The position numbers and the translations under genes are program-made. DNA of 64,000 nt from Phycisphaerales bacterium (GTDB taxonomy: Bacteria; Planctomycetota; Phycisphaerae; Sedimentisphaerales; Anaerohalosphaeraceae). How positions within the stretch are numbered: the first letter of the stretch is position 1; each line of letters starts with the position of its first letter. Shown piece after piece: positions 1 through 64,000 of this stretch. Location of the stretch: NCBI GenBank assembly GCA_011053245.1, contig DRGS01000110.1, forward strand, positions 12,619 through 76,618, written 5' to 3'. The notes under the pieces were generated by a model that saw nothing but the letters and a program-made list of their open reading frames with translations, searched no databases and was not told the origin of the DNA.

Positions 1-650
1 CCGTTTTCGCAGGGGATGGTGAACTGGTGCGAGCCTGAGCCGCCCATTTCGCCTGCTTCTGCTTCGACGATAACGTATTCGATGCCGCATCGCTGGAATA
101 TCCGGCAGTAGGTGTCATACATTAAACGGTAAGTTTCTTCGAGGCTTTCGGGGCCGGTGTGGAAGCTGTATGAATCTTTCATGATGAATTCGCGTGAACG
201 GAGTACGCCGAATCGTGGGCGGAACTCGTCGCGGAACTTAAAGCTCATCTGATAGATGTTGATGGGCAGTTGCTTGTAGGAGTTGATCTCGCCAGCCATG
301 AGGTATGTTACGACCTCTTCGGCGGTCGGAGCCAGAACGTTCTGGCGTCCGTGGCGGTCGGTAAATGTCCCGAGGGTTTCGCCGTAGTCCACGTCGCGAC
401 CGGTTTGCTGCCATAGTTCCATCGGCTGGACGGCGGGCATGAGTATTTCCTGTGCACCGGAGCGGTCCATCTCCTGGCGGACGATGTCCATTATCTTTAG
501 CAGTACGCGCCAGCCGGCGGGCAGGTATGTGTATGTTCCTGAGGCGACTTTCCGCATCAAGCCTGCGCGGAGCATCAACTGGTGGCTGATGACTTCGGCG
601 TCTGCGGGGACCTCCTTTACGGTTGGTATCAACGCTTTACTATATCTCAT
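1..650 (-). CDS. proS: Prolyl-tRNA synthetase, N-terminal part (runs off window)
   Basis: Class II aminoacyl-tRNA synthetase that charges tRNA-Pro in the cytoplasm. About 216 N-terminal residues are visible and the rest lies left of base 1. The protein starts [20 protein letters not shown] and continues through the bacterial ProRS motif-1 region ('[20 protein letters not shown]'), motif 2 ('[19 protein letters not shown]') and 'MKDSYSFH', all typical of bacterial-type ProS. The ATG at 650 has an AGGAG ribosome site about six bases upstream and a good promoter beyond it. The gene is divergent from the HipA-like gene. No frameshift is seen in the visible part. Confidence 0.95.
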
Positions 651-692
651 CGGGACTCCTGTGAAAATTGTTATAAAACCATACGCCCGCAG

Positions 693-721
693 AGTATAGC
701 CGAAGAAGTCAGTTTCTGCAA
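693..721 (-). promoter_or_regulatory. Sigma70-type promoter for proS
   Basis: On the minus strand a TTGCAG -35 box (721-716) and a TATACT -10 box (698-693) are separated by exactly 17 bases. The inferred start point is near 686, giving a leader of about 36 bases before the proS ATG. No T-box-like structure fits in so short a leader. Confidence 0.6.
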
Positions 722-779
722 TATAATAGTCGCCGGGCGTTGAAAATGGGCATAAAAACAAGAATTAAGATAAAACTCC

Positions 780-808
780 TTGATAAATCAGGGATTGTGG
801 GTTAGTAT
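780..808 (+). promoter_or_regulatory. Possible promoter for the HipA-like/HIRAN pair
   Basis: TTGATA (780-785), a 17-base spacer and TAGTAT (803-808) give a plausible sigma70 promoter. It lies about 60 bases upstream of the HipA-like start codon at 872, which has a CGGAG ribosome site. No clear operator palindrome and no hipB-like regulator gene were seen. Confidence 0.45.
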
Positions 809-871
809 TTTGTGGGCCATGTGAAGTTGATGATGGACAGAGCCAACTCCATTTAATTTTCGGAGATATGA

Positions 872-1843
872 ATGTCAGAGGAATTGAGTTTCCATAATAA
901 GCCTATAGTTATCGATGAGTGGCGGAAAGACGAGACCTATGATATTTATACCGTAGGATCCCGTGATAAAGACGCATACTTTTCACCTGAAAAACCTGAA
1001 CATAAATGTATCAAGCCAGATTGGCGTTATTTGTTCAAGTTATCTCGATCCACTCGTACAATTACTTTTTGGTGGCAATTCTGGTGCGAGATAATAGCAT
1101 ACAGGTTTGGCAGTGTTATTGGAGTTAAGGTTCCTCCGGCACATATAGGTTTAAGTAAAAAATATGAACAGGGAGTTGATACTTATGCAGCATTAATAGA
1201 GTGGTTCTATGATGAAAGCAAAGACCTCTATGTTACCGGTGAACGAATCATGGTCGGTCTTATCAAAGATTTCGATACGAAGAGGGGGAAAAAGCATAAT
1301 TTTAAGAAAATCAAAAATTTTTCCAAAGATATCAAAGAAGCATTAAATTGTTGGGCAAGCATATTAACTTTCGATACACTTATTGGAAATACGGACCGCC
1401 ATCAGGAAAACTGGGGATTGGTCCTGAAAAACGCCAAATTGAATCCTAAAGGGAGTAGTGAGATTTGTCTTTCTCCGGCGTTTGATAATGGGACGGCTTT
1501 GTGTTATGAAATTCTTGAACACAAATTTGATTTATATGAAGAAGATAAATTAGAGCGTTACTTAAAAGGGAAAAAAGCTAAACACCACATGAAATGGGAT
1601 TTAGATGTAAACCAGCTTAATTTTTATGAATTCATGAAACTATTTACTATAGATTTGCCCCAAATTAAGCCTATAATAGCCCGGCACTTAAGTTTTACTC
1701 ATGAGCAGGTCGAAGAAGCGTTAGCACCGTTAGTCGATGCTATCTCTGATCCGGTGTATAAATTGACACAGAAACGCTTAGACTTTGTTTTAAAGATGAT
1801 CTTTGAACGCAAGAGGATATTGAAAGAAACATTAGAATTATGA
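872..1843 (+). CDS. HipA-like kinase (HipA C-terminal type, no N-terminal domain)
   Basis: A 323-residue protein with the core motifs of HipA-family kinases. 'GNTDRHQENWG' (about residues 171-181) holds the catalytic Asp, and 'SPAFDNGTALCYE' (about 201-213) holds the metal-binding Asp, comparable to the DFG motif. It lacks the ~100-residue N-terminal HipA coupling domain and is close in length to stand-alone HipA-like kinases such as CtkA. The stop overlaps the next start by four bases (ATGA), so the two are probably translated together. No HipB-type helix-turn-helix gene is adjacent. A role as a toxin or regulatory Ser/Thr kinase is inferred from the family; the target is unknown. Confidence 0.8.
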   Translation: MSEELSFHNKPIVIDEWRKDETYDIYTVGSRDKDAYFSPEKPEHKCIKPDWRYLFKLSRSTRTITFWWQFWCEIIAYRFGSVIGVKVPPAHIGLSKKYEQGVDTYAALIEWFYDESKDLYVTGERIMVGLIKDFDTKRGKKHNFKKIKNFSKDIKEALNCWASILTFDTLIGNTDRHQENWGLVLKNAKLNPKGSSEICLSPAFDNGTALCYEILEHKFDLYEEDKLERYLKGKKAKHHMKWDLDVNQLNFYEFMKLFTIDLPQIKPIIARHLSFTHEQVEEALAPLVDAISDPVYKLTQKRLDFVLKMIFERKRILKETLEL

Positions 1844-2538
1844 GGTATATTGAACATATAGTTGAACCCGACAGGCTATTGCTTTCCTGGCAGAGTCCAA
1901 ATGATCGTCTGAGAAAGTTTGTTGCTGAATTGATACGGACCGGCGACGATGCTAATTTGGTATATCTCAAGGGAAGCGAGGACTTTTCAAAGGCTCAAAA
2001 CTTAGGGTTCAACGAATATCCTGGGTTTGCTGTTGAAAAAGAAGTTCATGAGAACGTTTTGGGTTCTTTTATGAAGCGTCTTCCTCCTCGCAGTCGTGGA
2101 GATTTTGATCGTTTTCTCAAGGCATTAAGGATTAAGCCTGAAGCTAAAGATGAGATTTCCGATTTTGCATTGCTCGGCTACTCAGGAGCGAAACTGCCTG
2201 ATGATGATTACACAATTATTCATCCATTTGGAAATGCTTCACCTCCATTTGAACTGATGTTGCCTGTTGAGGGGTATCGGCATTACCAGGAACAACTGCC
2301 GCTTGCTGGATTATCAGAAAGTATGCAGGCAGTGTTTGAAGCCGATCCGGATAATGAGTTTGATCCCAAGGCAATAAAGATCATTATAAATAATGTGACG
2401 ATAGGTTATGTCTGCCGTGGTCTTACGGGTTCTTTCCATAAATGGATGGACGCGGGACTGGCAATTTCAGCTTACGTTGAGCGCATAAACGGAACGGTAG
2501 AAAGGCCCAAGGTATTTCTGTACGTTTCAATAAAATAG
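1840..2538 (+). CDS. HIRAN-like domain protein, partner of the HipA-like kinase
   Basis: A 232-residue protein in a four-base overlap with the kinase gene. Its last ~80 residues resemble a HIRAN domain: 'EADPDNEFDPKAIKII' is followed by 'TIGYVCRG', the usual pattern of a charged loop plus 'iGYVpr'. HIRAN domains bind DNA ends in HLTF/Rad5-type helicases and occur fused to or beside other domains in bacteria. The N-terminal ~130 residues are not recognised. It may act as the regulatory or antidote subunit, or as a DNA-sensing partner, of the kinase. That is inference from the tight coupling only. Confidence 0.65.
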   Translation: MRYIEHIVEPDRLLLSWQSPNDRLRKFVAELIRTGDDANLVYLKGSEDFSKAQNLGFNEYPGFAVEKEVHENVLGSFMKRLPPRSRGDFDRFLKALRIKPEAKDEISDFALLGYSGAKLPDDDYTIIHPFGNASPPFELMLPVEGYRHYQEQLPLAGLSESMQAVFEADPDNEFDPKAIKIIINNVTIGYVCRGLTGSFHKWMDAGLAISAYVERINGTVERPKVFLYVSIK

Positions 2539-2548
2539 ATGGCCTCTA

Positions 2549-2577
2549 TTGTAACTTCGTCCATCACGCCGTATAAT
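2549..2577 (+). promoter_or_regulatory. Promoter for rarA, probably leaderless
   Basis: TTGTAA (2549-2554), a 17-base spacer and a perfect TATAAT (2572-2577). The expected start point near 2584 falls one or two bases before the rarA ATG at 2586, and no ribosome site is present. The transcript may therefore be leaderless. Confidence 0.65.
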
Positions 2578-2585
2578 GTGGTTAG

Positions 2586-3923
2586 ATGCAGGGGAAAGAT
2601 GAAAATTCGTTGTTTGCTGAGGCCGAGCAGGCTAATATCAGGGCGCATGCTCCGCTTGCTGTGCGTATGCGGCCTCGGACGCTGGATGAGTTTGTGGGAC
2701 AAAGTCATTTCATTGCTCAAGGCAAGCTCCTGCGTCGTATGCTCGATGCCGACCGCCTGATGAGCCTTATCTTCTACGGGCCGCCGGGATCAGGAAAAAC
2801 ATCGCTGGCACGGATAATCGCCAACCAAACGAGGTCGCACATCCACTATCTGTCAGCTCCGGCGGCTTCGGTAAAGGACATTCGTCAGGTAATAGCGATC
2901 GCAACCGACCGGCTTGCCGCAAAATCCGAAAGAACCCTGCTATTTATCGATGAAATTCACCGTTTCAACCGTGCCCAGCAGGATGTTTTGTTAGACGATG
3001 TCGAAAACGGGGTCCTGGTCCTCATCGGTGCAACCACTGAAAATCCATTTTTTTCCATAAATTCGCCGCTTATCAGTCGCAGTACGGTCTTTACGTTTGA
3101 ACCACTTACAGAAGACGATATTTTAGCACTTCTTAACAATGCCCTTGCCGATCGTGAAAGAGGTTTTGGCAAATACGATATTACCACCGACGAAAAGGCC
3201 CTTAAATACTTAGCTGTGATTGCCGACGGGGACGCCAGGCGGGCACTTACGGCTCTTGATGTTGCCGTAATGAGCCAGCTTAAACATGAGGGAAGCGAAA
3301 AAATCACGCTAACGACCGATATTGTTAAAGAATCCGTCCAGCAAAAGTCGATTCAGTATAATAGCGATACGCACTACGACCTGGCCAGCGCGCTACAGAA
3401 GTCCATGCGCGGCTCGGACCCGGATGCGACGGTTTACTGGCTTGGGCGAATGATCGCCGGCGGCGAGGATTTGCGGTTTATAGCACGCCGCATAGCCGTT
3501 TGTGCCGCAGAGGACGTAGGTAACGCGGATCCGATGGCAACGGTGTTGGCCGCTTCTGCGGTCCAGATAGCCGAGTTCGTCGGGCTGCCGGAAGCGCAAT
3601 TGGTACTGGCACAGGCGGCGATATATATCGCGTGTGCACCGAAGTCGAATGCCTCGGCAAAAGCTATCTGGCAGGCGATTGAAGACGTAAAAGCGGGTAA
3701 GACTATACCCGTACCGAAGCATTTGAGAGATGGACATTATAAGGGAGCGAAAAAATTAGGACACGGTGTCGGATACGAATATCCGCACAACAGCCCGACG
3801 GGATATATAAAGCAAGATTATCTCGGTCAGGGCCATGGTAAAAAATACTATCAGCCGAAGGATATAGGCAGGGAAAAAATTATCAGTCAATATTTACAAA
3901 AACTGCACAACCAGCTAAAATAA
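2586..3923 (+). CDS. rarA: Replication-associated recombination protein A (AAA+ ATPase)
   Basis: A 445-residue RarA/MgsA/WRNIP1-family ATPase that acts at stalled replication forks. It carries the N-terminal signature 'APLAVRMRPRTLDEFVGQSH', Walker A 'GPPGSGKT' (about residues 64-71), Walker B 'LLFIDEIHRFN' (about 116-126), sensor 1 'IGATTENPFF', and the tetramerisation C-terminus with 'KSNASAKAIWQAIEDV' and 'PVPKHLRDGHYKGAKKLGHG'. The length is normal for the family. The ATG at 2586 is the first in-frame ATG and sits just after a strong promoter. The next gene, the cyclo-ligase, follows after about 50 bases and may be co-transcribed. Confidence 0.95.
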   Translation: MQGKDENSLFAEAEQANIRAHAPLAVRMRPRTLDEFVGQSHFIAQGKLLRRMLDADRLMSLIFYGPPGSGKTSLARIIANQTRSHIHYLSAPAASVKDIRQVIAIATDRLAAKSERTLLFIDEIHRFNRAQQDVLLDDVENGVLVLIGATTENPFFSINSPLISRSTVFTFEPLTEDDILALLNNALADRERGFGKYDITTDEKALKYLAVIADGDARRALTALDVAVMSQLKHEGSEKITLTTDIVKESVQQKSIQYNSDTHYDLASALQKSMRGSDPDATVYWLGRMIAGGEDLRFIARRIAVCAAEDVGNADPMATVLAASAVQIAEFVGLPEAQLVLAQAAIYIACAPKSNASAKAIWQAIEDVKAGKTIPVPKHLRDGHYKGAKKLGHGVGYEYPHNSPTGYIKQDYLGQGHGKKYYQPKDIGREKIISQYLQKLHNQLK

Positions 3924-3974
3924 TCGTACGCTCCTACGGGCCATACGATTCAGGAATGTTAGAAAGATCCATTT

Positions 3975-4547
3975 ATGGGCAAAGTAGAACTCAGGCGGCA
4001 ACTGCAAGGAACCCTTGCCGGGATACCGGACGAGCAACGCAGCGAGATGAGTAAGAAGATATGTCAAAATCTCATCGCCACGGATCAGTTTCGGCGCGCG
4101 TCTGTCGTAATGTGCTTTTTGTCCCTGCCGACCGAAATAGATACCGCACCGATAATACTCCATGCCTGGCAGCAGGGAAAGATCGTCACCGTGCCCAAAG
4201 TCTCATGGCAGCAGCGCCACATGATCCCGATAGAGATCAACTCACTTGAGATCGGCCTTGCTACGGGTACCTTCGGATTGAAGAACCCAACGGCTGGGAT
4301 CCCGACGCCTTTTGAAGAAATAGACCTCGTTGTCACACCGGGTATCGGCTTCGCAGAAAATGGCGACCGCCTCGGAAGGGGCGGCGGGTACTATGACCGC
4401 TTCTTCACCTCGGACCGTCTAAAAGCTGTAAAATGTGGAATTGCGTTCAGCCAGCAGATACTCGATACAGTACCAACCGAAGCTCACGACCAACAGCTTG
4501 ATCTCATCGTTACCGATAAAGGTGTAACTATTTGCCAACCCGATTGA
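3975..4547 (+). CDS. 5-formyltetrahydrofolate cyclo-ligase
   Basis: A 190-residue protein of the 5-FTHF cyclo-ligase family (YgfA/YqgN/FAU1), which converts 5-formyl-THF to 5,10-methenyl-THF with ATP and recycles a folate dead end. Visible hallmarks are 'SLPTEIDTAPII' and the ATP/substrate motif 'FAENGDRLGRGGGYYDRF' (about residues 126-143). Length and domain content are typical. It lies between rarA and a cell-wall transpeptidase, probably in one transcript. Folate one-carbon supply would also feed the formyltransferases of the pse locus far downstream, but no genetic link is visible. Confidence 0.93.
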   Translation: MGKVELRRQLQGTLAGIPDEQRSEMSKKICQNLIATDQFRRASVVMCFLSLPTEIDTAPIILHAWQQGKIVTVPKVSWQQRHMIPIEINSLEIGLATGTFGLKNPTAGIPTPFEEIDLVVTPGIGFAENGDRLGRGGGYYDRFFTSDRLKAVKCGIAFSQQILDTVPTEAHDQQLDLIVTDKGVTICQPD

Positions 4548-4560
4548 CGGAGTAATAAAC

Positions 4561-5673
4561 TTGGCTCGTAAACGTTATCGATCATTTCGTAACCGCAGAA
4601 GGTTTAGAAGACCTCACAGAATAGGGCCGGCATGGCGGCTTGGTATTCTCGCTCTGGTGATAATAGTCGTAGCCGTTTTCTTTTTTACTAAGAACGGCCC
4701 CGAGACCGCGCCGGCTTCATCTATGTCCGAAGAGATCCCCCTTTTTGAGCCTATCGGTAAGCAGACAAGTAAGCCCAAGCCCGAAGAAAAGACACCCGGA
4801 CAGCGCTACGTTGCGCCCAAGCCGAAACCGATCCCTGCGCCCGTTGCTCCGTCAGTTGCGCCTGCTCCAGGGCCAAAGGAAAACGTCGCAGCGATCAACG
4901 ATATAACCAGCCCGGAAGCTAAGGCGCTTATCGAATCGGCCATCAATGATATAAAAGCCGGCAATATCGTAACCGCACGCGACAAACTGAATAAGACACT
5001 CGTTCCGCCAATGAAACTTAGCCCTAAGCTCTTACCAGTGGTAAAGCAACAATTATCTGCTCTTGCGGATAAATGGTTATTCAGCAGAACACCTTATCCC
5101 GCCGATCCGTTTACCGCGGCCTATAAGGTCCAGTCGGGCGATATGCTCTCGGAGATCGGGAAATCGTACAACATACCCTACGAACTGATCATGAGCATAA
5201 ACGACATTAAACGGCCAGAGGCTCTGGCTGCGGGCAAAACGATAAAAGTTATCAACGGTCCGTTCCATGCCGTAGTGCACCGTTCGACTTTTACACTCGA
5301 TCTTTACATTGGAAAGAATACCTACGTCAAGACCTACCGTGTCGGACTCGGTGAACTTGGCAAAGAGACGCCGACCGGTTTATGGAGTGTAAAAACCAAC
5401 GGTAAACTCATCCGTCCGCCGTGGCCCAATCCTGCTGGTGGCATCGTTTATCCTGACGACTCTGAGTATCCGCTTGGTTCGCGATGGATAGGCCTCAAGG
5501 GGATCGAGGGACAAGCCAAAGGGAGAACAGGCTTTGGAATACACGGGACAAAGGATCCCGATACTATCGGCACACGCTCATCGCAGGGTTGCATCAGACT
5601 CTATAACGGCCAGGTCATCGAGTTGTTTAACCTCATGACGCCGGGCCAGTCAAAAATACGTGTAATGGACTAA
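4561..5673 (+). CDS. Membrane-anchored LysM + L,D-transpeptidase (YkuD)
   Basis: A 370-residue cell-wall enzyme. A basic Arg-rich N-terminus leads into one membrane segment (about residues 27-44), then a Pro/Lys-rich linker, a LysM peptidoglycan-binding domain (about 187-230, 'YKVQSGDMLSEIGKSYNIP') and a C-terminal YkuD domain (about 240-370). The catalytic motif is intact: 'FGIHGT' and 'SSQGCIRL' with the nucleophilic Cys near residue 344. It should make 3-3 cross-links in peptidoglycan or attach proteins to it on the outer face of the inner membrane. The start is TTG, with a GGAG site eight bases upstream. This shows that the organism has peptidoglycan. Confidence 0.92.
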   Translation: MARKRYRSFRNRRRFRRPHRIGPAWRLGILALVIIVVAVFFFTKNGPETAPASSMSEEIPLFEPIGKQTSKPKPEEKTPGQRYVAPKPKPIPAPVAPSVAPAPGPKENVAAINDITSPEAKALIESAINDIKAGNIVTARDKLNKTLVPPMKLSPKLLPVVKQQLSALADKWLFSRTPYPADPFTAAYKVQSGDMLSEIGKSYNIPYELIMSINDIKRPEALAAGKTIKVINGPFHAVVHRSTFTLDLYIGKNTYVKTYRVGLGELGKETPTGLWSVKTNGKLIRPPWPNPAGGIVYPDDSEYPLGSRWIGLKGIEGQAKGRTGFGIHGTKDPDTIGTRSSQGCIRLYNGQVIELFNLMTPGQSKIRVMD

Positions 5674-5736
5674 CGCATAAAAAAAGAATAGTTTGCAGGT
5701 TTAGTTAGCAGCAGGAAAACGGATCGGAGAAAACAA

Positions 5737-6633
5737 GTGGCACAAGGCCGACGCAATATCTCTGTCAAAAGATGGGCATGGGGGCTGTCGATAGTTTTCC
5801 ATGTTTTGCTGCTGGTGACCTTTGCATTTATAAAATTTTCCGCCGGTCCAAAAAACCTTAGCCATCTTTCCGCTCCCGTGACCAACATCAAAACGATCAC
5901 CGCGATTACGAATCTTTCTCCGATAGTTCCGAAACCGAAAGTGAATGAAATATCTCATGAGCCGGACCGGATCATCGCCAATATAATACCGCCGCTTCCG
6001 ACAGTGCCGAAGGTCATGCCGTCTCTTGATCTGGCAGCGTTTGATGAGATACCCCTTGCTGAAGCGTTGGAGTCCGAGACATCGATTGAGGCGTCTGCCA
6101 TTGAGTTCTTCGGACAGAGGACATACTGCCGCAAGGTTTGCTATGTCGTTGATTGTTCCGGTTCGATGCAGGGGATGTTCTCCCGGGTGCGCGACAAGCT
6201 CAAGCGATCTATCCAGAGCCTTCAACCGGATCAGTACTTCTACATCATTTTCTTTCGCGGTGACAGGCTGGTCGAGTCCGGTAGCGGCCGACTCAAACGC
6301 GCAACACCAAGAGCCAAAATGTCCGCCGATAAACTCATAGACTCTGTTCGTCCGGCAGGGAAGACGAACGCTCTCAACGCTCTTATACGCGCAATGCGAA
6401 CGACCGATCCCGCGAAACGTCCGCCGGAGCTGATCTATTTTCTGACAGACGGTTTTGATCTGGAAGCAAGTCAAAATACACAGAATTTTGCCGACGAACT
6501 TGAAAAGGCCAGACGAAAATACGCTCCGGGTACAGCTATCAATACTATTGGGTTCTGGACGCAAACGGCTGACATCGACATTCTCAAAGCAATTGCCAAA
6601 AACTCTAACGGGACATTTATAAATGGATACTGA
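5737..6633 (+). CDS. Membrane-anchored von Willebrand factor A domain protein
   Basis: A 298-residue protein with one N-terminal membrane segment (about residues 13-30), a Pro-rich linker and a C-terminal VWA domain from about residue 130. The metal-ion-dependent adhesion site is intact: 'DCSGSMQG' (DxSxS), a downstream Thr in 'AGKTNALN' and 'LTDGFD'. Such proteins usually mediate protein-protein contacts at the envelope. The start is GTG with a GGAG site. The stop codon TGA is the first three bases of the tRNA-Phe-derived repeat at 6631, so the C-terminal end may have been reshaped by recombination; the ending 'NGTFINGY' still looks natural for a VWA fold. Confidence 0.85.
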   Translation: MAQGRRNISVKRWAWGLSIVFHVLLLVTFAFIKFSAGPKNLSHLSAPVTNIKTITAITNLSPIVPKPKVNEISHEPDRIIANIIPPLPTVPKVMPSLDLAAFDEIPLAEALESETSIEASAIEFFGQRTYCRKVCYVVDCSGSMQGMFSRVRDKLKRSIQSLQPDQYFYIIFFRGDRLVESGSGRLKRATPRAKMSADKLIDSVRPAGKTNALNALIRAMRTTDPAKRPPELIYFLTDGFDLEASQNTQNFADELEKARRKYAPGTAINTIGFWTQTADIDILKAIAKNSNGTFINGY

Positions 6634-6656
6634 ACCGCCGACACACGGATTTTCAG
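6631..6656 (+). repeat. 26-bp copy of the tRNA-Phe anticodon-to-T-loop segment (putative att scar)
   Basis: Bases 6631-6656 match bases 54360-54385 exactly and in the same orientation. The second copy is inside the tRNA-Phe gene and spans from the anticodon loop to the T loop. The bases on both sides differ at once, so this is a sharply bounded repeat and not a decayed whole tRNA gene. A chance match of this length in 64 kb is negligible. The orientation is the one expected for the far end of an element integrated into the tRNA 3' half. However, the tRNA 3' end that should follow on the low-coordinate side is absent, so the identification as att is tentative. Confidence 0.6.
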
Positions 6657-7157
6657 CGGAGAAAGCCTTCCCCTAAAGCTCTTGCAGGCAAGGACTTACA
6701 AACATAAGTTTTTGTGCCTACAACATTAACAAAGACAACAAAAGCCACCTTAAGTCAACAGATACCACATGTCAAGGCAAAAATTATACGGATGGTTATA
6801 AAAATCAAATCACCCACAAAATGCCGTCAAATTGAAGTGCTCTGCTATCCAGATGCAGTAATAACAAAGACTTACAAAGAACCAGCAACCTTCAGCCTAT
6901 CTATCCGAAGATTGGTGGTTAATTGCTATCGACTGTCAACTCCATGCCAGCTAAATTTAGAGAAAATTGATGCTCAGGAGAAATTTTTTCCGGATTTCAC
7001 TCTGGATACATGGGAAATGCTCACAGAAGGCACCTCCTGCCTGTAATAAAGTTATACGCAAAGTTATAAAAATGATTCACATATGTATGGGGTTCAGCAC
7101 GGCGTCACAATTGCCTGTATATAGCCGCTTTTCTGATGTGCAATTGGTAGGTTTTGC
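6657..7157. other. Non-coding gap between VWA gene and ABC exporter
   Basis: About 500 bases with no credible gene on either strand. The only open frame of note (6714-7046 +) has no ribosome site and low-complexity content. The short string 'gacttacaaa' occurs twice (about 6694 and 6869). Apart from the tRNA-derived scar at its left edge and the exporter promoter at its right, nothing is recognised. Confidence 0.5.
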
Positions 7158-7186
7158 TTGACCGGAGTGGGTTGGTGTGGTATTGT
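7158..7186 (+). promoter_or_regulatory. Promoter for the ABC exporter
   Basis: TTGACC (7158-7163), a 17-base spacer and TATTGT (7181-7186). The leader would be about 75 bases. An AAGGTG ribosome site precedes the ATG at 7267. Confidence 0.55.
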
Positions 7187-7266
7187 CTGTGCTAATTCTT
7201 GCATAAATACGGTGAAATCGAAGATTTTTGTGCTTTGACGGATGTTTATTAGAAGGTGTGAACTGA

Positions 7267-9483
7267 ATGGACTCATTCAAGCGGATGCTCAAATATGTCT
7301 GGCCGCAGTGGCCGAGGCTGATTACTGTGATGATCTCAGCGTTTGTTTGCGCTGCTCTTTTTGCGCTTAGCTTTATGACTGTGGTGCCGCTGCTGAAAGT
7401 AATGATGGGCGAGGAGGGGCTTCACGGCTGGGTGGATCGCAAGAGCAGCGATTACCGGTATGGAATGGACTTCTATCTTCCCGATAAATCTGACTTTACG
7501 GCCAGTGAGACCAGCAATATTGCCTATTATCTCCTTATTACGGATGTTACGGAAGATAGTATCGCCGAACGGGCAGGCATAAAGCTTCAGGACAGAATAA
7601 TCGGAGCAGGTCAAAGGCTTGTTGGGGCGGAAAACAAATATGTAACGTCAACGCAGATACTTGAGCAGCTTGCAACAACGGCGGGTCAAGAGACTGTTAC
7701 CGTTCAGGTCAGGCGAGTGGACAACAAAGCAGAGGGGGAAGATATTGAGTTTGAGCTGCCGGTTCCTACAAAGGACGGGTATGCCGACGAGCAGGATCTG
7801 TCGGGGCTGTCGCGTCTTAAATGGCAAGTACAGTGGGATGTTATCGATCTTGCGCAAAGGGCGACGAGTTATGTTCCGCGTGATCAGCCTAAGGCGGCGA
7901 CATTGAAAGCTGTGATGGTAATAATCATCCTGATGGGTTTGGTTACGATAGCCAGGTGCATTACGCGATTTATACAGAGCTATCTCGCCGAGAAGGTTGT
8001 GCAGGTGTCCATGGCTCATTTGCGTGAGGATACATTTTCGCATGTTATGGGGATGCCCGCAGGATTTTTCTCGAGTGAAGGAACAAGCGATACGATCAGC
8101 AGGATAATCGGCGATACGGCTACGGCTGGGCGTGGGATAAAGATACTTTTGGGCAAGGCGCTTCGGGAACCACTTAAGGCGATGTTCTGTCTTGCCGGTG
8201 CAATGATCTTTAGCGTGAAGCTTACGTTGATATTTCTTTGCATGGCTCCTGTTACTGTCGGTCTATTGGGTTTGCTGGGCAAGAAGATCAAGAAGGCGAC
8301 TAAGCGGTCTCTTGTAAGCAGTGCCCTGATGTTGGGCAGGTTGCAGGGAGCGATAAACGCTTTGCGTGTTGTTAAGGTGTATAACCGGCAGGACCATGAA
8401 AGCGAAACTTACGCCGGGATCAATCGCAGATTTTTGCGACAGGTTTTACGGGTTGCAAAGGTTCAGGCTGGGACCGGGCCGATCATGGAGGTCCTGGGCA
8501 TGGTGGCTGGGTCGGCAGCTCTTTTGGTGGGTGCTCACTGGATTTTCGGTCCGAATAGCAACATGGAAAATAGTTCGTTTTTCGGCTTGCTTATTCTGCT
8601 TGGGACGGCGGCGGAGTCTATTCGTAAGGTAAGCGATGTGTGGAACAAGATCCAGCAGGCAAACGCCGCTTCTGAGAGGGTCTTTGAGATTATCGATCAG
8701 CCGCAGGAGAAAGAAGTTGATAACGCGATCGAGCTGTCGTCTATGAAGGAACGGATCGAGTTTCGTGATATTGCGTTTACTTATCCTGGCAGCGAGAGGG
8801 CGATACTTAACGGGATTAATCTGACTGCTAATGCCGGTCAGACGGTTGCGGTGGTTGGGCCTAACGGTTCGGGTAAGACTACGCTGGTTAATCTTATACC
8901 ACGATTGTACGATGCCGATAGCGGGCAGATCCTTATTGACGGGGTAGATATTGCCGGCGCTACTCTGATGAGTTTGCGCGACCAGATCGGTATGGTGACG
9001 CAGAATGTGGTTACGTTTAACGATACGGTCGCGGCGAATATCAGCTACGGTAAACCAGGTGCGAGTTACGATGAGATTGTCGAGGCGGCGAAACGTTCGT
9101 TTGCTCATGAGTTTATCGAGACGCTGCCGGACGGCTATGATACTATGATCGGTGAGAATAGTGCGGGTTTTAGCGGCGGGCAGTTGCAGCGGATCGTAAT
9201 CGCGAGGGCGATACTGAGGGATCCGGCGATACTTATCTTCGATGAAGCGATGAGTCAGGTGGATGCGGAAAGCGAATCGCGGATAAACGAGGCATTGGCC
9301 GGTCTCATGCAGAACAGGACGTGCTTCGTGATCGCTCACCGGTTCAGTACGGTGGTTTCAGCGGATAGTATTGTTGTTCTAGATGAAGGCAAGATCGTCG
9401 CACAAGGCAAACACGCAGAACTTATGCAGAGTTGTGATCTTTATAAGAGCTTGTATGAAACGCAGATAGTTGCTGCCAACTGA
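7267..9483 (+). CDS. MsbA-like ABC exporter with a PDZ-like extracytoplasmic insertion
   Basis: A 738-residue half-transporter. After the first membrane helix (about residues 17-40) there is a ~170-residue extracytoplasmic stretch in which about residues 88-165 read like a PDZ domain ('ITDVTEDSIAERAGIKLQDR', then '...TVTVQVRR'). The usual exporter transmembrane block follows from about residue 215. The nucleotide-binding domain (about 495-725) is complete: Walker A 'GPNGSGKTT', Q-loop 'MVTQNV', signature 'FSGGQLQR', Walker B 'ILIFDEAM' and H-loop 'IAHR'. MsbA relatives are normally ~580 residues, and the extra length is this insertion. It opens the polysaccharide locus, so a lipid-linked glycan or lipid A-type substrate is likely. 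Confidence 0.88.
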   Translation: MDSFKRMLKYVWPQWPRLITVMISAFVCAALFALSFMTVVPLLKVMMGEEGLHGWVDRKSSDYRYGMDFYLPDKSDFTASETSNIAYYLLITDVTEDSIAERAGIKLQDRIIGAGQRLVGAENKYVTSTQILEQLATTAGQETVTVQVRRVDNKAEGEDIEFELPVPTKDGYADEQDLSGLSRLKWQVQWDVIDLAQRATSYVPRDQPKAATLKAVMVIIILMGLVTIARCITRFIQSYLAEKVVQVSMAHLREDTFSHVMGMPAGFFSSEGTSDTISRIIGDTATAGRGIKILLGKALREPLKAMFCLAGAMIFSVKLTLIFLCMAPVTVGLLGLLGKKIKKATKRSLVSSALMLGRLQGAINALRVVKVYNRQDHESETYAGINRRFLRQVLRVAKVQAGTGPIMEVLGMVAGSAALLVGAHWIFGPNSNMENSSFFGLLILLGTAAESIRKVSDVWNKIQQANAASERVFEIIDQPQEKEVDNAIELSSMKERIEFRDIAFTYPGSERAILNGINLTANAGQTVAVVGPNGSGKTTLVNLIPRLYDADSGQILIDGVDIAGATLMSLRDQIGMVTQNVVTFNDTVAANISYGKPGASYDEIVEAAKRSFAHEFIETLPDGYDTMIGENSAGFSGGQLQRIVIARAILRDPAILIFDEAMSQVDAESESRINEALAGLMQNRTCFVIAHRFSTVVSADSIVVLDEGKIVAQGKHAELMQSCDLYKSLYETQIVAAN

Positions 9484-9494
9484 CGGATGATGAC

Positions 9495-9629
9495 ATGCCA
9501 ATAAAAGCAAACTGGACAGAATATTTGCATGATCTTAGACGTCGTGAGATGGATGTCGTTTTTGCCAATTGCCCCAAGACAACTTTTGGCAAGGCTTTAG
9601 GACTTGATGCCGGGGATGGTTTCGTCTAG
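9495..9629 (+). pseudogene. N-terminal relic of a SAM methyltransferase gene
   Basis: A 44-codon frame starting 11 bases after the exporter stop. The peptide ends '...KALGLDAGDGFV' before a stop. 'LGLDAGDGF' is the start of the glycine-rich SAM motif I of class I methyltransferases, so the rest of the gene is missing. It converges on and overlaps the last four bases of the minus-strand methyltransferase. It is best read as the stump of a gene cut off when the neighbouring cassette was swapped in. A short functional peptide is not excluded. Confidence 0.5.
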
Positions 9630-10357
9630 TCGTTTTTGCTGGCTGTAATGAACCACATTTTCGCGTTGGTATCTAATCCTGGCTTTAGATAATAATTTTC
9701 AACAAGGTCTCTGCCAGTTCTCTGAAGCTTCAATCTTCGATACCACTTATTGATATAGTGTTTGAGATTATGCTTATACAACAAGGTGTAGAACTTGGCA
9801 TTTTTGAAATACCTGGTTATAAGTGAAGTTATTTCGTTGTCGGAAAAATGCTGTAGGTGATGGGGGTTGTCCCGCCTGGCTTTGTCTCTTGGGCCATTTG
9901 GTAAAGACATAAATAATTTGCCTCCCGGTTTCAGCCTGTCGAATATTTCACTGACAAACTTCTCCGGTTCGGGCAGATGTTCTATTGTCTCATAACTTAC
10001 AACGGCGTCGAACGATTCATCTACAGGCCAACCTGCAAGTATGTCACAATTGAAGAATGAAATTTTATCTGTTTTAAAGTGCTTATTTGCCCAATCTATT
10101 GCATCGTCGCCGATGTCGACACCGACAACTTTGTCTACTTTGCCTGCGAGTAGATTACTTCCGTAACCTACGCCACATGCAACATCGCATACCGTACCAC
10201 CACTGAGCTGGTCGCAAGCAAACTTGTACCTTGCGACATGAGTGGCTGCAATTTCATGAGCTTCTCTAATTGTTCTTGGCCAGAGCCTTAATTGTTGATC
10301 CATCATCAAACCTATTAAAAAATGTTTTTGAGAAGATATTTCAAATCGGTCAAACAA
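9626..10357 (-). CDS. Class I SAM-dependent methyltransferase
   Basis: A 243-residue methyltransferase of the Methyltransf_11/23 type. SAM motif I reads 'VCDVACGVGYGSNLL' (about residues 56-70), the acidic motif 'VVGVDIG' follows, and 'FDAVVSYETIEHLPEP' and 'LKPGGKLFMSLPNG' complete the fold. Its place among glycosyltransferases suggests O- or C-methylation of a sugar or sugar nucleotide. Closest readings would be polysaccharide or ubiquinone-like methylases; the substrate cannot be told from sequence. It is last in a minus-strand run with the GT4 and FkbM genes. Confidence 0.8.
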   Translation of the reverse strand: MFDRFEISSQKHFLIGLMMDQQLRLWPRTIREAHEIAATHVARYKFACDQLSGGTVCDVACGVGYGSNLLAGKVDKVVGVDIGDDAIDWANKHFKTDKISFFNCDILAGWPVDESFDAVVSYETIEHLPEPEKFVSEIFDRLKPGGKLFMSLPNGPRDKARRDNPHHLQHFSDNEITSLITRYFKNAKFYTLLYKHNLKHYINKWYRRLKLQRTGRDLVENYYLKPGLDTNAKMWFITASKND

Positions 10358-10450
10358 ATATTACGGCCATTTTAACTGTAATTATTTATATGTCAATTAA
10401 TAAAAAGTGATAACTGATAGCTCAATATCTACCGAACTAAACTGGCATTC

Positions 10451-11560
10451 TCAAGCTTTTGAGTATAACTCCAGATATCGCTTGGCAACGGTTTGCCAAC
10501 TTAACTTTGAGGCTGTGTCGAAGGCCTTTTTCTGCAAGCTAGTGAGATCAGAAGTATCGACCAGATTTCTGATAGCATCGCAAAGCATTTGGCTATCTTC
10601 AGGCTCAACCAGTATACCATTGACGCCATCGTCTATAAGCTCTATTGTTCCACTGATCTTCGTGCCAATAACGACCTTCTTGTAAGCCATAGCTTCCAGT
10701 ACGGTCAAAGGCATCCCTTCCGCTCTCGATGGTTGTAAGAAAAAGGTGCAATTTCTCAAAAGCCAGTGTTTTTGTTCACCGAAAACGGAACCGGCAAATA
10801 TAACATTGGCAATTAGCCCCAAGTCTTTTACTTGTTGGCTGAGATTGCCCTTTTCCCTGCCATCACCGGCGATAATTAAAATAGGTAGCTCCCCGCTTTT
10901 TTCTTTCAATAGCTTCATAGCTTCCAAAAGGACATCAAGCCCCTTATAGTAATGGAGACGTCCGAGTGTAAGCATAAATGGGCGCCCGGCAAGTTCGGTG
11001 CAACTTTCCGGGATTTGCCCCTCATTATCTTCCGGGATATCAACGCCGTTGGGAACAAAATGCGAGTTTGCTTTTCCCATTGAAAGCTCATCAATTATAC
11101 CTTTCAGTTCGGAACTGACGCCAGTAGCTGCGTTAACATTTGCCAGGGCCCAGCACATTCGCTTGCAAGTGACAGGTCTTTGCCTGTATCGTGATTCCGG
11201 TATGATATCGCCTTTATGAGATGTTATGACAATCGGGACATTCAACTCATCCTTTATCTTGCAGGCTATATAACCATTTGGGTATGCAAGATGAGCATGA
11301 ATGACATCGAAACCATATCGCTTGTGTTCACGTTTAAGAACATATTCAACGTATTGCAGTAGCCATACTGCCGAACGAGGTCTGGGATAATAAATAACAT
11401 CATACGGTAATTGCGGAATTTCCCGGTTATGTCTGGGACGCTGAGCAACTACTACAGGCTTATGGCCCATCATTTGGTACCGGCGTGCAAGTTTGTCGAT
11501 AACAAATTCCATCCCACCCAGTTCAGGTAAAAATGAGGGAGTAAAGAGACATATTTTCAA
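10451..11560 (-). CDS. GT4-family glycosyltransferase (GT-B fold)
   Basis: A 369-residue retaining glycosyltransferase. The N-terminal acceptor domain begins 'MKICLFTPSFLPELGGMEF' and the C-terminal nucleotide-sugar domain has 'LGRLHYYKGLDVLLEAM' and the EX7E motif 'EGMPLTVLE' (about residues 279-287). It adds a sugar to the growing lipid-linked glycan on the cytoplasmic face. It lies between an FkbM methyltransferase upstream and a methyltransferase downstream, on the same strand with short gaps. The donor sugar is unknown. Confidence 0.88.
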   Translation of the reverse strand: MKICLFTPSFLPELGGMEFVIDKLARRYQMMGHKPVVVAQRPRHNREIPQLPYDVIYYPRPRSAVWLLQYVEYVLKREHKRYGFDVIHAHLAYPNGYIACKIKDELNVPIVITSHKGDIIPESRYRQRPVTCKRMCWALANVNAATGVSSELKGIIDELSMGKANSHFVPNGVDIPEDNEGQIPESCTELAGRPFMLTLGRLHYYKGLDVLLEAMKLLKEKSGELPILIIAGDGREKGNLSQQVKDLGLIANVIFAGSVFGEQKHWLLRNCTFFLQPSRAEGMPLTVLEAMAYKKVVIGTKISGTIELIDDGVNGILVEPEDSQMLCDAIRNLVDTSDLTSLQKKAFDTASKLSWQTVAKRYLELYSKA

Positions 11561-11614
11561 GATGATACCCTTTCGTACCGTGTAGTCTAATTCGAGTTTT
11601 TGCTGTCGGTTTTA

Positions 11615-12421
11615 CTACTGTAAAATCTCAAGTCCCGTTCTTTTTTTGAAATCATCGACATCTCTAACAGCAATAATATTTTCTGTTTTGCCGGATACAT
11701 AGGATTTGCCAATGCTTATCAGTTTGTTGCCGGCAAACCTGAACAAATTAAAGGCCTTTGCTCTCAACATGTCGTTTAGTTCGGTGCAACTATAGCCGAA
11801 TTCCTGATAGTGATCTTGTGCGGATTCATAACAGATGCAAAGTGTTTTTTCAAGAAGCTGTTCGGCTCCTTCAAATACGAATTTTTCATATCCTTCGACA
11901 TCGACCTTTAGTAATGCAATCGAAGATTCGCTGAAACCCATACTGTCAAGCGGTTTCATCTCGACGTTTATTCCCTTGCTGTCTGAAACAACCGAATTTC
12001 TGTCATCCTGTCTTTTGTCAGAAAATGTGATGTGTCCTTTTTTTTCTCCGCTGGCCAGATTGTAAGTTTCGACATTTGTAAAACCATTAAATTTTACATT
12101 TCCGCACAAAGCTTTATAGGTTTTGGGATGTGCTTCGATAGAATACACTTTGCCTTTTTGACCCACCGTAACCGAAGAGATCATGGTATGAAATCCGATG
12201 TTGGCTCCAACGTCTATTACGATATCTCCCGGTTTTAAATAGTTTCGGAGGAAGTTTTCGTCTGTCTCAAAGACGGTTATTTTTCTCAACTTGGACACCC
12301 AAAGTCTCAGTGAGATATTCGTTGGGTAAAATCTCACCTTGAAATCTCCCCTGTCAATGCTGAAAAAGTGCGATAGTCTCAAAAACATCAGGGCTTCTCC
12401 TATCTCTCTTGCTAAACTCAC
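11615..12421 (-). CDS. FkbM-family methyltransferase
   Basis: A 268-residue protein with the FkbM signature: motif I 'GDIVIDVGANIGFHTMI' (about residues 67-83), 'VYSIEAHPKTYKAL' and 'ALLKVDVEGYEKFVFEGA' (about 172-189). FkbM proteins O-methylate hydroxyls in polyketides and are frequent in bacterial glycan loci. It is transcribed divergently from a second FkbM-like gene about 245 bases away, which suggests a cassette boundary between them. Confidence 0.85.
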   Translation of the reverse strand: MSLAREIGEALMFLRLSHFFSIDRGDFKVRFYPTNISLRLWVSKLRKITVFETDENFLRNYLKPGDIVIDVGANIGFHTMISSVTVGQKGKVYSIEAHPKTYKALCGNVKFNGFTNVETYNLASGEKKGHITFSDKRQDDRNSVVSDSKGINVEMKPLDSMGFSESSIALLKVDVEGYEKFVFEGAEQLLEKTLCICYESAQDHYQEFGYSCTELNDMLRAKAFNLFRFAGNKLISIGKSYVSGKTENIIAVRDVDDFKKRTGLEILQ

Positions 12422-12665
12422 ATTGTACTTTCCAGAATAACCTGAACTTCACTTTGCATTTAAGGGCATATATCTTTTCAAACGATTCGCCATATATTGT
12501 AATTTAACTTTCTGCCTTTATCAAGTTTTTTACGGGATATCATATAATTTCATCGATAATTTCCTGAGATGCCAAAGAAATGGTTGTATGGTATCGACAG
12601 ATAGTATATCCTATGGTGAAGTTTATTTAGGCCTGTTAATTTATTATTTATTAAAGGTTGTACTA

Positions 12666-13520
12666 ATGAAAGTATCGACTGAGAACCTGCTTAAGGGTTT
12701 GGTCAATTTAATGTGCTGCTTTGTGCCTGGGAAGAAAAGTCGGAAAAGGCTCCGGTATGAACTGGTGGGTATTAAGAAGGAACGAAACGATCTTTTAGAT
12801 GCCGGATTTACAATAGACGGCGAAACTATAACGACCCCGCAAGGCGTCAAGATAGATATCTCCAATATCAAGGATCATCCCCTTTATCTTGTTAAGGTGG
12901 TTTTTGTAAAGAGCGAATATAATTTGAACATAAAAAGGGACTCTATACTGATCGACATAGGGATGAACCGAGCGGCAGTATCGTTACTTTTTGCTGCCGA
13001 TGAAAATGTAAAAAAGGTATATGCTTATGAGCCGTTTAAGCCAACGTTTGAGGTTGCAAAAAAGAATCTACAACTTAATCCGCAGCTTAGCGAGAAGATA
13101 AACGCTTTTTGCTTCGGTCTTGGCAAGTCAGAGAAAACTCTCGAAATGCCATATATGGATGACGCTACCGGTGGCATGAGTACAACACATGAAGTATGCA
13201 AAGATCAGGAAGGTATAAAAAAAGAAACGGTCGTCGTAAAGGATGCAGCGGAAGTGATAGGCGGTATTTTAGAGGAAAATAAAGACAAGCATATAATAGT
13301 CAAATGCGATTGTGAAGGAGCCGAATTCGAGATATTTGAAAGGCTCAAGGAAAAAGATCTTATTGGCAAGTTAGACGTGGTTATGATGGAATATCATTTC
13401 GAGAATCCCGATCGTCTGATAGATATACTTACTGAAAAAACGTTTGCGGTTCAAACAAAAATCGGGTCAAGAAGATCAAAGACCGGATACATCTATGCTG
13501 TCAGGATGACAGAGAAATAA
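12666..13520 (+). CDS. FkbM-like methyltransferase
   Basis: About 284 residues from the ATG at 12666, which has an AAAGG site. An upstream in-frame start at 12588 would add 26 hydrophobic residues without a clear ribosome site. SAM-binding motif I is 'ILIDIGMNRAAVSLLF', with 'VYAYEPFKPTFEVAKKNL' and the FkbM-type 'IIVKCDCEGAEFEIFERL' near the C-terminus. The 'DIGMN' motif is less canonical than 'DVGAN', so activity is probable but not certain. The GT-D gene follows after five bases, likely in the same operon. Confidence 0.75.
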   Translation: MKVSTENLLKGLVNLMCCFVPGKKSRKRLRYELVGIKKERNDLLDAGFTIDGETITTPQGVKIDISNIKDHPLYLVKVVFVKSEYNLNIKRDSILIDIGMNRAAVSLLFAADENVKKVYAYEPFKPTFEVAKKNLQLNPQLSEKINAFCFGLGKSEKTLEMPYMDDATGGMSTTHEVCKDQEGIKKETVVVKDAAEVIGGILEENKDKHIIVKCDCEGAEFEIFERLKEKDLIGKLDVVMMEYHFENPDRLIDILTEKTFAVQTKIGSRRSKTGYIYAVRMTEK

Positions 13521-13525
13521 ACTAC

Positions 13526-14521
13526 ATGCTATGGTTTAAGGCGAGGCAAATGCTAAAGAAGATTGAAAAAGAATTAGAGCGTCTCAAGAAGAGGCTGTTC
13601 TATTCGAGTAAGGCACATAAACAGCTTGCGAAAGCTCAATACCAGTTGGACAATATGCCTTATGAACTATATGACAAGATCACCAATGATAATTTTTCTG
13701 TTGAGATACCTATAGTGAAAACTTTAGACGAAACATTGAATAAACTTCTTCAAGATAAATGCTCTCTTTGTCGTTTTGGCGACGGAGAATTTGTTCTTAT
13801 GAATGGGGGTCGCATTAATTATCAGCCTCGCAATGGCAAGCTTGCTGCACGGCTCAAAGAAGTGCTTGAGTCCGATCTTCCCGACTTGATTATAGCTCTA
13901 CCGCCCTGTTTTGGCGCATTGGATCATTATGTACCTCCGGTTGCGGACTTTTGGCGGAAATGGGCATCGCGCAAACGTGAACTGATATATTCCTTTCTCG
14001 ATATGAAGCGAGTTTATTACGATGCGTTTTTCTCCAGGGTTTATCTACACGATCACAAAACCGAGGAGCATTACGAGAAATGCAGCCGCTATTATGAGAA
14101 GGCCAAGAAAATATGGGAAGGCCGGGATATTGTTCTTTGCGAAGGCGAAGGCACACGATTCGGCATGTTCAACGATCTCTTAGATGGTGCCGCATCGATA
14201 TCAAGAATTTTATGCCCATCTCGCAATGCATTCGATAAATACGATGAGATATTATCAGCTTTTAATGATGTTGATAATGAGAAACTCATACTAATCGCTC
14301 TCGGACCGACGGCAACAGTTTTAAGTTATGACTTATGCAAAAAGGGTTATCAGGCGATTGATACAGGAGCTTTTGATGCGGATTATGAATGGTTCTTGAG
14401 AAAAGTTGAATTAGGCGTGCCACTGAAGTTTAAGTATGTAGACAGCGGCAAAGAGGGCAGAAAGGTCCAGCGACTCGATGATCCCGAATACCAAAAACAG
14501 ATCATAAAAACAATAATATGA
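13526..14521 (+). CDS. GT-D fold glycosyltransferase (DUF1792 family)
   Basis: A 331-residue protein matching the DUF1792/SP_1767 family. Its founding member, a streptococcal glucosyltransferase, defined the GT-D fold. The metal-binding DxE lies in 'LCRFGDGEFVLM' (about residues 82-93). Other family features are 'LALPPCFGALDHYVPP'-like text and 'DIVLCEGEGTRFGMFNDLL'. It has a basic coiled N-terminus. The stop overlaps, as ATGA, the start of a truncated glycosyltransferase frame at 14518. It probably adds a hexose during glycan assembly. Confidence 0.75.
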   Translation: MLWFKARQMLKKIEKELERLKKRLFYSSKAHKQLAKAQYQLDNMPYELYDKITNDNFSVEIPIVKTLDETLNKLLQDKCSLCRFGDGEFVLMNGGRINYQPRNGKLAARLKEVLESDLPDLIIALPPCFGALDHYVPPVADFWRKWASRKRELIYSFLDMKRVYYDAFFSRVYLHDHKTEEHYEKCSRYYEKAKKIWEGRDIVLCEGEGTRFGMFNDLLDGAASISRILCPSRNAFDKYDEILSAFNDVDNEKLILIALGPTATVLSYDLCKKGYQAIDTGAFDADYEWFLRKVELGVPLKFKYVDSGKEGRKVQRLDDPEYQKQIIKTII

Positions 14522-14598
14522 AGCTACTTATTTTGACAAATAATCTCAGTCGGGCAAGTTTCAGGCATAGGGCTATTGCAGGGGCCAAAAAAAGATAG
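14518..14598 (+). pseudogene. N-terminal stump of a glycosyltransferase gene
   Basis: A 26-codon frame in ATGA overlap with the GT-D gene: 'MKLLILTNNLSRASFRHR' followed by a few residues and a stop. This is the usual opening of a GT4-type glycosyltransferase, and nothing after it continues the fold. The four-base overlap implies that a complete gene was once translationally coupled here, then lost by deletion or cassette replacement. The next intact gene starts 22 bases further on. Confidence 0.5.
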
Positions 14599-14619
14599 TT
14601 AACAAAGAAAGGGAATGGA

Positions 14620-15657
14620 ATGCCGAAAGCTAAACGAATTTTTATTGTGGGCGATACTAAAGATTTCACCGGTAAATTATTACTAATTGATTTACGTAGA
14701 AGGGTTAAGGGGTTGATACGACTTGGGCATGATGTGCAGGTTTTTAGTTATAACACAGCATTTTGGCAGCTTGCACCCATTAAGAGTAAACTATTAACAA
14801 GAAAATGGTGTAAGCCGTTAGTTGATGAACTTCTCGAAAAACAGTTGCGCAATTATAATCCGGATATTGTACAGATCACTTTTGCAAATTTTTTGGACGT
14901 CAAAACTATTGAGCTAATTCGACAGGCGGCGCCTAATGCTTTTTTGTACGGTATTGACGGAGATCCGTGGCCCCAGTTTCATAAAGGCCGAGTGGAGGCT
15001 GGTTCAAAACTTGACCTTGTGTTGGTAACTAACAATGGCGAATGGCTGGATGAATATCGTAAGGCGGGTGTTCGTGGTGCGTTTCTGCCAAATCCTTGCG
15101 ATCCTGACTACGAGTACCGACATGAAGTTTCGGATAAATGGAAGACGGATATTTTGTTTACGGGCAAAACCAGACAAACCAGTAAACGATATCCCACAGA
15201 CCCGATGAGACATCAGATAATCAGTAAATTAGCTAAGATGAAAAACGTCACTTACTATGGTTGTCTTGGTAGCCCTAAAATAGGCGGTATGGACTACCAT
15301 TATGCGATTAGCGGTGCTCGCATCGCAATGAGTATTAATATTGCAAATGATGTCAGTCTATATCATTCCGATCGTCTGACAAACTATCTTGCATCTGGAA
15401 CTCTTGTTCTTGCCAAACGTGTACCGGATTCGGACATGCTTTTCAAAGATGGTGTGCACCTGAAGTACTTTGATACTGCCGATGAATTTTTTGAACTGAG
15501 TGACTGGTACCTTAAGCATGAAGACGAACGTTTGAAAATTGCCAACGCAGGCATGAAACATGTTCATGAAGAGTTTAATTGCGAAAAGATAGCAAAGTAC
15601 ACTATGGATATTATTGAAAAAGGTACATATGATGCGCCATGGTGCGGTTGTCTCTGA
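14620..15657 (+). CDS. CgeB-like glycosyltransferase (GT-B, Glyco_trans_1_2)
   Basis: A 345-residue protein with the pattern of CgeB/DUF3880-type glycosyltransferases. The N-terminal half has 'PDIVQITFANFLDVKTIELI' and 'GIDGDPWPQFHKG'. The C-terminal half has 'DILFTGKTR', 'HSDRLTNYLASGTLVL' and a closing 'ADEFFELSDWYLKHEDER' helix, which is the pfam13524 signature. An AAAGG site precedes the ATG. It is probably an inverting or retaining transferase acting on the lipid-linked glycan; the donor is unknown. Confidence 0.75.
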   Translation: MPKAKRIFIVGDTKDFTGKLLLIDLRRRVKGLIRLGHDVQVFSYNTAFWQLAPIKSKLLTRKWCKPLVDELLEKQLRNYNPDIVQITFANFLDVKTIELIRQAAPNAFLYGIDGDPWPQFHKGRVEAGSKLDLVLVTNNGEWLDEYRKAGVRGAFLPNPCDPDYEYRHEVSDKWKTDILFTGKTRQTSKRYPTDPMRHQIISKLAKMKNVTYYGCLGSPKIGGMDYHYAISGARIAMSINIANDVSLYHSDRLTNYLASGTLVLAKRVPDSDMLFKDGVHLKYFDTADEFFELSDWYLKHEDERLKIANAGMKHVHEEFNCEKIAKYTMDIIEKGTYDAPWCGCL

Positions 15658-15799
15658 TGCGAGATGACTCAAAAAGCGTTTTTAGCAGGGCTTAGCTATT
15701 TAACAGTTTTAATTAATTGTTATTTTGTAGAATAAGCAGAAGCAATGAACATGATATGCAAAAGTAAATAACCAATAGAATAGCTGTCAGGAGACGAAT

Positions 15800-16747
15800 A
15801 TGAAGCGGATATTAGTGACAGGTGGCGCGGGATTTGTCGGTTCGCATCTTTGCGAGCGATTGTTGGAGTTGGGGCATGAGGTTTTGTGTGTTGACAACTA
15901 CTTTACCGGGCGGAAACGAAATGTCAGCCATCTCCTTGATAATCCCTGTTTTGAGGTGATGCGTCATGATGTCACATTTCCTCTTTATGTCGAAGCCGAT
16001 GAAATATACAACCTTGCCTGTCCTGCTTCGCCGATCCATTATCAGTTTGACCCTGTGCAGACGACCAAGACGAGTGTGCATGGCGCGATCAACATGCTCG
16101 GTCTTGCTAAGCGGATAAAAGCCAAGATATTTCAGGCTTCGACCAGTGAGGTATATGGCGACCCTGCAGTTCATCCGCAAGTGGAGAGTTACTGGGGTCA
16201 TGTAAATCCCATTGGCGAGCGTTCCTGCTATGATGAGGGTAAGCGATGTGCCGAGACGTTATTTTTCGACTACTACCGGCAGCATAAACTGCGAATAAAG
16301 GTGGCTCGTATTTTCAATACTTACGGTCCGCGGATGCACCCTAATGACGGGCGGGTTGTTTCAAATTTTATTGTTCAGGCTCTTCAGAATAAGCCTATAA
16401 CGATCTACGGAGAGGGTTTACAGACGCGATCGTTTTGTTATGTGGATGATATGATAAGGGCGTTCATTAGCTTTATGGACACGGGTGACGATTTTGTCGG
16501 CCCGGTGAATCTTGGCAATCCAACCGAAACGACTATTCTGCAACTGGCTGAAAAGGTTATTGACCTTACCGGTTCAGGTTCGAAGTTAGAGAAAAAGCCT
16601 CTGCCCTCGGATGATCCCAGGCAGCGACAGCCGGATATTTCACTGGCAAAAGAAAAACTCAACTGGGAGCCAACGACATCGCTTGAGGAAGGTTTAAAGA
16701 AAACCATCAACTACTTTGAACAACTACTGAAAGAGGAAAGAGTTTGA
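15800..16747 (+). CDS. UDP-glucuronate decarboxylase (UDP-xylose synthase)
   Basis: A 315-residue extended short-chain dehydrogenase that converts UDP-glucuronate to UDP-xylose with bound NAD. The Rossmann motif is '[11 protein letters not shown]' (about residues 7-17). The UXS hallmarks '[20 protein letters not shown]', '[10 protein letters not shown]', the catalytic 'YDEGKR' and '[20 protein letters not shown]' are all present. The length is typical of bacterial UXS. The start has a strong AGGAG site. A broken second copy of this kind of gene lies at 27014. It supplies xylose or a derived pentose for the glycan. The next gene overlaps its stop. Confidence 0.93.
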
Positions 16748-18228
16748 GCGTAAAACTGGAAAAGAAGGATCTTTCGAATCTTGTGATATTGCTGGCTGTG
16801 GGTGCTGTGATAGGTGTGTACCTGATCGCTACGACGGTTATCATATCAAAGGATGGCGTATATTACATTGAACGAGCCCGGCAATTTGCTAATGATCCAG
16901 TGCCCGTTATAAAGGGGCATCCTTTCGGTTTCCCATTTCTTATTTTTTTAGCTCACAAGATTGCAAATATTTTTTGTAATGGGACATCAGTGCATTCATG
17001 GATATACGCCGGCCAGGGGGTTGCATTGCTTTGCAGGTTGTTTGCGCTGATACCACTTTACTTTATTGGAAAGCTGCTGGTGGGAAAGAGGATGAGTTTC
17101 CTTGCTCTTTTGATACTTGTGGCGTTGCCTTATCCAGCCGAGCATGGGAGTGATGTGCTTCGCGGATGGCCGCATTTACTTTTTTTGTCTAGCGGGTTTT
17201 TGTGTTTGCTTTTGGGGGCGAAAAGTGGCAGATGGTGGTTGTTCGGTTTATCAGGTATTCTGGCGGGTCTCGGCCATATGATTCGCCCGGAATGTGCCCA
17301 GTTAGCCATTTACGGCACTGCGTGGCTTGTCATGTGTTTACTTCGGTCCAAAGACAATATGCCAAGGGGCAAGGCGACCATTGCGTTGCTGGCGCTTCTG
17401 GCATGTTTCGCTATGACCGTAGGGCCTTATGTCAAAGTTAAAGGCAAGGTATTGCCGCCAAAGCTTGATGGGCTTATCGGTTCTCTTTCGCCGGGGCATC
17501 ACGGTGAGTTTGTTGAAAGCGATGTAAAATATGCTGCCTCGGGACCGGATATTGGTATGATCAAAGGCGTTGGGAAGTTGATCAGCAGGATCAGTGAAAA
17601 TCTCATGCATTTTTTTACGCCAGCATTATTCATAGGCCTTTATGTGTGTTTACGCAAACATTTAATGGCAAACGAAGAAAAGTTCTTTATGGTAAGTTTC
17701 ATTGTGATCAATGTGCTGATGATGGTATTACTGTACCGTGACTACGAATACATCAGCAGGAGGCATTGTATGCCGCTTGTCGTTTTGACAATCTTTTATG
17801 TGCCGTTTGGCTTGAATGTTTTGGCTGCATGGATAAATGAAAGATTCTGCCGTGATGGTTCGTCTGGGACTGGAGCCAATCGCATGTTTGCTATTCTTAT
17901 CATTGTCGGATTTGCAATTTGCATTCCAAAACTTCTTCGACCTTTGGGGTGCAATAAAAAAGCGTACTTGCAGGCGTCAAAGTGGCTCAGTGAAAATACC
18001 AACAAGGATGCTGTTATTGCTTCAAATGACAGCCGATTCAGTTTCTATGCAGGCAGGGAATGGGTCGCTGTTCGTAACGATACTGTTCCGGATGTCGCCG
18101 ATTATGTCGTTGAAATAGCGAAAAATAACGGTGAGTACCAAAGTCAGAATGATGACTTGAGTGAGGTGCATTCAATTCCGTTTAAGAAGGAAAAGAAAAG
18201 CAGTATTGTAATTTATGAAAAGATCTAA
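16744..18228 (+). CDS. GT-C type membrane glycosyltransferase (PMT/ArnT-like)
   Basis: A 494-residue polytopic membrane protein. Near the N-terminus, after the first helix, an extracytoplasmic loop has '[19 protein letters not shown]' and 'KGHPFGFP', the acidic-loop pattern of dolichyl/undecaprenyl-phosphate-dependent GT39-type transferases. About ten hydrophobic segments follow, with a short soluble C-terminal tail ('[18 protein letters not shown]'). It should transfer a sugar from a polyprenyl phosphate on the outer face of the inner membrane. It starts with TTG overlapping the UXS stop, so the two are coupled. Confidence 0.75.
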
Positions 18229-18276
18229 AAAGAATTATACACTATTTGGTTTTCCAGCAAAGCCATGGGAGTCAGT

Positions 18277-19332
18277 TTAATTATCAGCCTTTTGATGTTT
18301 TAAATGCCATGCAACTTTTTCAAATACGAGGTCCACGCTTACAGCCTCTATGGCATAGATCGGATCGGAACTATCAATCTCGCTGCCACGTCCATTCGGA
18401 TCAATCGCAACGATGGCATTTTTACATCGATATGGATTTATTCTGGCAGGATTGGTCGGTCCAAATATCATTACCACCGGCTTGCCAAGAGCAACGGCAA
18501 TGTGGCCGGGGCCGGTATCATTAGTTACGGTTAAACTCGCACCGCTTAGGATTGCTACTAATTGTGAAATATCTGTCAGACCAGCAAAATTCACAATCGG
18601 AACATTTGTGTTGGCCTTGATATTTTCGATGATCTGCTTTTCGGTTTTGGTCCCGATGGCAATTACGGGAAGAGTAAACTCTGCATTTATCCGTTCGGCA
18701 AGAGCAGCAAAATATTCAGGGGGCCAGCATTTGTGCGAGTGTGCAGCGCCAGCTATGAAAACAATATAGTTGCCATAGGTCAACTCGTATTCTGCCAATA
18801 GCTTAGTTACACTTTCAACTGCTTCCGGTGTTGGAGACAAATCATAGTTGAGCGTTATTTTAGAGGCGCCGGTTGCCGTGATAATCTTTTCATAGCAGTC
18901 AATCACATGGACGGCATTGTCTTCGAGTGATATTTTATGGGTATAGAAAATAGAAGCTAACTCTCTTGCTTTTTTCATCCCGAAACGTTTTTTGCAGCCG
19001 GTAAACCACGAGAAAATGGCAGTTCTCAGTAAACCTTGCAGGTCGATTACAAGATCGAATTCGCCTTTCCGGAGTTTAGTGACAAGCCTGACAAGTTCGG
19101 CAAACGCCTTTGGACAGCACCACCACTTACCAAGGAGCTTGCGATCAAAGATAATCATATCGTCAAGGTTCGGAACACTATTAAGGAGCGGGGCAAATTC
19201 TGGACGGACAAACCATGTGATCTTCGCTTCTGGGGAACTCGCGCGAAGCGACGCCAATGCTGGCAGCGCAAGAACAATGTCGCCCAAAGCTGATGGTTTC
19301 AATATTAGAATATTCTTTGGAGTATTTGGCAT
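18277..19332 (-). CDS. GT9-family (heptosyltransferase-like) glycosyltransferase
   Basis: A 351-residue GT9 protein. It opens 'ILILKPSALGDIVLALPAL' with the conserved GD, continues with 'FDLVIDLQGLLRTAIFSWF' and ends with 'VTNDTGPGHIAVALGKPVV' (about residues 283-301), which matches heptosyltransferase I/II. In Gram-negative bacteria such enzymes add heptose to the lipopolysaccharide core. No heptose pathway gene is visible in this window, so the true donor may differ. It converges with the GT-C gene, leaving only ~50 bases between. Confidence 0.88.
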   Translation of the reverse strand: MPNTPKNILILKPSALGDIVLALPALASLRASSPEAKITWFVRPEFAPLLNSVPNLDDMIIFDRKLLGKWWCCPKAFAELVRLVTKLRKGEFDLVIDLQGLLRTAIFSWFTGCKKRFGMKKARELASIFYTHKISLEDNAVHVIDCYEKIITATGASKITLNYDLSPTPEAVESVTKLLAEYELTYGNYIVFIAGAAHSHKCWPPEYFAALAERINAEFTLPVIAIGTKTEKQIIENIKANTNVPIVNFAGLTDISQLVAILSGASLTVTNDTGPGHIAVALGKPVVMIFGPTNPARINPYRCKNAIVAIDPNGRGSEIDSSDPIYAIEAVSVDLVFEKVAWHLKHQKADN

Positions 19333-19383
19333 AGTTATCTGCTATCACATATAAAAGATTATCGTTTTGCACGGTTACTGGCA

Positions 19384-20652
19384 TTAAAAACCTTTTCGTA
19401 GGATTATTACTGGAATCGTTTTGATCATCAGGTATATGTTCAGCAGTACCGATCTGCGTTGGATGTAGAGGTAGTCGTATTTGATCTTGTGCTGGGGTTT
19501 GAGGTCGTAGGAACGTCTGATCTGGGCAAGACCGGTGAGTCCGGGCTTTACTGCCATTCTGAGGCCTCTAAGGGCTTTATGAAGCTTAGCAAAGTACGGT
19601 CTTTCGGGCCTTGGGCCAACCATGGACATATGACCCTTGAGTACGTTCGCCAGTTGCGGCAGTTCATCAATTCTTGTTTGTCTAAGGATCTTACCAACCG
19701 GAGTTATTCTGTCATCGTTACTACAGGCCCACACAGGTCCGGTTTTTTTTTCAGCTCCATCGGTCATGGTTCTAAACTTGACGAGCTTAAAGACAATTCC
19801 ATCTTTTCCGGATCGTTCCTGAACATAGAATATCGGGCCAGGCGAGGTTAATTTTATAGTTAAAGCGGTTAAGATCATAATTGGTGCAGTAAAAATTATT
19901 ATGGAAACGGCCGCAGTGACATCTACCATTCTCATCATAAACTCTTCCCATTCAGATTTTCTTCCAAGAAAAGTTGCGAGGAAATCAACAGAGTTTTTCT
20001 CTGTAATATTGCCGGATAGAATGTCAGCATAGAGGGCAGGACTAAAGGACACATTGACTTTTGACTTTAAGAGTAGAAAGAGAAGCAGGTTAAGCTGGGA
20101 ATCTTCATGGATCTTTTCACAAAGAATTATCTCATCAACATTAGGATAACTAAGAATATCTTCGATTTTATCTACCGTTATCTTTTCCAAAAGACCCTTG
20201 TTTTCAAGTAGGTTGTCAATCTTTTCTTTGCCAATTACAATAACGCGTTTTTTTATGCGTTTTGCAAGTCTTAGTAGTGTGATATTGCATGTTGAAATTA
20301 GCAGAAAACCAAGCGGGAAGGAAATCGCAAAAACACTCGATGGAAAGGCTGCCCACTGGAGTCGAAAAATATAGACAAGCATAAACCCAAACATTGTCCC
20401 AAAAAACATTCCAAGAAAAATGTTCTTATAAACATTCCAGTGACTGACAAACCTTCGCCTGAATACTCTTGAAAGGGCAAATGCCAGCATATACGAGAAA
20501 GTGAGAAAGACAAAATTGCTCTTAAAGGGCAGGAAGTTATTTTCGGGCAGAGGCAGGCCGTAGCGAATATAAAACGACAAGAGAAAAACCGCGTTGATCA
20601 GCAGAGTGTCTATTAAGAATAAAATAAACTGTATTATCATATGTTTAGCCAT
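19384..20652 (-). CDS. Polyprenyl-phosphate sugar-1-phosphate transferase (initiating enzyme)
   Basis: About 422 residues from the ATG at 20652; a TTG start at 20706 would overlap the neighbour. The N-terminal half has four or five membrane segments and a CoA-binding-like loop. The C-terminal third is the bacterial sugar transferase domain, with 'TSPGPIFYVQERSGKDG', 'FKLVKFRTM', 'RQTRIDELPQLANVLKG' and 'MVGPRPERPYF'. It starts glycan synthesis by moving a sugar phosphate from a UDP-sugar to undecaprenyl phosphate. WbaP/WecP-like family members do this for O-antigens and exopolysaccharides. It follows a GT2 gene with a 16-base gap. Confidence 0.92.
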   Translation of the reverse strand: MAKHMIIQFILFLIDTLLINAVFLLSFYIRYGLPLPENNFLPFKSNFVFLTFSYMLAFALSRVFRRRFVSHWNVYKNIFLGMFFGTMFGFMLVYIFRLQWAAFPSSVFAISFPLGFLLISTCNITLLRLAKRIKKRVIVIGKEKIDNLLENKGLLEKITVDKIEDILSYPNVDEIILCEKIHEDSQLNLLLFLLLKSKVNVSFSPALYADILSGNITEKNSVDFLATFLGRKSEWEEFMMRMVDVTAAVSIIIFTAPIMILTALTIKLTSPGPIFYVQERSGKDGIVFKLVKFRTMTDGAEKKTGPVWACSNDDRITPVGKILRQTRIDELPQLANVLKGHMSMVGPRPERPYFAKLHKALRGLRMAVKPGLTGLAQIRRSYDLKPQHKIKYDYLYIQRRSVLLNIYLMIKTIPVIILRKGF

Positions 20653-20668
20653 CTCTGGGAAAAAAGAA

Positions 20669-21445
20669 TCATCTATCGCAGGCAGGTCGTTTGAAAATCT
20701 GTACAATTTTAACTATAGGTTTATTTATAAAGTAAAATGGCGAAGGTTTCAAGTTATTAAGTTTAAATGCTTTAAGGATTTCAATATTACCGGCAATTCT
20801 GCCTTTCCAGCCATATGCCTTGCCGCCAGTTCGCATTTTAACGATAGTCTGAGGTAAATATCCAACTTTTATTTGGTGTTTTTCAATAAAACGAAGCATG
20901 AGCTCAAAATCAGCGGCAATTTTCATGTCATCCCGGAAATATCCATATTTTTCATAAACCTCACGTCGGCAAAAAAAAGTGGGGTGGGGCGGTACCCAGC
21001 CTTTGCCGAAGGCCCCGGCTATATAATCGCCGGATTTCCAGAAACGAACTGCCTTGGACGTATCTTCAGGCTCAACGTATACTAGATCTGCATAAACAGC
21101 ATCAAGCTGCTGACTTTCCATTGACTCGACTACATTGGACACCACGGAATCCGAAGCATAAAAATCATCCGCATTAAGAATCCCAATAATATCCCCCGTT
21201 GCCAAGGCTATACCCTTATTCATAGCATCATAAATACCCTCATCAGGCTCAGAAAGAAACCTGGAAATTCTGGAATTGAGTTGGGTTCGGGCGTGAGAAA
21301 CTTTTTTATGGGTTTCGTCAGAGGACTTGCCATCGATAATAATATGTTCAATTTCCGGAAAGGTTTGCTTTTGTACAGACTCAATCGCGCCAGAAATAGT
21401 TTCGGCACTATTTCTGGTTACGGTTATAATGGTTGTTTTCGGCAT
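20669..21445 (-). CDS. GT2-family glycosyltransferase (GT-A fold)
   Basis: A 258-residue inverting transferase of the WcaA/colanic acid type: 'TIITVTRNSAETISGAIESV' at the start, 'EHIIIDGKSSDETH', 'EPDEGIYDAMNKGIALATGD' and the metal-binding 'GILNADDFY' (about residues 89-97), then 'FFCRREVYEKYGYFRDDMKI'. It is a complete single-domain protein. It sits directly upstream of the initiating transferase on the same strand and probably adds an early sugar of the repeat unit. Confidence 0.9.
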   Translation of the reverse strand: MPKTTIITVTRNSAETISGAIESVQKQTFPEIEHIIIDGKSSDETHKKVSHARTQLNSRISRFLSEPDEGIYDAMNKGIALATGDIIGILNADDFYASDSVVSNVVESMESQQLDAVYADLVYVEPEDTSKAVRFWKSGDYIAGAFGKGWVPPHPTFFCRREVYEKYGYFRDDMKIAADFELMLRFIEKHQIKVGYLPQTIVKMRTGGKAYGWKGRIAGNIEILKAFKLNNLKPSPFYFINKPIVKIVQIFKRPACDR

Positions 21446-21567
21446 TACCTTGCCCCGATCTGACTGGTAGATGTGTTTGTTGGGCAGTTAATCTGACACA
21501 TGAGATTTGGACCTTATTAATGGAATAACTCTCCGTCTTTTGAATGGATCAGTTTTCGGGGCGAAGG

Positions 21568-23310
21568 TCATCTTTTGACCACAAAGTTGCCTAGCGCTAA
21601 TACATCCATATTAGTTCGCAAAAAACAATCCAACGCTTCTTTGGGATGGCATACAATTGGTTCGTTTTCATTAAATGATGTGTTTAGCAGGATAGGCACG
21701 TTGGTTATATCATAGAATTCTCTTATGAGGTTGTAATACAACGGATTTTGTGTCTCTGTCACTGTTTGTAGACGTCCAGAGCCATTGACATGAGTGACGG
21801 CTGGGATTTCTTTTCGTTTCTCTTTTTTGATTTGCAAAACTTGCAACATAAATGGAACGTCGCAATCTTTTTCAAACCAATCTTTTACTGATTCCCGTAG
21901 TATTGAGGGGGCAAACGGACGAAAGGATTCACGTCTTTTTATTTTGATATTTAAAATCTCTTTCATGTCTGCACGTCGCGGATCACACAGGATACTCCTG
22001 TTGCCAAGGGCTCTTGGTCCCCACTCCATTTTATCTTGGAACCATCCTATTACTTTGCCATCAGCTATGTGTTTGGCAATCTGTTTGCACAGGTCTGCAT
22101 CTTCAAATTTGTTCACTGAGCAGTTACACGCTTTTATTTCGTTGATCTGCGAGTCCAACACCTCGCGTAATTCATCCTCGTTGTATCTGGGTCCCCAATA
22201 AGCATGTTCCATAATGAAGTTTCTTTTGTTACCAAGAAGGCTATGCCACATATAGAACGCTGCGCCTATTGAACCGCCTGCATCCCCGGCTGCTGGCTGT
22301 ATATAAATATTTTTAAATGCCGTGTTGTCAAGGATCTTGCCATTAGCCACACTGTTCATAGCGCAACCGCCGGCCACACAGAGATTGTCTGATTTTGTTA
22401 CATCATAAAGCTTGTTAAGCATTGCAAAAAAAGCTTCTTCGTACATAGCTTGCAAAGAGGCTGCGATATCTTTGTGCCTTTGCGTCACCTCTTCTCCCTT
22501 TTCTCTTGCTGGGCCCAGTAACTTTACGAGTTTATCTGTGAAAACACATCCAATAGTCGGAGCGGTGTTTTCCCATGCCATATCCACGCTTTTGTCATGA
22601 TGTCTAAAGTAGTCAAGATCCAGTTCGAATGCGCCGTCATCTTTGACCAACACGATCTTTCGCATTTCATTTATATATGCCGGTTTTCCATACGGGGCAA
22701 GTCCCATTACCTTGTATTCGGCACCATAAGCCGGGAAGCCAAGATACTGTGTTATTGCCAGATAAAATATTCCCAAAGAATGCGGGTATGGGACTTTGTT
22801 AAAGATGCTGATGTCATTTTCATTACCCATTGCCATCATACAGCTTAAAAAATCCCCAAAGCCGTCTACAGAGATCAACGCTGACTTTTGGAAAGGAGAA
22901 ACCAAAAAACTTGATGAAAGATGTGCCCTGTGGTGTTCAATGAATCTAAACTTTGCTTTTGATTCGCTATCTAACCCCATTTTCCGTTGAAATTCATCGG
23001 CGATTTTGCCGATCTTACTTTTGTTTCGGAGTCGATCTTTCAGAGTGGATATTGAAGGCCGTTTGGCAAGAACGTAAGCGATCTTTTTTAATAGATTCGC
23101 TTTCGGATTCCGATTGATGGCAACGTAATCAATGTCTTTGGCGGTTATTCCACAGGCGTCCAGGCAGTGCTTGATCGCTTCTGTGGGGAAACCAGACCAA
23201 TGTTTCACTCTGTTAAACCGTTCCTCTTCAACTGCAATGACAAGTTGTCCGTCTTTAATTAAAGCAGCCGAAGAGTCGGCATGGTAGGCATTCAATCCTA
23301 GAATATACAT
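21568..23310 (-). CDS. NodU/CmcH-family carbamoyltransferase
   Basis: A 580-residue O-carbamoyltransferase that uses carbamoyl phosphate and ATP to carbamoylate a hydroxyl. The N-terminal Kae1-like domain shows 'LGLNAYHADSSAALI', 'EEERFNRVKHWSGFP', 'EHHRAHLSSSF' and 'AGGCAMNSVANGK'. The C-terminal YrdC-like domain shows 'DKMEWGPRALGNRSIL', 'FRPFAPSIL' and 'LLNTSFN'. The length is right for NodU. In this setting it probably carbamoylates a sugar of the surface glycan, as in nodulation factors and some O-antigens. It sits between two glycosyltransferases. Confidence 0.93.
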   Translation of the reverse strand: MYILGLNAYHADSSAALIKDGQLVIAVEEERFNRVKHWSGFPTEAIKHCLDACGITAKDIDYVAINRNPKANLLKKIAYVLAKRPSISTLKDRLRNKSKIGKIADEFQRKMGLDSESKAKFRFIEHHRAHLSSSFLVSPFQKSALISVDGFGDFLSCMMAMGNENDISIFNKVPYPHSLGIFYLAITQYLGFPAYGAEYKVMGLAPYGKPAYINEMRKIVLVKDDGAFELDLDYFRHHDKSVDMAWENTAPTIGCVFTDKLVKLLGPAREKGEEVTQRHKDIAASLQAMYEEAFFAMLNKLYDVTKSDNLCVAGGCAMNSVANGKILDNTAFKNIYIQPAAGDAGGSIGAAFYMWHSLLGNKRNFIMEHAYWGPRYNEDELREVLDSQINEIKACNCSVNKFEDADLCKQIAKHIADGKVIGWFQDKMEWGPRALGNRSILCDPRRADMKEILNIKIKRRESFRPFAPSILRESVKDWFEKDCDVPFMLQVLQIKKEKRKEIPAVTHVNGSGRLQTVTETQNPLYYNLIREFYDITNVPILLNTSFNENEPIVCHPKEALDCFLRTNMDVLALGNFVVKR

Positions 23311-23353
23311 TTTGGTTCCTCGTCAACGATAGGCTTGTTTCTTATCAGATCGG

Positions 23354-24529
23354 TTAAACTTTAAGCTCGATCACTTCTTTGTAAATTTGTTGGATACTAT
23401 TTGCATAAACTTTATTTGTAAAGTTTTCTAAAACACGTTGGCGACCGTTTTCGCCCAGTCTTTGTGCTTGATCGTTGTCTTTAAGCAGTTTAACAATAGC
23501 ATCGGACATTGCTTTTGGGTTTTCTTTAGGGACCAGAATCCCTGTTTGGCCGTTCAGCACTTCTTCGGAGTTGCCTTCAACATCGGTTACTATAAGAGGT
23601 CTTTTCATTGCCATCGCTTCTATAGGAACGATTGGACCTGCTTCTGTTAGCGATGGCTGTACAACAACATCAAGCGATGCTAATACGTTTGGGATGTCAC
23701 TGCGTAAGCCTGTGTAATGAAGCGAATCGGCAATTCCCAAGTGCATAGCCTTTTCCTTTATTTGTTTGAAATAGCTGTTGTCATCGGCTATTTCTGTATT
23801 TCCAACTATAACAAATTGCGCATGGTAACCCTGTGCCAATACGTGCTTACAGGCGTCGACGAAATTGTGATGTCCTTTTCGCGGATCAAAATTAGCTATC
23901 ATCCCGACAAGCGGGACATTTTCATTGATGTCCAATTCGGCTTTTAGCGTAGGTTTAATATTATCCGGGTCAAATATGCTTATGTCGATGCCATTGTGAA
24001 CTGTGCGGATCTTATTGGCACGGGCACCGGAATCGATATAGGATTGTCTGACGATATCGGAGACACTGATCAGCACATTGCTGAAATTGTTTAGGATGAA
24101 CATGGTCAGACGTCCTACCAGATAAGGAGACAAAACACTTAGTCCATGCAAGTGGGAAACCGCAGGTGTCTTTGCGATCCGTGCAGCGAAATTGCCGCCC
24201 CAGCATGCTTCGGAGTTCACATGAACGAGATCGACTTTTTGCTCGATGATCAGTTTTGCAATTCTTTTAGCACATGACATCATGCCTGTCAGAAACTGCG
24301 ACTGACGAAAGGGAGAGAAAGATCGCAAAATGGTTTTAATACCGCAGTCAAAATACGCTTTAGCACCAAGGCTGATGAAATCATCAGCTTCGGCTCCGGG
24401 TTCCTGCAAGACTACTGATGGCGCAAACTGCGTACGATCAAGATTAGAGACTAGTTCGCGAAGACTTTGATGTGGTCCCGATTTATAAGCATAAGGCTGT
24501 ATGTATAATATGTGATAGGGCAGTGACAT
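23354..24529 (-). CDS. GT4-family glycosyltransferase
   Basis: A 391-residue GT-B enzyme. The N-terminal half has 'ILYIQPYAYKSGPHQSLREL' and 'HVNSEACWGGNFAAR'. The C-terminal half has 'NFDPRKGHHNFVDA' and the EX7E motif 'EAGPIVPIE' (about residues 294-302), then 'GNSEEVLNGQTGILVP'. It is a typical retaining transferase for glycan assembly. It follows the Wzy-like gene on the same strand with a short gap. Confidence 0.9.
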   Translation of the reverse strand: MSLPYHILYIQPYAYKSGPHQSLRELVSNLDRTQFAPSVVLQEPGAEADDFISLGAKAYFDCGIKTILRSFSPFRQSQFLTGMMSCAKRIAKLIIEQKVDLVHVNSEACWGGNFAARIAKTPAVSHLHGLSVLSPYLVGRLTMFILNNFSNVLISVSDIVRQSYIDSGARANKIRTVHNGIDISIFDPDNIKPTLKAELDINENVPLVGMIANFDPRKGHHNFVDACKHVLAQGYHAQFVIVGNTEIADDNSYFKQIKEKAMHLGIADSLHYTGLRSDIPNVLASLDVVVQPSLTEAGPIVPIEAMAMKRPLIVTDVEGNSEEVLNGQTGILVPKENPKAMSDAIVKLLKDNDQAQRLGENGRQRVLENFTNKVYANSIQQIYKEVIELKV

Positions 24530-24567
24530 AGTTCCCGCAATATTTAGATGTTATTTAAAAGGGCAAT

Positions 24568-25977
24568 TTATTGTTTTATTAAAAGGTTTTGTTGTCTGCA
24601 CAAACGCATACGACAAAACCACGCCATGCAAAAGAAAAATATAAGATTGTAGATTACGTCTATGCAAATAAACATATCAAATCCAAACCCGTAGAGCCAT
24701 CCCCAATAAGCACGAAAAATGATTGCCGCATAGAGCAAGTTTAAAAAAGGGTCTTTTTCCGGTCGTCTTTTTAAAAGAAATTTGAAAAACAGGATCATAA
24801 GAAAAAACATTATTATAGAAAAAAAAGAAAAGATCACTGAGGTTTCGCCAAAAAGAGTCACTTGGTCGGAATTCATTCCTGTTTTCGGCAAAGATCCATT
24901 TCGTGCATAAGTAAACATCCGGCTGGCATATGGGACGCCAAAGACATCAAAGCCCGGCGATAATTTGTCTGTTATAGACTTGAAGTAATACTTGAAAGAT
25001 ATGTATGGGGGATAAAGACTGTTTTCTGATGATTCAACATAATAATCAAAAAATCCCATTCTGGAACTAACAGCGCGGAATATGTTCCCAAATGAAGTTT
25101 TAATCGCTGAAATTCTTTCAATAAGATTATTCGTTTCTATATACCCTCTTTGATAAAACCGCATGATATTTCCGAGAAAAAAGTTCAGTCCTACAAGCGG
25201 GATCAAAAGTGTTGACATAACCAAATGTTTGGTTTTCATGATTATTGGGCCACAGCAAACTAATTTTGCGATTATAAACGCCAATATTAAGAACGCTATT
25301 GGTTGCTTGCTTCCAGAATAACAACGATATATACAATAAGTAGAAATAAGCGATGCGGCCCAACATTTGTGAGTTACACTAAGAGTTTTACCGGCAGCAA
25401 CAATATATGTTATTAATATAAGTATCGCAATTGCAGGCGAAAATATCGAAAGTATTATTCTGAAAGGCCCCATGAAAGAGGATGTTCCCGCATAGCCATC
25501 GCTCAAGAACACGCCTGACGCTATATCAAAAAGAATAACTATTGAAGTAAACAGCATGATTCTAGTTGCTCTTTGCTTAGTAATAGAGTGGTTCAGTTCA
25601 TTCATCTTTGGATTTAAAACGATTATAGCAAGTGACAAGGCAAGGTAATGATAACACAATTCCAGTATCTTACTGTTCATCAGGCCACTGGATATAGGAA
25701 TCCTCTCTAGTATAGTAGGCATGTCAAGAAGCAATAACATTGGGATTCGTGAATGATAAGCAATTAATATTAGGACTAACAATAGCTCCATGAATATATT
25801 TTTTCTTAGACCATTAATTATGATGGTACTCAAAATGCATAATGTGAATAAGGCGTAATATATTATGCTAGTAGCATCTAAATACTTATTTCCTTCTTTA
25901 AACAAAGTTAAATAAAGAAGTAAATTAGCAATCAAAATAAAATAAAAAATTGTATTCAGTCTTATCCGCATTTTCAA
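24568..25977 (-). CDS. Wzy-like O-antigen/polysaccharide polymerase
   Basis: A 469-residue, strongly hydrophobic protein with roughly ten to twelve membrane segments and one larger extracytoplasmic loop (about residues 300-375). No cofactor motifs are seen. Size, topology and place between glycosyltransferases, with a flippase elsewhere in the locus, fit a Wzy polymerase, which joins repeat units in the periplasm. Wzy proteins share little sequence, so the call rests on topology and context. Local base composition is AT-rich (many TTA/ATA codons), unlike the housekeeping genes, which is common for Wzy. Confidence 0.65.
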   Translation of the reverse strand: MKMRIRLNTIFYFILIANLLLYLTLFKEGNKYLDATSIIYYALFTLCILSTIIINGLRKNIFMELLLVLILIAYHSRIPMLLLLDMPTILERIPISSGLMNSKILELCYHYLALSLAIIVLNPKMNELNHSITKQRATRIMLFTSIVILFDIASGVFLSDGYAGTSSFMGPFRIILSIFSPAIAILILITYIVAAGKTLSVTHKCWAASLISTYCIYRCYSGSKQPIAFLILAFIIAKLVCCGPIIMKTKHLVMSTLLIPLVGLNFFLGNIMRFYQRGYIETNNLIERISAIKTSFGNIFRAVSSRMGFFDYYVESSENSLYPPYISFKYYFKSITDKLSPGFDVFGVPYASRMFTYARNGSLPKTGMNSDQVTLFGETSVIFSFFSIIMFFLMILFFKFLLKRRPEKDPFLNLLYAAIIFRAYWGWLYGFGFDMFICIDVIYNLIFFFCMAWFCRMRLCRQQNLLIKQ

Positions 25978-26090
25978 GCCGTTATTATGTATGGATTTGC
26001 ATGTTAAATGTTTCTGTTGGTTTTGTTTAGATGCAACCAGCCAAATTATCCTTGAAAGCTTCTTGGCACAGCCGCAGGTATAACTAAAGC

Positions 26091-27017
26091 TTAAATATTT
26101 TTAATGCGTTGTATATGAATCGTCATTATGTGACATGCTGATTTAAGCTTTAGATTCCAGCTACGGGATCTACACGATGCCTTGAACAATTTAAGGGCAT
26201 CGCTATATCGGCCCATTTTTTGCTTAAGCCTTCCTGTAATGTAACTTAAAAACAGTTCATGCTCTTTTCTGTCTTCACTATTCAAAAAGGAGATGTGTTT
26301 CTCGGACAAGGTTTTTTCTCGTACGAGCTGGTTTTCAGAAATCTCTGATATATTAGCGTCTCCCATCCAGTATTTACCCAGCGACATTGGGATATAGACG
26401 AATTTGTTAGTTACCCTGGAAATTTTTAACCAGAGATCAAAATCTTCAACCGCAAACAAAGATCGGTCTTCGTTTAATCCGCCAACGCTGTTGACGATCT
26501 CTTTTTTTACAACTACGCTTGAATTGCTCAAGGCATTTCCATTTGTCATCAGATCAACGAATGGAGAAGAGCTTAGCTTTCGAGTTCTTATTCTTTTTAA
26601 GGGCTTTTCGCTTTTCGATGTATAAATCTCAAGGTCATGATAAACAATGTCAGCTTTGGGAAAATAGTTCATTGCTATTTCTAATTTTTTCGGATACCAG
26701 CTGTCGTCAGAGTCAAGAAATGCCAAGTAGCATCCGGAGGCAATATTCACGCCCGCATTACGTGTGCGGGCAGGTCCGCCGTTGGTTTCTGATTTGACAA
26801 GTTTAAGGAAGCCGTCTTTGAAACACGAAAGCTCTTTTACAATAGAGACCGTATTGTCGGTGCTTTTGTCGTCAACAACAATGATCTCTAAAGGCTGAAG
26901 TGTTTGGGCTAAGACGCTGTCTATCGTTCTGCTAATATATTTGGATGCATTGTATGCAGGAATTATAACACTGCAATCGCAGCTGTGTTCTTTATTGATC
27001 TTTGTATCCAATTTCAA
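26091..27017 (-). CDS. GT2-family glycosyltransferase
   Basis: A 308-residue GT-A enzyme: '[21 protein letters not shown]' (about residues 15-35), '[14 protein letters not shown]', '[12 protein letters not shown]' and the DxD-type '[14 protein letters not shown]' (about 103-116). The best start is a TTG at 27017 that overlaps the stop of a UXS fragment just upstream and lacks a good ribosome site. Its original 5' end may have been altered when the UXS gene was broken. Its C-terminal ~80 residues are rich in Lys/Arg helices. Confidence 0.85.
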
Positions 27018-27289
27018 TTTCCAATATTAATATTTCCCGGCCTACCTTGGTCCATCAAACGTATCAGCCTTTCTACCGTGTCATCAACAAAACAAAATGA
27101 CCGTGTATGTTCACCGTCGCCGAAAATTGCAATATCCTCACCGCGTAGTGCCTGCAAAATAAAATTGCTTATAACCCGCCTGTCATCCGGGCGCATTCGC
27201 GGCCCGTACATATTAAAAATGCGGGCGATACGAATATCGACATTGTTTTCGCGATAATAATCGAACATCACCGTCTCGGCTAATCGTTA
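27014..27289 (-). pseudogene. Internal fragment of a UDP-glucuronate decarboxylase/epimerase gene
   Basis: The frame encodes only the middle of an extended SDR: '[13 protein letters not shown]', '[20 protein letters not shown]', '[20 protein letters not shown]' and 'GNINIGN'. It aligns with residues ~150-245 of the intact UXS encoded at 15800. The Rossmann N-terminus and the C-terminus are both absent: a stop codon lies just upstream (27290-27292) and one at 27014. It is too short to fold as an enzyme. It marks recombination or deletion between sugar cassettes. Confidence 0.75.
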
Positions 27290-27322
27290 GAGGTTTTTGT
27301 TATCCCGATCGAAGCATATCGG

Positions 27323-29107
27323 TTAGGACAAGATGTCATCCCAGGCTTGTCGATTAAACGGTTCAGCAATCAAACTGCTGTCGAATTCGTCTGGGTTTTC
27401 ATCTGTTGAAAAATTTAAGGCATCCTTATCGCAAATTGTTTTTTGTTTGAAATCTGTACAAAGCAGAGGGTCCAGATCTATTCGCTCAGGCAGATATTTT
27501 AAAACATTTATTCCGTTGGCCATACATTCTAATGCAGCGGTCGTCCCGATATGCACAGCCCATCCGACTTGCTCCATCCACTGTTCCATTGAGCCGCTTA
27601 CAAAAGTAAAGTTGGACGGTAGTTCGGGGAGATGTTCTCTTATAACGGATTCAGGGGTGTCTGGATGAGGCTTTAGGAAAAATGTTTTATTTGAAGTTTC
27701 ATTTCGTAAAAGATAAAATAACAGGTCGAGCGAATAATCCAGAGAAACTGAGAGCAAAACCAGAACCTTTTCATCTCTATCGCTATTTTCAACATGCTCT
27801 TGAGATTCGGCTGATTTAGCATTTGAAGCATATCGAAGCGAACCGCCATTTTTAATATCGCAGGAAAACCCGGCTTTGTCCAGGATGGATTTTGCGTAGT
27901 GACCATTAGCCATAATAATATCAGGCTGGGGATGACTTTTGTTTTCGTCCTCACCAAGGAAGAAGTTTAAATAGAAAAACGGCACAGTTATAGTGTGGCA
28001 TGCAACTATCTTAGAATCGATCCCGGTTTGTCTCGCTGCGGTTATTAGCATTTTGTCCCATGTTTGATTTTCAAATGGATATGCTATAACTTTTGGGCTG
28101 ATATTATGCTTTTCAAAGATATTTAGATTAATTAGATAATTCAAATAAGTTGAAACGATGCCGCCTCTTTCCTTGAATATCTCTGCTTCAAGCAACGGAT
28201 TGAAATTCAAACCATTGACATCGCCTTGCAACTTACGCCATTTCAGAGTTAGTGATCTTTTGGCGGCTTTGAAAATGTCTGAGAATTTCGCAAAGAGCAT
28301 TATTGGAATGATCTCTTCTGATTTATGTGTTTTTTTCAATAAACGTACCGACAGGTTCGGCAGTGTAAAAGTAACAGTATTTAATTTCTTTTCTTTGCAA
28401 TAGCTCCTTAATGCTTTTAGATATGGGCCGGTGAATTCGGGCTGTTCGCCTTTAAACGAACGGTCTCCGATCCATGTGTAAAAAAGAATGTCGATCTTGT
28501 TTTTTAAAACTTCTGCCAATTGCATGCGATATTTCGCAGCGTATATTTTATTAAAAAGCCACAGCGAGGCTAAACGCAACGAAGCATAGATCATGCTGGC
28601 AACGAATAATATTCTATGCTTGGCATAGTTTTTTATGTGAGAACCCAGGGCTTTCGCAACAAAAACAGATTCGTCGTTAAAGCTGCTCGAGCATGCCTCG
28701 GCCAGCCATGCGTCTTCTACGATGATCAATCTTTTCTTAATGCCCTGTTCTATCCACGTTTGGACAAGCAATAAGAAAGAATAATTCAGGAAGAGGTCTG
28801 AAATCAAAGGGCTTTTATATGCAGCCATAGTTGCCCACCACATAGGTTTGTCTTGGTTTTGTCCTGTTTTAGAGACGAGATCAAGAAACGCCTGTTTGTT
28901 TTTTATCGACACGGACTGAAGTTCCTTGGCATAACAATGTCTGCTTGTCTGCCCCAGCTCCTTTGCAATTGATTCGCGAACAGAGGCATCTTTGCCCATA
29001 AATGACCACTGCCAACCTTCGTTAGATACTAGATCCTTAAAGGCGTTCCTTTTGCTTAGAGGAACGATGACAATGTTGTAATTTTTCAATGAGGTTTTGG
29101 GAGTCAT
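27323..29107 (-). CDS. Large surface-carbohydrate protein of unknown function (GT-B-like C-terminus)
   Basis: A 594-residue soluble protein, last in the minus-strand run that starts at the flippase. The C-terminal ~200 residues look like the donor half of a GT-B fold: 'KVLVLLSVSLDYSLDLLFYL', 'KTFFLKPHPDTPESVI' and 'AVHIGTTAALECMANGINVL', a pattern shared with CDP-glycerol/sialyl-type transferases. The N-terminal half is not recognised. It may belong to the 'surface carbohydrate biosynthesis protein' families known from spirochete O-antigen loci. A glycosyltransferase role, perhaps using the CMP-sugar made by the adjacent cytidylyltransferase, is inference. Confidence 0.6.
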   Translation of the reverse strand: MTPKTSLKNYNIVIVPLSKRNAFKDLVSNEGWQWSFMGKDASVRESIAKELGQTSRHCYAKELQSVSIKNKQAFLDLVSKTGQNQDKPMWWATMAAYKSPLISDLFLNYSFLLLVQTWIEQGIKKRLIIVEDAWLAEACSSSFNDESVFVAKALGSHIKNYAKHRILFVASMIYASLRLASLWLFNKIYAAKYRMQLAEVLKNKIDILFYTWIGDRSFKGEQPEFTGPYLKALRSYCKEKKLNTVTFTLPNLSVRLLKKTHKSEEIIPIMLFAKFSDIFKAAKRSLTLKWRKLQGDVNGLNFNPLLEAEIFKERGGIVSTYLNYLINLNIFEKHNISPKVIAYPFENQTWDKMLITAARQTGIDSKIVACHTITVPFFYLNFFLGEDENKSHPQPDIIMANGHYAKSILDKAGFSCDIKNGGSLRYASNAKSAESQEHVENSDRDEKVLVLLSVSLDYSLDLLFYLLRNETSNKTFFLKPHPDTPESVIREHLPELPSNFTFVSGSMEQWMEQVGWAVHIGTTAALECMANGINVLKYLPERIDLDPLLCTDFKQKTICDKDALNFSTDENPDEFDSSLIAEPFNRQAWDDILS

Positions 29108-29146
29108 GGCTTGTTAGTTGACCTGTTAAGCTTCAGCTAGTTTATA

Positions 29147-29887
29147 TTATCGCAAATACTTCAGTTTTATTGTGTCTTTTTTCATCATCTCTTTTACCAG
29201 GGTCAAGTCTTGCGGCGTATCGACGGAAGTTGTGTATTCCTCTATCGGCACGCCCCTTATCTTAAACCCATGTTCGATAATTCGCAAATATTCGATATAT
29301 TCGACTTTTTCAAGAGGCGTAGCGGCCCATGATGCGAATTTCATGAGGAAGGGCTTGCGGAAAGCTACTATGCAATAGAGTTTATAGAGAAATTCCACTT
29401 TGCTTCTGTCAGCAGAGGGGATGTCAGACCGCGACATATATAAAATGTCATTGTTTAAATCCATAACCACCTTGCACTCACTCGTATCGTTAAACCGCGG
29501 CGTTTTGCAGACAAGTGTTGTAAACTGGATGTTATCGTCACGCTTAATGGTTCGCACCAGCTTGTCGATATCGCTCGGATTCAAAAGCGGTTCGTCTCCC
29601 TGAATATTCACAATTATGTCAGCATTCATGTTCTCAACAGTTTCGGCTACTCTATCGGTTCCGCACTGATGCTTTTCGGAAGTCATTACAGCTTTGCCGC
29701 CATGAGCGGTTACGGTATCGTATATTTCCTTGCTGTCAGTAGCTACAAAAACATTATCCAGCAGGGAGCACATCTGCACACGCTTCAATACGTGGACGAT
29801 CATCGGCAGCCCCTCAATGTCAACAAGAGCCTTGTTCGGAAGCCTGGTCGATTTTAAACGCGAAGGTATAACCCCTACTACTGTCAT
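29147..29887 (-). CDS. KdsB-like CMP-sugar (ulosonic acid) cytidylyltransferase
   Basis: A 246-residue nucleotidyltransferase. The CTP-binding start 'VVGVIPSRLKSTRLPNKAL' (about residues 3-21), 'VFVATDSKEIYD', 'CGTDRVAE' and 'ADIIVNIQGDEPLL' (about 89-102) match 3-deoxy-manno-octulosonate cytidylyltransferase (KdsB), which activates Kdo as CMP-Kdo. The body diverges from canonical KdsB after 'CIVAFRKPFLMKFASW', so the substrate may be a related 2-keto-3-deoxy sugar acid. Its ATG overlaps the radical SAM gene's stop by four bases, showing co-translation with the upstream module. Confidence 0.8.
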   Translation of the reverse strand: MTVVGVIPSRLKSTRLPNKALVDIEGLPMIVHVLKRVQMCSLLDNVFVATDSKEIYDTVTAHGGKAVMTSEKHQCGTDRVAETVENMNADIIVNIQGDEPLLNPSDIDKLVRTIKRDDNIQFTTLVCKTPRFNDTSECKVVMDLNNDILYMSRSDIPSADRSKVEFLYKLYCIVAFRKPFLMKFASWAATPLEKVEYIEYLRIIEHGFKIRGVPIEEYTTSVDTPQDLTLVKEMMKKDTIKLKYLR

Positions 29888-31434
29888 TTCGCAAAACCTT
29901 TCAATAATCTTTTCAATTTTTTGGCAAACTGCAAAACATAATAATCCATACTATATAAAAATCGGCTATGTTCAAGCCGCCATAATAATATGCTTTTAAT
30001 GACTTTGGCGCTGAGCCGCTCTCGATTGCCCGGCTTATTCAACTTAGTGGAACAAATATTAATATAATCGTTCATAGCTTCGGAATATTTTTCAAAGCCT
30101 GGCCAGGTCCATAACTCAGTATTGACGATCAGCGAGCCGTCGACATTTAAAGCACTCTCCCATTGTTCGATCGTGCTGGGAATCTTAACGTTATATTTCT
30201 CAACGATCCCATTAAACATTGGCGAACCCGGGTAATATCGAAATATAAAAGGCCCTGCTATGTTAGTGCGAATGTTTGCCCTTAGCAATTTTCCGCAAAG
30301 TTTGTATGTGGCCATCGTTTCATTCTTTTTTTCGTCCTCTAAGCCAACCATAAAAGAAAACCGCGGGGTGATGCTGAAATTTGAAAGCTCGTTGACAGCA
30401 CATAAAATGTCTTCGTATTTAATATCTTTCTTAATATAATCCAGCATTCTCTGTGAGCCGCTTTCGGCACCCATGGCAATAGAGGATATGCCAATTTCCT
30501 CCATTTCAGGCAGAAGCTTTCGGAACGAGTCTTTCTTGAAGTAAGAAACTCTTGTCCATATTCTGGCAGAAAATTTTAGTTTTTCTGCCTTTACAATTTG
30601 TATGAATTCTTTTAATCGGTTTTTGTTTATGCAGAAATCCTCGTCAAGAAATAAAAATGCATTTGCTCCGTAGTTGGTTTGCAGCCTTTTTATCTCGTCA
30701 ACAATTGCTCGGGCGGTTCGTGCTCGGTACCGCCTTTTTAAAATAACATTGATGCAAAAGGAGCATCGATAGCAACAGCCCAGGCCTGTAATAATGGGCA
30801 TTAACTGCAAGTCTTCGATGCCTTCGGTGTTTAATTCACTATTGTAAACAGTTGTAGCGGAAAGATATTTGTCTAAATCCAAGACTTCGAAGTCAAAATG
30901 GGGGACATTTTCAATCTCATCTAGCGATCGAGGGTCAGTGAGAGTGGTGTTGTTTTCGTCGTCGCAATATACAATTCCTTTAACATCTTTGAGCTCGACT
31001 TCGCCGCAAGTATAATTCATTATTTCTAAAACAGTCCTTGAGCCTTCATTGACAACTCCAATGTCAACATAAGGGTTGTCGACAGTCTGTTCCGGATACA
31101 AAGTTGGATGCACCCCGCCAAAAACAACGAGCGTGTCGGGGTGTTTTTCTTTTATCTTTTTGGCAAGCCTATAGCCCATTGTCACCTGGGAAGACATTAC
31201 AGAGAGTCCGACGAAGGCCGTTTTGTCGGATACCCGTTCTAAAACTTGTTCGTCGTAATCGCGATCAAGTGCGCCATCTACAAACGAAACAGTAATACCG
31301 TTCTTTTTTAAAACGGATGCGATCAACATAACTCCGGTTGCGGGATAAATGGAACCGGGGTTGTCATATTTGTAATCATGAGCTGGTGGAAGATTTACAA
31401 GAACGACTTCCTTGTTATGATATGAATTTTGCAT
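29884..31434 (-). CDS. B12-binding-domain radical SAM protein
   Basis: A 516-residue class B-like radical SAM enzyme. The N-terminal ~170 residues form a cobalamin-binding Rossmann domain ('LVNLPPAHDYKYDNPG', 'VVFGGVHPTLYPEQTVDN'). The radical SAM core follows, with its [4Fe-4S] CxxxCxxC in 'GLGCCYRCSFCIN' (about residues 220-232) and 'FLDEDFCINKNR'. Such enzymes do methylations and other radical reactions on unreactive carbons. The substrate here is unknown; the module suggests a sugar acid or its precursor. It is 17 bases downstream of the HAD gene and overlaps the KdsB-like gene. Confidence 0.85.
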   Translation of the reverse strand: MQNSYHNKEVVLVNLPPAHDYKYDNPGSIYPATGVMLIASVLKKNGITVSFVDGALDRDYDEQVLERVSDKTAFVGLSVMSSQVTMGYRLAKKIKEKHPDTLVVFGGVHPTLYPEQTVDNPYVDIGVVNEGSRTVLEIMNYTCGEVELKDVKGIVYCDDENNTTLTDPRSLDEIENVPHFDFEVLDLDKYLSATTVYNSELNTEGIEDLQLMPIITGLGCCYRCSFCINVILKRRYRARTARAIVDEIKRLQTNYGANAFLFLDEDFCINKNRLKEFIQIVKAEKLKFSARIWTRVSYFKKDSFRKLLPEMEEIGISSIAMGAESGSQRMLDYIKKDIKYEDILCAVNELSNFSITPRFSFMVGLEDEKKNETMATYKLCGKLLRANIRTNIAGPFIFRYYPGSPMFNGIVEKYNVKIPSTIEQWESALNVDGSLIVNTELWTWPGFEKYSEAMNDYINICSTKLNKPGNRERLSAKVIKSILLWRLEHSRFLYSMDYYVLQFAKKLKRLLKGFAK

Positions 31435-31451
31435 AAAACCAATAGACCCTT

Positions 31452-32210
31452 TTAATCAATTTTTATATTTGCGACCGACTGAACCACATATGGCGTGATC
31501 TTTAAAAGCTCGTCTTGCGATGTTAATCCGGTGCAAACACCGATTGACGCCTTGAAGCCGGCGTTAATGCCCGTAAGGACATCTGTTTTTGCATCCCCGA
31601 TCATAACAGCCTTTTTTGGTGAGATGTTCAGAGCATTTACTATAAGTTGCAGCATATCCGGCGATGGCTTTGATTTGTCCACCTTATCGGCGCCGACAAC
31701 AAAATCGAATAAGCCATTTATATTTAAGAAATCCATTGCAAGCTGAGCTCTTTGGGTTTTGTCGGTTGTGGCAATAGCAATTTTACAGTTGTTTTTTTTT
31801 ATCTGAGTTAATAATTCGATGGCGCCGTCAAGAGGCGTGATAAATTTGTCGAGCAGAGACAGCGATGCCTCGTCAACTTCCTGGAATATTTTAAAGCACA
31901 CATCGTAGACATTTTCACATTGAAGTTTATTGAGATAATCCTCTGCTGCTTTTTGAACTACCTCTCTGGGCAATAAGCCGACGGGGCCTTCCGGCCTTAT
32001 ACATTTGTTTTTAAGGTCGATGCCCATTTCGTACATCAAGCTATCTTCGTGTTCATCTAGTGATAGACCATAGAAAGAGCACAGCCGTTGCGCCCTCAAG
32101 CCAATCATGTTGCTCCAGTAATTGTATAGATCTATGACGGTGCCGTCTTTGTCAAAGACAAATAACTCAATGTCTTCAATTGCATCATCATTAACGTAAA
32201 CGGTTACCAT
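31452..32210 (-). CDS. HAD-superfamily phosphatase
   Basis: A 252-residue HAD hydrolase with motif I 'FVFDKDGTVID' (about residues 17-27; both catalytic Asps present), motif II 'IATTDKT', and motifs III/IV 'KPSPDML' and 'VMIGDAKTDVLTG'. An alpha-helical cap sits between motifs I and II, as in phosphoglycolate phosphatases. By analogy with KdsC it may dephosphorylate a sugar-acid phosphate before cytidylylation. Its start overlaps the Fe-S protein gene by seven bases. Confidence 0.85.
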   Translation of the reverse strand: MVTVYVNDDAIEDIELFVFDKDGTVIDLYNYWSNMIGLRAQRLCSFYGLSLDEHEDSLMYEMGIDLKNKCIRPEGPVGLLPREVVQKAAEDYLNKLQCENVYDVCFKIFQEVDEASLSLLDKFITPLDGAIELLTQIKKNNCKIAIATTDKTQRAQLAMDFLNINGLFDFVVGADKVDKSKPSPDMLQLIVNALNISPKKAVMIGDAKTDVLTGINAGFKASIGVCTGLTSQDELLKITPYVVQSVANIKID

Positions 32211-33202
32211 ATCTGTTCACCGATATTAGCAATAATCAGCTTTTCTGCGATGCCAACAGAATTCAATATCTTGTCATCGTTATCCATGAAATCATCATCT
32301 CCAATAACGTTCTTAACAAGATTTCTGGCAAAGGTGCCGATTGAAACGCCGTTATATTCAACCCCGCACATGTCGGCAAGCTTTGTTGTCAGGCTGTTGG
32401 TTCCTCCGGAAAGCAATATTTTAGTATCGAGCTTTCTTTTCACAATAATATCTGCGATCGCAACCGCTTGCAAAGTGGTATTAAAGTCGTCACATCCTCC
32501 ACTCATAGGCACGCCATCGGCTTGAATGATCAATCTATCCTGAGATATTTCTTTAGCTTTTATGATCCGTTCTTCCAGTTTGAAATCAGATAAATGCAGC
32601 CGATCAAGGCACATGCTTACATAGTTATCAGTGATAATTTCGTTTATCATTGCCCATTCAGAAAATATGGATTCCGAATCGGGGACAGCGGCATGAAGTT
32701 CAAACTGTTCAGCACCGCTTTCCTTGCATTCCAGCAACAAAGCCTTAAGGTCTTTGTCGTTATGGTAAAATTTAATTGCGCCATGATCGCAAGCTGATTC
32801 GCAATTACCACAGCCGATACATTTTTCAGTTATAACATCGGAATCTTTTATCGCATCAGTTGGGCATTTATCAATACATGCACCGCAACGGATACATTTA
32901 TCAGTAATGGCTGCTTTGCGCACATGCGGATCGCCCCGCATGCCAATGCTTACATTAATAAATGGTCTGATTTCAATTTTTTTGTCAATATTAACAGCGT
33001 AATCAAAGGCCTTGTCGATGCCGGCGACGGCACTTTTAACAACCTCGATATTAGCGGAAACATCGAAACATTTCGCGCCTGCAAGGGTGTAGACAAAAAC
33101 TAGTTTTTTTACCTGTTCCGCATCTTCATTGCCGGCTCCGCAAACAAGCTTGAAGAGTTTTTTTTGCTTCATCAAATGCGACATAGTTTCAAATCGAGTC
33201 AT
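32204..33202 (-). CDS. LdpA-like protein with two 4Fe-4S clusters
   Basis: About 332 residues from the ATG at 33202, one base after the upstream stop; a start at 33232 is possible but has no ribosome site. The N-terminus 'LFKLVCGAGNEDAEQVKKL' plus 'TLAGAKCFDVSANIEVVKSA' resembles cyanobacterial LdpA, an Fe-S protein that senses redox state for the circadian clock. Two ferredoxin motifs follow, 'CIRCGACIDKCP' and 'CIGCGNCESACD' (about residues 105-145), and then an LdpA_C-like TIM-barrel-type half. Here it lies inside a sugar module, so a redox or radical-supply role for the radical SAM partner is more likely than clock function. This is inference. Confidence 0.65.
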   Translation of the reverse strand: MTRFETMSHLMKQKKLFKLVCGAGNEDAEQVKKLVFVYTLAGAKCFDVSANIEVVKSAVAGIDKAFDYAVNIDKKIEIRPFINVSIGMRGDPHVRKAAITDKCIRCGACIDKCPTDAIKDSDVITEKCIGCGNCESACDHGAIKFYHNDKDLKALLLECKESGAEQFELHAAVPDSESIFSEWAMINEIITDNYVSMCLDRLHLSDFKLEERIIKAKEISQDRLIIQADGVPMSGGCDDFNTTLQAVAIADIIVKRKLDTKILLSGGTNSLTTKLADMCGVEYNGVSIGTFARNLVKNVIGDDDFMDNDDKILNSVGIAEKLIIANIGEQIW

Positions 33203-33203
33203 A

Positions 33204-34964
33204 TTATTTGATCCAGTTGTAAACACTATCATAAAAATAGTTGTGGTTAGTGGGCGTTATAATCCGAATGTTGTCTTTGTTATGTTTTGTCAAGTAGGTG
33301 TTGATGCTGTTAAGCAGGGATTCGTTCCAGTTGTGTTTTCTGATCAACGATTCAAGAGTTTCGGCTTCGTCGGATTCTTTATAGAAATGAACATTGTCAG
33401 AGAGGAAGTTTTCCTTGCTTTTATATCCATCCATCCCTGCGACGAAGATTCTTTCGGCTCCTAGAATGATCGCTTCAGCGATCATGAGTATTGAAATAGT
33501 TCGGCAGTTAGAAGTTATAATGTTGTCTTTTATTTCAAAGGTACCGGAGACCTTGCTTAAGTGTACGATCCGCTCATAATCCCTATCGGTGTACTCCCGT
33601 ATGAAATCATCATCAAAGCCGCTTGAAAGCAAAAGTGTCGACCCCTCGTCAACCTGATCGACATACGAAATAAACCTTTTTTTGTTGCTGAACGCGTGAT
33701 AATCAGGCTTAAACAAACCTCCCAAATAATTTGCCCCCATAACTATAGGATTGTGCTTCACTATAAAGTCGTCTATTTCTTTTTTATACTCGCTCAAAGT
33801 TGGTCCGTTAGCAAGGATCAAAAAGTCTTTTCCGGCATGTCTATCTTTACAGTTAACCGGATGGTTTGCAAGCAGCGTCTGTAATTCGGTTTCATCATGC
33901 TGCGTATCATCCAGCTCTTTTACGGTGCTGACAAAACCGCTGTTTATAATTTTGTCCATAATATTCTTGTTGAACCCGATCGGTTCTAATTCTTTGACCA
34001 GTTCCAAAACTTTTATCATATCATCGACATTGTATTCATGAGCGGCAACAAGTTGCTGGGCATAAGTTGGATGAACTTCAAAGGTTCCTGAAAGCATGTA
34101 TGGCAGCATGTAACCCCACTGGAGGTCATGTTTCAACGCCATGAAATAGCGATCGATCAGATCAAGCGCAGGTATAGAATTATATTGTTTGTTGTTCAAT
34201 GTCTTTTCGAGATATATTAACAATACCTCCAACGGAAGATTGCCGGCTCCCCTTCCAATTCCATAAATAGTACCATCAACAATATCAATCCCGCTATTAA
34301 TTGCCTCAAGTGTATTTGCAAAAGCAAGCTGTAAACTATTATGAGCGTGAAAGCCGATCTTTTTATGCGTCTGTTTCAGTTGGCCTATGTACCGTTTTAT
34401 ATCTTCCGGAAAAAGCGATCCGTAGCTGTCTGCAAAATAGACATAATCCACAGATGACTGAGCGAGCGGTTCAATGATATCGGAAATTTCCTTTTCGCTG
34501 TATGTGGCAATACCCATCAGCTGGACAGAAGTCTTGTAGCCCTTTTCTTTAATTTTTTCACACAGATCGATCGTATCAAACACCTTGTCTTTATGACATG
34601 CGACTCTGTACATTTTGACAAGACTTTCAGCGGCATCCGGTATGATGCTAAGATCAGCGGCTTTGTAATCTATCATTAATGCTATTTTTATATGGGAAGT
34701 TCCCTCTGTCAGGCTATCAATGATTTTCTCCGGCGTGGAGTACCATATACCTCTATCAGCCCTTGGTGGATTTCTAAATCCAAGCTCAATATAATCAACA
34801 CCGGTTTTTGAAATGTTACGACAAAGTTCTTTGACCATTTTTTTGTCGAAATTCCAGTTATTCAAATAGCCGCCATCTCTGATGGTGCAGTCCAATATCT
34901 CAAATTTAGGCAATTTCTTACTATTCACCGGCACGGGCCTTTCTTTTTTCATTAAATGTTTCAT
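33204..34964 (-). CDS. DRE-TIM aldolase fused to a DUF115/GT42-like domain
   Basis: About 586 residues from the ATG at 34964 (AAAGG site); a GTG at 34928 that overlaps the upstream stop by eight bases is an alternative start. The N-terminal ~330 residues are an HMG-CoA lyase/4-hydroxy-2-oxovalerate aldolase-type TIM barrel: 'FEILDCTIRDGGYLNNWNF' (metal-binding D and DG), 'IELGFRNPP', 'GFHAHNSLQLAFANTLEAI' and 'IYGIGRGAGNLPLEVLL'. The last ~200 residues have 'FLILANGPTLSEYKKE', 'VMGANYLGGLFKPDYHAFSN' and 'LGAERIFVAGMDGY', as in DUF115/MAF and some sialyltransferase-like folds. This joins a carbon-carbon lyase or aldolase with a sugar-acid transferase-like domain. Confidence 0.75.
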   Translation of the reverse strand: MKHLMKKERPVPVNSKKLPKFEILDCTIRDGGYLNNWNFDKKMVKELCRNISKTGVDYIELGFRNPPRADRGIWYSTPEKIIDSLTEGTSHIKIALMIDYKAADLSIIPDAAESLVKMYRVACHKDKVFDTIDLCEKIKEKGYKTSVQLMGIATYSEKEISDIIEPLAQSSVDYVYFADSYGSLFPEDIKRYIGQLKQTHKKIGFHAHNSLQLAFANTLEAINSGIDIVDGTIYGIGRGAGNLPLEVLLIYLEKTLNNKQYNSIPALDLIDRYFMALKHDLQWGYMLPYMLSGTFEVHPTYAQQLVAAHEYNVDDMIKVLELVKELEPIGFNKNIMDKIINSGFVSTVKELDDTQHDETELQTLLANHPVNCKDRHAGKDFLILANGPTLSEYKKEIDDFIVKHNPIVMGANYLGGLFKPDYHAFSNKKRFISYVDQVDEGSTLLLSSGFDDDFIREYTDRDYERIVHLSKVSGTFEIKDNIITSNCRTISILMIAEAIILGAERIFVAGMDGYKSKENFLSDNVHFYKESDEAETLESLIRKHNWNESLLNSINTYLTKHNKDNIRIITPTNHNYFYDSVYNWIK

Positions 34965-35706
34965 ATAAGCCTTTGTAGGTCTCGCGAAGTATGGCTGAGT
35001 CAACCGAATAGGTTATGTATTGCACGCCGCAATCGAGCAAAATATCCAAATATTTCAAATCTCTCGCAAACGAACCGCAAGCCAAATCTTTGTCTTTGCA
35101 TATCTTTACACATTTTTTGATATTATCAATAACCTGGATATCTTCAACGTCTCCTGGCTTCCCCAGAGATTGCGACAGATCGTATGGTCCTATGAATATT
35201 ACATCAATGCCCTCAACCTCAGCAATACCGGGTAAATTTTCAACCCCCTCTAATCCCTCAACGTTAATAACAACCATTGTATTTTCATTTGACCTTTTGG
35301 TGTGCTCATTCGCTTGCAGCCCATACTTACCTGCCCGGGTAAATGGTGAAAACCCTCTGTCCCCCAGAGGGTGATACTTTGAGTTTTTAACAACTTGCTC
35401 GGCTTGGGCCTTAGTGGACACATGTGGAACCTGAACTCCGTGGGCACCAATATCAAGAGCCCTCAAAGTCTTACAAGAAGAATCGTCTGAAACACGGATG
35501 ATCGCTGCCGTGCCGGATAGCTCAGCGGCTCTGATAAGATTTTCAGCGCTTTCCATATTAATGGGCCCGTGCTCAGCATCGATAACAAGAAAATCTATAC
35601 CGCTACACCCAATAACATTGACCAAAGAAGATGAAGCAATGCTGTTCCATGTTCCAAACACCGTTTCACCGTTTTTCAATCTCTCTTTGAGAGTAGGTTT
35701 GTGCAT
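34921..35706 (-). CDS. HpcH/HpaI-family aldolase
   Basis: About 261 residues from the ATG at 35706, which has a GAAGGA site; an upstream TTG at 35721 is less likely. The fold signature is clear: 'GTWNSIASSSLVNVIGCSG', 'FLVIDAEHGPINMESAENLI' (about residues 35-54), 'DIGAHGVQVPHVSTKAQAEQ', 'YHPLGDRGFSPFTRAG' and 'VIFIGPYDLSQSLGKPG'. Family members are metal-dependent aldolases that join pyruvate to an aldehyde or cleave 2-keto-3-deoxy acids. Next to a KdsB-like gene it could make the 2-keto-3-deoxy sugar acid itself. It heads the six-gene module and overlaps the aldolase fusion. Confidence 0.85.
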   Translation of the reverse strand: MHKPTLKERLKNGETVFGTWNSIASSSLVNVIGCSGIDFLVIDAEHGPINMESAENLIRAAELSGTAAIIRVSDDSSCKTLRALDIGAHGVQVPHVSTKAQAEQVVKNSKYHPLGDRGFSPFTRAGKYGLQANEHTKRSNENTMVVINVEGLEGVENLPGIAEVEGIDVIFIGPYDLSQSLGKPGDVEDIQVIDNIKKCVKICKDKDLACGSFARDLKYLDILLDCGVQYITYSVDSAILRETYKGLYETFNEKRKARAGE

Positions 35707-35775
35707 AGTTCTATCCTTCAAATTAAGTTTTGTTTTTGCTGCAATTTATCGAAAAGGAAACCTTCAAAGTTTTTC

Positions 35776-37635
35776 TTAATGCTGGCATGTTCCTGTCGCT
35801 TTTTGTAAAAACCGTTCATAATCACTATAACAGAATCGTTTTATATATGTATCAATAAAAGATCTATCATGTGTGTCTGTGCCATTTAGGCTGCCATCTT
35901 TAAAAAAATCAGTTAGCTGCATCTTTAGTTCATCCACGGATTCACTATAAACTACCCTCCGTTTGATGAGGTCGAGAGCATCTTGTCTTAGCAGTGCCGA
36001 TTCCTGATTGAGCATAAGGAAGATCGGTCCGGTATATTGCGATAATACTTGCAAAAGCGAAGTTGATTGATTATCAAGTATGATAAATTTAGGATTATTT
36101 GACAAAGCCGTGTCAGTTGAAACATCTGTAAATGAAAGATATTTAGTTTTTTTGCTCTCAATATACCGTTGTACCACGTAATGAGGGCTATGTGATCTTA
36201 GCCCCTTAGTTACCACTTTGCCGCCGACACCTGAACCACAAAAATCAATTATCTGTTTAATTGCTTTGAACTGCAGATCCGCTTGCCATTTAACACAGTT
36301 TTTAATATAAAACAGCCCGACGATACCTGGCAGAAAAAGACCTTCCTGAGACGGCGGTTCTTCGGTCTTTAAACTTCCCGAAGCCTGCTGAGCATACATG
36401 ACATTTGATCCAACATTCGCGCATTCAACATGACAATTTTTTTCAAATTTTGTAACGTCTTTCGTACAGTCCTTCCCGAACGATAAAAAGTAATCTGCGT
36501 TTTTATAATCTGTAATATAATGTTGAAAGAAATCGGTGTATCCATAAACGCCGCCATGTTGCCACACTGCGACCTTGCCGCCATTGTCTTTTGTTTTCTT
36601 TATCAAGAAATAGGAATGTAAGTACACCGGAGGCAAGCTGAAAATCGTCAGGTACCTCTTTCCCTTTTTCATGCATTTTTGCCAAAAGAGATCTATGTAA
36701 CCTTTCATCCATTTGGCATCAGTCAAATACTGAGAGACAGTTTCCCGAAAAAGATTGGCGAAATCAAACTCGACATCATGCAAATTAATTTTATAAGGAT
36801 TAATTGAAACTTCATAGTTATTATAGTCGTGTTGTTTAAAAAGGGATTTAGCGATCAAAAAGCAAACAGATTTCCGCCAGGAATGCAAGAAGGGCATCCG
36901 GTTTCCATAAAACACTTGCGGAGCCGTCTTGCGGCCGGGAGACCTATAAGCTTTATAACAATTGATCACGTTGTCATATGACGGGTTGATAAAAATACAA
37001 TTGTCATTTTTGTTGTTTAAAGACAAGAGTTTCCAGCGGACAAATTGTATCAGATATCGCACTGATGTTTTTAAGCGTTGCGATTGTTCGAAGAAGATCG
37101 TCCTGGGCTTATCGTAATGCCCCTGATGCTCAATAGTGCTGACTTTTACGTTTTTGCTTTCAAAGAATTTTTCGATCAAATGCGAAAACGAAGCTATGTT
37201 TATTAAAAGCCCGCCTTGGGTTACATATTTATTTCTCTTTATTATAACGACCTCTTCAACGGCATACTGATCTAGAAAATCACTACAAAACGAAAGCGCT
37301 CTGTTTACGGATATCCAGATGCACGCCCAAATATATTCTTGAGGAAAGGCTTCTTCGTCTTTGTCGACGAGCCCGTTTGTCAATAATAGTTGTTTTAAAA
37401 ACTTTTGCGAATCCTCATAAATCTCTCTGGCAGCAAAAAACTCTTCGTTCTCGTTGATCACCTTAGGGGCATAATAAGCCTCTTCGGGCTGGGTGAAAAT
37501 CACTTGCATCATTGCGGTGAAATCAATGGGAAGGAACAAAGATTTATCGTCAACGGTAATCCCATGACGATCTTTGAAATCCTCAAGGTCGTTCTGGTCC
37601 ATCAAGATATATGCTTTCTTACGATCAGTGTTCAT
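35776..37635 (-). CDS. Putative surface-glycan transferase, unknown family
   Basis: A 619-residue soluble protein between the flippase and the aldolase module. Text such as 'GKVAVWQHGGVYGYTDFF' (about residues 363-380), 'YFLSFGKDCTKDVTKFEKN' and 'KFIILDNQSTSLLQVLSQYT' resembles the LIC12162-type transferases of spirochete O-antigen loci, in which a His-Gly-Gly loop and a late Asp/Ser pair lie in a GT-B-like donor domain. The first ~200 residues are unrecognised. A role as glycosyltransferase is inferred from context and overall architecture, like the 594-residue protein at 27323. Confidence 0.55.
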   Translation of the reverse strand: MNTDRKKAYILMDQNDLEDFKDRHGITVDDKSLFLPIDFTAMMQVIFTQPEEAYYAPKVINENEEFFAAREIYEDSQKFLKQLLLTNGLVDKDEEAFPQEYIWACIWISVNRALSFCSDFLDQYAVEEVVIIKRNKYVTQGGLLINIASFSHLIEKFFESKNVKVSTIEHQGHYDKPRTIFFEQSQRLKTSVRYLIQFVRWKLLSLNNKNDNCIFINPSYDNVINCYKAYRSPGRKTAPQVFYGNRMPFLHSWRKSVCFLIAKSLFKQHDYNNYEVSINPYKINLHDVEFDFANLFRETVSQYLTDAKWMKGYIDLFWQKCMKKGKRYLTIFSLPPVYLHSYFLIKKTKDNGGKVAVWQHGGVYGYTDFFQHYITDYKNADYFLSFGKDCTKDVTKFEKNCHVECANVGSNVMYAQQASGSLKTEEPPSQEGLFLPGIVGLFYIKNCVKWQADLQFKAIKQIIDFCGSGVGGKVVTKGLRSHSPHYVVQRYIESKKTKYLSFTDVSTDTALSNNPKFIILDNQSTSLLQVLSQYTGPIFLMLNQESALLRQDALDLIKRRVVYSESVDELKMQLTDFFKDGSLNGTDTHDRSFIDTYIKRFCYSDYERFLQKATGTCQH

Positions 37636-37658
37636 TCGAATAATTCCGTTTAAACTTC

Positions 37659-39155
37659 TTAGGCTTGTTTCATCTTGTTGAATATCTCTATAACCGCTGA
37701 TTGCAAAACCTTATCGTTTTTCAGTAACAAGCCATAATATATGACACAGCTAATTACGCTGATCACTATCAAAGATAGCGGAGAGGCATTGAAAATTAAT
37801 TTAGCCAAAGCTGTTACGATAATTATAGGCAGGCATAATACAAAACATTTTGACAGCATGCCAAAGACGGTGGACGATGATATGCCAATAAACCTAAACA
37901 TCAATAAGCCAAATCCTAAAGTCGCCAAACCGTTTAAGAAAGAAAACAAACCTAACGCCAAATAAACATTGTCGGCTAAGCCGCCAATTACAATTGACAC
38001 ACTGCTTATTACAATAATTACAATATGAAGAATAAGAGTGATTTCCTGTTTTTCTAATATATTCGTTAGAATTCTGGCAGGGGTTATTGCAAAATCAATA
38101 AATATTCTAAAACTAAGGATCTGGGCAAACACGCCGGCATCGGACCAGTTTGCTCCGAAAACAAAAGCAAAAAAGTCTTCCCCAGCAACAGCAAGCAATA
38201 AAAACGGCAACATCCCCAGATAAACCATACGTTTGAACAGGTTTGTAACCAGTGAAGCATTTGTTCCGTCATGTTTTGCCCTTGCGCTTTTTTGGTAAAA
38301 AACTTCTCCAATAGAGCCTGCGATAAAAGTCATAGGAAGACTTAGCACGGCAAGCCCCAGTCCATAGTAACCAGCAGCGGTTTTGGTGAAATAAAATGAC
38401 AATGAAAACACTATGATCGTAGTTGCAAGCCTGCTGATCAAGCCAACCCAAAGATTATACATAGGGAATTTGCGGTATCTTTTGATGCCTTGCACCATAC
38501 CATGCCATCGGATGCTGTGTTTAAACAACTCAGCGTTTTTTTGCCAGATTTGTGCTCCGAGAACACTGCTCATCGTAAGTGATCCGGCGAGTCTCCCTGC
38601 GATTAAACTGCCAGAGGTTGCAAAGCCGCAAAGTCCGGCACCAATAAGCACACCTTTATTTACCGCAGCATCTGATATTCTCGATATAGCAATACGACTG
38701 AAACTTCTATTGCGCACGTTCCAGGAACGCAGTGAGAGGTACAGGCCGTGCGCAAGCACATTTACAGGGATCACCCAAAGATATGCTTCTAACTCAGGAG
38801 CTTTCAGCCATTCTAAAAGAGGCCCCGATCCCCAATAAATAAATAGTATTGAAAGCAAGGTTATCAGTACGGTAAACATAAGACTGACGAATAACATATT
38901 CGCCGCCACTTCATCTTTTTGGGGTAAAACTATTGAACTGCTGTAGCCTAGACCGGCAAATACAGCGATTGGCATTACGATAGAAGCAAATATCTGAAAT
39001 GTGCCATAGACATCAGGTAGGTATAATCTGGTTATCACAGGCATTAAAATTATACCAAGAATCTGGGTACATAATGGCGCCGAAGCCATTCTAAGCACGT
39101 CTTTTGCAAATGTATTTTCGTGTGACACTGATTTCAGTTTTGTATTTTCTACCAT
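37659..39155 (-). CDS. Wzx-like polysaccharide flippase (MATE/MOP superfamily)
   Basis: A 498-residue integral membrane protein with about 12-14 hydrophobic segments. The N-terminus 'VLRMASAPLCTQILGIILMP' and 'RLYLPDVYGTFQIFASIVMP' is typical of oligosaccharide flippases (Polysacc_synt), as is 'AGYYGLGLAVLSLPMTFIAG'. It should flip the undecaprenyl-linked repeat unit across the inner membrane for Wzy-type polymerisation. It starts the tightly packed minus-strand run down to 27323. Confidence 0.88.
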   Translation of the reverse strand: MVENTKLKSVSHENTFAKDVLRMASAPLCTQILGIILMPVITRLYLPDVYGTFQIFASIVMPIAVFAGLGYSSSIVLPQKDEVAANMLFVSLMFTVLITLLSILFIYWGSGPLLEWLKAPELEAYLWVIPVNVLAHGLYLSLRSWNVRNRSFSRIAISRISDAAVNKGVLIGAGLCGFATSGSLIAGRLAGSLTMSSVLGAQIWQKNAELFKHSIRWHGMVQGIKRYRKFPMYNLWVGLISRLATTIIVFSLSFYFTKTAAGYYGLGLAVLSLPMTFIAGSIGEVFYQKSARAKHDGTNASLVTNLFKRMVYLGMLPFLLLAVAGEDFFAFVFGANWSDAGVFAQILSFRIFIDFAITPARILTNILEKQEITLILHIVIIVISSVSIVIGGLADNVYLALGLFSFLNGLATLGFGLLMFRFIGISSSTVFGMLSKCFVLCLPIIIVTALAKLIFNASPLSLIVISVISCVIYYGLLLKNDKVLQSAVIEIFNKMKQA

Positions 39156-39282
39156 TGCTTCTATGCCTTACTGCTGATTCTCTGAAAGATTACATTGAGT
39201 GTTAAAAAAATACATAGTCCGAGTTTGCCAACACTTTTGAGTGGGAGGGAAAAATCAGGGAGAATGATTTATAGGCTTTTTA

Positions 39283-41376
39283 TTATAAAGATAGTTTGCC
39301 CGGTGATATGAAATAGAAGTTTCTACGGGAGGAATCCAGAAGTGTGTTCGTGTCAAAACAATCAAATTTTCTGGCTTTAAAGAATTTCAGCCACTCGTCC
39401 GGATGAAACAATGTGTTTGGGTCGCGGTCTTCATATGTAATTAATGCTATCGCAGAATCTTTTGACTTGGGTAACCTTCTGAAGTTATCGATGTAATTCT
39501 TGACGGTATCTTTTGGCATTTCAACAAAAGATCGCGAGTTTATAAATATATCTACCGGGTCGTATATCCTTTCAATTTGCCATGGAGCAATACAAAAAAT
39601 TTCAAGTTCATCATTTGAAGAAAATTTTATTGAATCACGATTTCTTAGAGATCGGAAGTCAACGACTGCGTCTCCATAAAATGCTTTCAGGTATTGCGTT
39701 CCGACATAGAGATTGGGGGGGATATCGAGATATAAAACCTTTCTGATGTTTTTGTAATTTTCAAGCAAAAGGTGTATGTTGGCGCCAAAACCTCCTCCTA
39801 TTTCAAATACCGACCTAGCTTTATTAAAGTTGATGTGTGAGGCAAGATTATCGTGTTGTTCAAGGATATCTAAATAATGAATAGATAAGTCCTGGCCGTC
39901 AATTTTGGCTTTTGCCAAACAGTTACCCAAGAGGGAATAAGGAAAATGATATCTCCCAAGGAGTTCTTTTGTTCTTTCCTTTAAATTGAGAATCTCTTGA
40001 GCGTAAATTATGCTTTTGTTTACGTGTAATTCCGTCCACCGCATTTGTGCTTTGAACATAACGTTTAGCGGGTAAGTATTGGCTGCCCATCGGATGAGCC
40101 GACCTTTAAAGTCATGATTATACAAGTTACGAACATCTATCAACAAGTTGTCGGCATAGCTTAATCCGATCGCGTTGTTGGAACCTCTGAATTCTCCTAA
40201 GCCGCATCTTTTAATCTCATTTTCCGTGTTTTTGGCTTTAGTCGACCAGTAGGGGCCTGGATGATAAATAGGTGGTTGACCCTTTGAGTCCTTGAGCATC
40301 ATGTCAAGAAGTTCAATGTCATCTTTTAACGTTATCTTTTCGTTCGATTCTTTTGAAAGCAAAAAGGTTTTTTCTGTATCCGCCTCATCGCCGTTGTCTG
40401 ACAGTAGATTATTTTTAATTTCCTGCCAGCTCACCTTTCCATAAACAGGACTTTCAAATCCGTCAGGTAAAATATTGTATATTTTTACACCCAGCGATTT
40501 TGCATAATTGTTAAGAATTCGATGTTTGTCCTTATTGGGATCATGATCTCTTTTTCTCACATAAATCGCCCGATAAGAATCATTTTTTTCAAAGAGACCA
40601 TAGTATTCTAAATCTGAATCCATTTTTTTATTACGAGTCTCAATATCTCTTCTGGCTTCGAGTTCCGCTTTTTGGCGTCCCATAGCCTTCGGGTATACAT
40701 TGTTGTCATAGAAATGGAACATGTATATAGGATCATAGGTATAGCCATCGCCACACAAATAGATTTCCTTGAATCCCATATAGATCATAATCATAATGGC
40801 AAAAAATGCGGCCCCTCCTCCAGAAACACTTCGCTTCGTCAGATCTGTAGTAGTTTCATAAGGTGCTAAATCGCTCAGGCAGAGGTCTTTTTTTGTTTTA
40901 ATATAATATGCTGCTTTATCTTTAAAGAGATGGTTATTTGTAACATACTTATAGTTTTCACTATTTAAAATCAGGGTAGTACAATCGTCAAGTCGTTCAT
41001 CTACCTCTCTATAAAACTGCGTCATCCCGTCTCGTTCCATTGGTCCCAAGCAAGGCTCCGGCCAATTAGGATTGCCTGGATGCAAACTTTTGCTCGGCTC
41101 AGCATTCATATAAAAAGTCAGATTTGCTTCTCTGATAGATTTATGAAGAAAAATAAAACCTATACCAAAAGTGTTTTCATCTTTAAGTTTGACGAGATCG
41201 ATTTGCTGAAGTGATTCGCCAGTTAATAACAAAAAAACCCTTTTACCTTTATGCAAGTTCTTAAGAGCAATGTTCTTCTGGAGCCTTTTTTGGCCAGGAA
41301 GATCAAAAAAATCCTTGAAAAAATAATACTTCGGCCTCAATAAATCTTTTATCTTATTTTTATAAAAATCTTTCAT
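39283..41376 (-). CDS. DUF115-like domain fused to a NanM-type sugar O-methyltransferase
   Basis: A 697-residue two-part protein. The N-terminal ~300 residues contain 'GKRVFLLLTGESLQQID', 'FYMNAEPSKSLHPG' and 'SGGGAAFFAIMIMIYMGFKE' with 'IYLCGDGYTYD', the pattern of DUF115/MAF proteins tied to nonulosonic acid transfer. The C-terminal ~300 residues match 'putative sugar O-methyltransferase' (NanM-like): 'SVFEIGGGFGANIHLLLENY' (about 535-554), 'KVLYLDIPPNLYVGTQYLKA' and 'SRSFVEMPKDTVKNYI'. Members of that family occur next to sialic-acid-like genes. Lying just downstream of pseF, it may transfer and O-methylate pseudaminic acid. Confidence 0.7.
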   Translation of the reverse strand: MKDFYKNKIKDLLRPKYYFFKDFFDLPGQKRLQKNIALKNLHKGKRVFLLLTGESLQQIDLVKLKDENTFGIGFIFLHKSIREANLTFYMNAEPSKSLHPGNPNWPEPCLGPMERDGMTQFYREVDERLDDCTTLILNSENYKYVTNNHLFKDKAAYYIKTKKDLCLSDLAPYETTTDLTKRSVSGGGAAFFAIMIMIYMGFKEIYLCGDGYTYDPIYMFHFYDNNVYPKAMGRQKAELEARRDIETRNKKMDSDLEYYGLFEKNDSYRAIYVRKRDHDPNKDKHRILNNYAKSLGVKIYNILPDGFESPVYGKVSWQEIKNNLLSDNGDEADTEKTFLLSKESNEKITLKDDIELLDMMLKDSKGQPPIYHPGPYWSTKAKNTENEIKRCGLGEFRGSNNAIGLSYADNLLIDVRNLYNHDFKGRLIRWAANTYPLNVMFKAQMRWTELHVNKSIIYAQEILNLKERTKELLGRYHFPYSLLGNCLAKAKIDGQDLSIHYLDILEQHDNLASHINFNKARSVFEIGGGFGANIHLLLENYKNIRKVLYLDIPPNLYVGTQYLKAFYGDAVVDFRSLRNRDSIKFSSNDELEIFCIAPWQIERIYDPVDIFINSRSFVEMPKDTVKNYIDNFRRLPKSKDSAIALITYEDRDPNTLFHPDEWLKFFKARKFDCFDTNTLLDSSRRNFYFISPGKLSL

Positions 41377-41536
41377 GAGTTGAAACTTTTAATTTCCCAG
41401 CAATTAGTTGGATTTCCTGTTTTCTGTTGAATTGTTCAAGACGGGAGAGCTTTGCTTGCCAAACAAACCGCTCTATTGGCGTATATGGCTTACTATTTCG
41501 GCGATATTTTTGAATGGTGGATTTGTCGTGATAGAA

Positions 41537-42235
41537 TTATAACAACTTCTTGTTTTTGCAGACCTCAAATATTAACTCTGCGGTTTCCCAGTCTTCGGCT
41601 GTGTCAATATCCTGCACCAGATATCGAGGCAGAATCAACGGTAGCGATTTTTCGGAAAAACATGTTTTGTTTTCGAGAAACTTTTCGCTGTCAAGCCAAT
41701 AAAGCTGTCCTGCATCGTGGTAAACGTCCTCGAAATCTTGTGACCTTTTAAGTTCGTTCTCGGGCCAAAGCATTTTAATGAGACCATCTTCTGTGATCCT
41801 GAGACCCCTGAAAATACAGGACTCAAATGTTGCTGCGGTAAACACTGATGATGCTCCGCTTTGAGATAATAGCGAAAAACCATCTTTTATAGACTTGCTC
41901 GTTACAAAAGGAGCTGTTGCATAGATACAGCAGCAATATTTCACTTTCTCACCATGATCGTTTAGCCAGTTGATCGCGTGTTCCAATACCGGAGCGGTCG
42001 GGGTGGTATCGTCTGAAAGTGACATAGGTCGCATAAAGGGAACTTCGGCGCCTGCTCTTATCGCAACATCGGCTATTTCTTCCGAGTCAGTGCTAACGAT
42101 AACTTTTGTAAAAAGACCGCTTTCAATCGCTGCTTTTATCGAATAATGGATTATTGGCTTACCGGCAAAGTTTTTGATGTTTTTGCCAGGTATACGTTTG
42201 CTTCCACCTCGCGCTGGAATTATTGCAACGTTCAT
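41537..42235 (-). CDS. pseF: Pseudaminic acid cytidylyltransferase
   Basis: A 232-residue CMP-nonulosonate synthetase. 'AIIPARGGSKRIPGKNIKNF' (about residues 4-23) binds CTP. 'VSTDSEEIADVA', 'LSDDTTPTAPVLEHAI', and especially 'RSQDFEDVYHDAGQLYWL' near residue 165 are the PseF form of this last motif. It makes CMP-pseudaminic acid, the donor for transferases. Its ATG overlaps the pseI stop by four bases, and it is the last gene of the pse operon. Confidence 0.92.
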   Translation of the reverse strand: MNVAIIPARGGSKRIPGKNIKNFAGKPIIHYSIKAAIESGLFTKVIVSTDSEEIADVAIRAGAEVPFMRPMSLSDDTTPTAPVLEHAINWLNDHGEKVKYCCCIYATAPFVTSKSIKDGFSLLSQSGASSVFTAATFESCIFRGLRITEDGLIKMLWPENELKRSQDFEDVYHDAGQLYWLDSEKFLENKTCFSEKSLPLILPRYLVQDIDTAEDWETAELIFEVCKNKKLL

Positions 42236-43281
42236 TCTCCGATTCCTCCTTCCAAATGATCTGGCTTAAGAGGTGTACCCATAGGCAGGTCTTTTAGAAA
42301 ACGTTTCCCCACTATATTTTTCTTGTGTTTTGGTTTAAGCCCCTGACCGGGACGAATAGAGCGTATATTTTCATCGGTTACAATATCTCCGGCTTTAACA
42401 TCTGTGACAACAAAAAGCGATCGCCTGAAAATACAACTTTCCTCTTCGCTCTCGGTCAATCCGTAATGGATTTCTCCAATAGCTTTTTCGGCAATTCTTA
42501 CATCATTTACAAGCTGTTTTAATTCATCGGGCTCAATCGAAAAGAAACTGTCCGGTGTTTGCTTTTCTCTGGATAAAGTAAAGTGTTTTTCGATCACACA
42601 TGCTCCGAAAGCAATCGAACTTACCGAAGCTGCGATTCCCAGACTGTGGTCGGATAAACCTACAGGACAACCAAATCTTTCGCGCATATCTGGTATCGTT
42701 GCGAGATTCATTTCTTCTGGCTTGGCTGGATAACCGGAAACGCACTTCAAAAGTATTACTTCTTTTGCTCCCGCAGTTTTAGCCGTATCAACCGCCTCCT
42801 GTATCTCTTCAAGACTGCCCATCCCCGTAGATATTATCAAAGGCTTGCCGGTTTTAGACGCATATTCAATTAGCGGAAGGTCAACTAATTCAAAAGACGC
42901 TATCTTATGCGCGGCAATTCCCAGTTTCTCCAGCACATCAACACTTGTTTTGTCGAATGCTGTACACAAAAACAGCACCCCAAGATCGTCAGCGATCTTC
43001 TTTAACTCAGGAAACCATTCCCACGGCGTATACGCTTTTTTATATAGCTCGTATAGAGTTTGTCCACCCCATTCGGGATGATCGATCATGAAGTATTTAT
43101 TGTCAACATCTATTGTCATCGTCTCAGGTGTATACGCTTGGAATTTAACGGCATCAGCGCCGCAGTCCTTAGCGGCTTTTACCATTTCTACGGCCCTGTC
43201 AAAATCTTGTCCGTGATTTGCCGATACCTCGGCAATAATAAAAACGGAACCGCCACCTATTGTTTTATTAGAGATTTTCAT
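42232..43281 (-). CDS. pseI: Pseudaminic acid synthase
   Basis: About 349 residues from the ATG at 43281, which overlaps the upstream stop as ATGA; an ATG two codons earlier is also possible. It is a NeuB-family synthase that condenses the 6-deoxy-altrose derivative with phosphoenolpyruvate. It shows 'VFIIAEVSANHGQDFDRAVE', 'ADAVKFQAYTPETMT', 'KIASFELVDLPLIEY', 'VGLSDHSLG' and 'VIEKHFTLSRE', and the C-terminal SAF domain with 'FRRSLFVVTDVKAGDIVT'. The pattern 'TIDVDNKYFMI' is typical of PseI rather than NeuB or LegI. Confidence 0.93.
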   Translation of the reverse strand: MKISNKTIGGGSVFIIAEVSANHGQDFDRAVEMVKAAKDCGADAVKFQAYTPETMTIDVDNKYFMIDHPEWGGQTLYELYKKAYTPWEWFPELKKIADDLGVLFLCTAFDKTSVDVLEKLGIAAHKIASFELVDLPLIEYASKTGKPLIISTGMGSLEEIQEAVDTAKTAGAKEVILLKCVSGYPAKPEEMNLATIPDMRERFGCPVGLSDHSLGIAASVSSIAFGACVIEKHFTLSREKQTPDSFFSIEPDELKQLVNDVRIAEKAIGEIHYGLTESEEESCIFRRSLFVVTDVKAGDIVTDENIRSIRPGQGLKPKHKKNIVGKRFLKDLPMGTPLKPDHLEGGIGE

Positions 43282-43940
43282 TTGCATTCTTCTTTAAAAA
43301 TCTTCAGTATATACTTGTTGCCTTTGTAATAAAAAAAAGCAGGAAAATCTTCATTGCTTACCGTCCGCAAAAGATTAAACTGCTCTAATAGACTTTTATT
43401 CATATCCAATTCGCTGTCACTCGGTGTTCTTTTGGGGTAATAAGTTTCCTCGCCTTTTTGTGATTTCGGCACTATACTTTCACGTCCGCCCAAAAACTTC
43501 TCGCACATCTGTATGGTTTTCATGGCTTGCTTTTCACGTATCTTGTCGTGCAGTTCGTTCCCATCCAGTTCAATATAGTCCTTGATATATATATCACCGC
43601 TGTCAACACCGGTGGCTGCTTCGAAAAGAACTATCGGTATTCGGTTTTTGCCCTCGATGACCTGCCAGAAAAGTGGCGACCACCCTTTACCCCTGGGCAG
43701 GTCGCTTTCGTGAACTACTAAATTATATTTATGCTTGTTTAGAAATTGTTCCTCTATGAGTTTGAAATAACTCAGTATAAAAACCACCTGATACGATTCG
43801 TCTATCTGGCTATGCTCTAAAAAAAACTGAGCCGCAAAACCTTTCTTTGAAAGACGCCCAGCAAGATCTTTACCGTATGGCACAAACCAACTGGCTTCTG
43901 AAGTAAGAACTGCTATCTTCAAGTTATCTATTTCAGGCAT
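43278..43940 (-). CDS. Formyltransferase-fold protein of the pse operon (second copy)
   Basis: About 220 residues from an ATG at 43940; a GTG at 43949 is an alternative start. The central motif 'VVHESDLPRGKGWSPLFW' (about residues 73-90) matches the catalytic 'NxHxSxLPxxRGxxP' of formyl-THF-dependent formyltransferases, with the His kept and the Asn replaced by Val. The later Asp is present in 'GVDSGDIY'. A C-terminal tail with 'YYPKRTPSDSELDM' and 'FPAFFYYKGNKYILK' parallels the end of sugar N-formyltransferases. It probably N-formylates an amino-sugar intermediate. It sits between the PIG-L deacetylase and pseI with overlapping ends. Confidence 0.7.
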   Translation of the reverse strand: MPEIDNLKIAVLTSEASWFVPYGKDLAGRLSKKGFAAQFFLEHSQIDESYQVVFILSYFKLIEEQFLNKHKYNLVVHESDLPRGKGWSPLFWQVIEGKNRIPIVLFEAATGVDSGDIYIKDYIELDGNELHDKIREKQAMKTIQMCEKFLGGRESIVPKSQKGEETYYPKRTPSDSELDMNKSLLEQFNLLRTVSNEDFPAFFYYKGNKYILKIFKEECK

Positions 43941-44602
43941 CTGACACACTTAAAAGCCTCAGCATATTTCAATCCCGTCTTGACTCCCCAATTCTTTGCA
44001 TTCAGCTCGACTGCATCAAGAGATCGCGGATGCGGAAATTCTCTCATCTCGGATTTATAATGCTCCAACGCTTGTAGTTTTGTCTTGATCGTTTCCGATA
44101 CATCAAAAAACGTATCTGGTGAAAAAGTCAAAGGATACTTCCATTCCGTCGACGACATTACCTCAAACGAATATATTTCCCGAACACTTTCGCCAACCAT
44201 CGGACGGGTCGCCGTCAGCACTGCTTCATATGTCAAACGATGATCTATATTTAAGTCATTACAATAATGCGTCAAGACAACGTCGGGTTTAACCTTTCCT
44301 TTTATCTCGTCTACTACCTTTACAATATCAAGCAATGCAACAGTATCAAAACTGTTATCAGGAAAATCAAAACCAAAAACTTCCTTGGCACCAACTGCTT
44401 TATTCGCTGCTTCCATGCAGGCATTCAATGCTTCGATCTGTTTTTTTGCTTCATGGCAGTCATGCCCGCGTGCGGCAACACCTCTGCCAAGGATCAGCGT
44501 ATAAACCTGGTCGCCTTGCTGAGCAAACTTCGCCATCGTACCGCCACAGCCGAGGATTTCGTCATCGGGGTGAGCTGCTACAACCAATATTTTATTTCCC
44601 AT
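43928..44602 (-). CDS. PIG-L/LmbE-family N-deacetylase
   Basis: A 224-residue zinc-dependent deacetylase: 'KILVVAAHPDDEILGCGGTM' (about residues 4-23) carries the metal-binding AHPDDE motif, and 'LNIDHRLTYEAVLTATRP' (about 116-133) carries the distal His. The family removes N-acetyl groups from GlcNAc-type substrates. Here it is translationally coupled on both sides to formyltransferase-like genes inside the pse operon. That suggests it frees an amine, perhaps the 2-N-acetyl derived from GlcNAc, for re-acylation by formyl. It is not part of the classical six-step pse pathway. Confidence 0.85.
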   Translation of the reverse strand: MGNKILVVAAHPDDEILGCGGTMAKFAQQGDQVYTLILGRGVAARGHDCHEAKKQIEALNACMEAANKAVGAKEVFGFDFPDNSFDTVALLDIVKVVDEIKGKVKPDVVLTHYCNDLNIDHRLTYEAVLTATRPMVGESVREIYSFEVMSSTEWKYPLTFSPDTFFDVSETIKTKLQALEHYKSEMREFPHPRSLDAVELNAKNWGVKTGLKYAEAFKCVRCLK

Positions 44603-45296
44603 CTTTTACCTTTATTAATGCTTGTGCCAGTATCTGCCCGTTTTCTTGACAGGCTTTCGAAAATTCTATTTTAAACCTTCCTGTTTCTACAAATGCGTTG
44701 GGGTAACCTTCCCCATCTAGCATTCGTATATAATCGTAAATTTCGGAAATATTCCCCAAATCGGATATGTCACTTTGATCAGGTGTTCGTCGTTTAAAAA
44801 GAATCGCCTCCCCCTCTTGTGGTGTCGGTTTGATGTCCTTGCGTAACATCTTAGGGATCATCTTGCCAAAAACCACTTCGGAACCCCTGATAAATATCTC
44901 TGTCGCCGTTCCCTCCAGACTAAGATCACTCTTAAGATAGACAGGCCCTGCGTCAATGTCATTAACTACACGAATGGCTGATATCTTTGTTTCCTGTAAA
45001 CCACATACGATAAGATTTTGTAAAGGACTCCCACCTCTACCGAACGGAAGATCGGTCATGTGAAAAACAACACATTCAAAATTGTTGTATATTTCTTCCG
45101 GTATGATCCATGACCAGTGTGGAAAGAAAATATACCTCGGCTCAAACGCGATTACCTTTTCATATGTTAGTTCGTCTTTATCGCTGATAATTTTTATATT
45201 CAACTGTGAATTGTCCGCGACAAGCTTCTCGGCTTTCTCAATGTTCCACGATTTTATCGTAGCTATTAAGATATTGTTATTTTCTGTCATTTTCAT
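44592..45296 (-). CDS. Formyltransferase-fold protein of the pse operon (first copy)
   Basis: A 234-residue relative of sugar N-formyltransferases. The core is 'VVFHMTDLPFGRGGSPLQNL' (about residues 76-95), with the catalytic His but Val instead of the usual Asn, followed by 'VVNDIDAGPVYLKSDLSLEG' with the catalytic-type Asp. The C-terminal 'FKRRTPDQSDI' and 'EGYPNAFVETGRF' parallel the ArnA formyltransferase tail. It is paralogous to the second formyltransferase-like protein at 43278. Its ATG overlaps the pseG stop by four bases. It may take the place of the acetyltransferase PseH. Confidence 0.7.
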   Translation of the reverse strand: MKMTENNNILIATIKSWNIEKAEKLVADNSQLNIKIISDKDELTYEKVIAFEPRYIFFPHWSWIIPEEIYNNFECVVFHMTDLPFGRGGSPLQNLIVCGLQETKISAIRVVNDIDAGPVYLKSDLSLEGTATEIFIRGSEVVFGKMIPKMLRKDIKPTPQEGEAILFKRRTPDQSDISDLGNISEIYDYIRMLDGEGYPNAFVETGRFKIEFSKACQENGQILAQALIKVKDGK

Positions 45297-46276
45297 TGTA
45301 CAAGCACATCACATATTCTTCCGGCTCCATTGCCATCAATCAGTTGCCTTGCTCGTCTTGAAAAACTGAATCTATTATCGTAAGGCATGATTTTTTCTAA
45401 GGCTGTCTTCAGTTTAAACAAAAAGTTCTTATCGTCATGTCTGCCTGCGTATTCCACAGACCCTGCTTTGCTCCAGCCGGAGATATTTTGCAGTTGATTT
45501 TCAGCCACGCAAACGGCTATTGTAGGCAAGCCAACGCTGGCAAGTTCGTATAGTGTTTGGCCGCCAGCCGAGATCGCAATGTCGCTCTGCTGCATCGCTG
45601 ACATGAAATTTACTGCGTCCATATCCCACAGCAATTCTGTGTTGTCGTCTTGCAGCTTTTCTATTTCGGAAATATTTGAAAACAGGCTGGTAACTGCTAT
45701 CTTTTTCTTCAAGTCAGGATAAGCATCGTTTAGCAGTGACTGGATCAACGGGGTGGCATTGTGCATATCCGAACCGCCGCAGGTAAGCAGCAATGTTTCA
45801 ACTTTCCGTCGTATCTCTGTTGCGGGGACATTGCAAAACTCCCTCCTTAAAGGGAAATACGTTGCGCCCAATAGATATGTGACTCCCGACTTTACAGGGT
45901 AGTTCAATTCTTCAGATGAAATTGCTCCATTAAGAACAAAGCCCTTCGGGTAATCGATCCGCAAGTCATCATCAAAATAAACCGCAGTACCAACTTGTTT
46001 AGAAACAGCCTCGTACACCTCATGGCTTGCCAGGTAGGAATCTACGAATGCAATGTCGCAGTCCTTAAGAACTTCAAAAAGGAGTCCCTTGTTATTGATC
46101 CAATCTAAGAGCCGATATCGTTTGCCCGCAAGCAGTCCTTCAATCGGTTTCTCGCCAAAAACGATCATCTCAGGCGTTAACCTATATTCTTCAAAGGCTT
46201 GATAAATGGACGTGCATCTCGAAATATGCCCATATCCAATATCACCGCCGCATTCTGTCAGAATTAATATTTTCAC
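45293..46276 (-). CDS. pseG: UDP-2,4-diacetamido-2,4,6-trideoxy-altropyranose hydrolase-like
   Basis: A 327-residue GT-B-like hydrolase that releases UDP from the altropyranose intermediate before condensation with PEP. Visible features are 'ECGGDIGYGHISRCTSIYQA' (about residues 7-26, with the catalytic His in 'GHISR'), 'FVDSYLASHEVYE', 'LLTCGGSDMHNATPLI' and 'ISAGGQTLYELASVGLPTIA' (about 238-257). These match PseG of flagellar glycosylation pathways. Since the acyl groups here may be formyl, its true substrate could be an N-formyl analogue. Confidence 0.9.
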   Translation of the reverse strand: MKILILTECGGDIGYGHISRCTSIYQAFEEYRLTPEMIVFGEKPIEGLLAGKRYRLLDWINNKGLLFEVLKDCDIAFVDSYLASHEVYEAVSKQVGTAVYFDDDLRIDYPKGFVLNGAISSEELNYPVKSGVTYLLGATYFPLRREFCNVPATEIRRKVETLLLTCGGSDMHNATPLIQSLLNDAYPDLKKKIAVTSLFSNISEIEKLQDDNTELLWDMDAVNFMSAMQQSDIAISAGGQTLYELASVGLPTIAVCVAENQLQNISGWSKAGSVEYAGRHDDKNFLFKLKTALEKIMPYDNRFSFSRRARQLIDGNGAGRICDVLVQ

Positions 46277-46303
46277 AAATATAGCATATGAAATAGTCAG
46301 CTA

Positions 46304-46954
46304 TTAAGCTTTGCGTTTCTCGAGCAGATACATGCTGTCAAAATTATCGTCATGACAATACTTAACTCGCTTCTCTTTAAGTAACTCCAAATCTTTAAAT
46401 TCGGTTTTGTATAATGCGGCGAAATCTGTTTTCCACAACAAATCATCATTGCCGCGGTAATTAACTTCTGTATAAGAATCCGCATAATACTCAAAGCCCC
46501 ATATATATTTACTGCTGCATCTATAGATCTCTTTCAGAATATCCTTGATGTCGGAAGGTGATATATGGATAAGCACTCCAGAGGTAAATACTAAGTCGAA
46601 AAAGCCGTCCTTATAAGGTATATCAAAGCCACTTCCAAAGATGATGTTAATGTCTTTAGTGATCTCTTTGCTTTTTTCAATTGCATGTTTATTTATTTCT
46701 ACGCCATAAAGATTTTTAAAACCCATGTCCTGAAGGCATAAAAGCTGGCCGCCAACATTAGAGCCTACTTCTAATATTCGGATATCTTTATTCAACAGGT
46801 TAAGAAATTCTTTGTTTAGCTCTGTTCTCGTGACATTGTAGTTTTCTTGATATAATGAATTTAAATCCGATAACCTGGAATGATTCCGATTAACATAATT
46901 GTTACCAAAATCGTCCATCCATTTCGACATTTGTTTCGTTGTTTTTGCGGACAT
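46304..46954 (-). CDS. Pseudaminic acid biosynthesis-associated methylase
   Basis: A 216-residue SAM methyltransferase resembling the methylases that regularly accompany pse genes: 'FGNNYVNRNHSRLSDLNSLY', motif I 'ILEVGSNVGGQLLCLQ' (about residues 58-73), 'LYGVEINKHAIEKSKEI' and 'DLVFTSGVLIHISPSDI'. It lies between pseC and pseG on the same strand. It probably methylates a pathway intermediate or the finished sugar. Its exact step is not established for the family. Confidence 0.82.
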   Translation of the reverse strand: MSAKTTKQMSKWMDDFGNNYVNRNHSRLSDLNSLYQENYNVTRTELNKEFLNLLNKDIRILEVGSNVGGQLLCLQDMGFKNLYGVEINKHAIEKSKEITKDINIIFGSGFDIPYKDGFFDLVFTSGVLIHISPSDIKDILKEIYRCSSKYIWGFEYYADSYTEVNYRGNDDLLWKTDFAALYKTEFKDLELLKEKRVKYCHDDNFDSMYLLEKRKA

Positions 46955-46964
46955 GAAAGCCCTC

Positions 46965-48125
46965 TTAAATATTATTTAAAATGGTTAATAGGGTGTTGGT
47001 TACGCACCGGGTGTCTTCTTGAGACATAGCAGGGAACAATGGAAGGCTGATCTCTCTGGCATAAAAATCTTCTGCGTTAGGGCATGACCCTTTTTTAAAA
47101 CCCAACTGTTGATAGTAGGGCTGGAGATGAACGGGAATATAATGAACCTGAACACCAAGACCGTTTTCCCTAAGCCTTGTAAATATCTCTTTCTTTTTGT
47201 TCTTATACTTGTCTTTCAGTCTTATCGGGTATAAATGACAAGCCGACTTCGCATAACCTTTCTCGACTGGAATATCAAAAAACTCGTTTCCCTCAAAAGC
47301 CTTACGATATATTTCAACTATCTCTCTTCTTCTTAGGATGAACCGGTCCAGTTTTTTTAGCTGGCTGCACCCCAATGCCGCCTGAATATCTGTTATGCGA
47401 TAATTATAACCGAGATGTTGCATCTCATAATACCAACCGCCGTCAGAATCTGTTATATTTATCAGATTGCCAGGAGACTTGGTAACTCCGTGCTGACGGA
47501 ACATCACAAGCTTTTCGTAGGTATCTGGGTCGTTAGTCAATACCGCGCCGCCCTCGCCCGTTGCGATTGTTTTAACCGGATGAAAACTAAAAACCGTCAT
47601 ATCCGAATACTTGCAGTCCCCGATCTTTCTATCAAGGTGTTCTCCGCCCAAAGCATGACATCCGTCTTCTATCACAAATAGATCGTGCTTTTTCGCGATT
47701 GCATTTATTCTTTCAAGGTCGCAGGGATGACCGGCGTAATGCACCGGAACGATTGCTTTGGTTTTAGCTGTTATCGCACTTTCGATAAGGTTCGCGTCGA
47801 CGTTGCCTGTATCAGGCTCGACATCCACAAATACCGGCTTGCCTCCAAGATATAATGCTGCGTTAGAAGTCGCAAGGAAAGTCATCGGCGAAGTTATGAT
47901 CTCTTCGCCTTCGCCCAGCCCCATTGCAAAATAGGCCCCATGCAACGCAGCCGTGCCCGACGAAAATGCAACCGCATATTTTGCTCCGCAATAAGAGGCA
48001 AGCGACTCCTCGAACTCTTTTACCTTTGGTCCTTGCGTAAGAAAATCAGATCTCAGTGTTTCGACAACAGACTGAATATCATCTTCTTCTATACATTGCC
48101 TGCCATAGTTGATGAATTTAGTCAA
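46965..48125 (-). CDS. pseC: UDP-4-amino-4,6-dideoxy-N-acetyl-altrosamine transaminase
   Basis: A 386-residue PLP-dependent DegT/DnrJ/EryC1 aminotransferase, second step of the pse pathway. It shows 'GRQCIEEDDIQSVVETLRSD', 'FSSGTAALHGAYFAMGLGEG', 'VIEDGCHALGGEHLDRKIG', the PLP-lysine motif 'FSFHPVKTIATGEGGAVLT' (Lys near residue 187) and 'YNYRITDIQAALGCSQL'. The start is a TTG at 48125 with a GGAG site nine bases upstream, and overlaps the pseB stop by eight bases. Confidence 0.93.
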   Translation of the reverse strand: MTKFINYGRQCIEEDDIQSVVETLRSDFLTQGPKVKEFEESLASYCGAKYAVAFSSGTAALHGAYFAMGLGEGEEIITSPMTFLATSNAALYLGGKPVFVDVEPDTGNVDANLIESAITAKTKAIVPVHYAGHPCDLERINAIAKKHDLFVIEDGCHALGGEHLDRKIGDCKYSDMTVFSFHPVKTIATGEGGAVLTNDPDTYEKLVMFRQHGVTKSPGNLINITDSDGGWYYEMQHLGYNYRITDIQAALGCSQLKKLDRFILRRREIVEIYRKAFEGNEFFDIPVEKGYAKSACHLYPIRLKDKYKNKKKEIFTRLRENGLGVQVHYIPVHLQPYYQQLGFKKGSCPNAEDFYAREISLPLFPAMSQEDTRCVTNTLLTILNNI

Positions 48126-49110
48126 ACTTCATTTCTCCTATTATTTCTGCAAGCTCTTTTGGCTTAAGCCATTTGTCATTAATATCACTGCTAAAGACAA
48201 AACCGTCCGGAACTGTTTCGTATTTTTCATACTTATCGTGAGTCTTATCGCTAACCTCAAACTGCGGAAGAATAACATAAATGCCGTTTATCTTTTTTGT
48301 GCTTCTAGCCTCATCGCAGGATATAAGGCTTTCATGAAGTTTCTCGCCTGGGCGAATCCCCGTGATCTTGAATGTGCAATTCGGCGAAATAGCTTTTGCA
48401 AGGTCGGTTACCGTCATTGATGGGATGTCAGGAACAAATATCTCACCGCCTTTGGTTTCTTTGATCGCCGTCATCACCAGCTCCACTGCTTGCTCAAGCG
48501 TTATCCAAAAACGGGTCATTTTTTCGTCTGTGATCGGGAATTCAGTCACGCCGTCATTTTTAAATTTAACGAACAGCGGAATAACGCTACCTCGCGATCC
48601 CATAACATTACCATAACGAACCGCAGAAAATCGGGTCTTGCCGCCGCCATAAGCATTAGCTGCTATGAAAACCTTCTCTGCAACCAGCTTGGTAGCGCCA
48701 TAAAGATTCGCAGGGCTCACCGCCTTGTCTGTTGAAAGGGCGATCACTTTTTTGACACCTTGGTTCAATGCCGCTGAAACGATGTTCTCTGCGCCGATCA
48801 CATTTGTTTTAACAGCTTCTGTAGGATTGTATTCTAACGCAGGAACTTGTTTCAGTGCCGCTGCGTGTATTACATAGTCAACCCCTTCGAACGCTCTTTG
48901 AAGGCGAGACTCGTCTCTCACATCGCCAAGGAAGAATCTCATCTGATCGTCCCATTTGGAGAATCTTTGTTGCATCTTATACTGCTTAAACTCATCCCTC
49001 GAATAAACAATGACCTTTTTGGGGTTATGGTGTTCAAGGATGGTTTCGATGAACTTATGCCCAAAGGACCCTGTTCCGCCCGTGACCAATATTATTTTGT
49101 TCTCTAGCAT
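48118..49110 (-). CDS. pseB: UDP-N-acetylglucosamine 4,6-dehydratase (inverting)
   Basis: A 330-residue SDR enzyme that starts pseudaminic acid synthesis from UDP-GlcNAc. The Rossmann motif is 'LVTGGTGSFGHKFIETIL' (about residues 7-24). The PseB/FlaA1 signatures 'YSRDEFKQYKMQQRF', 'VIHAAALKQVPALEYNP' and 'ALSTDKAVSPANLYGATKL' (Lys variant of the catalytic region) are present, plus 'IRPGEKLHESLIS'. It heads the pse operon, with a GGAG site six bases before the ATG. A weak promoter-like TTAACG-16-TATTAA lies just upstream. Confidence 0.94.
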   Translation of the reverse strand: MLENKIILVTGGTGSFGHKFIETILEHHNPKKVIVYSRDEFKQYKMQQRFSKWDDQMRFFLGDVRDESRLQRAFEGVDYVIHAAALKQVPALEYNPTEAVKTNVIGAENIVSAALNQGVKKVIALSTDKAVSPANLYGATKLVAEKVFIAANAYGGGKTRFSAVRYGNVMGSRGSVIPLFVKFKNDGVTEFPITDEKMTRFWITLEQAVELVMTAIKETKGGEIFVPDIPSMTVTDLAKAISPNCTFKITGIRPGEKLHESLISCDEARSTKKINGIYVILPQFEVSDKTHDKYEKYETVPDGFVFSSDINDKWLKPKELAEIIGEMKFD

Positions 49111-49327
49111 TCATTTCTCCATTTTAATTAATAGCGTTGTCAGCTATTGCGTTAATTTCTGTATAGTTATCTGTTGTTGTAGACGAACTCCGTCCCCGTC
49201 GGTTGCAATCAACTCTTCTGTAATCAAAACAAAACAGCCTGCAATCCTAAGGCCAACCACATTTTTAGCTGCCAATGACTAATATCGAACATCGGCATGT
49301 ATATCGCATGAAAGATAGATAAAAAAC

Positions 49328-49606
49328 TTAGCTCTTTCGTGAATGCTCAAATGGAAAGATAGAAAATATTGAAAGCATAAATGAGATTGCAAAAACACCA
49401 AGGATCCTTTTTGCAATTTTGCGGGGTATAGGGATTATTTCCGCCTTATCTGTAGTGGGCCTGCCTATCGAAATCCTGTTTTCTATTTTTTTGATATAGG
49501 ATTTGAGATAGTCTTTCAATTCAGGCTTTTCGTAAACATCCTTCTTTTCTCGATACTCCGCTGAAACATTCTGCTGGTCTAAGCCACTGTCTTCCGAATA
49601 CGCCAT
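49328..49606 (-). CDS. Small hypothetical membrane protein
   Basis: A 92-residue protein with an acidic/charged N-terminal 65 residues (coiled-coil-like 'KPELKDYLKSYIKKIENR') and one hydrophobic segment near the C-terminus ('ILGVFAISFMLSIFSIFPF'), then a short basic tail. A near-perfect ribosome site (GGAGG, nine bases before the ATG) supports it as a real gene. It lies about 220 bases upstream of pseB on the same strand and may be first in that transcript. No homology is recognised; function unknown. Confidence 0.6.
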   Translation of the reverse strand: MAYSEDSGLDQQNVSAEYREKKDVYEKPELKDYLKSYIKKIENRISIGRPTTDKAEIIPIPRKIAKRILGVFAISFMLSIFSIFPFEHSRKS

Positions 49607-49899
49607 ACTGTAAGGCCTCCTGCCATGGTCTTAAAAGAGTTTGCAGTCCCGAAAGATGATATGCAGAGGCGACATTTATGTTGCCGATTACATCATTTTC
49701 AAGCCAAATTAAGTTTTATATCATTAAGCGTACAAAGTAAAGACAGACAGACAGAAAGTCAAGGCTTTTAGGGTTTTCGCAAAAGTTTTTGGACATAAAA
49801 AGAGTCAATTATGTCATTAATCCTACTGCTGTCCGCTCATAAGTCGATAAGAACAGTTGTTTATAAACTGAGATTTCCCATGTAACGTTGTATATCTTA

Positions 49900-49928
49900 G
49901 CTCAGCAACGCCGCTGAGCATTTTTTTT
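49900..49928 (+). terminator. Strong rho-independent terminator without an obvious gene
   Basis: A perfect 7-bp stem GCTCAGC/GCTGAGC (49900-49906 with 49913-49919) and a 6-base loop, followed by A and eight Ts on the plus strand. All flanking genes to the left are on the minus strand, so it would end an unannotated plus-strand transcript, perhaps a small RNA beginning around 49780-49850. Confidence 0.75.
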
Positions 49929-50517
49929 GATATAATCTCCATTGCTCTCAACAATGCAAAGTTTCCAACTTGATTTTGAAACTATTTCTGTCAAAGTAAT
50001 AGCAAAAATACAAATTTGGCCACTGATTATCATTTCTTGGACGTACCTCAACCAGTGCCCCCGTCTGAGATTTACTTTTTAGCAATTCTCTGCATTAGCC
50101 AGACCCAATTGGTACAGGTTTCAATAGTCAGCGATTTTAACAAAACCGACTTTAGCGACAAATCTAGATTACATTTGTGAAATAGGTGATTGTTTTTCCA
50201 AGGCCTTAAGATAAGATTACCTCAACATCCAAAAAAAACTTTGCTTCTCAATCTTTACATAATGGCAAAGACAATTCCTGTCATTCTTATAAAAAAAGGC
50301 CAGTAGCTAAAAAGTCTCAGGACTATTAGCTTGAATCCCCTTTTTCCACACCCGATTTTATCCAACATTGCAAAGTTGCCCTCTCGACAAGTTTACCATT
50401 TTATTAGGCTCTAAAAAACTCAGCCTGTAGTTTGGTATGCCTTTGCATCTGTTCGTTGATCCTACAACGCTAAAGTGACTGTGTCGGGGACTTCATGAGA
50501 TTCTAAGAGTTAACATG

Positions 50518-50628
50518 TTAGCCCAAAAAACACTATGGCGACGGACGGGCTAAGTGAGGAGGTAAAGTGAAGTACCCCGGGGGGTGTGGTTCGGCTCTGG
50601 GAAGTCAGGAGTCCCAACTTTTTTTATA
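50518..50628 (+). ncRNA. Possible structured RNA or regulatory element
   Basis: GC-rich compared with its surroundings. An outer inverted repeat TTAGCCC (50519-50525) / GGGCTAA (50546-50552) is followed by a purine-rich stretch. A hairpin TGGGA...TCCCA then leads straight into a run of seven Ts (about 50619-50625), which looks like a terminator. No open frame fits. No known RNA family was recognised, so this is only a candidate. Confidence 0.25.
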
Positions 50629-50888
50629 AGAGACGATTAGCCGACACTAACCTTGAGACAAACGAAGACAACACCCGGTGCAGTGGGGACACACGACACC
50701 AAAACACCTTCGGGACGATCACTTTTATACGATTCCTGCCTCGCGCGTGCGCGGGCGAACAACTTGCGTGAGTTATCTTTCACCCTGTCCCAAAGTAAAT
50801 CTTAACAAACTCCGTTTCTTCTATTGCACCTCTCGATGCATTATGTTACACTCTAAGCGTAAATTGAAGTTTTACACAGGAGTTACCC

Positions 50889-51587
50889 ATGACCAATGCT
50901 ATTCTCTATGCCCGCTTCTCTCCCAGACGTAATTCAGATACCTGTGAATCTATTGAGACTCAGTACGATCTTTGTAAAGCCTATTGCAATAAGAATAACA
51001 TTACCATCGTAGCTCAGTTCAATGACAAAGCATTGTCAGGTTCCGATGAAGACCGTCCTTCCCTTTGGGCTGCCATCGAAGAATTAAAACGCAATGACGT
51101 ACTCATTGTTTATCGTCTCGACCGTCTTGCCCGTAGCGTATACCTTAGTGACATTATCGAACGTACTGTCAAAAAGAAAGGCGCATCTATCGTCAGCATC
51201 TGCGGCGAAGGTACATGGGCCAACACCGATGAAGATTGGCTCGTACGCAAGATACTCCAGACCTTAGCCGAATACGAACGCAAGGTTATAGCTGCCCGTA
51301 CTAAAGCTGCTATGCTACGACATCAAGCCAATGGCAGGCGTATGAGCAAAGAACCACCTTTCGGCTTCTGTGTCGACCCTGACGATCCTGCAAGGCTTAT
51401 AGAACATTCCAAAGAACAACAAGCTATCTCTCGTATCATCGAACTAAAACAATCCAGCATGACATTAAGAGCCATCTGCCGCCAACTGAAGTCAGAGGGC
51501 TTTAGATGCCGTACTAATGATAACTGGCACCATACAACTGTGAAACGAATTATTGAAAGATTTGATCTATGCACTCATGCCGTTTAG
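50889..51587 (+). CDS. Serine recombinase (resolvase/invertase family)
   Basis: A 232-residue site-specific recombinase. The catalytic N-terminal domain starts 'AILYARFSPRRNSDTCESIE' with the nucleophilic Ser near residue 11. It continues with 'DKALSGSDEDRPSL', 'VYRLDRLARSVYLSDII' (active-site Arg) and 'ILQTLAEYERKVIAARTKAA'. The C-terminal ~70 residues form a small recombinase/helix-turn-helix part ('AISRIIELKQSSMTLRAIC'). This is shorter than phage large serine integrases. It is likely a remnant or accessory recombinase of the mobile element to its right. It has a clear ACAGGAG site. Confidence 0.9.
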   Translation: MTNAILYARFSPRRNSDTCESIETQYDLCKAYCNKNNITIVAQFNDKALSGSDEDRPSLWAAIEELKRNDVLIVYRLDRLARSVYLSDIIERTVKKKGASIVSICGEGTWANTDEDWLVRKILQTLAEYERKVIAARTKAAMLRHQANGRRMSKEPPFGFCVDPDDPARLIEHSKEQQAISRIIELKQSSMTLRAICRQLKSEGFRCRTNDNWHHTTVKRIIERFDLCTHAV

Positions 51588-51603
51588 AGTCTCTTTGCGT
51601 CTT

Positions 51604-51897
51604 TCAATCTAAAACTCCATCTTTCAAAAGACAATCTTCGCCATAGCGGTCTGCGATTTCACATGCCGCCTGCAATGATGCAACATCCGGCGACAAACCG
51701 CCATCGATAACGAGTATCGCTTCACGTTCAGCCCAATCATCCATATATTCCGGCTTGATATTTATGGGCCTGAACATCGGCTCTGGAATGTCACTCTGAG
51801 GAATTGAAATTAGCTTCGGCTGAACAGGGGTGTCACTACTGTCACTACCTTTTGCCCTATTGTTACCCCTATACCTATATGCTTCTACACTTTTCAC
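51604..51897 (-). CDS. Small mobile-element protein, unknown function
   Basis: A 97-residue acidic protein ending in 'WAEREAILVIDGGLSPDVAS' and 'LQAACEIADRYGEDCL', a pattern often seen in short genes after primases of integrative elements. No catalytic motif is visible. It is preceded by a GGAGGAAAT-like site and by the remains of a primase gene. It converges with the serine recombinase gene. Confidence 0.5.
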   Translation of the reverse strand: MKSVEAYRYRGNNRAKGSDSSDTPVQPKLISIPQSDIPEPMFRPINIKPEYMDDWAEREAILVIDGGLSPDVASLQAACEIADRYGEDCLLKDGVLD

Positions 51898-52050
51898 TAT
51901 TTCCTCCTTCTTAATTGTTTTTCTGACTGAACGTAGTGACGGTTGTGACAGCTATTCAAAATCAGTCCTAACTTAGCCAACAACGCCGTTTTGCCGTCAC
52001 GCCCAGAGGTGGTGACAGGTAGAGACAACGTAGTGACAAATCGCATAAAT

Positions 52051-52257
52051 TTAGATTTCATCGTAGAACTCCGAGTCATTTTTGAGTTTGAGTTTGACGT
52101 AGTAACGGTTTCTGTCACCACCTTGGCGTAATTGCTTCTTTTCGATTTGCGGCCAGAGTTTCCTGATTTGTATGCCAACATTGGTATCGTTCTTGGGTTT
52201 GTAGCCGTGGTCGCCGCACCATTGCTCATACACTGACGCAGGTGCTTGGTATCGACC
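52051..52257 (-). pseudogene. C-terminal fragment of a P4-type primase/helicase
   Basis: The open frame encodes 'GRYQAPASVYEQWCGDHGYK', then 'IRKLWPQIEKKQLRQGGDRN' and 'RYYVKLKL', which is the winged-helix end of D5/P4-like primases of phages and integrative elements. A stop codon (52258-52260) precedes it directly and there is no ATG; only a weak GTG at 52233 could start a 60-residue protein. The large ATPase part is gone. Below it, the DNA carries repeated TGTCAC/GTGACA strings (51830-52130). Confidence 0.5.
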
Positions 52258-52269
52258 TTAATTGTTCGA

Positions 52270-52449
52270 TCACAATTCTGCCAGCCTCTTGATCAGCGCA
52301 TCCAAAGATGATTCTCGGTACTTAGGATGCTGACCGAACTTAACCGCCTGCAAGCCCGAAGCCATAAGTCTGGCCTTGTACCTGCTAAATGTCCGGGTAC
52401 TAATTGCAAGACGTCTGGCTATCTCCTTTGCCGAAAGTAACTTTTCCAT
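52270..52449 (-). CDS. Small helix-turn-helix protein (AlpA/excisionase-like)
   Basis: A 59-residue protein starting at the ATG 52449 with a strong AGGTG site. 'LLSAKEIARRLAISTRTFSR' (about residues 4-23) is a helix-turn-helix, and 'GQHPKYRESSLDALIKRL' completes a winged-helix fold as in AlpA and Xis proteins. It should bind DNA, either to control the element's genes or to direct excision. It overlaps no neighbour and follows the Cys-rich gene closely. Confidence 0.65.
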   Translation of the reverse strand: MEKLLSAKEIARRLAISTRTFSRYKARLMASGLQAVKFGQHPKYRESSLDALIKRLAEL

Positions 52450-52450
52450 A

Positions 52451-52738
52451 TTACACCTCCCTCGATTGATTTTCATGCGTATTAGAGCCGCCAAGTCCCT
52501 CTGCCGGCGACTTTAGCGGCTTCTGGTATGGCCGATAGGCAAATAATGGACAAGCGTAATTGTCACATGTTGCCGTCTCAGCCTTTACATACCCCCAGCA
52601 TTCCAGGCACTGCATCCTTATAGCCTCACGCGGAGAAGCGACCCCCGACATTACCCGGTCGTAGAGCTTGCGATACCTGCTTGGCATTTCTGCCCGGCGT
52701 TTGTCAACTCGATTGATAGATACTCTTTCTGTGGTCAC
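52451..52738 (-). CDS. Small Cys-rich (zinc-binding-like) mobile-element protein
   Basis: A 95-residue basic protein with four Cys in 'CLECWGYVKAETATCDNYAC', a CxxC...CxxxxC arrangement followed by 'PLFAYRPYQK'. Small proteins of this type are common beside excisionases in phages and integrative elements and probably bind zinc. Its ATG overlaps the stop of the upstream DNA-binding gene by four bases, so the two are coupled. The function is not known. Confidence 0.6.
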   Translation of the reverse strand: MTTERVSINRVDKRRAEMPSRYRKLYDRVMSGVASPREAIRMQCLECWGYVKAETATCDNYACPLFAYRPYQKPLKSPAEGLGGSNTHENQSREV

Positions 52739-52956
52739 GATACACCTTCCTTCTGCTTCATAGCCTCAAAGGTTTCCCTGCCAGGGCAGTCCCACTCCAT
52801 CCAACGCTCAATCTCTGATCGTTTCCAACGGATTGAACCGCCAATTTTCATCGGAGCTGGAATCTTATTTTCAGCCTTTAGCCTGAACACCTGACGAATG
52901 CTGACAGAAAGCACCTCTGCCAATTTTTTAACATCAACAAGTTGCTGATTTACCAT
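52735..52956 (-). CDS. Excisionase-family DNA-binding protein
   Basis: A 73-residue protein from the ATG at 52956 (AAAGG site). Its MerR/Xis-like winged helix is 'VDVKKLAEVLSVSIRQVFRL' then 'IPAPMKIGGSIRWKRSEIER', the standard 'excisionase family' pattern. A longer frame up to 53067 lacks a good start. It is the first gene of a small operon (with the Cys-rich and AlpA-like genes) that lies just downstream of the integrase, consistent with an excision or regulation module. Confidence 0.75.
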   Translation of the reverse strand: MVNQQLVDVKKLAEVLSVSIRQVFRLKAENKIPAPMKIGGSIRWKRSEIERWMEWDCPGRETFEAMKQKEGVS

Positions 52957-53253
52957 CTCTGTACCTTTCAAAAAAATGCTTATGGAAATCAAACGCCAAT
53001 TCATGTAACGTCGATTCTTGTCATAAGTCATATTGCCGGGCACGAAAAAAAACGTCAAGCCCTGCAAGGCGAAAAAACTGTTAGGATTTTGTGGTTGGTA
53101 CCTGTTGTCCTATACTGGCTTGAATTGGCATAAGTTTTCGTGATGAAAAAAACTTAAAAAATATGTAATGGCAGGGGCTTGAAAGATTCTAATGCGCAGA
53201 AAAAACGCCGGGTAAAAACCCAGCCTTAAATCTCATACTTGTTTTTAGATGCC

Positions 53254-54267
53254 CTAGCCTATCTGCCTGGCAACATCATCGGCCAGCCCCTGATTGCGCT
53301 CGGCATATATAGCGGTAGCGCTCATATTGGAATGGCCCAGCAAGGCACCTGCCGTCTCATAGTTGAACATCCTTCTTGTCCTCGTAGCCGCAGTATGGCG
53401 AAGCTGATAAGGCGTCCACTTCGGCAGTTCCCTATCAGGATCGCCGCCTCTTGCCTTGATATCCTTTCTGGCTGTATTAATCGCCTTTCGAACGGAATTG
53501 CCATATGTCCCGCTTGTAAAACACTCTCCCGGCTTCCTCAGAGGTAAATCTTTACGATTCGTGCCAGGCCTGTTACCATAATGCAGAGGAGTCTTGCGTT
53601 CCCTGTGCAGTTTTTCGAGCCTTTGCCTTTCAGATTCACGCGGTGAAAAGCAATACGCGTTTTGATCTCTTAACAGATAAGGTCTCAGGATCGTTTGCCC
53701 TTTCGGGCCTATTGAAATGATTCGCTCATCACCTCGATATTGAGTCTTATGGCGTTCGGGCAAATAGTGCCATACAGACTGACTTCGATCTATGTCGCAG
53801 GGTCTCATGATTACAAGCTCTCCCGGCCTCATACCGGTCAGAAGCTGAAGCTCGACCATCGACGCAACTACAGGGGTCGTATATTCAAGCACCGCATAGA
53901 CATATCTTTCATCTACCGGCCTAACCTTCTTGCCCTCCTTAGCGGTCGTCCTGCCTCGTTTAAGCCCCTCGATAGCCATCAGGGCCTGATATACCACCGG
54001 CGAGAGGTATTGCCTGCTGACAGCCCATTTGAACATCCGCTTAACCCTGCCAACACGCTGATTGATGAGATTCCGACACCAGTCCAATCCTATCATATGT
54101 TCCTGGATTTCTATCATTTTTAGCGGCCCAAATTCCTCCATAGGCAAACTGGCGTAACGTTCGAGCAGCGGCTTGATTGAGTATTCGATCTGTTTGGCCT
54201 CCTTGCCCGGCTTACCTTTATCGTCCTTGTAATACTCGTCCACATACTCCATATAGGCGTGGCACAA
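53254..54267 (-). CDS. Tyrosine recombinase/integrase, 5' end probably missing
   Basis: 337 residues from a TTG at 54267. The catalytic domain is complete: first Arg in 'LTGMRPGELVIM', 'PYQLRHTAATRTRR' with His-x-x-Arg-type residues, 'GALLGHSNMSATAIYAER' with the nucleophilic Tyr near residue 324. A core-binding domain is present. The same frame stays open upstream to a stop at 54328-54330 and still reads sensibly ('NPSEKIVSVAELCHAYMEYV'), but no start codon or arm-binding domain appears before the tRNA-Phe 3' end at 54344. Related integrases have ~60 more N-terminal residues. The gene thus seems cut at its 5' end next to the attachment site and may be inactive. Confidence 0.8.
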   Translation of the reverse strand: MCHAYMEYVDEYYKDDKGKPGKEAKQIEYSIKPLLERYASLPMEEFGPLKMIEIQEHMIGLDWCRNLINQRVGRVKRMFKWAVSRQYLSPVVYQALMAIEGLKRGRTTAKEGKKVRPVDERYVYAVLEYTTPVVASMVELQLLTGMRPGELVIMRPCDIDRSQSVWHYLPERHKTQYRGDERIISIGPKGQTILRPYLLRDQNAYCFSPRESERQRLEKLHRERKTPLHYGNRPGTNRKDLPLRKPGECFTSGTYGNSVRKAINTARKDIKARGGDPDRELPKWTPYQLRHTAATRTRRMFNYETAGALLGHSNMSATAIYAERNQGLADDVARQIG

Positions 54268-54343
54268 TTCGGCGACACTTACGATTTTTTCCGAGGGATT
54301 CTGCTGGCAGCCATAACGACTTACCAGTCAATGACTTAAGTAA

Positions 54344-54416
<73 letters not shown>

Positions 54417-54710
54417 TTAACACTTTTTTGTGCGTAATTCCAGGCCAAAACACCCACAACTACGATCTTGACGGTAACTAACCATCAAATCTTCGACCAC
54501 TTTACATAAGACGGGTCGATTTTACAAGATAATTACGGAAAATATATATAATAGCAATCACAATTTTTAAGTGCGATCTCAAATGTGTCGCTCCATCGCG
54601 GGCCTTTCCGTCTTCGTTGAAACTTCGACGTGACAGGTGGCCCGAGAGAGTAGGCAGGCCTTTGGCCTGAGACAGTAGAACAGTTGACAGGTGACAGTAG
54701 AACGACTGGG

Positions 54711-55075
54711 AAATTGGGTTTGTTTTGGGTTTGTTTGGGTTTGTTTTTTTTGTGGATTTGGGGGTAAAAAACGTTGTAAGTCTCTCCTTTGCAAGAGGTT
54801 GCAGTGATTCTTGGATTTGGGAAATTGGGTTTGTTTTCCATAAAAAGTATGTTTCAAAAACGGGAGTTCTCCCAATAAAAGTGAGGGTTTTAGGGGGGGT
54901 TGAAATTGGCTTTAATTGGGTTTGTTTTTTTTGTGGAATTTTGAAAAGAAGCGTTGTAAACCACTGTAATATAAGAGGTTGCAATGATATTTGAGGTGTT
55001 AAAATTGGGTTTGTTTTTTCAAGTAAGGGTAGCAAATTTGCGGGTTCTCCTGGAAAAAGTGAGGGTTTTCTTGTG
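54711..55075. repeat. Degenerate tandem repeat with 'aattgggtttgtttt' cores
   Basis: The core string recurs near 54712, 54822, 54914 and 55002. Longer blocks also repeat: 'cgttgtaa...aagaggttgca.tgat' occurs at about 54772-54810 and 54952-54990, and 'gggagttctcc...aaaagtgagggtttt' at about 54861-54891 and 55040-55068. The overall period is about 180 bases, so this is roughly two diverged copies. Confidence 0.65.
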
Positions 55076-55203
55076 CTTTCAAAGTAGTCTGTTTTTTGTT
55101 GTTTTTTCATGTTTTTTTCATTTTTTTGCATTTTTAGCCACTGATCCGTCATTAAAACGTTGCCGGACAGGTTTCACGGATTAACACGGATTATTGGGAA
55201 CCA

Positions 55204-55226
55204 CCCCTGCTTAAAGCATGCAGGGG
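55204..55226. repeat. REP-type palindrome
   Basis: 'cccctgc' and 'gcagggg' arms around a short AT loop. It matches the arms of the REP array at 58163-58322 beside the Y1 transposase gene, so it is a dispersed copy of the same family. Confidence 0.6.
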
Positions 55227-55489
55227 CAGGCTATGAACACCAATAAACACGAATAAAAGATTAAATTGTATTGTATTGTTATGTGAACATTATACAAAGC
55301 TGGGAGTTAAAAGTCAAGTGAATTTTTTGAAATACGAAGAAATATTTTATCCCGCAACCGTTCGACTAAGCTCACGGCAGGCGGCGCAGAGGCGCAAAGG
55401 AAAAGGGGTGGTGGAATTTTTGTGTTTTAAATGAGGAAATGGTTGACAGAATCGCTTCTTTAGTGTAGAAAATGGGGGAGGAATGCTAT

Positions 55490-55762
55490 ATGATAGATAA
55501 TAATAACATAGTTGCGATAAATAGGGTCATTCAAGCCTATTTCGATACGCATCCAAATGAGGCAAAGGTTCCTGCCAAGGATTTAATGCCGCAGTTCATT
55601 GTTGCAGGAATTTTTCATTCTGACCACAGAAATGGTTTGCCAATTCGCAAAGTGCTTCGCGAGTTAGATTCCAAGAAACAATTGAAATTCATACCATCCG
55701 TATTACCTGAACGAAAACCGAAAAACACTTATTGGTTTTTTGACAGAGATTTGGTTGGTTAA
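55490..55762 (+). CDS. Small hypothetical protein
   Basis: A 90-residue protein from the ATG at 55490, with a GGAGG site eight bases upstream. It has a predicted helical N-terminus ('IVAINRVIQAYFDTHPNEAK') and a basic middle ('LPIRKVLRELDSKKQLKFIP') that could be a winged-helix or protein-contact domain; nothing is recognised. It is the first of three plus-strand genes ending in the DUF262 protein, which suggests a shared operon and function. Confidence 0.55.
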   Translation: MIDNNNIVAINRVIQAYFDTHPNEAKVPAKDLMPQFIVAGIFHSDHRNGLPIRKVLRELDSKKQLKFIPSVLPERKPKNTYWFFDRDLVG

Positions 55763-55820
55763 TGAACAGTGGAGTTACAGGATAATGTCCTTTAGTTATC
55801 CCTCAAAGGCAGGTGTTATT

Positions 55821-56207
55821 ATGGACTTCTGGGAAGATTTAGAGATAGATGTAGAGACTGAAGACAAAGACAATCGACAGGAAGATGGTTTTTGGGCAAA
55901 TATCTGGAAAGAGATAGATTGTGCAAAAGCTGATGGTATTTCTGTAATGGTTATCATGGGCAGTATCGTATTCGTCCTAGTCTCGTTAATTGATTTTGAC
56001 TCTTTCTGGCTATTTATTATTACGTCTCTTGTCAGTTTGTTCTTTGTAATGGCTTATGTGGGTATGCCGTATTCAAAGAAAATTGAGGTTTGGTTTTTCA
56101 GTTCCACGAACATCTATCTAAGACGATTAGGTGTCATTTTTATAAGGGGCTTAGCGTGGCTGATAGCTGTAAACGTTGGCCTGTGTGGTCTCAAATATTG
56201 GGCATAG
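55821..56207 (+). CDS. Small multi-pass membrane protein
   Basis: About 128 residues from the ATG at 55821 (AGGTG site); ATG 55785 is an alternative. After an acidic N-terminus ('MDFWEDLEIDVETEDKDNRQ') come three hydrophobic segments: 'GISVMVIMGSIVFVLVSLI', 'FWLFIITSLVSLFFVMAYV' and 'GLAWLIAVNVGLCGL'. No family is recognised. A membrane protein beside a DUF262 nuclease-like protein could be an effector or anchor of a defence system, but only proximity supports this. Confidence 0.55.
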   Translation: MDFWEDLEIDVETEDKDNRQEDGFWANIWKEIDCAKADGISVMVIMGSIVFVLVSLIDFDSFWLFIITSLVSLFFVMAYVGMPYSKKIEVWFFSSTNIYLRRLGVIFIRGLAWLIAVNVGLCGLKYWA

Positions 56208-56287
56208 GGATAGTTTCAGATATGATGTTGTTAAAACAAGAGTTGTTAATTAAATGCTAACATTTGGAGAATATAGAGGAGAAAGCG

Positions 56288-58060
56288 ATGGCATATAAGT
56301 CAGAGACAGTGGCAGTTACAATTAAACGTTTGAATAACCAATTTTTCCTGCCAGCCATACAGCGTGAATTTGTATGGAAACCGGAGCAAATATGCCAACT
56401 CTTTGATTCGATAATGCGAGGTTATCCTATCAGTTCATTTTTATACTGGCAGCTTGACGAGAGTAATCGCGATAAATGGGAAGCATATAAATTCATTGAC
56501 CATGCAAAGCATGGTGGAACTCACAATACAGTAGCGCATACTGATGGTATCCATGAATTAACTCTTATACTTGATGGCCAGCAAAGACTTACATCCCTTT
56601 TGGTAGGCCTCAAGGGAGCGTATACCGTCAAGAAGAAATATAAACGGAAAAATGACCCTAATGCATACAGCAAACAAGCCCTTTACTTGAATCTCTTTAA
56701 AGACCCAAGACTGGACGAAGATGACGGTATTAGTGAATTGCGATATGATTTTCGCTTTTTGGAAAGTCAATCTACTAAATCAGATAAAGAACATTGGTAC
56801 AAAGTAGGTAAAATACTGGACTTTGATAGCCAAGATGATTTTGAAGATTACGTTGACGATTTAGAAGAAAAACTTCCGGATTCTGTTTCCAAGGGGCAGG
56901 TAAAGGTTTTTAAAAGAAATCTTACTCGTCTCAGAAAAGTTGTTCATGGAGATGATGTGATAGCATATTACACCGAAGTTGACCAGAATTATGACCGGGT
57001 GCTTGACATTTTTATTCGAGCAAATGAAGGAGGCACTAAACTCAGCAAGTCAGATCTCCTACTTTCGATGGTTACTTCAAAATGGGAGGGTGTTAATGCT
57101 CGTGAAGAAATATTTGGGTTTGTCGATAGGCTGAATTACGATTTGACGAGAAAAAATGGCTTTGACAAAGATTTTATTATGAAGTCTTGTTTGGTGTTAA
57201 CTGACCTTCCTGTGGCATATAAAGTTAAAAACTTCACGAACAAAAACCTTGCCTTAATACAAAGTAGTTGGGAAGACATTAAAATAGCTATTGAAAAAAG
57301 TGTTGATTTGATTAACATATTTGGTGTTGACAGAGATACACTTACAAGTGCTAATGCGCTTATCCCAATTATATACTACTTTTTCAAGAAACCCGACATC
57401 GATCTTCGTAGTTCAACTACGTCATTTGCTATACAAAATTCAGTAAATATAAGGCGTTGGCTTTCTATGGCTCTTCTCAATAATGTCTTCAGTGGGCAAT
57501 CAGATAACATGCTCAGAGATGTCAGAAATGCGCTTCAGGACAATCACCACACGGATGATTTTCCGGTGGATAAAATAAACGAAACCATATCAAAATCTGG
57601 CAGAACCGCATATTATGATGATTACGCAATAGATAATTTTCTGGAACTAACTTATCACAAGCGAGTCACATTTCTTGCTTTATCGCTTCTTTACGAAGAA
57701 AATGCATGGGGCACTATGCAATTCCACAAGGACCACATTTTTCCGCAGGACACTTTCAAGTGGAAAAACTTAAAGGACAAAGGTTTCACTGACGATGTTT
57801 GCGCTGAGTTTATCAATCTGAAAGATAATATAGGAAATCTTACATTACTTTTAGGGCATGAAAATATCGAAAAAAGAAATAAGCCATTTGAAGAATGGAT
57901 AAAAACCAGAGACGAATCTTTTCTTGATAAACATCTTATTCCAAGAGATGAAAAACTGTGGAAACTTGAAAACTTTGAGGATTTTGTTGTTGCAAGAGAG
58001 GAACTCTTCAAAAACAGACTAATTCAATTATTTGGCAAACCTGCTGGTACTCAGGAGTAG
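56288..58060 (+). CDS. DUF262 + HNH-like protein (GmrSD-type)
   Basis: About 590 residues from the ATG at 56288 (GGAG site; a TTG at 56264 is a weaker start). The N-terminal DUF262/ParB-like domain has 'FFLPAIQREFVWKPEQICQL', 'SIMRGYPISSFLYW' and the diagnostic 'LILDGQQRLTSLLVGL' (about residues 96-111). The C-terminal DUF1524-like part has an HNH-type pair, 'FHKDHIFPQDTF' and 'LKDNIGNLTLLLGHENIEKR' (about 480-545). This matches GmrSD-family type IV restriction enzymes, which cut modified phage DNA after nucleotide hydrolysis. Both domains look intact. A phage-defence role is likely from family knowledge. Confidence 0.85.
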   Translation: MAYKSETVAVTIKRLNNQFFLPAIQREFVWKPEQICQLFDSIMRGYPISSFLYWQLDESNRDKWEAYKFIDHAKHGGTHNTVAHTDGIHELTLILDGQQRLTSLLVGLKGAYTVKKKYKRKNDPNAYSKQALYLNLFKDPRLDEDDGISELRYDFRFLESQSTKSDKEHWYKVGKILDFDSQDDFEDYVDDLEEKLPDSVSKGQVKVFKRNLTRLRKVVHGDDVIAYYTEVDQNYDRVLDIFIRANEGGTKLSKSDLLLSMVTSKWEGVNAREEIFGFVDRLNYDLTRKNGFDKDFIMKSCLVLTDLPVAYKVKNFTNKNLALIQSSWEDIKIAIEKSVDLINIFGVDRDTLTSANALIPIIYYFFKKPDIDLRSSTTSFAIQNSVNIRRWLSMALLNNVFSGQSDNMLRDVRNALQDNHHTDDFPVDKINETISKSGRTAYYDDYAIDNFLELTYHKRVTFLALSLLYEENAWGTMQFHKDHIFPQDTFKWKNLKDKGFTDDVCAEFINLKDNIGNLTLLLGHENIEKRNKPFEEWIKTRDESFLDKHLIPRDEKLWKLENFEDFVVAREELFKNRLIQLFGKPAGTQE

Positions 58061-58162
58061 TTTCAGTGTGGGCACGGCCCACTCTATGGAATTGATTGTC
58101 AGATATTACGGATTATGTGAGAAATATTATAGAGACGAAATCGACCTAGTAGCGGGAAGAAA

Positions 58163-58322
58163 CCCCCTGCAGTGCAGGGGGCTAAAAAAAAGAGGAAGCG
58201 ATCTCCTGCGGGTGCATGGTTGAAAACAATAAAGAATCCCCTGCGAGGGCAGGTGGAAAACAGTAAGGAACACCCTGCGAGTGCAGGGTAAATAATAAAG
58301 AACCCCCTACAGTGCAGGGGGC
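58163..58322 (+). repeat. Array of five REP palindromes upstream of a Y1 transposase gene
   Basis: Five hairpins of the form ccCCTGCa/g...tGCAGGgg occur at about 58163-58181 (perfect 9-bp arms), 58202-58220 (degenerate), 58238-58255, 58272-58289 and 58303-58321, 31-39 bases apart. They are joined by linkers like 'aaaacaataaagaa'. The first and last carry the same tail 'gggggctaaaaa'. A sixth, reversed copy follows the transposase gene. Confidence 0.8.
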
Positions 58323-58356
58323 TAAAAAGGGGGGGGTAAAAAAGGGGTGTTTTTAT

Positions 58357-58806
58357 ATGGGTAGAATGATTGGTTTTATGGCAACATGGACAACCTATGG
58401 GACCTGGTTGCAAGGAAATGAAAAAGGTTATGTCAAGAATGGAACGATCCTGGGAGCAAATCCAGAATTAGAACAATCCAATAGCGAGTCACTGGAACAT
58501 GAGAACGTAAAGATCCCTAAACACTTGCGAGAAATTGTAAAAAATGCAATCGTTAAAGAAGCACAACAACTCGGTCAAAAAATTTATGCGATAGCGGTAT
58601 GCAGCAATCATGTCCATATTGTTGTTGAAAGTATTGGCGTAAAATGCGGTTATTCGGTAGGAAGATTCAAAAAGGAAGCAACAAATGAATTAAGAAAATG
58701 CGGTTTCGATAACAAAGTATGGACCAAAGGTTTTGATAAAAGATATTGTTACAATGAGCAGGAGTTAGATAACAAAATTAAATATGTCCAGCAACACAAT
58801 GATTAA
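58357..58806 (+). CDS. REP-associated Y1 (IS200-like) transposase, RAYT
   Basis: About 149 residues from the ATG at 58357. It shows 'MATWTTYGTWLQGNEKGYV', the HUH-type metal motif in 'VCSNHVHIVVES' (about residues 82-93) and 'VWTKGFDKRYCYNEQEL' with candidate catalytic tyrosines, ending 'IKYVQQHN'. RAYTs are single-strand DNA nucleases that cut and join REP hairpins. It is flanked on both sides by matching palindromes, a complete REP/RAYT unit. It does not look frameshifted. Confidence 0.85.
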   Translation: MGRMIGFMATWTTYGTWLQGNEKGYVKNGTILGANPELEQSNSESLEHENVKIPKHLREIVKNAIVKEAQQLGQKIYAIAVCSNHVHIVVESIGVKCGYSVGRFKKEATNELRKCGFDNKVWTKGFDKRYCYNEQELDNKIKYVQQHND

Positions 58807-58814
58807 TTTTTTAG

Positions 58815-58839
58815 CCCTCTGCACTGTAGAGGGTTTTTT
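58815..58839 (+). terminator. REP-derived hairpin terminator after the RAYT gene
   Basis: 'ccctct' / 'agaggg' arms (58815-58820 with 58828-58833) with inner pairing, followed by six Ts. It is an inverted member of the same palindrome family as the upstream array and probably ends RAYT transcription. Confidence 0.65.
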
Positions 58840-58840
58840 A

Positions 58841-58869
58841 TTGTAATTGGGGATATGAGGGATTACAAT
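58841..58869 (+). promoter_or_regulatory. Promoter for the uracil-DNA glycosylase gene, probably leaderless
   Basis: TTGTAA (58841-58846), a 17-base spacer and TACAAT (58864-58869). The ATG at 58877 lies at about the expected start point and no ribosome site is present. Confidence 0.55.
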
Positions 58870-58876
58870 CTCTGTC

Positions 58877-59590
58877 ATGAAAGATATAGATTTGAAAAAG
58901 GCTGTTCGGCAGCATCTTGCGATGGATTCGTTTTTTACTGGCGACTTCGTGTTGAAGGGTAGTACGTGCAATTGCGAGTATGCCGATACCGATGCGGATA
59001 AGGCTGGTGCGCTTAAAGAGATCGCGGCGGAAGTAGCGAAGTGCTGCAAGTGTCAGATCGGATCGGAACGTAAGAATCCGGTGCCGGGGCAGGGGAATCC
59101 GGACGCTCGGATAGTATTTGTCGGTGAGGCTCCGGGAGCCGATGAGGATGAGATGGGTCTTGCGTTCGTCGGCAGGGCGGGTAAGCTGCTTGGCAATATC
59201 ATAAACGCTATGGGCTTGGAGCGGTCGGAAGTTTTTATCTGCAATATACTCAAGTGCCGGCCGCCGGGTAACCGCGATCCGAAACCTGATGAGATCGCAA
59301 ACTGTATTGGCTTTCTTAAGCGGCAGTTGGAGATCATTGAGCCGGAAGTTATTGTCGCGCTGGGGGCACACGCAGCTAAGACGCTGTTAGATACGAACAA
59401 AGCGATAGGGCAGCTTCGCGGGCGATTTCATGAATATTATACGTCCGAAGATGCGGAGCCGATCAAGTTTATGCCGACGTATCATCCGGCGTATCTGCTG
59501 CGTAACTACTCAAATGATAATCGACGCAAGGTGTGGGAAGATATGAAGATGGTACTTGCTGAGTTGGAGATGGAAATACCGAGAAAATAG
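58877..59590 (+). CDS. Uracil-DNA glycosylase, family 4 (4Fe-4S)
   Basis: A 237-residue DNA-repair enzyme that removes uracil from DNA. After a poorly conserved ~55-residue N-terminus come 'CCKCQIGSERKNPVPGQGNP' (first Fe-S cysteines), motif A 'FVGEAPGADEDEMGLAFVGR' (about residues 78-97), 'ICNILKCRPPGNRDPKPDEI' (about 117-136; further Cys) and motif B 'TYHPAYLLRN' (about 197-206). These are the hallmarks of family 4 and SPO1-polymerase-related glycosylases. It is a chromosomal gene just right of the RAYT unit. Confidence 0.92.
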   Translation: MKDIDLKKAVRQHLAMDSFFTGDFVLKGSTCNCEYADTDADKAGALKEIAAEVAKCCKCQIGSERKNPVPGQGNPDARIVFVGEAPGADEDEMGLAFVGRAGKLLGNIINAMGLERSEVFICNILKCRPPGNRDPKPDEIANCIGFLKRQLEIIEPEVIVALGAHAAKTLLDTNKAIGQLRGRFHEYYTSEDAEPIKFMPTYHPAYLLRNYSNDNRRKVWEDMKMVLAELEMEIPRK

Positions 59591-59597
59591 TTTTTAG

Positions 59598-60638
59598 TTA
59601 GCGGATGTTATCGACTATTAGTCTTGCGGTGAGGATTATGTCGATGGCGAAGGCTAATGTTAAGAGTAACCATCGGATTCCGTGGAGGCGGATATTGGCG
59701 TTTGCCATTAGAAAAACACATAGCGATATCGCGGTGGCGAGTGCGTACATTGACGTAGCTATATAGTAGCCGTGCCAGCATGTGAAAACAGTTAGACATA
59801 CCATAGTCAGAAAGCAGAGCATTATCCATTTTTTGTCTGGTCTTGATGCGAGTGCGAGTCCTTCGATTCCGAGTCCGATCAGTACGGACATAAAGAGCAT
59901 CGGGATGAGTCCCCATACGACGGGGCTGGTTTGTAATATTGGATCGCAGTAAGCGAAGATGAGGCCTGCGGTGGCGGCGAGGAGGGGGCCGAGGCGGTGG
60001 ATGGAGATGTACATGAATACGCCCATTACGGCTGCGGCGAGCGGGAGATGGTAGAAGCTGAATGCGAACCGGGAGTCGATGGCTGTGGGGGCTATTAGCG
60101 ATATTAAGTTTGTGTGAGCTGGGCTAATATTTGGCAGGGGGAAGAATGGGCCGGCGAAGGGTTGGGCGAATGTCCAGAAGGCGGTAGCTATGACGATGAA
60201 TGGTAGGGCGAACAGGGCAGCGGTGATGATCGCGACTGGTATTGTTTCGTGGCGATTGGCGGGAGTTTCGCAGCTTCTGTGGCGACATTTCCAGAAGACG
60301 GCGGGGGTGAATAGCCAGGGCGTTGCGGCTATGGCGAGTCCTGCGAATGGATGGTATGCTGCGAATGCGAGGGCGTATGGCGAAAATCCGTAGACTGCGC
60401 CAGCGAGGAGTGCGGCCCAGAAGACGCTGACCCATCGCATGGTTATTACGAAGCAGCCTAACGCACCGATGGCGGAATTGAACAGGAAGAAGAAGTCGAT
60501 CGGCTTGAATGAGTTTAAGTACGGGTGATAGAGGCAGACTGCTAATGTGAGGTAGAGGCCAAGTGCGGCGGGTGCGGCGGCGGCGGGTCTTATGTCCATC
60601 ATCCCGAGGCCTGTGATCTTTTCGGGCAATTTTTCCAT
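59598..60638 (-). CDS. Polytopic membrane protein of unknown function
   Basis: A 346-residue hydrophobic protein with about nine to ten membrane segments and few charged residues. It resembles multi-pass YfhO/GT-C-like planctomycete proteins only in a general way; no catalytic motif was found. It lies nine bases downstream of purM on the same strand and is the third gene of the purF-purM transcript. Its GC content and codon use fit its chromosomal neighbours. Confidence 0.7.
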   Translation of the reverse strand: MEKLPEKITGLGMMDIRPAAAAPAALGLYLTLAVCLYHPYLNSFKPIDFFFLFNSAIGALGCFVITMRWVSVFWAALLAGAVYGFSPYALAFAAYHPFAGLAIAATPWLFTPAVFWKCRHRSCETPANRHETIPVAIITAALFALPFIVIATAFWTFAQPFAGPFFPLPNISPAHTNLISLIAPTAIDSRFAFSFYHLPLAAAVMGVFMYISIHRLGPLLAATAGLIFAYCDPILQTSPVVWGLIPMLFMSVLIGLGIEGLALASRPDKKWIMLCFLTMVCLTVFTCWHGYYIATSMYALATAISLCVFLMANANIRLHGIRWLLLTLAFAIDIILTARLIVDNIR

Positions 60639-60646
60639 GGCGATGC

Positions 60647-61726
60647 CTATTTTAGAATGACTTTGCCGGTGCCTCTTTTTACTGTTCCTATTTTATAAAC
60701 TTTTTCGCCGTAGCGCTGAAGTTTCTTTTTTATTGATTTTGCGAAGTCGGGCGCGACGACGAGTACGTAGCCGATGCCCATGTTGAATACGCGGAACATT
60801 TCTTCTTCGCTGACGGGGCCGGTTTCCTGGAGGAACGGGAAGATGTCTGGTACGGGCCATGCGTCTTTGCGGATGACGGCGTCGCAATTTTTTGGGAGGA
60901 CGCGTGGGATGTTGCCGACGAGTCCGCCGCCGGTTATGTGGGCCATGGCGTGGACGACTTGCTTGACTTTGTACTGGCGGAGGAGTTTGACGATGGGTTT
61001 GACGTAGATGCGGGTCGGTTCGAGGAGGGTCTGGCCGATGCTTGTGCCGCAGAGTTGGTCGGGGCGATCTGTTGGTTTTAGTTTGGCTTGCTTGAAGCAT
61101 ATATGGCGGACGAGTGAGAAACCGTTGCTGTGAACGCCGCTGGATGCGAGGCCGAGTACGACGTCACCTTTTTCGACTTTTGCTCCGGTTATGATCCTGT
61201 CGCGTTCGACGACTCCGACGGCAAAGCCTGCCATGTCGAATTCGCCTTTGCGGTATATGTCCGGCATCTCGGCGGTTTCGCCACCGATGAGTGCGCAGTC
61301 GGACATTTTGCATCCGGTGGCAACGCCTTCGACCATTTGGGCGATCTCTTCGGGTATGAGCTTGTTGACGGCGAGGTAGTCGAGGAAGAAGAGTGGTTCA
61401 GCGCCCTGGACGATCATGTCGTTTACGCTCATTGCGACGAGGTCTATGCCGACGGTGTCGAATTTGTTCATCATCTGGGCGATCTTGATCTTTGTGCCGA
61501 CGCCGTCGGTGCATGATACGAGGACGGGGCTTTTATAATTGCGTTTGAAGAGTTTTTCGTCGTAGTCCAATCGGAAGAGGCCGGCGAATCCGTTTTCAAG
61601 CTCTATGACGCGCGGGCCGAATGTGGAGGATACCGATTTGCCGATCCGGTCGACCATCCGGTCATTTGCGTCGATGCTGACGCCGGAGCTTTCATAACTG
61701 ATATAATTTTCTTTTGATCCGGCCAT
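60647..61726 (-). CDS. purM: Phosphoribosylformylglycinamidine cyclo-ligase
   Basis: About 359 residues from the ATG at 61726 (GGAG six bases upstream; an ATG at 61738 lacks a site). This is the AIR synthetase of purine synthesis: 'YESSGVSIDANDRMVDRIGK', 'VLVSCTDGVGTKIKIAQ' (about residues 65-81), 'DTVGIDLVAMSVNDMIVQGA', 'LIGGETAEMPDIYRKGEFDM', 'GLASSGVHSNGFSLVR' and 'HITGGGLVGNIPRVLP'. All active-site signatures are intact. It follows purF with a ~30-base gap. Confidence 0.96.
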   Translation of the reverse strand: MAGSKENYISYESSGVSIDANDRMVDRIGKSVSSTFGPRVIELENGFAGLFRLDYDEKLFKRNYKSPVLVSCTDGVGTKIKIAQMMNKFDTVGIDLVAMSVNDMIVQGAEPLFFLDYLAVNKLIPEEIAQMVEGVATGCKMSDCALIGGETAEMPDIYRKGEFDMAGFAVGVVERDRIITGAKVEKGDVVLGLASSGVHSNGFSLVRHICFKQAKLKPTDRPDQLCGTSIGQTLLEPTRIYVKPIVKLLRQYKVKQVVHAMAHITGGGLVGNIPRVLPKNCDAVIRKDAWPVPDIFPFLQETGPVSEEEMFRVFNMGIGYVLVVAPDFAKSIKKKLQRYGEKVYKIGTVKRGTGKVILK

Positions 61727-61756
61727 CCGTGACTCCATGTCAAAATCGCAGTTCGT

Positions 61757-63193
61757 TTAATCGTTACTATCAAAAAGCTGCATCTGGTGGCGTTCCATGG
61801 CGAATTTGTTCACTACGGAACTTACAGGTATTTTATAATTTCCGCTCCAGCAGGCGGTACAGTAATGATCCGGCGGCAGTGAAGCGCAGGAGAGCAAACC
61901 GTCAAGCGAAATGTACCCGATGCTGTCTGCTCCGAGGTGCTTGGCTATTGCGGTCATTTTTTTGTGGTTATTCGCGAGTAGTTCGCCTTTAGTCGGGAAG
62001 TCGACGCCGTAAAAACAGGGATGAGCGACAGGCGGGCAGGCGACCCGCATGTGTATTTCGGTTGCTCCTGCTTTTCGCAGTGATCTTATTTTTCCTTTGG
62101 TGGTTGTTCCTCGGACGACGGAGTCATCGACAACTACGACGCGTTTGCCTTCTACTACGTCTTTGCAGACGGAGAGTTTTAGCTTTACGGCTATGTCGCG
62201 CATGTCCTGTGTCGGTGCGATGAATGTGCGTCCTATGTAATGGCTTCTGACGAAACCCATGTCGAAGGGTATTGAGCTTTGCTTTGCGTAACCGATGGCG
62301 GCGGATGTTCCGGAGTCAGGGATGGGTATTACGACGTCGGCTTGTACGGGGTGTTCTTTTGCTAATTGCTCGCCGCTTCGTTTGCGGACCTCATGTACGT
62401 TTTCGCCGAAGACTTTGCTGGTCGGTTTGGCGAAATAGACATGCTCGAAAAGGCAGTGAGCCGGTGTGACGGTTCCGGGGTCCATGAAGAATCTGCTTTG
62501 GAGGCCTTTGTCGCTTAGCGTGACGATCTCGCCGGGTTCAACGTCGCGGACGTATTCGGCGTCTATCGCGTCCAATGCGCATGTCTCGCTGGCGAAGCAG
62601 TATTTGCCGTTTTGTGTTTTGCCAATGCTTAAGGGGCGTATTCCGTAAGGGTCGCGTGCGGCTTCTATTCTGTCATGGAAAAGGAACAGTAGCGAATATG
62701 CTCCCTGGAGATGACGCAGGACATGGCCGAGGGGATCCTCTTTTGTTACATGCGACGGTTTTGCGAGCAGGTGTACGATTATTTCAGTGTCGTTGGTCGA
62801 CTTGAATATGTGGCCGTATGCTTCGTACTCGTCCCGCAGCAGTGATGCGTTTATGAGATTGCCGTTATGGGCGAGGGCGACCTGTCCCTGTGAGTATTCG
62901 GCTAAGAACGGCTGGGCGTTGGTGGGGTTGCTCGAACCTGAGGTAGAGTACCGCACATGGCCGATAGCCATCGGATTGGTCAGTTTCTCGAGTACGCCGC
63001 GTCCGGCACGGAATACCCTGCTTACCTGTCCCATACTGCTGAAGCATTTTATCTGCTCACCGTCACTGGAAGCTATTCCCGCCGATTCCTGGCCGCGGTG
63101 CTGCAAGCTGTGCAAGCCGAAATAGGTCTTCTGGACAGCTTCCGGGTCGTCAAATATCCCGAAAACCCCACATTCTTCTCGTTTATCCGTCAT
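61757..63193 (-). CDS. purF: Amidophosphoribosyltransferase
   Basis: About 478 residues from the ATG at 63193. First committed step of purine synthesis (glutamine + PRPP). A seven-residue propeptide precedes the nucleophilic Cys8 in 'ECGVFGIFDD'. 'LHSLQHRGQESAGIA', 'GHVRYSTSGSSNPTNAQPF' and 'LAHNGNLINA' form the glutaminase domain. The PRPP-binding motif is 'VVVVDDSVVRGTT' (about residues 350-362). A Cys-containing end ('LPPDHYCTACWSGNY') fits the Fe-S type of PurF. It is transcribed with purM. Confidence 0.96.
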   Translation of the reverse strand: MTDKREECGVFGIFDDPEAVQKTYFGLHSLQHRGQESAGIASSDGEQIKCFSSMGQVSRVFRAGRGVLEKLTNPMAIGHVRYSTSGSSNPTNAQPFLAEYSQGQVALAHNGNLINASLLRDEYEAYGHIFKSTNDTEIIVHLLAKPSHVTKEDPLGHVLRHLQGAYSLLFLFHDRIEAARDPYGIRPLSIGKTQNGKYCFASETCALDAIDAEYVRDVEPGEIVTLSDKGLQSRFFMDPGTVTPAHCLFEHVYFAKPTSKVFGENVHEVRKRSGEQLAKEHPVQADVVIPIPDSGTSAAIGYAKQSSIPFDMGFVRSHYIGRTFIAPTQDMRDIAVKLKLSVCKDVVEGKRVVVVDDSVVRGTTTKGKIRSLRKAGATEIHMRVACPPVAHPCFYGVDFPTKGELLANNHKKMTAIAKHLGADSIGYISLDGLLSCASLPPDHYCTACWSGNYKIPVSSVVNKFAMERHQMQLFDSND

Positions 63194-63231
63194 AAATCTC
63201 CATAAAAATGACAATAGAACCGTATGTACGC

Positions 63232-63260
63232 AGTCTACACAATAGGCCTTAGCAAGTCAA
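63232..63260 (-). promoter_or_regulatory. Promoter for the purF operon
   Basis: On the minus strand TTGACT (63260-63255), a 17-base spacer and TAGACT (63237-63232). The leader is about 30 bases, with GGAG before the purF ATG at 63193. No PurR-like operator was recognised. Confidence 0.6.
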
Positions 63261-63355
63261 CATGTTCAGTAAAACAGACTGATAAAATAAATGTTTTTTT
63301 GGGATTCCTGTGATTTCCCCGCCCCAAAAAGCCTCAAATGCTGAAAACGATCGCA

Positions 63356-63449
63356 TTATAGATCTTTGATATAACCGCCAAGCCAGCACAGATCAAGAAC
63401 CTTGTAAACCTGCTTTAGGATATGGTCTTCCGGAATAAGCGACCACCTT
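63356..63449 (-). pseudogene. N-terminal fragment of a DDE transposase (IS1182/DUF772-like)
   Basis: A short open frame reads 'SLIPEDHILKQVYKVLDLCW' and then 'LGGYIKDL' before a stop. This resembles the start of IS1182/IS1380-type transposases ('IPEDHLLRxIDxVLDL'). No start codon or remaining protein is present. It lies directly beside the broken Y1 transposase fragment. Confidence 0.4.
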
Positions 63450-63457
63450 TAATTAAT

Positions 63458-63640
63458 CTAGTGGTTGCCCATGATGCAATAACCGCACACACGCATACCG
63501 AAACGCTCAATGCCCTCAGCAAGAATACGCTCAAAAGCCTCAAAGTCCGCACGTTTTTTGAATATCCGCAACCGACCGTTAGCACGATTGATCACATGAT
63601 ACACAATGCCGCCCGTATCAATTCGTTTAGCTCAGCCCAT
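63458..63640 (-). pseudogene. Broken Y1/RAYT-type transposase
   Basis: From an ATG at 63640 the frame reads Met-Gly-stop, then continues 'AKRIDTGGIVYHVINRANGR', 'RADFEAFERILAEGIERFG' and 'CGYCIMGNH', and stops. This is the N-terminal ~60 residues of a RAYT (usual start 'HVxNRxNxR' and end 'YCVMxNHxH'). The TGA at codon 3 looks like a mutated CGA (Arg). The second half, with the catalytic His and Tyr, is lost. Confidence 0.7.
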
Positions 63641-63670
63641 AAATAACAAAATACCAGAAAATCAGAAGAG

Positions 63671-63693
63671 AAAAGGTTGTCCGACACCTTTAA
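63671..63693. repeat. REP-like palindrome
   Basis: 'aaaaggttgtccgacacctt' forms an imperfect hairpin. Palindromes of this AAAGG...CCTTT form commonly accompany RAYT genes like the fragment just left of it. Confidence 0.5.
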
Positions 63694-63745
63694 TTATTCT
63701 ATGAGAAAAGATGGCTGAGGCTTTAATAATCAAGGTAATGTGTGG

Positions 63746-63767
63746 AAAAAGGTACCTGGCCTTTAAT
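63746..63767. repeat. REP-like palindrome
   Basis: 'aaaaaggtacctggccttt' pairs AAAGG with CCTTT around a short loop; sister of the palindrome at 63671. Confidence 0.45.
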
Positions 63768-63839
63768 TCACCAAAGATCAGAACAAGCAATCAATCGTAC
63801 CGCCCATAACTGGCCGGTAATTTTTTATCGGAAAATCTC

Positions 63840-63868
63840 TTTACATTATATCTGTTTTTGTGTATAAT
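63840..63868 (+). promoter_or_regulatory. Near-consensus sigma70 promoter
   Basis: TTTACA (63840-63845), a 17-base spacer and a perfect TATAAT (63863-63868). The transcript would begin near 63875 and run into the gene that leaves the window. An AAGGAG string at 63882-63887 lies before a six-codon open frame starting at 63901, possibly a leader peptide. Confidence 0.7.
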
Positions 63869-63935
63869 ACGGCAACATTCTAAGGAGACACTGCTCGGTG
63901 ATGAAATGCAACCGTTTGTAAAACAAGGCAGAACA

Positions 63936-64000
63936 ATGAACAGGAGAAGAAATAACCCTGCGTATCCTGACGGTCGGATCCAAGACCGTGTTCCAATCAC
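63936..64000 (+). CDS. Start of an unidentified gene (runs off window)
   Basis: From the ATG at 63936 (AAGG seven bases upstream) an open frame begins 'MNRRRNNPAYPDGRIQDRVP' and is still open at the window end. The strong promoter at 63840 supports it. The frame is also open upstream to an ATG at 63906. It is too short for any functional call; an Arg-rich start is seen. Confidence 0.4.
   Translation, partial: MNRRRNNPAYPDGRIQDRVPI

Follow-up and report, generated by a model that had tools for sequence, protein, structure and literature searches.

Six genes at 29147..35706 of the window (the whole 64,000-nt stretch of DNA analysed here) probably encode a route to a CMP-activated 3-deoxy-2-ulosonic acid distinct from Kdo, one that relies on aldolases and needs no KdsA, for use in surface polysaccharide. 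This reading draws on sequence comparison, which shows the genes to be conserved together as a unit. In the proposed route, the DRE-TIM aldolase would join pyruvate and an aldehyde into a 4-hydroxy-2-oxo (2-keto-3-deoxy) acid. The HpcH, LdpA-like and HAD proteins would construct and dephosphorylate an unusual aldehyde or chain, with HpcH perhaps performing a second pyruvate aldol step and the LdpA-like protein acting on a phosphorylated intermediate by redox chemistry or elimination. The B12 radical SAM protein, where present, would introduce a modification, most likely C-methylation; the KdsB-like protein would form the CMP-sugar; and its transfer to the growing glycan would fall either to a TIGR04326-like protein or to the aldolase's own sialyltransferase/Maf-like domain. 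An earlier note on this DNA had put forward the core of the scheme, in which an aldolase replaces KdsA and, together with a HAD protein and a KdsB-like cytidylyltransferase, leads to a CMP-activated 2-keto-3-deoxy acid. The comparisons below support it and show that the motifs of the cytidylyltransferase are altered.

The genes of the unit and its neighbours are as follows.

27323..29107, minus strand: TIGR04326-related surface-carbohydrate protein, candidate CMP-sugar transferase (TIGR04326, 2.5e-20, 72.4 bits, cut-off 250)
29147..29887, minus strand: KdsB-like CTP:ulosonate cytidylyltransferase whose sugar-side motifs have diverged (CTP_transf_3, 6.8e-52)
29884..31434, minus strand: B12-binding radical SAM protein, optional member (PF04055, 3.6e-19; PF02310, 4e-17)
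31452..32210, minus strand: HAD-family phosphatase (PF00702, 2.6e-27)
32204..33202, minus strand: LdpA-like protein, modelled as a TIM barrel into which a 2x[4Fe-4S] ferredoxin segment is inserted (Fer4, 4.7e-15; LdpA_C, 1.4e-9)
33204..34964, minus strand: DRE-TIM pyruvate-type aldolase (N-terminal) with a DUF115/sialyltransferase-like domain (C-terminal), 586 aa (PF00682, 1.4e-29)
34921..35706, minus strand: HpcH/HpaI-type pyruvate aldolase (PF03328, 3.9e-32)
35776..37635, minus strand: upstream neighbour, weakly LIC12162-transferase-like (TIGR04331, 2.1e-4, 20.1 bits, cut-off 225)

The six open frames of the unit, all on the minus strand, are nearly contiguous. With the starts chosen, the HpcH gene (ATG at 35706, end at 34921) and the DRE-TIM gene (start at 34964) overlap by 44 bases, and a single base separates the end of the latter (33204) from the LdpA start at 33202, which was picked from an alignment. 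The LdpA and HAD genes overlap by 7 bases, 17 bases lie between the HAD and radical SAM genes, and the radical SAM and KdsB-like genes overlap by 4. The six genes lie where the earlier note had placed them, on one strand, with open frames and Pfam/NCBIfam matches in agreement. The window is a surface-polysaccharide cluster, and its TIGR04326-like gene belongs to the set as a further member. Such a gene follows the KdsB-like gene in all ten loci holding LdpA and a cluster-1 KdsB, as well as in L129; among the LdpA+KdsB loci outside the window this order is seen in 11 of 13, and no relative was found in L130 and L131. The gene at 35776..37635, whose protein had no match among 80 related loci at E 1e-4, is probably a mere neighbour outside the unit. 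Three features go beyond the earlier note: the TIGR04326-like transferase, the likeness of the aldolase's C-terminal domain to sialyltransferases, and the coupling of one branch of the aldolase family to a ThDP enzyme, discussed below. Among the open-licence PMC papers listed by literature searches, none described the gene set in its title or the start of its abstract.

Recurrence of the gene set

First, the LdpA-like gene lies beside the aldolase gene in 22 of the 80 related loci.

Second, a genome search with the LdpA profile alone led to three new genomes. The DRE-TIM, HpcH, HAD and KdsB genes are adjacent in all three, and one has the window's six-gene order; an LdpA search of plasmids gave no match.

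Third, CMP-transferase genes gather around the aldolase. In 50 of the 80 loci one is found on its strand no more than four genes away, and they occupy 38 of 151 places at ±1 versus 7 of 379 at ±5 to ±8, these counts being lower bounds where ORF calling erred, as in L006, where a spurious short ORF moves KdsB to +5, and L019, where a KdsB right after the aldolase (detected by tblastn) is masked by a longer wrong-strand ORF. CMP-transferases are the commonest of the aldolase partners counted. Because cluster 3 of these enzymes consists of PseF-type proteins, the window's own PseF included, some of the 50 loci may reflect pseudaminic-acid genes nearby; counting KdsB-cluster genes only gives 28 of the 80. 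Neither a CMP-transferase nor ThDP or Rfb genes occur in 14. The loci with an aldolase and an adjacent CMP-transferase come from several phyla, including gut Clostridia and Bacteroidales, and cultured Leisingera caerulea carries the aldolase, a '3-deoxy-manno-octulosonate cytidylyltransferase' and a HAD protein in one row.

Such recurrence across genomes makes a chance arrangement unlikely. The 22 loci and the three LdpA-found genomes answer the gene-neighbourhood check proposed in the earlier note: the families co-occur elsewhere, and the case in which they do not is excluded.

Candidate roles of the proteins

The window aldolase has the marks of a DRE-TIM/HMGL-like enzyme, namely PF00682, an R-D pair after strand 1 and HxH, and its nearest named PDB relatives handle 4-hydroxy-2-oxo acids. 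The aldolase search scored 2941 homologues, with the fusion architecture shown for only part of them, and the names among the matches listed are generic; the aldolase tree is a quick tree that includes the partial sequences L003, L028 and L037. Pfam does not call DUF115 (PF01973) on the window protein, but the DUF115-like fusion claimed for it is borne out in the family: of the 120 relatives listed, many carry a precomputed PF01973 match, and a C-terminal-domain profile matches 74 of 81 members, having been built partly from those same proteins.

Against PDB profiles, the nine best rows for this C-terminal domain are sialyltransferases, which we take to be GT42 (E-values from 2.4e-4 to 5.2e-3 across some 65 profile positions); seven of the nine, all named alpha-2,3/2,8-sialyltransferase, are probably variants of one enzyme. 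The H of an HFY motif, presumably the equivalent of the sialyltransferase catalytic His, is shared by all 19 near relatives yet is not conserved through the wider family, and the domain persists in ThDP loci that have no CMP-transferase; both observations weaken a transferase reading of the domain. One study likens the Maf pfam01973 domain to Cst-II and gives Neu5Ac and Kdo as donors of CbMaf (PMC11339370). Structural-match rows for the fusion protein cover residues 6–359 only, so that the absence of sialyltransferases from them carries no weight.

The best PDB match of the HpcH protein is 4tv5, a 2-dehydro-3-deoxyglucarate aldolase (6.8e-40), and it carries EHG, IRV, GLEGV and GPYDLS stretches, presumably with catalytic roles. 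The need for two aldolases is left unexplained by the proposed route. The HAD protein carries DKDGT (residue 20) and GDAKTD (residue 205); across loci, three HAD clusters accompany the aldolase.

The radical SAM protein combines both domains expected of a B12-dependent radical SAM methylase with a CxxxCxxC from residue 220, and among the NCBIfam models listed for it none reached its cut-off. The earlier note had made it the core modification step, a view that the loci do not support: 10 of the 80 have such a gene on that strand no more than four genes away. Relatives of the window protein occur in L002, L129, L022 and L016, and another type in L001 and L015. Comparison of the loci indicates that the gene is optional and goes with a particular HpcH subtype, on an HpcH tree that omits the HpcH fragments of L009 and L041 and carries labels that we assigned (L007 and L032, labelled minus, have radical SAM matches about 3 kb away).

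The LdpA-like protein matches NCBIfam LdpA at 9.7e-42 and 143.3 bits, below the cut-off of 450. Its predicted model (pLDDT 89.7) has ten strands, eight of them assigned to the barrel, and TIM barrels are its best-listed structural matches. The alignment contains invariant polar residues, and the SGGTNS and GVSIGTFAR stretches of the predicted barrel may bind FMN or a substrate phosphate. No radical SAM gene lies within four genes in 17 of the 22 LdpA loci, some of the 17 being cut by contig ends. Together with the predicted TIM barrel, this usual lack of a radical SAM neighbour makes it unlikely that the protein is merely an electron donor to the radical SAM enzyme, as had been suggested, and we set that role aside. 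Of the earlier note's reading, the radical SAM protein as core step and the Fe-S protein as electron donor are not supported.

The activated product and alternative readings

No KdsA-type Kdo-8-phosphate synthase was found among the unit's genes with Pfam and NCBIfam. The unit could instead make ordinary Kdo or one of its stereoisomers by another route, with an aldolase acting on pyruvate and arabinose 5-phosphate, the HAD protein in place of KdsC, and CMP-Kdo entering O-antigen or capsule; we consider this unlikely. The Leisingera row of DRE-TIM, KdsB and HAD genes would be enough for it, and the KdsB-like protein scores 170.7 bits against TIGR00466 kdsB, over the equivalog cut-off of 155.2, and 277.1 bits against PRK13368, also over the cut-off, so that the NCBI cut-off alone would name it KdsB. 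It keeps NKAL at 18 (K19), QGDEP at 96 and VDTP at 222; K19 and the QGDEP/VD aspartates, mapped to the window by alignment, have catalytic roles in KdsB according to PMC3149649.

In the C-terminal domain, the window protein has KLYCIVAF and IEYLR versus canonical KHxGxYxF/Y and LEQLR. The KHxGxY and LEQLR residues are presumably Kdo contacts. All 8 canonical KdsBs from genomes with the module have KHxGxY and none of the 11 module KdsBs does; the module proteins retain K19 and the QGDEP and VD aspartates. In 8 of 12 such genomes, a selection from the 80 loci, KdsA scores over its cut-off and a separate KdsB is present (187–258 bits); the module KdsB is seen in seven of these eight, the contig of L005 ending early. 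The other four genomes have the module KdsB and no KdsA over the cut-off, and three of them have weaker matches (107–123 bits); below-cut-off matches of this kind also occur in 5 of 14 control genomes. KdsA could be missed in draft assemblies. The missing motif and the canonical pair make activation of ordinary Kdo, the outcome that the earlier note had named as counting against its proposal, less likely, and a Kdo route would leave no role for the HpcH, LdpA-like and radical SAM proteins.

A second branch of the aldolase family is coupled to a ThDP enzyme. Its gene, counted as a match anywhere in the locus, occurs in 10 of the 80 loci and is absent from all 52 loci that have a CMP-transferase up to five genes away (Fisher p 8e-6, with no correction for kinship). 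RfbH or RfbG is found in four of the ten and neither in six; a CMP-transferase is present as well in 3 of the 11 loci that have RfbH or RfbG. ErwE prefers 4-hydroxy-2-oxo acids as donors, according to PMC12247030. Both partner classes of the aldolase, CMP-transferase and ThDP enzyme, act on 2-oxo acids. A broader reading, which we offer tentatively, is that a modular 2-oxo-acid cassette (DRE-TIM, often with an LdpA-like enzyme of novel function, HAD and HpcH) serves two unrelated chemistries in different bacteria, either CMP transfer, giving a new class of CMP-ulosonic acids, or ThDP grafting onto CDP-3,6-dideoxy-4-ketohexose, and that the window's ulosonate would undergo C-methylation or rearrangement through a B12 radical SAM protein co-inherited with the HpcH subtype.

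It is also conceivable, though improbable, that the aldolases, Fe-S protein and HAD protein make a 2-oxo acid or aldehyde, such as the side chain of another sugar, while the KdsB-like protein serves something else nearby. L031, L035, L036 and L038 combine LdpA, HAD and DRE-TIM genes with a ThDP enzyme and have no CMP-transferase within five genes, and L038 holds RfbF, RfbG and RfbH over cut-off. In the window, however, the KdsB-like gene is part of the unit itself, with the TIGR04326-like gene next in line, as in most LdpA+KdsB loci, and CMP-transferases lead the partners counted. Catabolic or housekeeping aldolases that happen to adjoin polysaccharide genes are a far weaker explanation: most characterised HpcH/HpaI and DmpG-type enzymes act in catabolism and one aldolase relative lies in a catabolic-looking plasmid region, but the adjacency recurs in distantly related genomes, peaking at ±1, and the window is a surface-polysaccharide cluster.

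Significance and comparison with known systems

To our knowledge, PEP-dependent synthases serve the described CMP-ulosonate routes, those to Kdo and to sialic, pseudaminic and legionaminic acids. If the preferred reading of a KdsA-independent route is true, pyruvate aldolases provide a second way to CMP-activated ulosonic acids, loci pairing the aldolase with a CMP-transferase predict acidic coat sugars not yet looked for, and LdpA-like Fe-S proteins and aldolase–DUF115 fusions gain a candidate enzymatic role.

Several parts of the unit resemble known proteins or pathways. The aldolase domain shares fold and motifs with 4-hydroxy-2-oxovalerate aldolases (1nvm) and the BVU_2661 N-terminal domain (3dxi), but has RDGGY in place of RDGSH and a C-terminal DUF115 domain. 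The profile likeness of that domain to Maf (PF01973) and GT42-type sialyltransferases is weak and short, and in the window it is fused to an aldolase. Cyanobacterial LdpA matches over residues 20–306 of the window protein, although it scores 143 bits where the cut-off is 450, and the window gene adjoins an aldolase and a phosphatase. The YerE/ErwE pathways (yersiniose, erwiniose) use a ThDP enzyme, and a ThDP enzyme also lies with one branch of the window's aldolase family; the window, at the thresholds used, has no relative of the latter enzyme or of RfbH and has a CMP-transferase instead. Finally, the Kdo pathway (KdsD, KdsA, KdsC, KdsB) has in common with the unit an aldol-type extension, a phosphatase, CTP activation and a homologous cytidylyltransferase; it uses KdsA where the unit has pyruvate-type aldolases, and the unit differs further in the diverged sugar-side motifs of its KdsB-like enzyme and in its extra Fe-S and radical SAM proteins.

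The gene set and its polysaccharide cluster

The six genes that the earlier note had placed on one strand were all recovered by open frames and domain matches at 29147-35706 (-), near-contiguous. HpcH/HpaI aldolase comes first, followed by the DRE-TIM aldolase (hereafter the aldolase), whose C-terminal extension is DUF115/sialyltransferase-like, and then by LdpA-like Fe-S protein, HAD protein, B12 radical SAM protein and KdsB-like protein. On the start codons adopted in this analysis, neighbouring genes overlap by 44, 7 and 4 bases at three junctions and are separated by 1 and 17 bases at the other two. The module sits inside a surface-polysaccharide cluster that also holds a GT9 transferase, an initiating sugar transferase and two of the features listed here.

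Other features of the window
872-1843, HipA-like C-terminal domain protein, on one side of the polysaccharide region
7267-9483, ABC exporter whose transporter part is preceded by a weak PDZ match (6.3e-5)
27014-27271, short frame, presumably resembling the end of an NDP-sugar epimerase/decarboxylase and perhaps a gene remnant
37659-39155, flippase, same cluster as the module
39283-41376, NanM-type sugar O-methyltransferase; residues 182-253, in its N-terminal part, match a DUF115-like profile (E 1.1e-7)
41537-49110, pseudaminic-acid-type set, same cluster as the module
54344-54416, tRNA-Phe
56264-58060, GmrSD-type restriction protein, on the opposite side of the polysaccharide region from the HipA-like protein

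The pseudaminic-acid-type set comprises PseB, PseC, a methylase, a PseG-like protein, PseI, PseF, two formyltransferase-like genes and a BshB-type deacetylase; no PseH was found among the nine proteins scanned from it, which, together with the formyltransferase-like genes and the deacetylase, suggests N-formylated pseudaminic acid. In locus L001, too, genes of the PseG and PseI clusters are found upstream of the module.

Recurrence in other genomes

The search profile, A1, comprised 19 aldolase fusions; 2941 aldolase homologues were scored and 120 listed, and the best 80 of 440 genome loci from this profile (numbered from L001) were analysed, with neighbours defined by tblastn, clustering and gene order. 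Within four genes of the aldolase and on the same strand, we found an LdpA-like gene in 22/80 loci, HAD (any of three clusters) in 42/80, HpcH in 16/80 and a CMP-transferase in 50/80. Because this last count takes in a cluster that also holds PseF, part of the 50 may come from sets for pseudaminic acid; counting just the KdsB cluster leaves 28/80. Across the 80 loci, CMP-transferase genes occupy 38/151 places at -1 and +1 versus 7/379 at ±5 to ±8, GT2 and SDR genes have no ±1 peak, and LdpA occurs only at positions -2 to +1 relative to the aldolase. In all 10 LdpA loci that have a cluster-1 KdsB, a TIGR04326-type gene directly follows it, and the window shows the same arrangement. A quick tree of aldolase domains requires 11 changes of the LdpA label, and well-supported branches make at least 5 of these unavoidable, so the association has come or gone repeatedly.

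Since these loci had been picked via the aldolase, whole genomes were also searched with an LdpA profile, which matched 2/117 genomes of one phylum sample and 4/74 of another. Three of these six genomes were new (L129-L131), and in all three the aldolase, LdpA, HAD, HpcH and KdsB genes are adjacent. L129 carries the complete window order, including the radical SAM gene, plus a relative of the downstream transferase; neither of these was found within the fetched pieces of L130 and L131. The co-occurrence that the earlier note had proposed checking is borne out, with the full six-gene order in L129.

Other arrangements were also seen. The cultured Leisingera caerulea has a three-gene form of the module. 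The LdpA frame of L131 (G139) contains one in-frame TAA, with other module genes alongside. In two Gastranaerophilales loci (L046, L050), LdpA adjoins an aldolase without DUF115, no HAD, HpcH or CMP-transferase was found, and the downstream genes are common to the fuller L031 and L035; these loci are a reduced form, possibly exposing the core pair. In 7/80 loci (L013, L014, L017, L018, L028, L051, L071) a PfkB kinase cluster is at most two genes away from the aldolase, and a kinase could there replace or feed the phosphorylated step; the one member scanned, from L013, has an aldolase/sugar-kinase fusion as its nearest model, below cut-off. Gut loci L052, L064, L067, L068, L070 and L075 have in common one gene cluster with the aldolase, whose sole scanned member (L052) matches PF07388, alpha-2,8-polysialyltransferase (2.1e-9).

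Divergence from canonical KdsB and the ThDP branch

KdsA scored over cut-off in 8/12 genomes tested, and in the same 8 a second KdsB, scoring 187-258 bits, lies outside the module; module KdsBs score 150-176 bits (11 found in the 12 genomes). Only over-cut-off matches were counted because the KdsA model gives sub-cut-off matches elsewhere (9/14 control genomes matched, 4 over cut-off). The four genomes with a module KdsB in which no over-cut-off KdsA was found are all draft assemblies.

KHxGxY and LEQLR, whose residues presumably make the exact Kdo contacts, align in 8/8 canonical KdsBs and are absent from 11/11 module KdsBs. Ten of the latter have KM(C/S)FIVPF at the KHxGxY site and one KQCGLYCF; the window protein reads KLYCIVAF. 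K19 and both catalytic aspartates are kept. The diverged motifs fall within the C-terminal domain, to which a published study (PMC3149649) assigns Kdo binding.

Ten of the 80 loci encode a ThDP enzyme of acetolactate-synthase type, a label that changes 5 times on the aldolase tree. A CMP-transferase lies within five genes in 0/10 of these loci versus 52/70 others, in a count that ignores kinship. RfbH or RfbG occurs in 4/10 ThDP loci versus 7/70 remaining loci. Over NCBIfam cut-offs, the L038 neighbours include RfbH, RfbG and RfbF, and L033 has RfbF and L036 RfbH. A Desulfobaculum plasmid carries RfbH, transketolase-type genes and an aldolase-domain relative. DmpG-type aldolases act on 4-hydroxy-2-oxopentanoate. 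ErwE has 4-hydroxy-2-oxo acids as its preferred donors (PMC12247030). The module aldolase would make a 2-oxo acid, the best argument being that each of its two partner types, although they are unrelated, acts on such acids.

The radical SAM gene and the proposed route

Relatives of the window radical SAM protein occur in L129 (61%), L002 (58%), L022 (45%) and L016 (40%); in L001 a different B12 radical SAM protein separates HpcH from the aldolase, and L015 has a weaker relative (27%) adjoining HpcH. In a tree of 20 HpcH proteins, the window, L001, L002, L015, L022 and L129 form a clade (support 95/95) in which 6/6 loci carry a radical SAM gene versus 1/14 of the remainder, even though the aldolases of L015 (45% to the window) and L022 (47%) come no closer than those of loci lacking the gene. 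On these sequence comparisons the radical SAM gene tracks an HpcH subtype, which argues for action in the module pathway as an option. As a core step, the modification that the earlier note had assigned to it is not supported.

The reading with the best support is a route that does without KdsA and relies on aldolases to reach a CMP-activated ulosonic acid other than Kdo; in our judgement it is moderately probable. It is in line with the earlier proposal of a route to a CMP-activated sugar acid; which compound results, in what sequence the steps run and what the Fe-S protein does are inferred. The known class here is CMP-ulosonate biosynthesis, within which the aldolase-based route would be a new variant.
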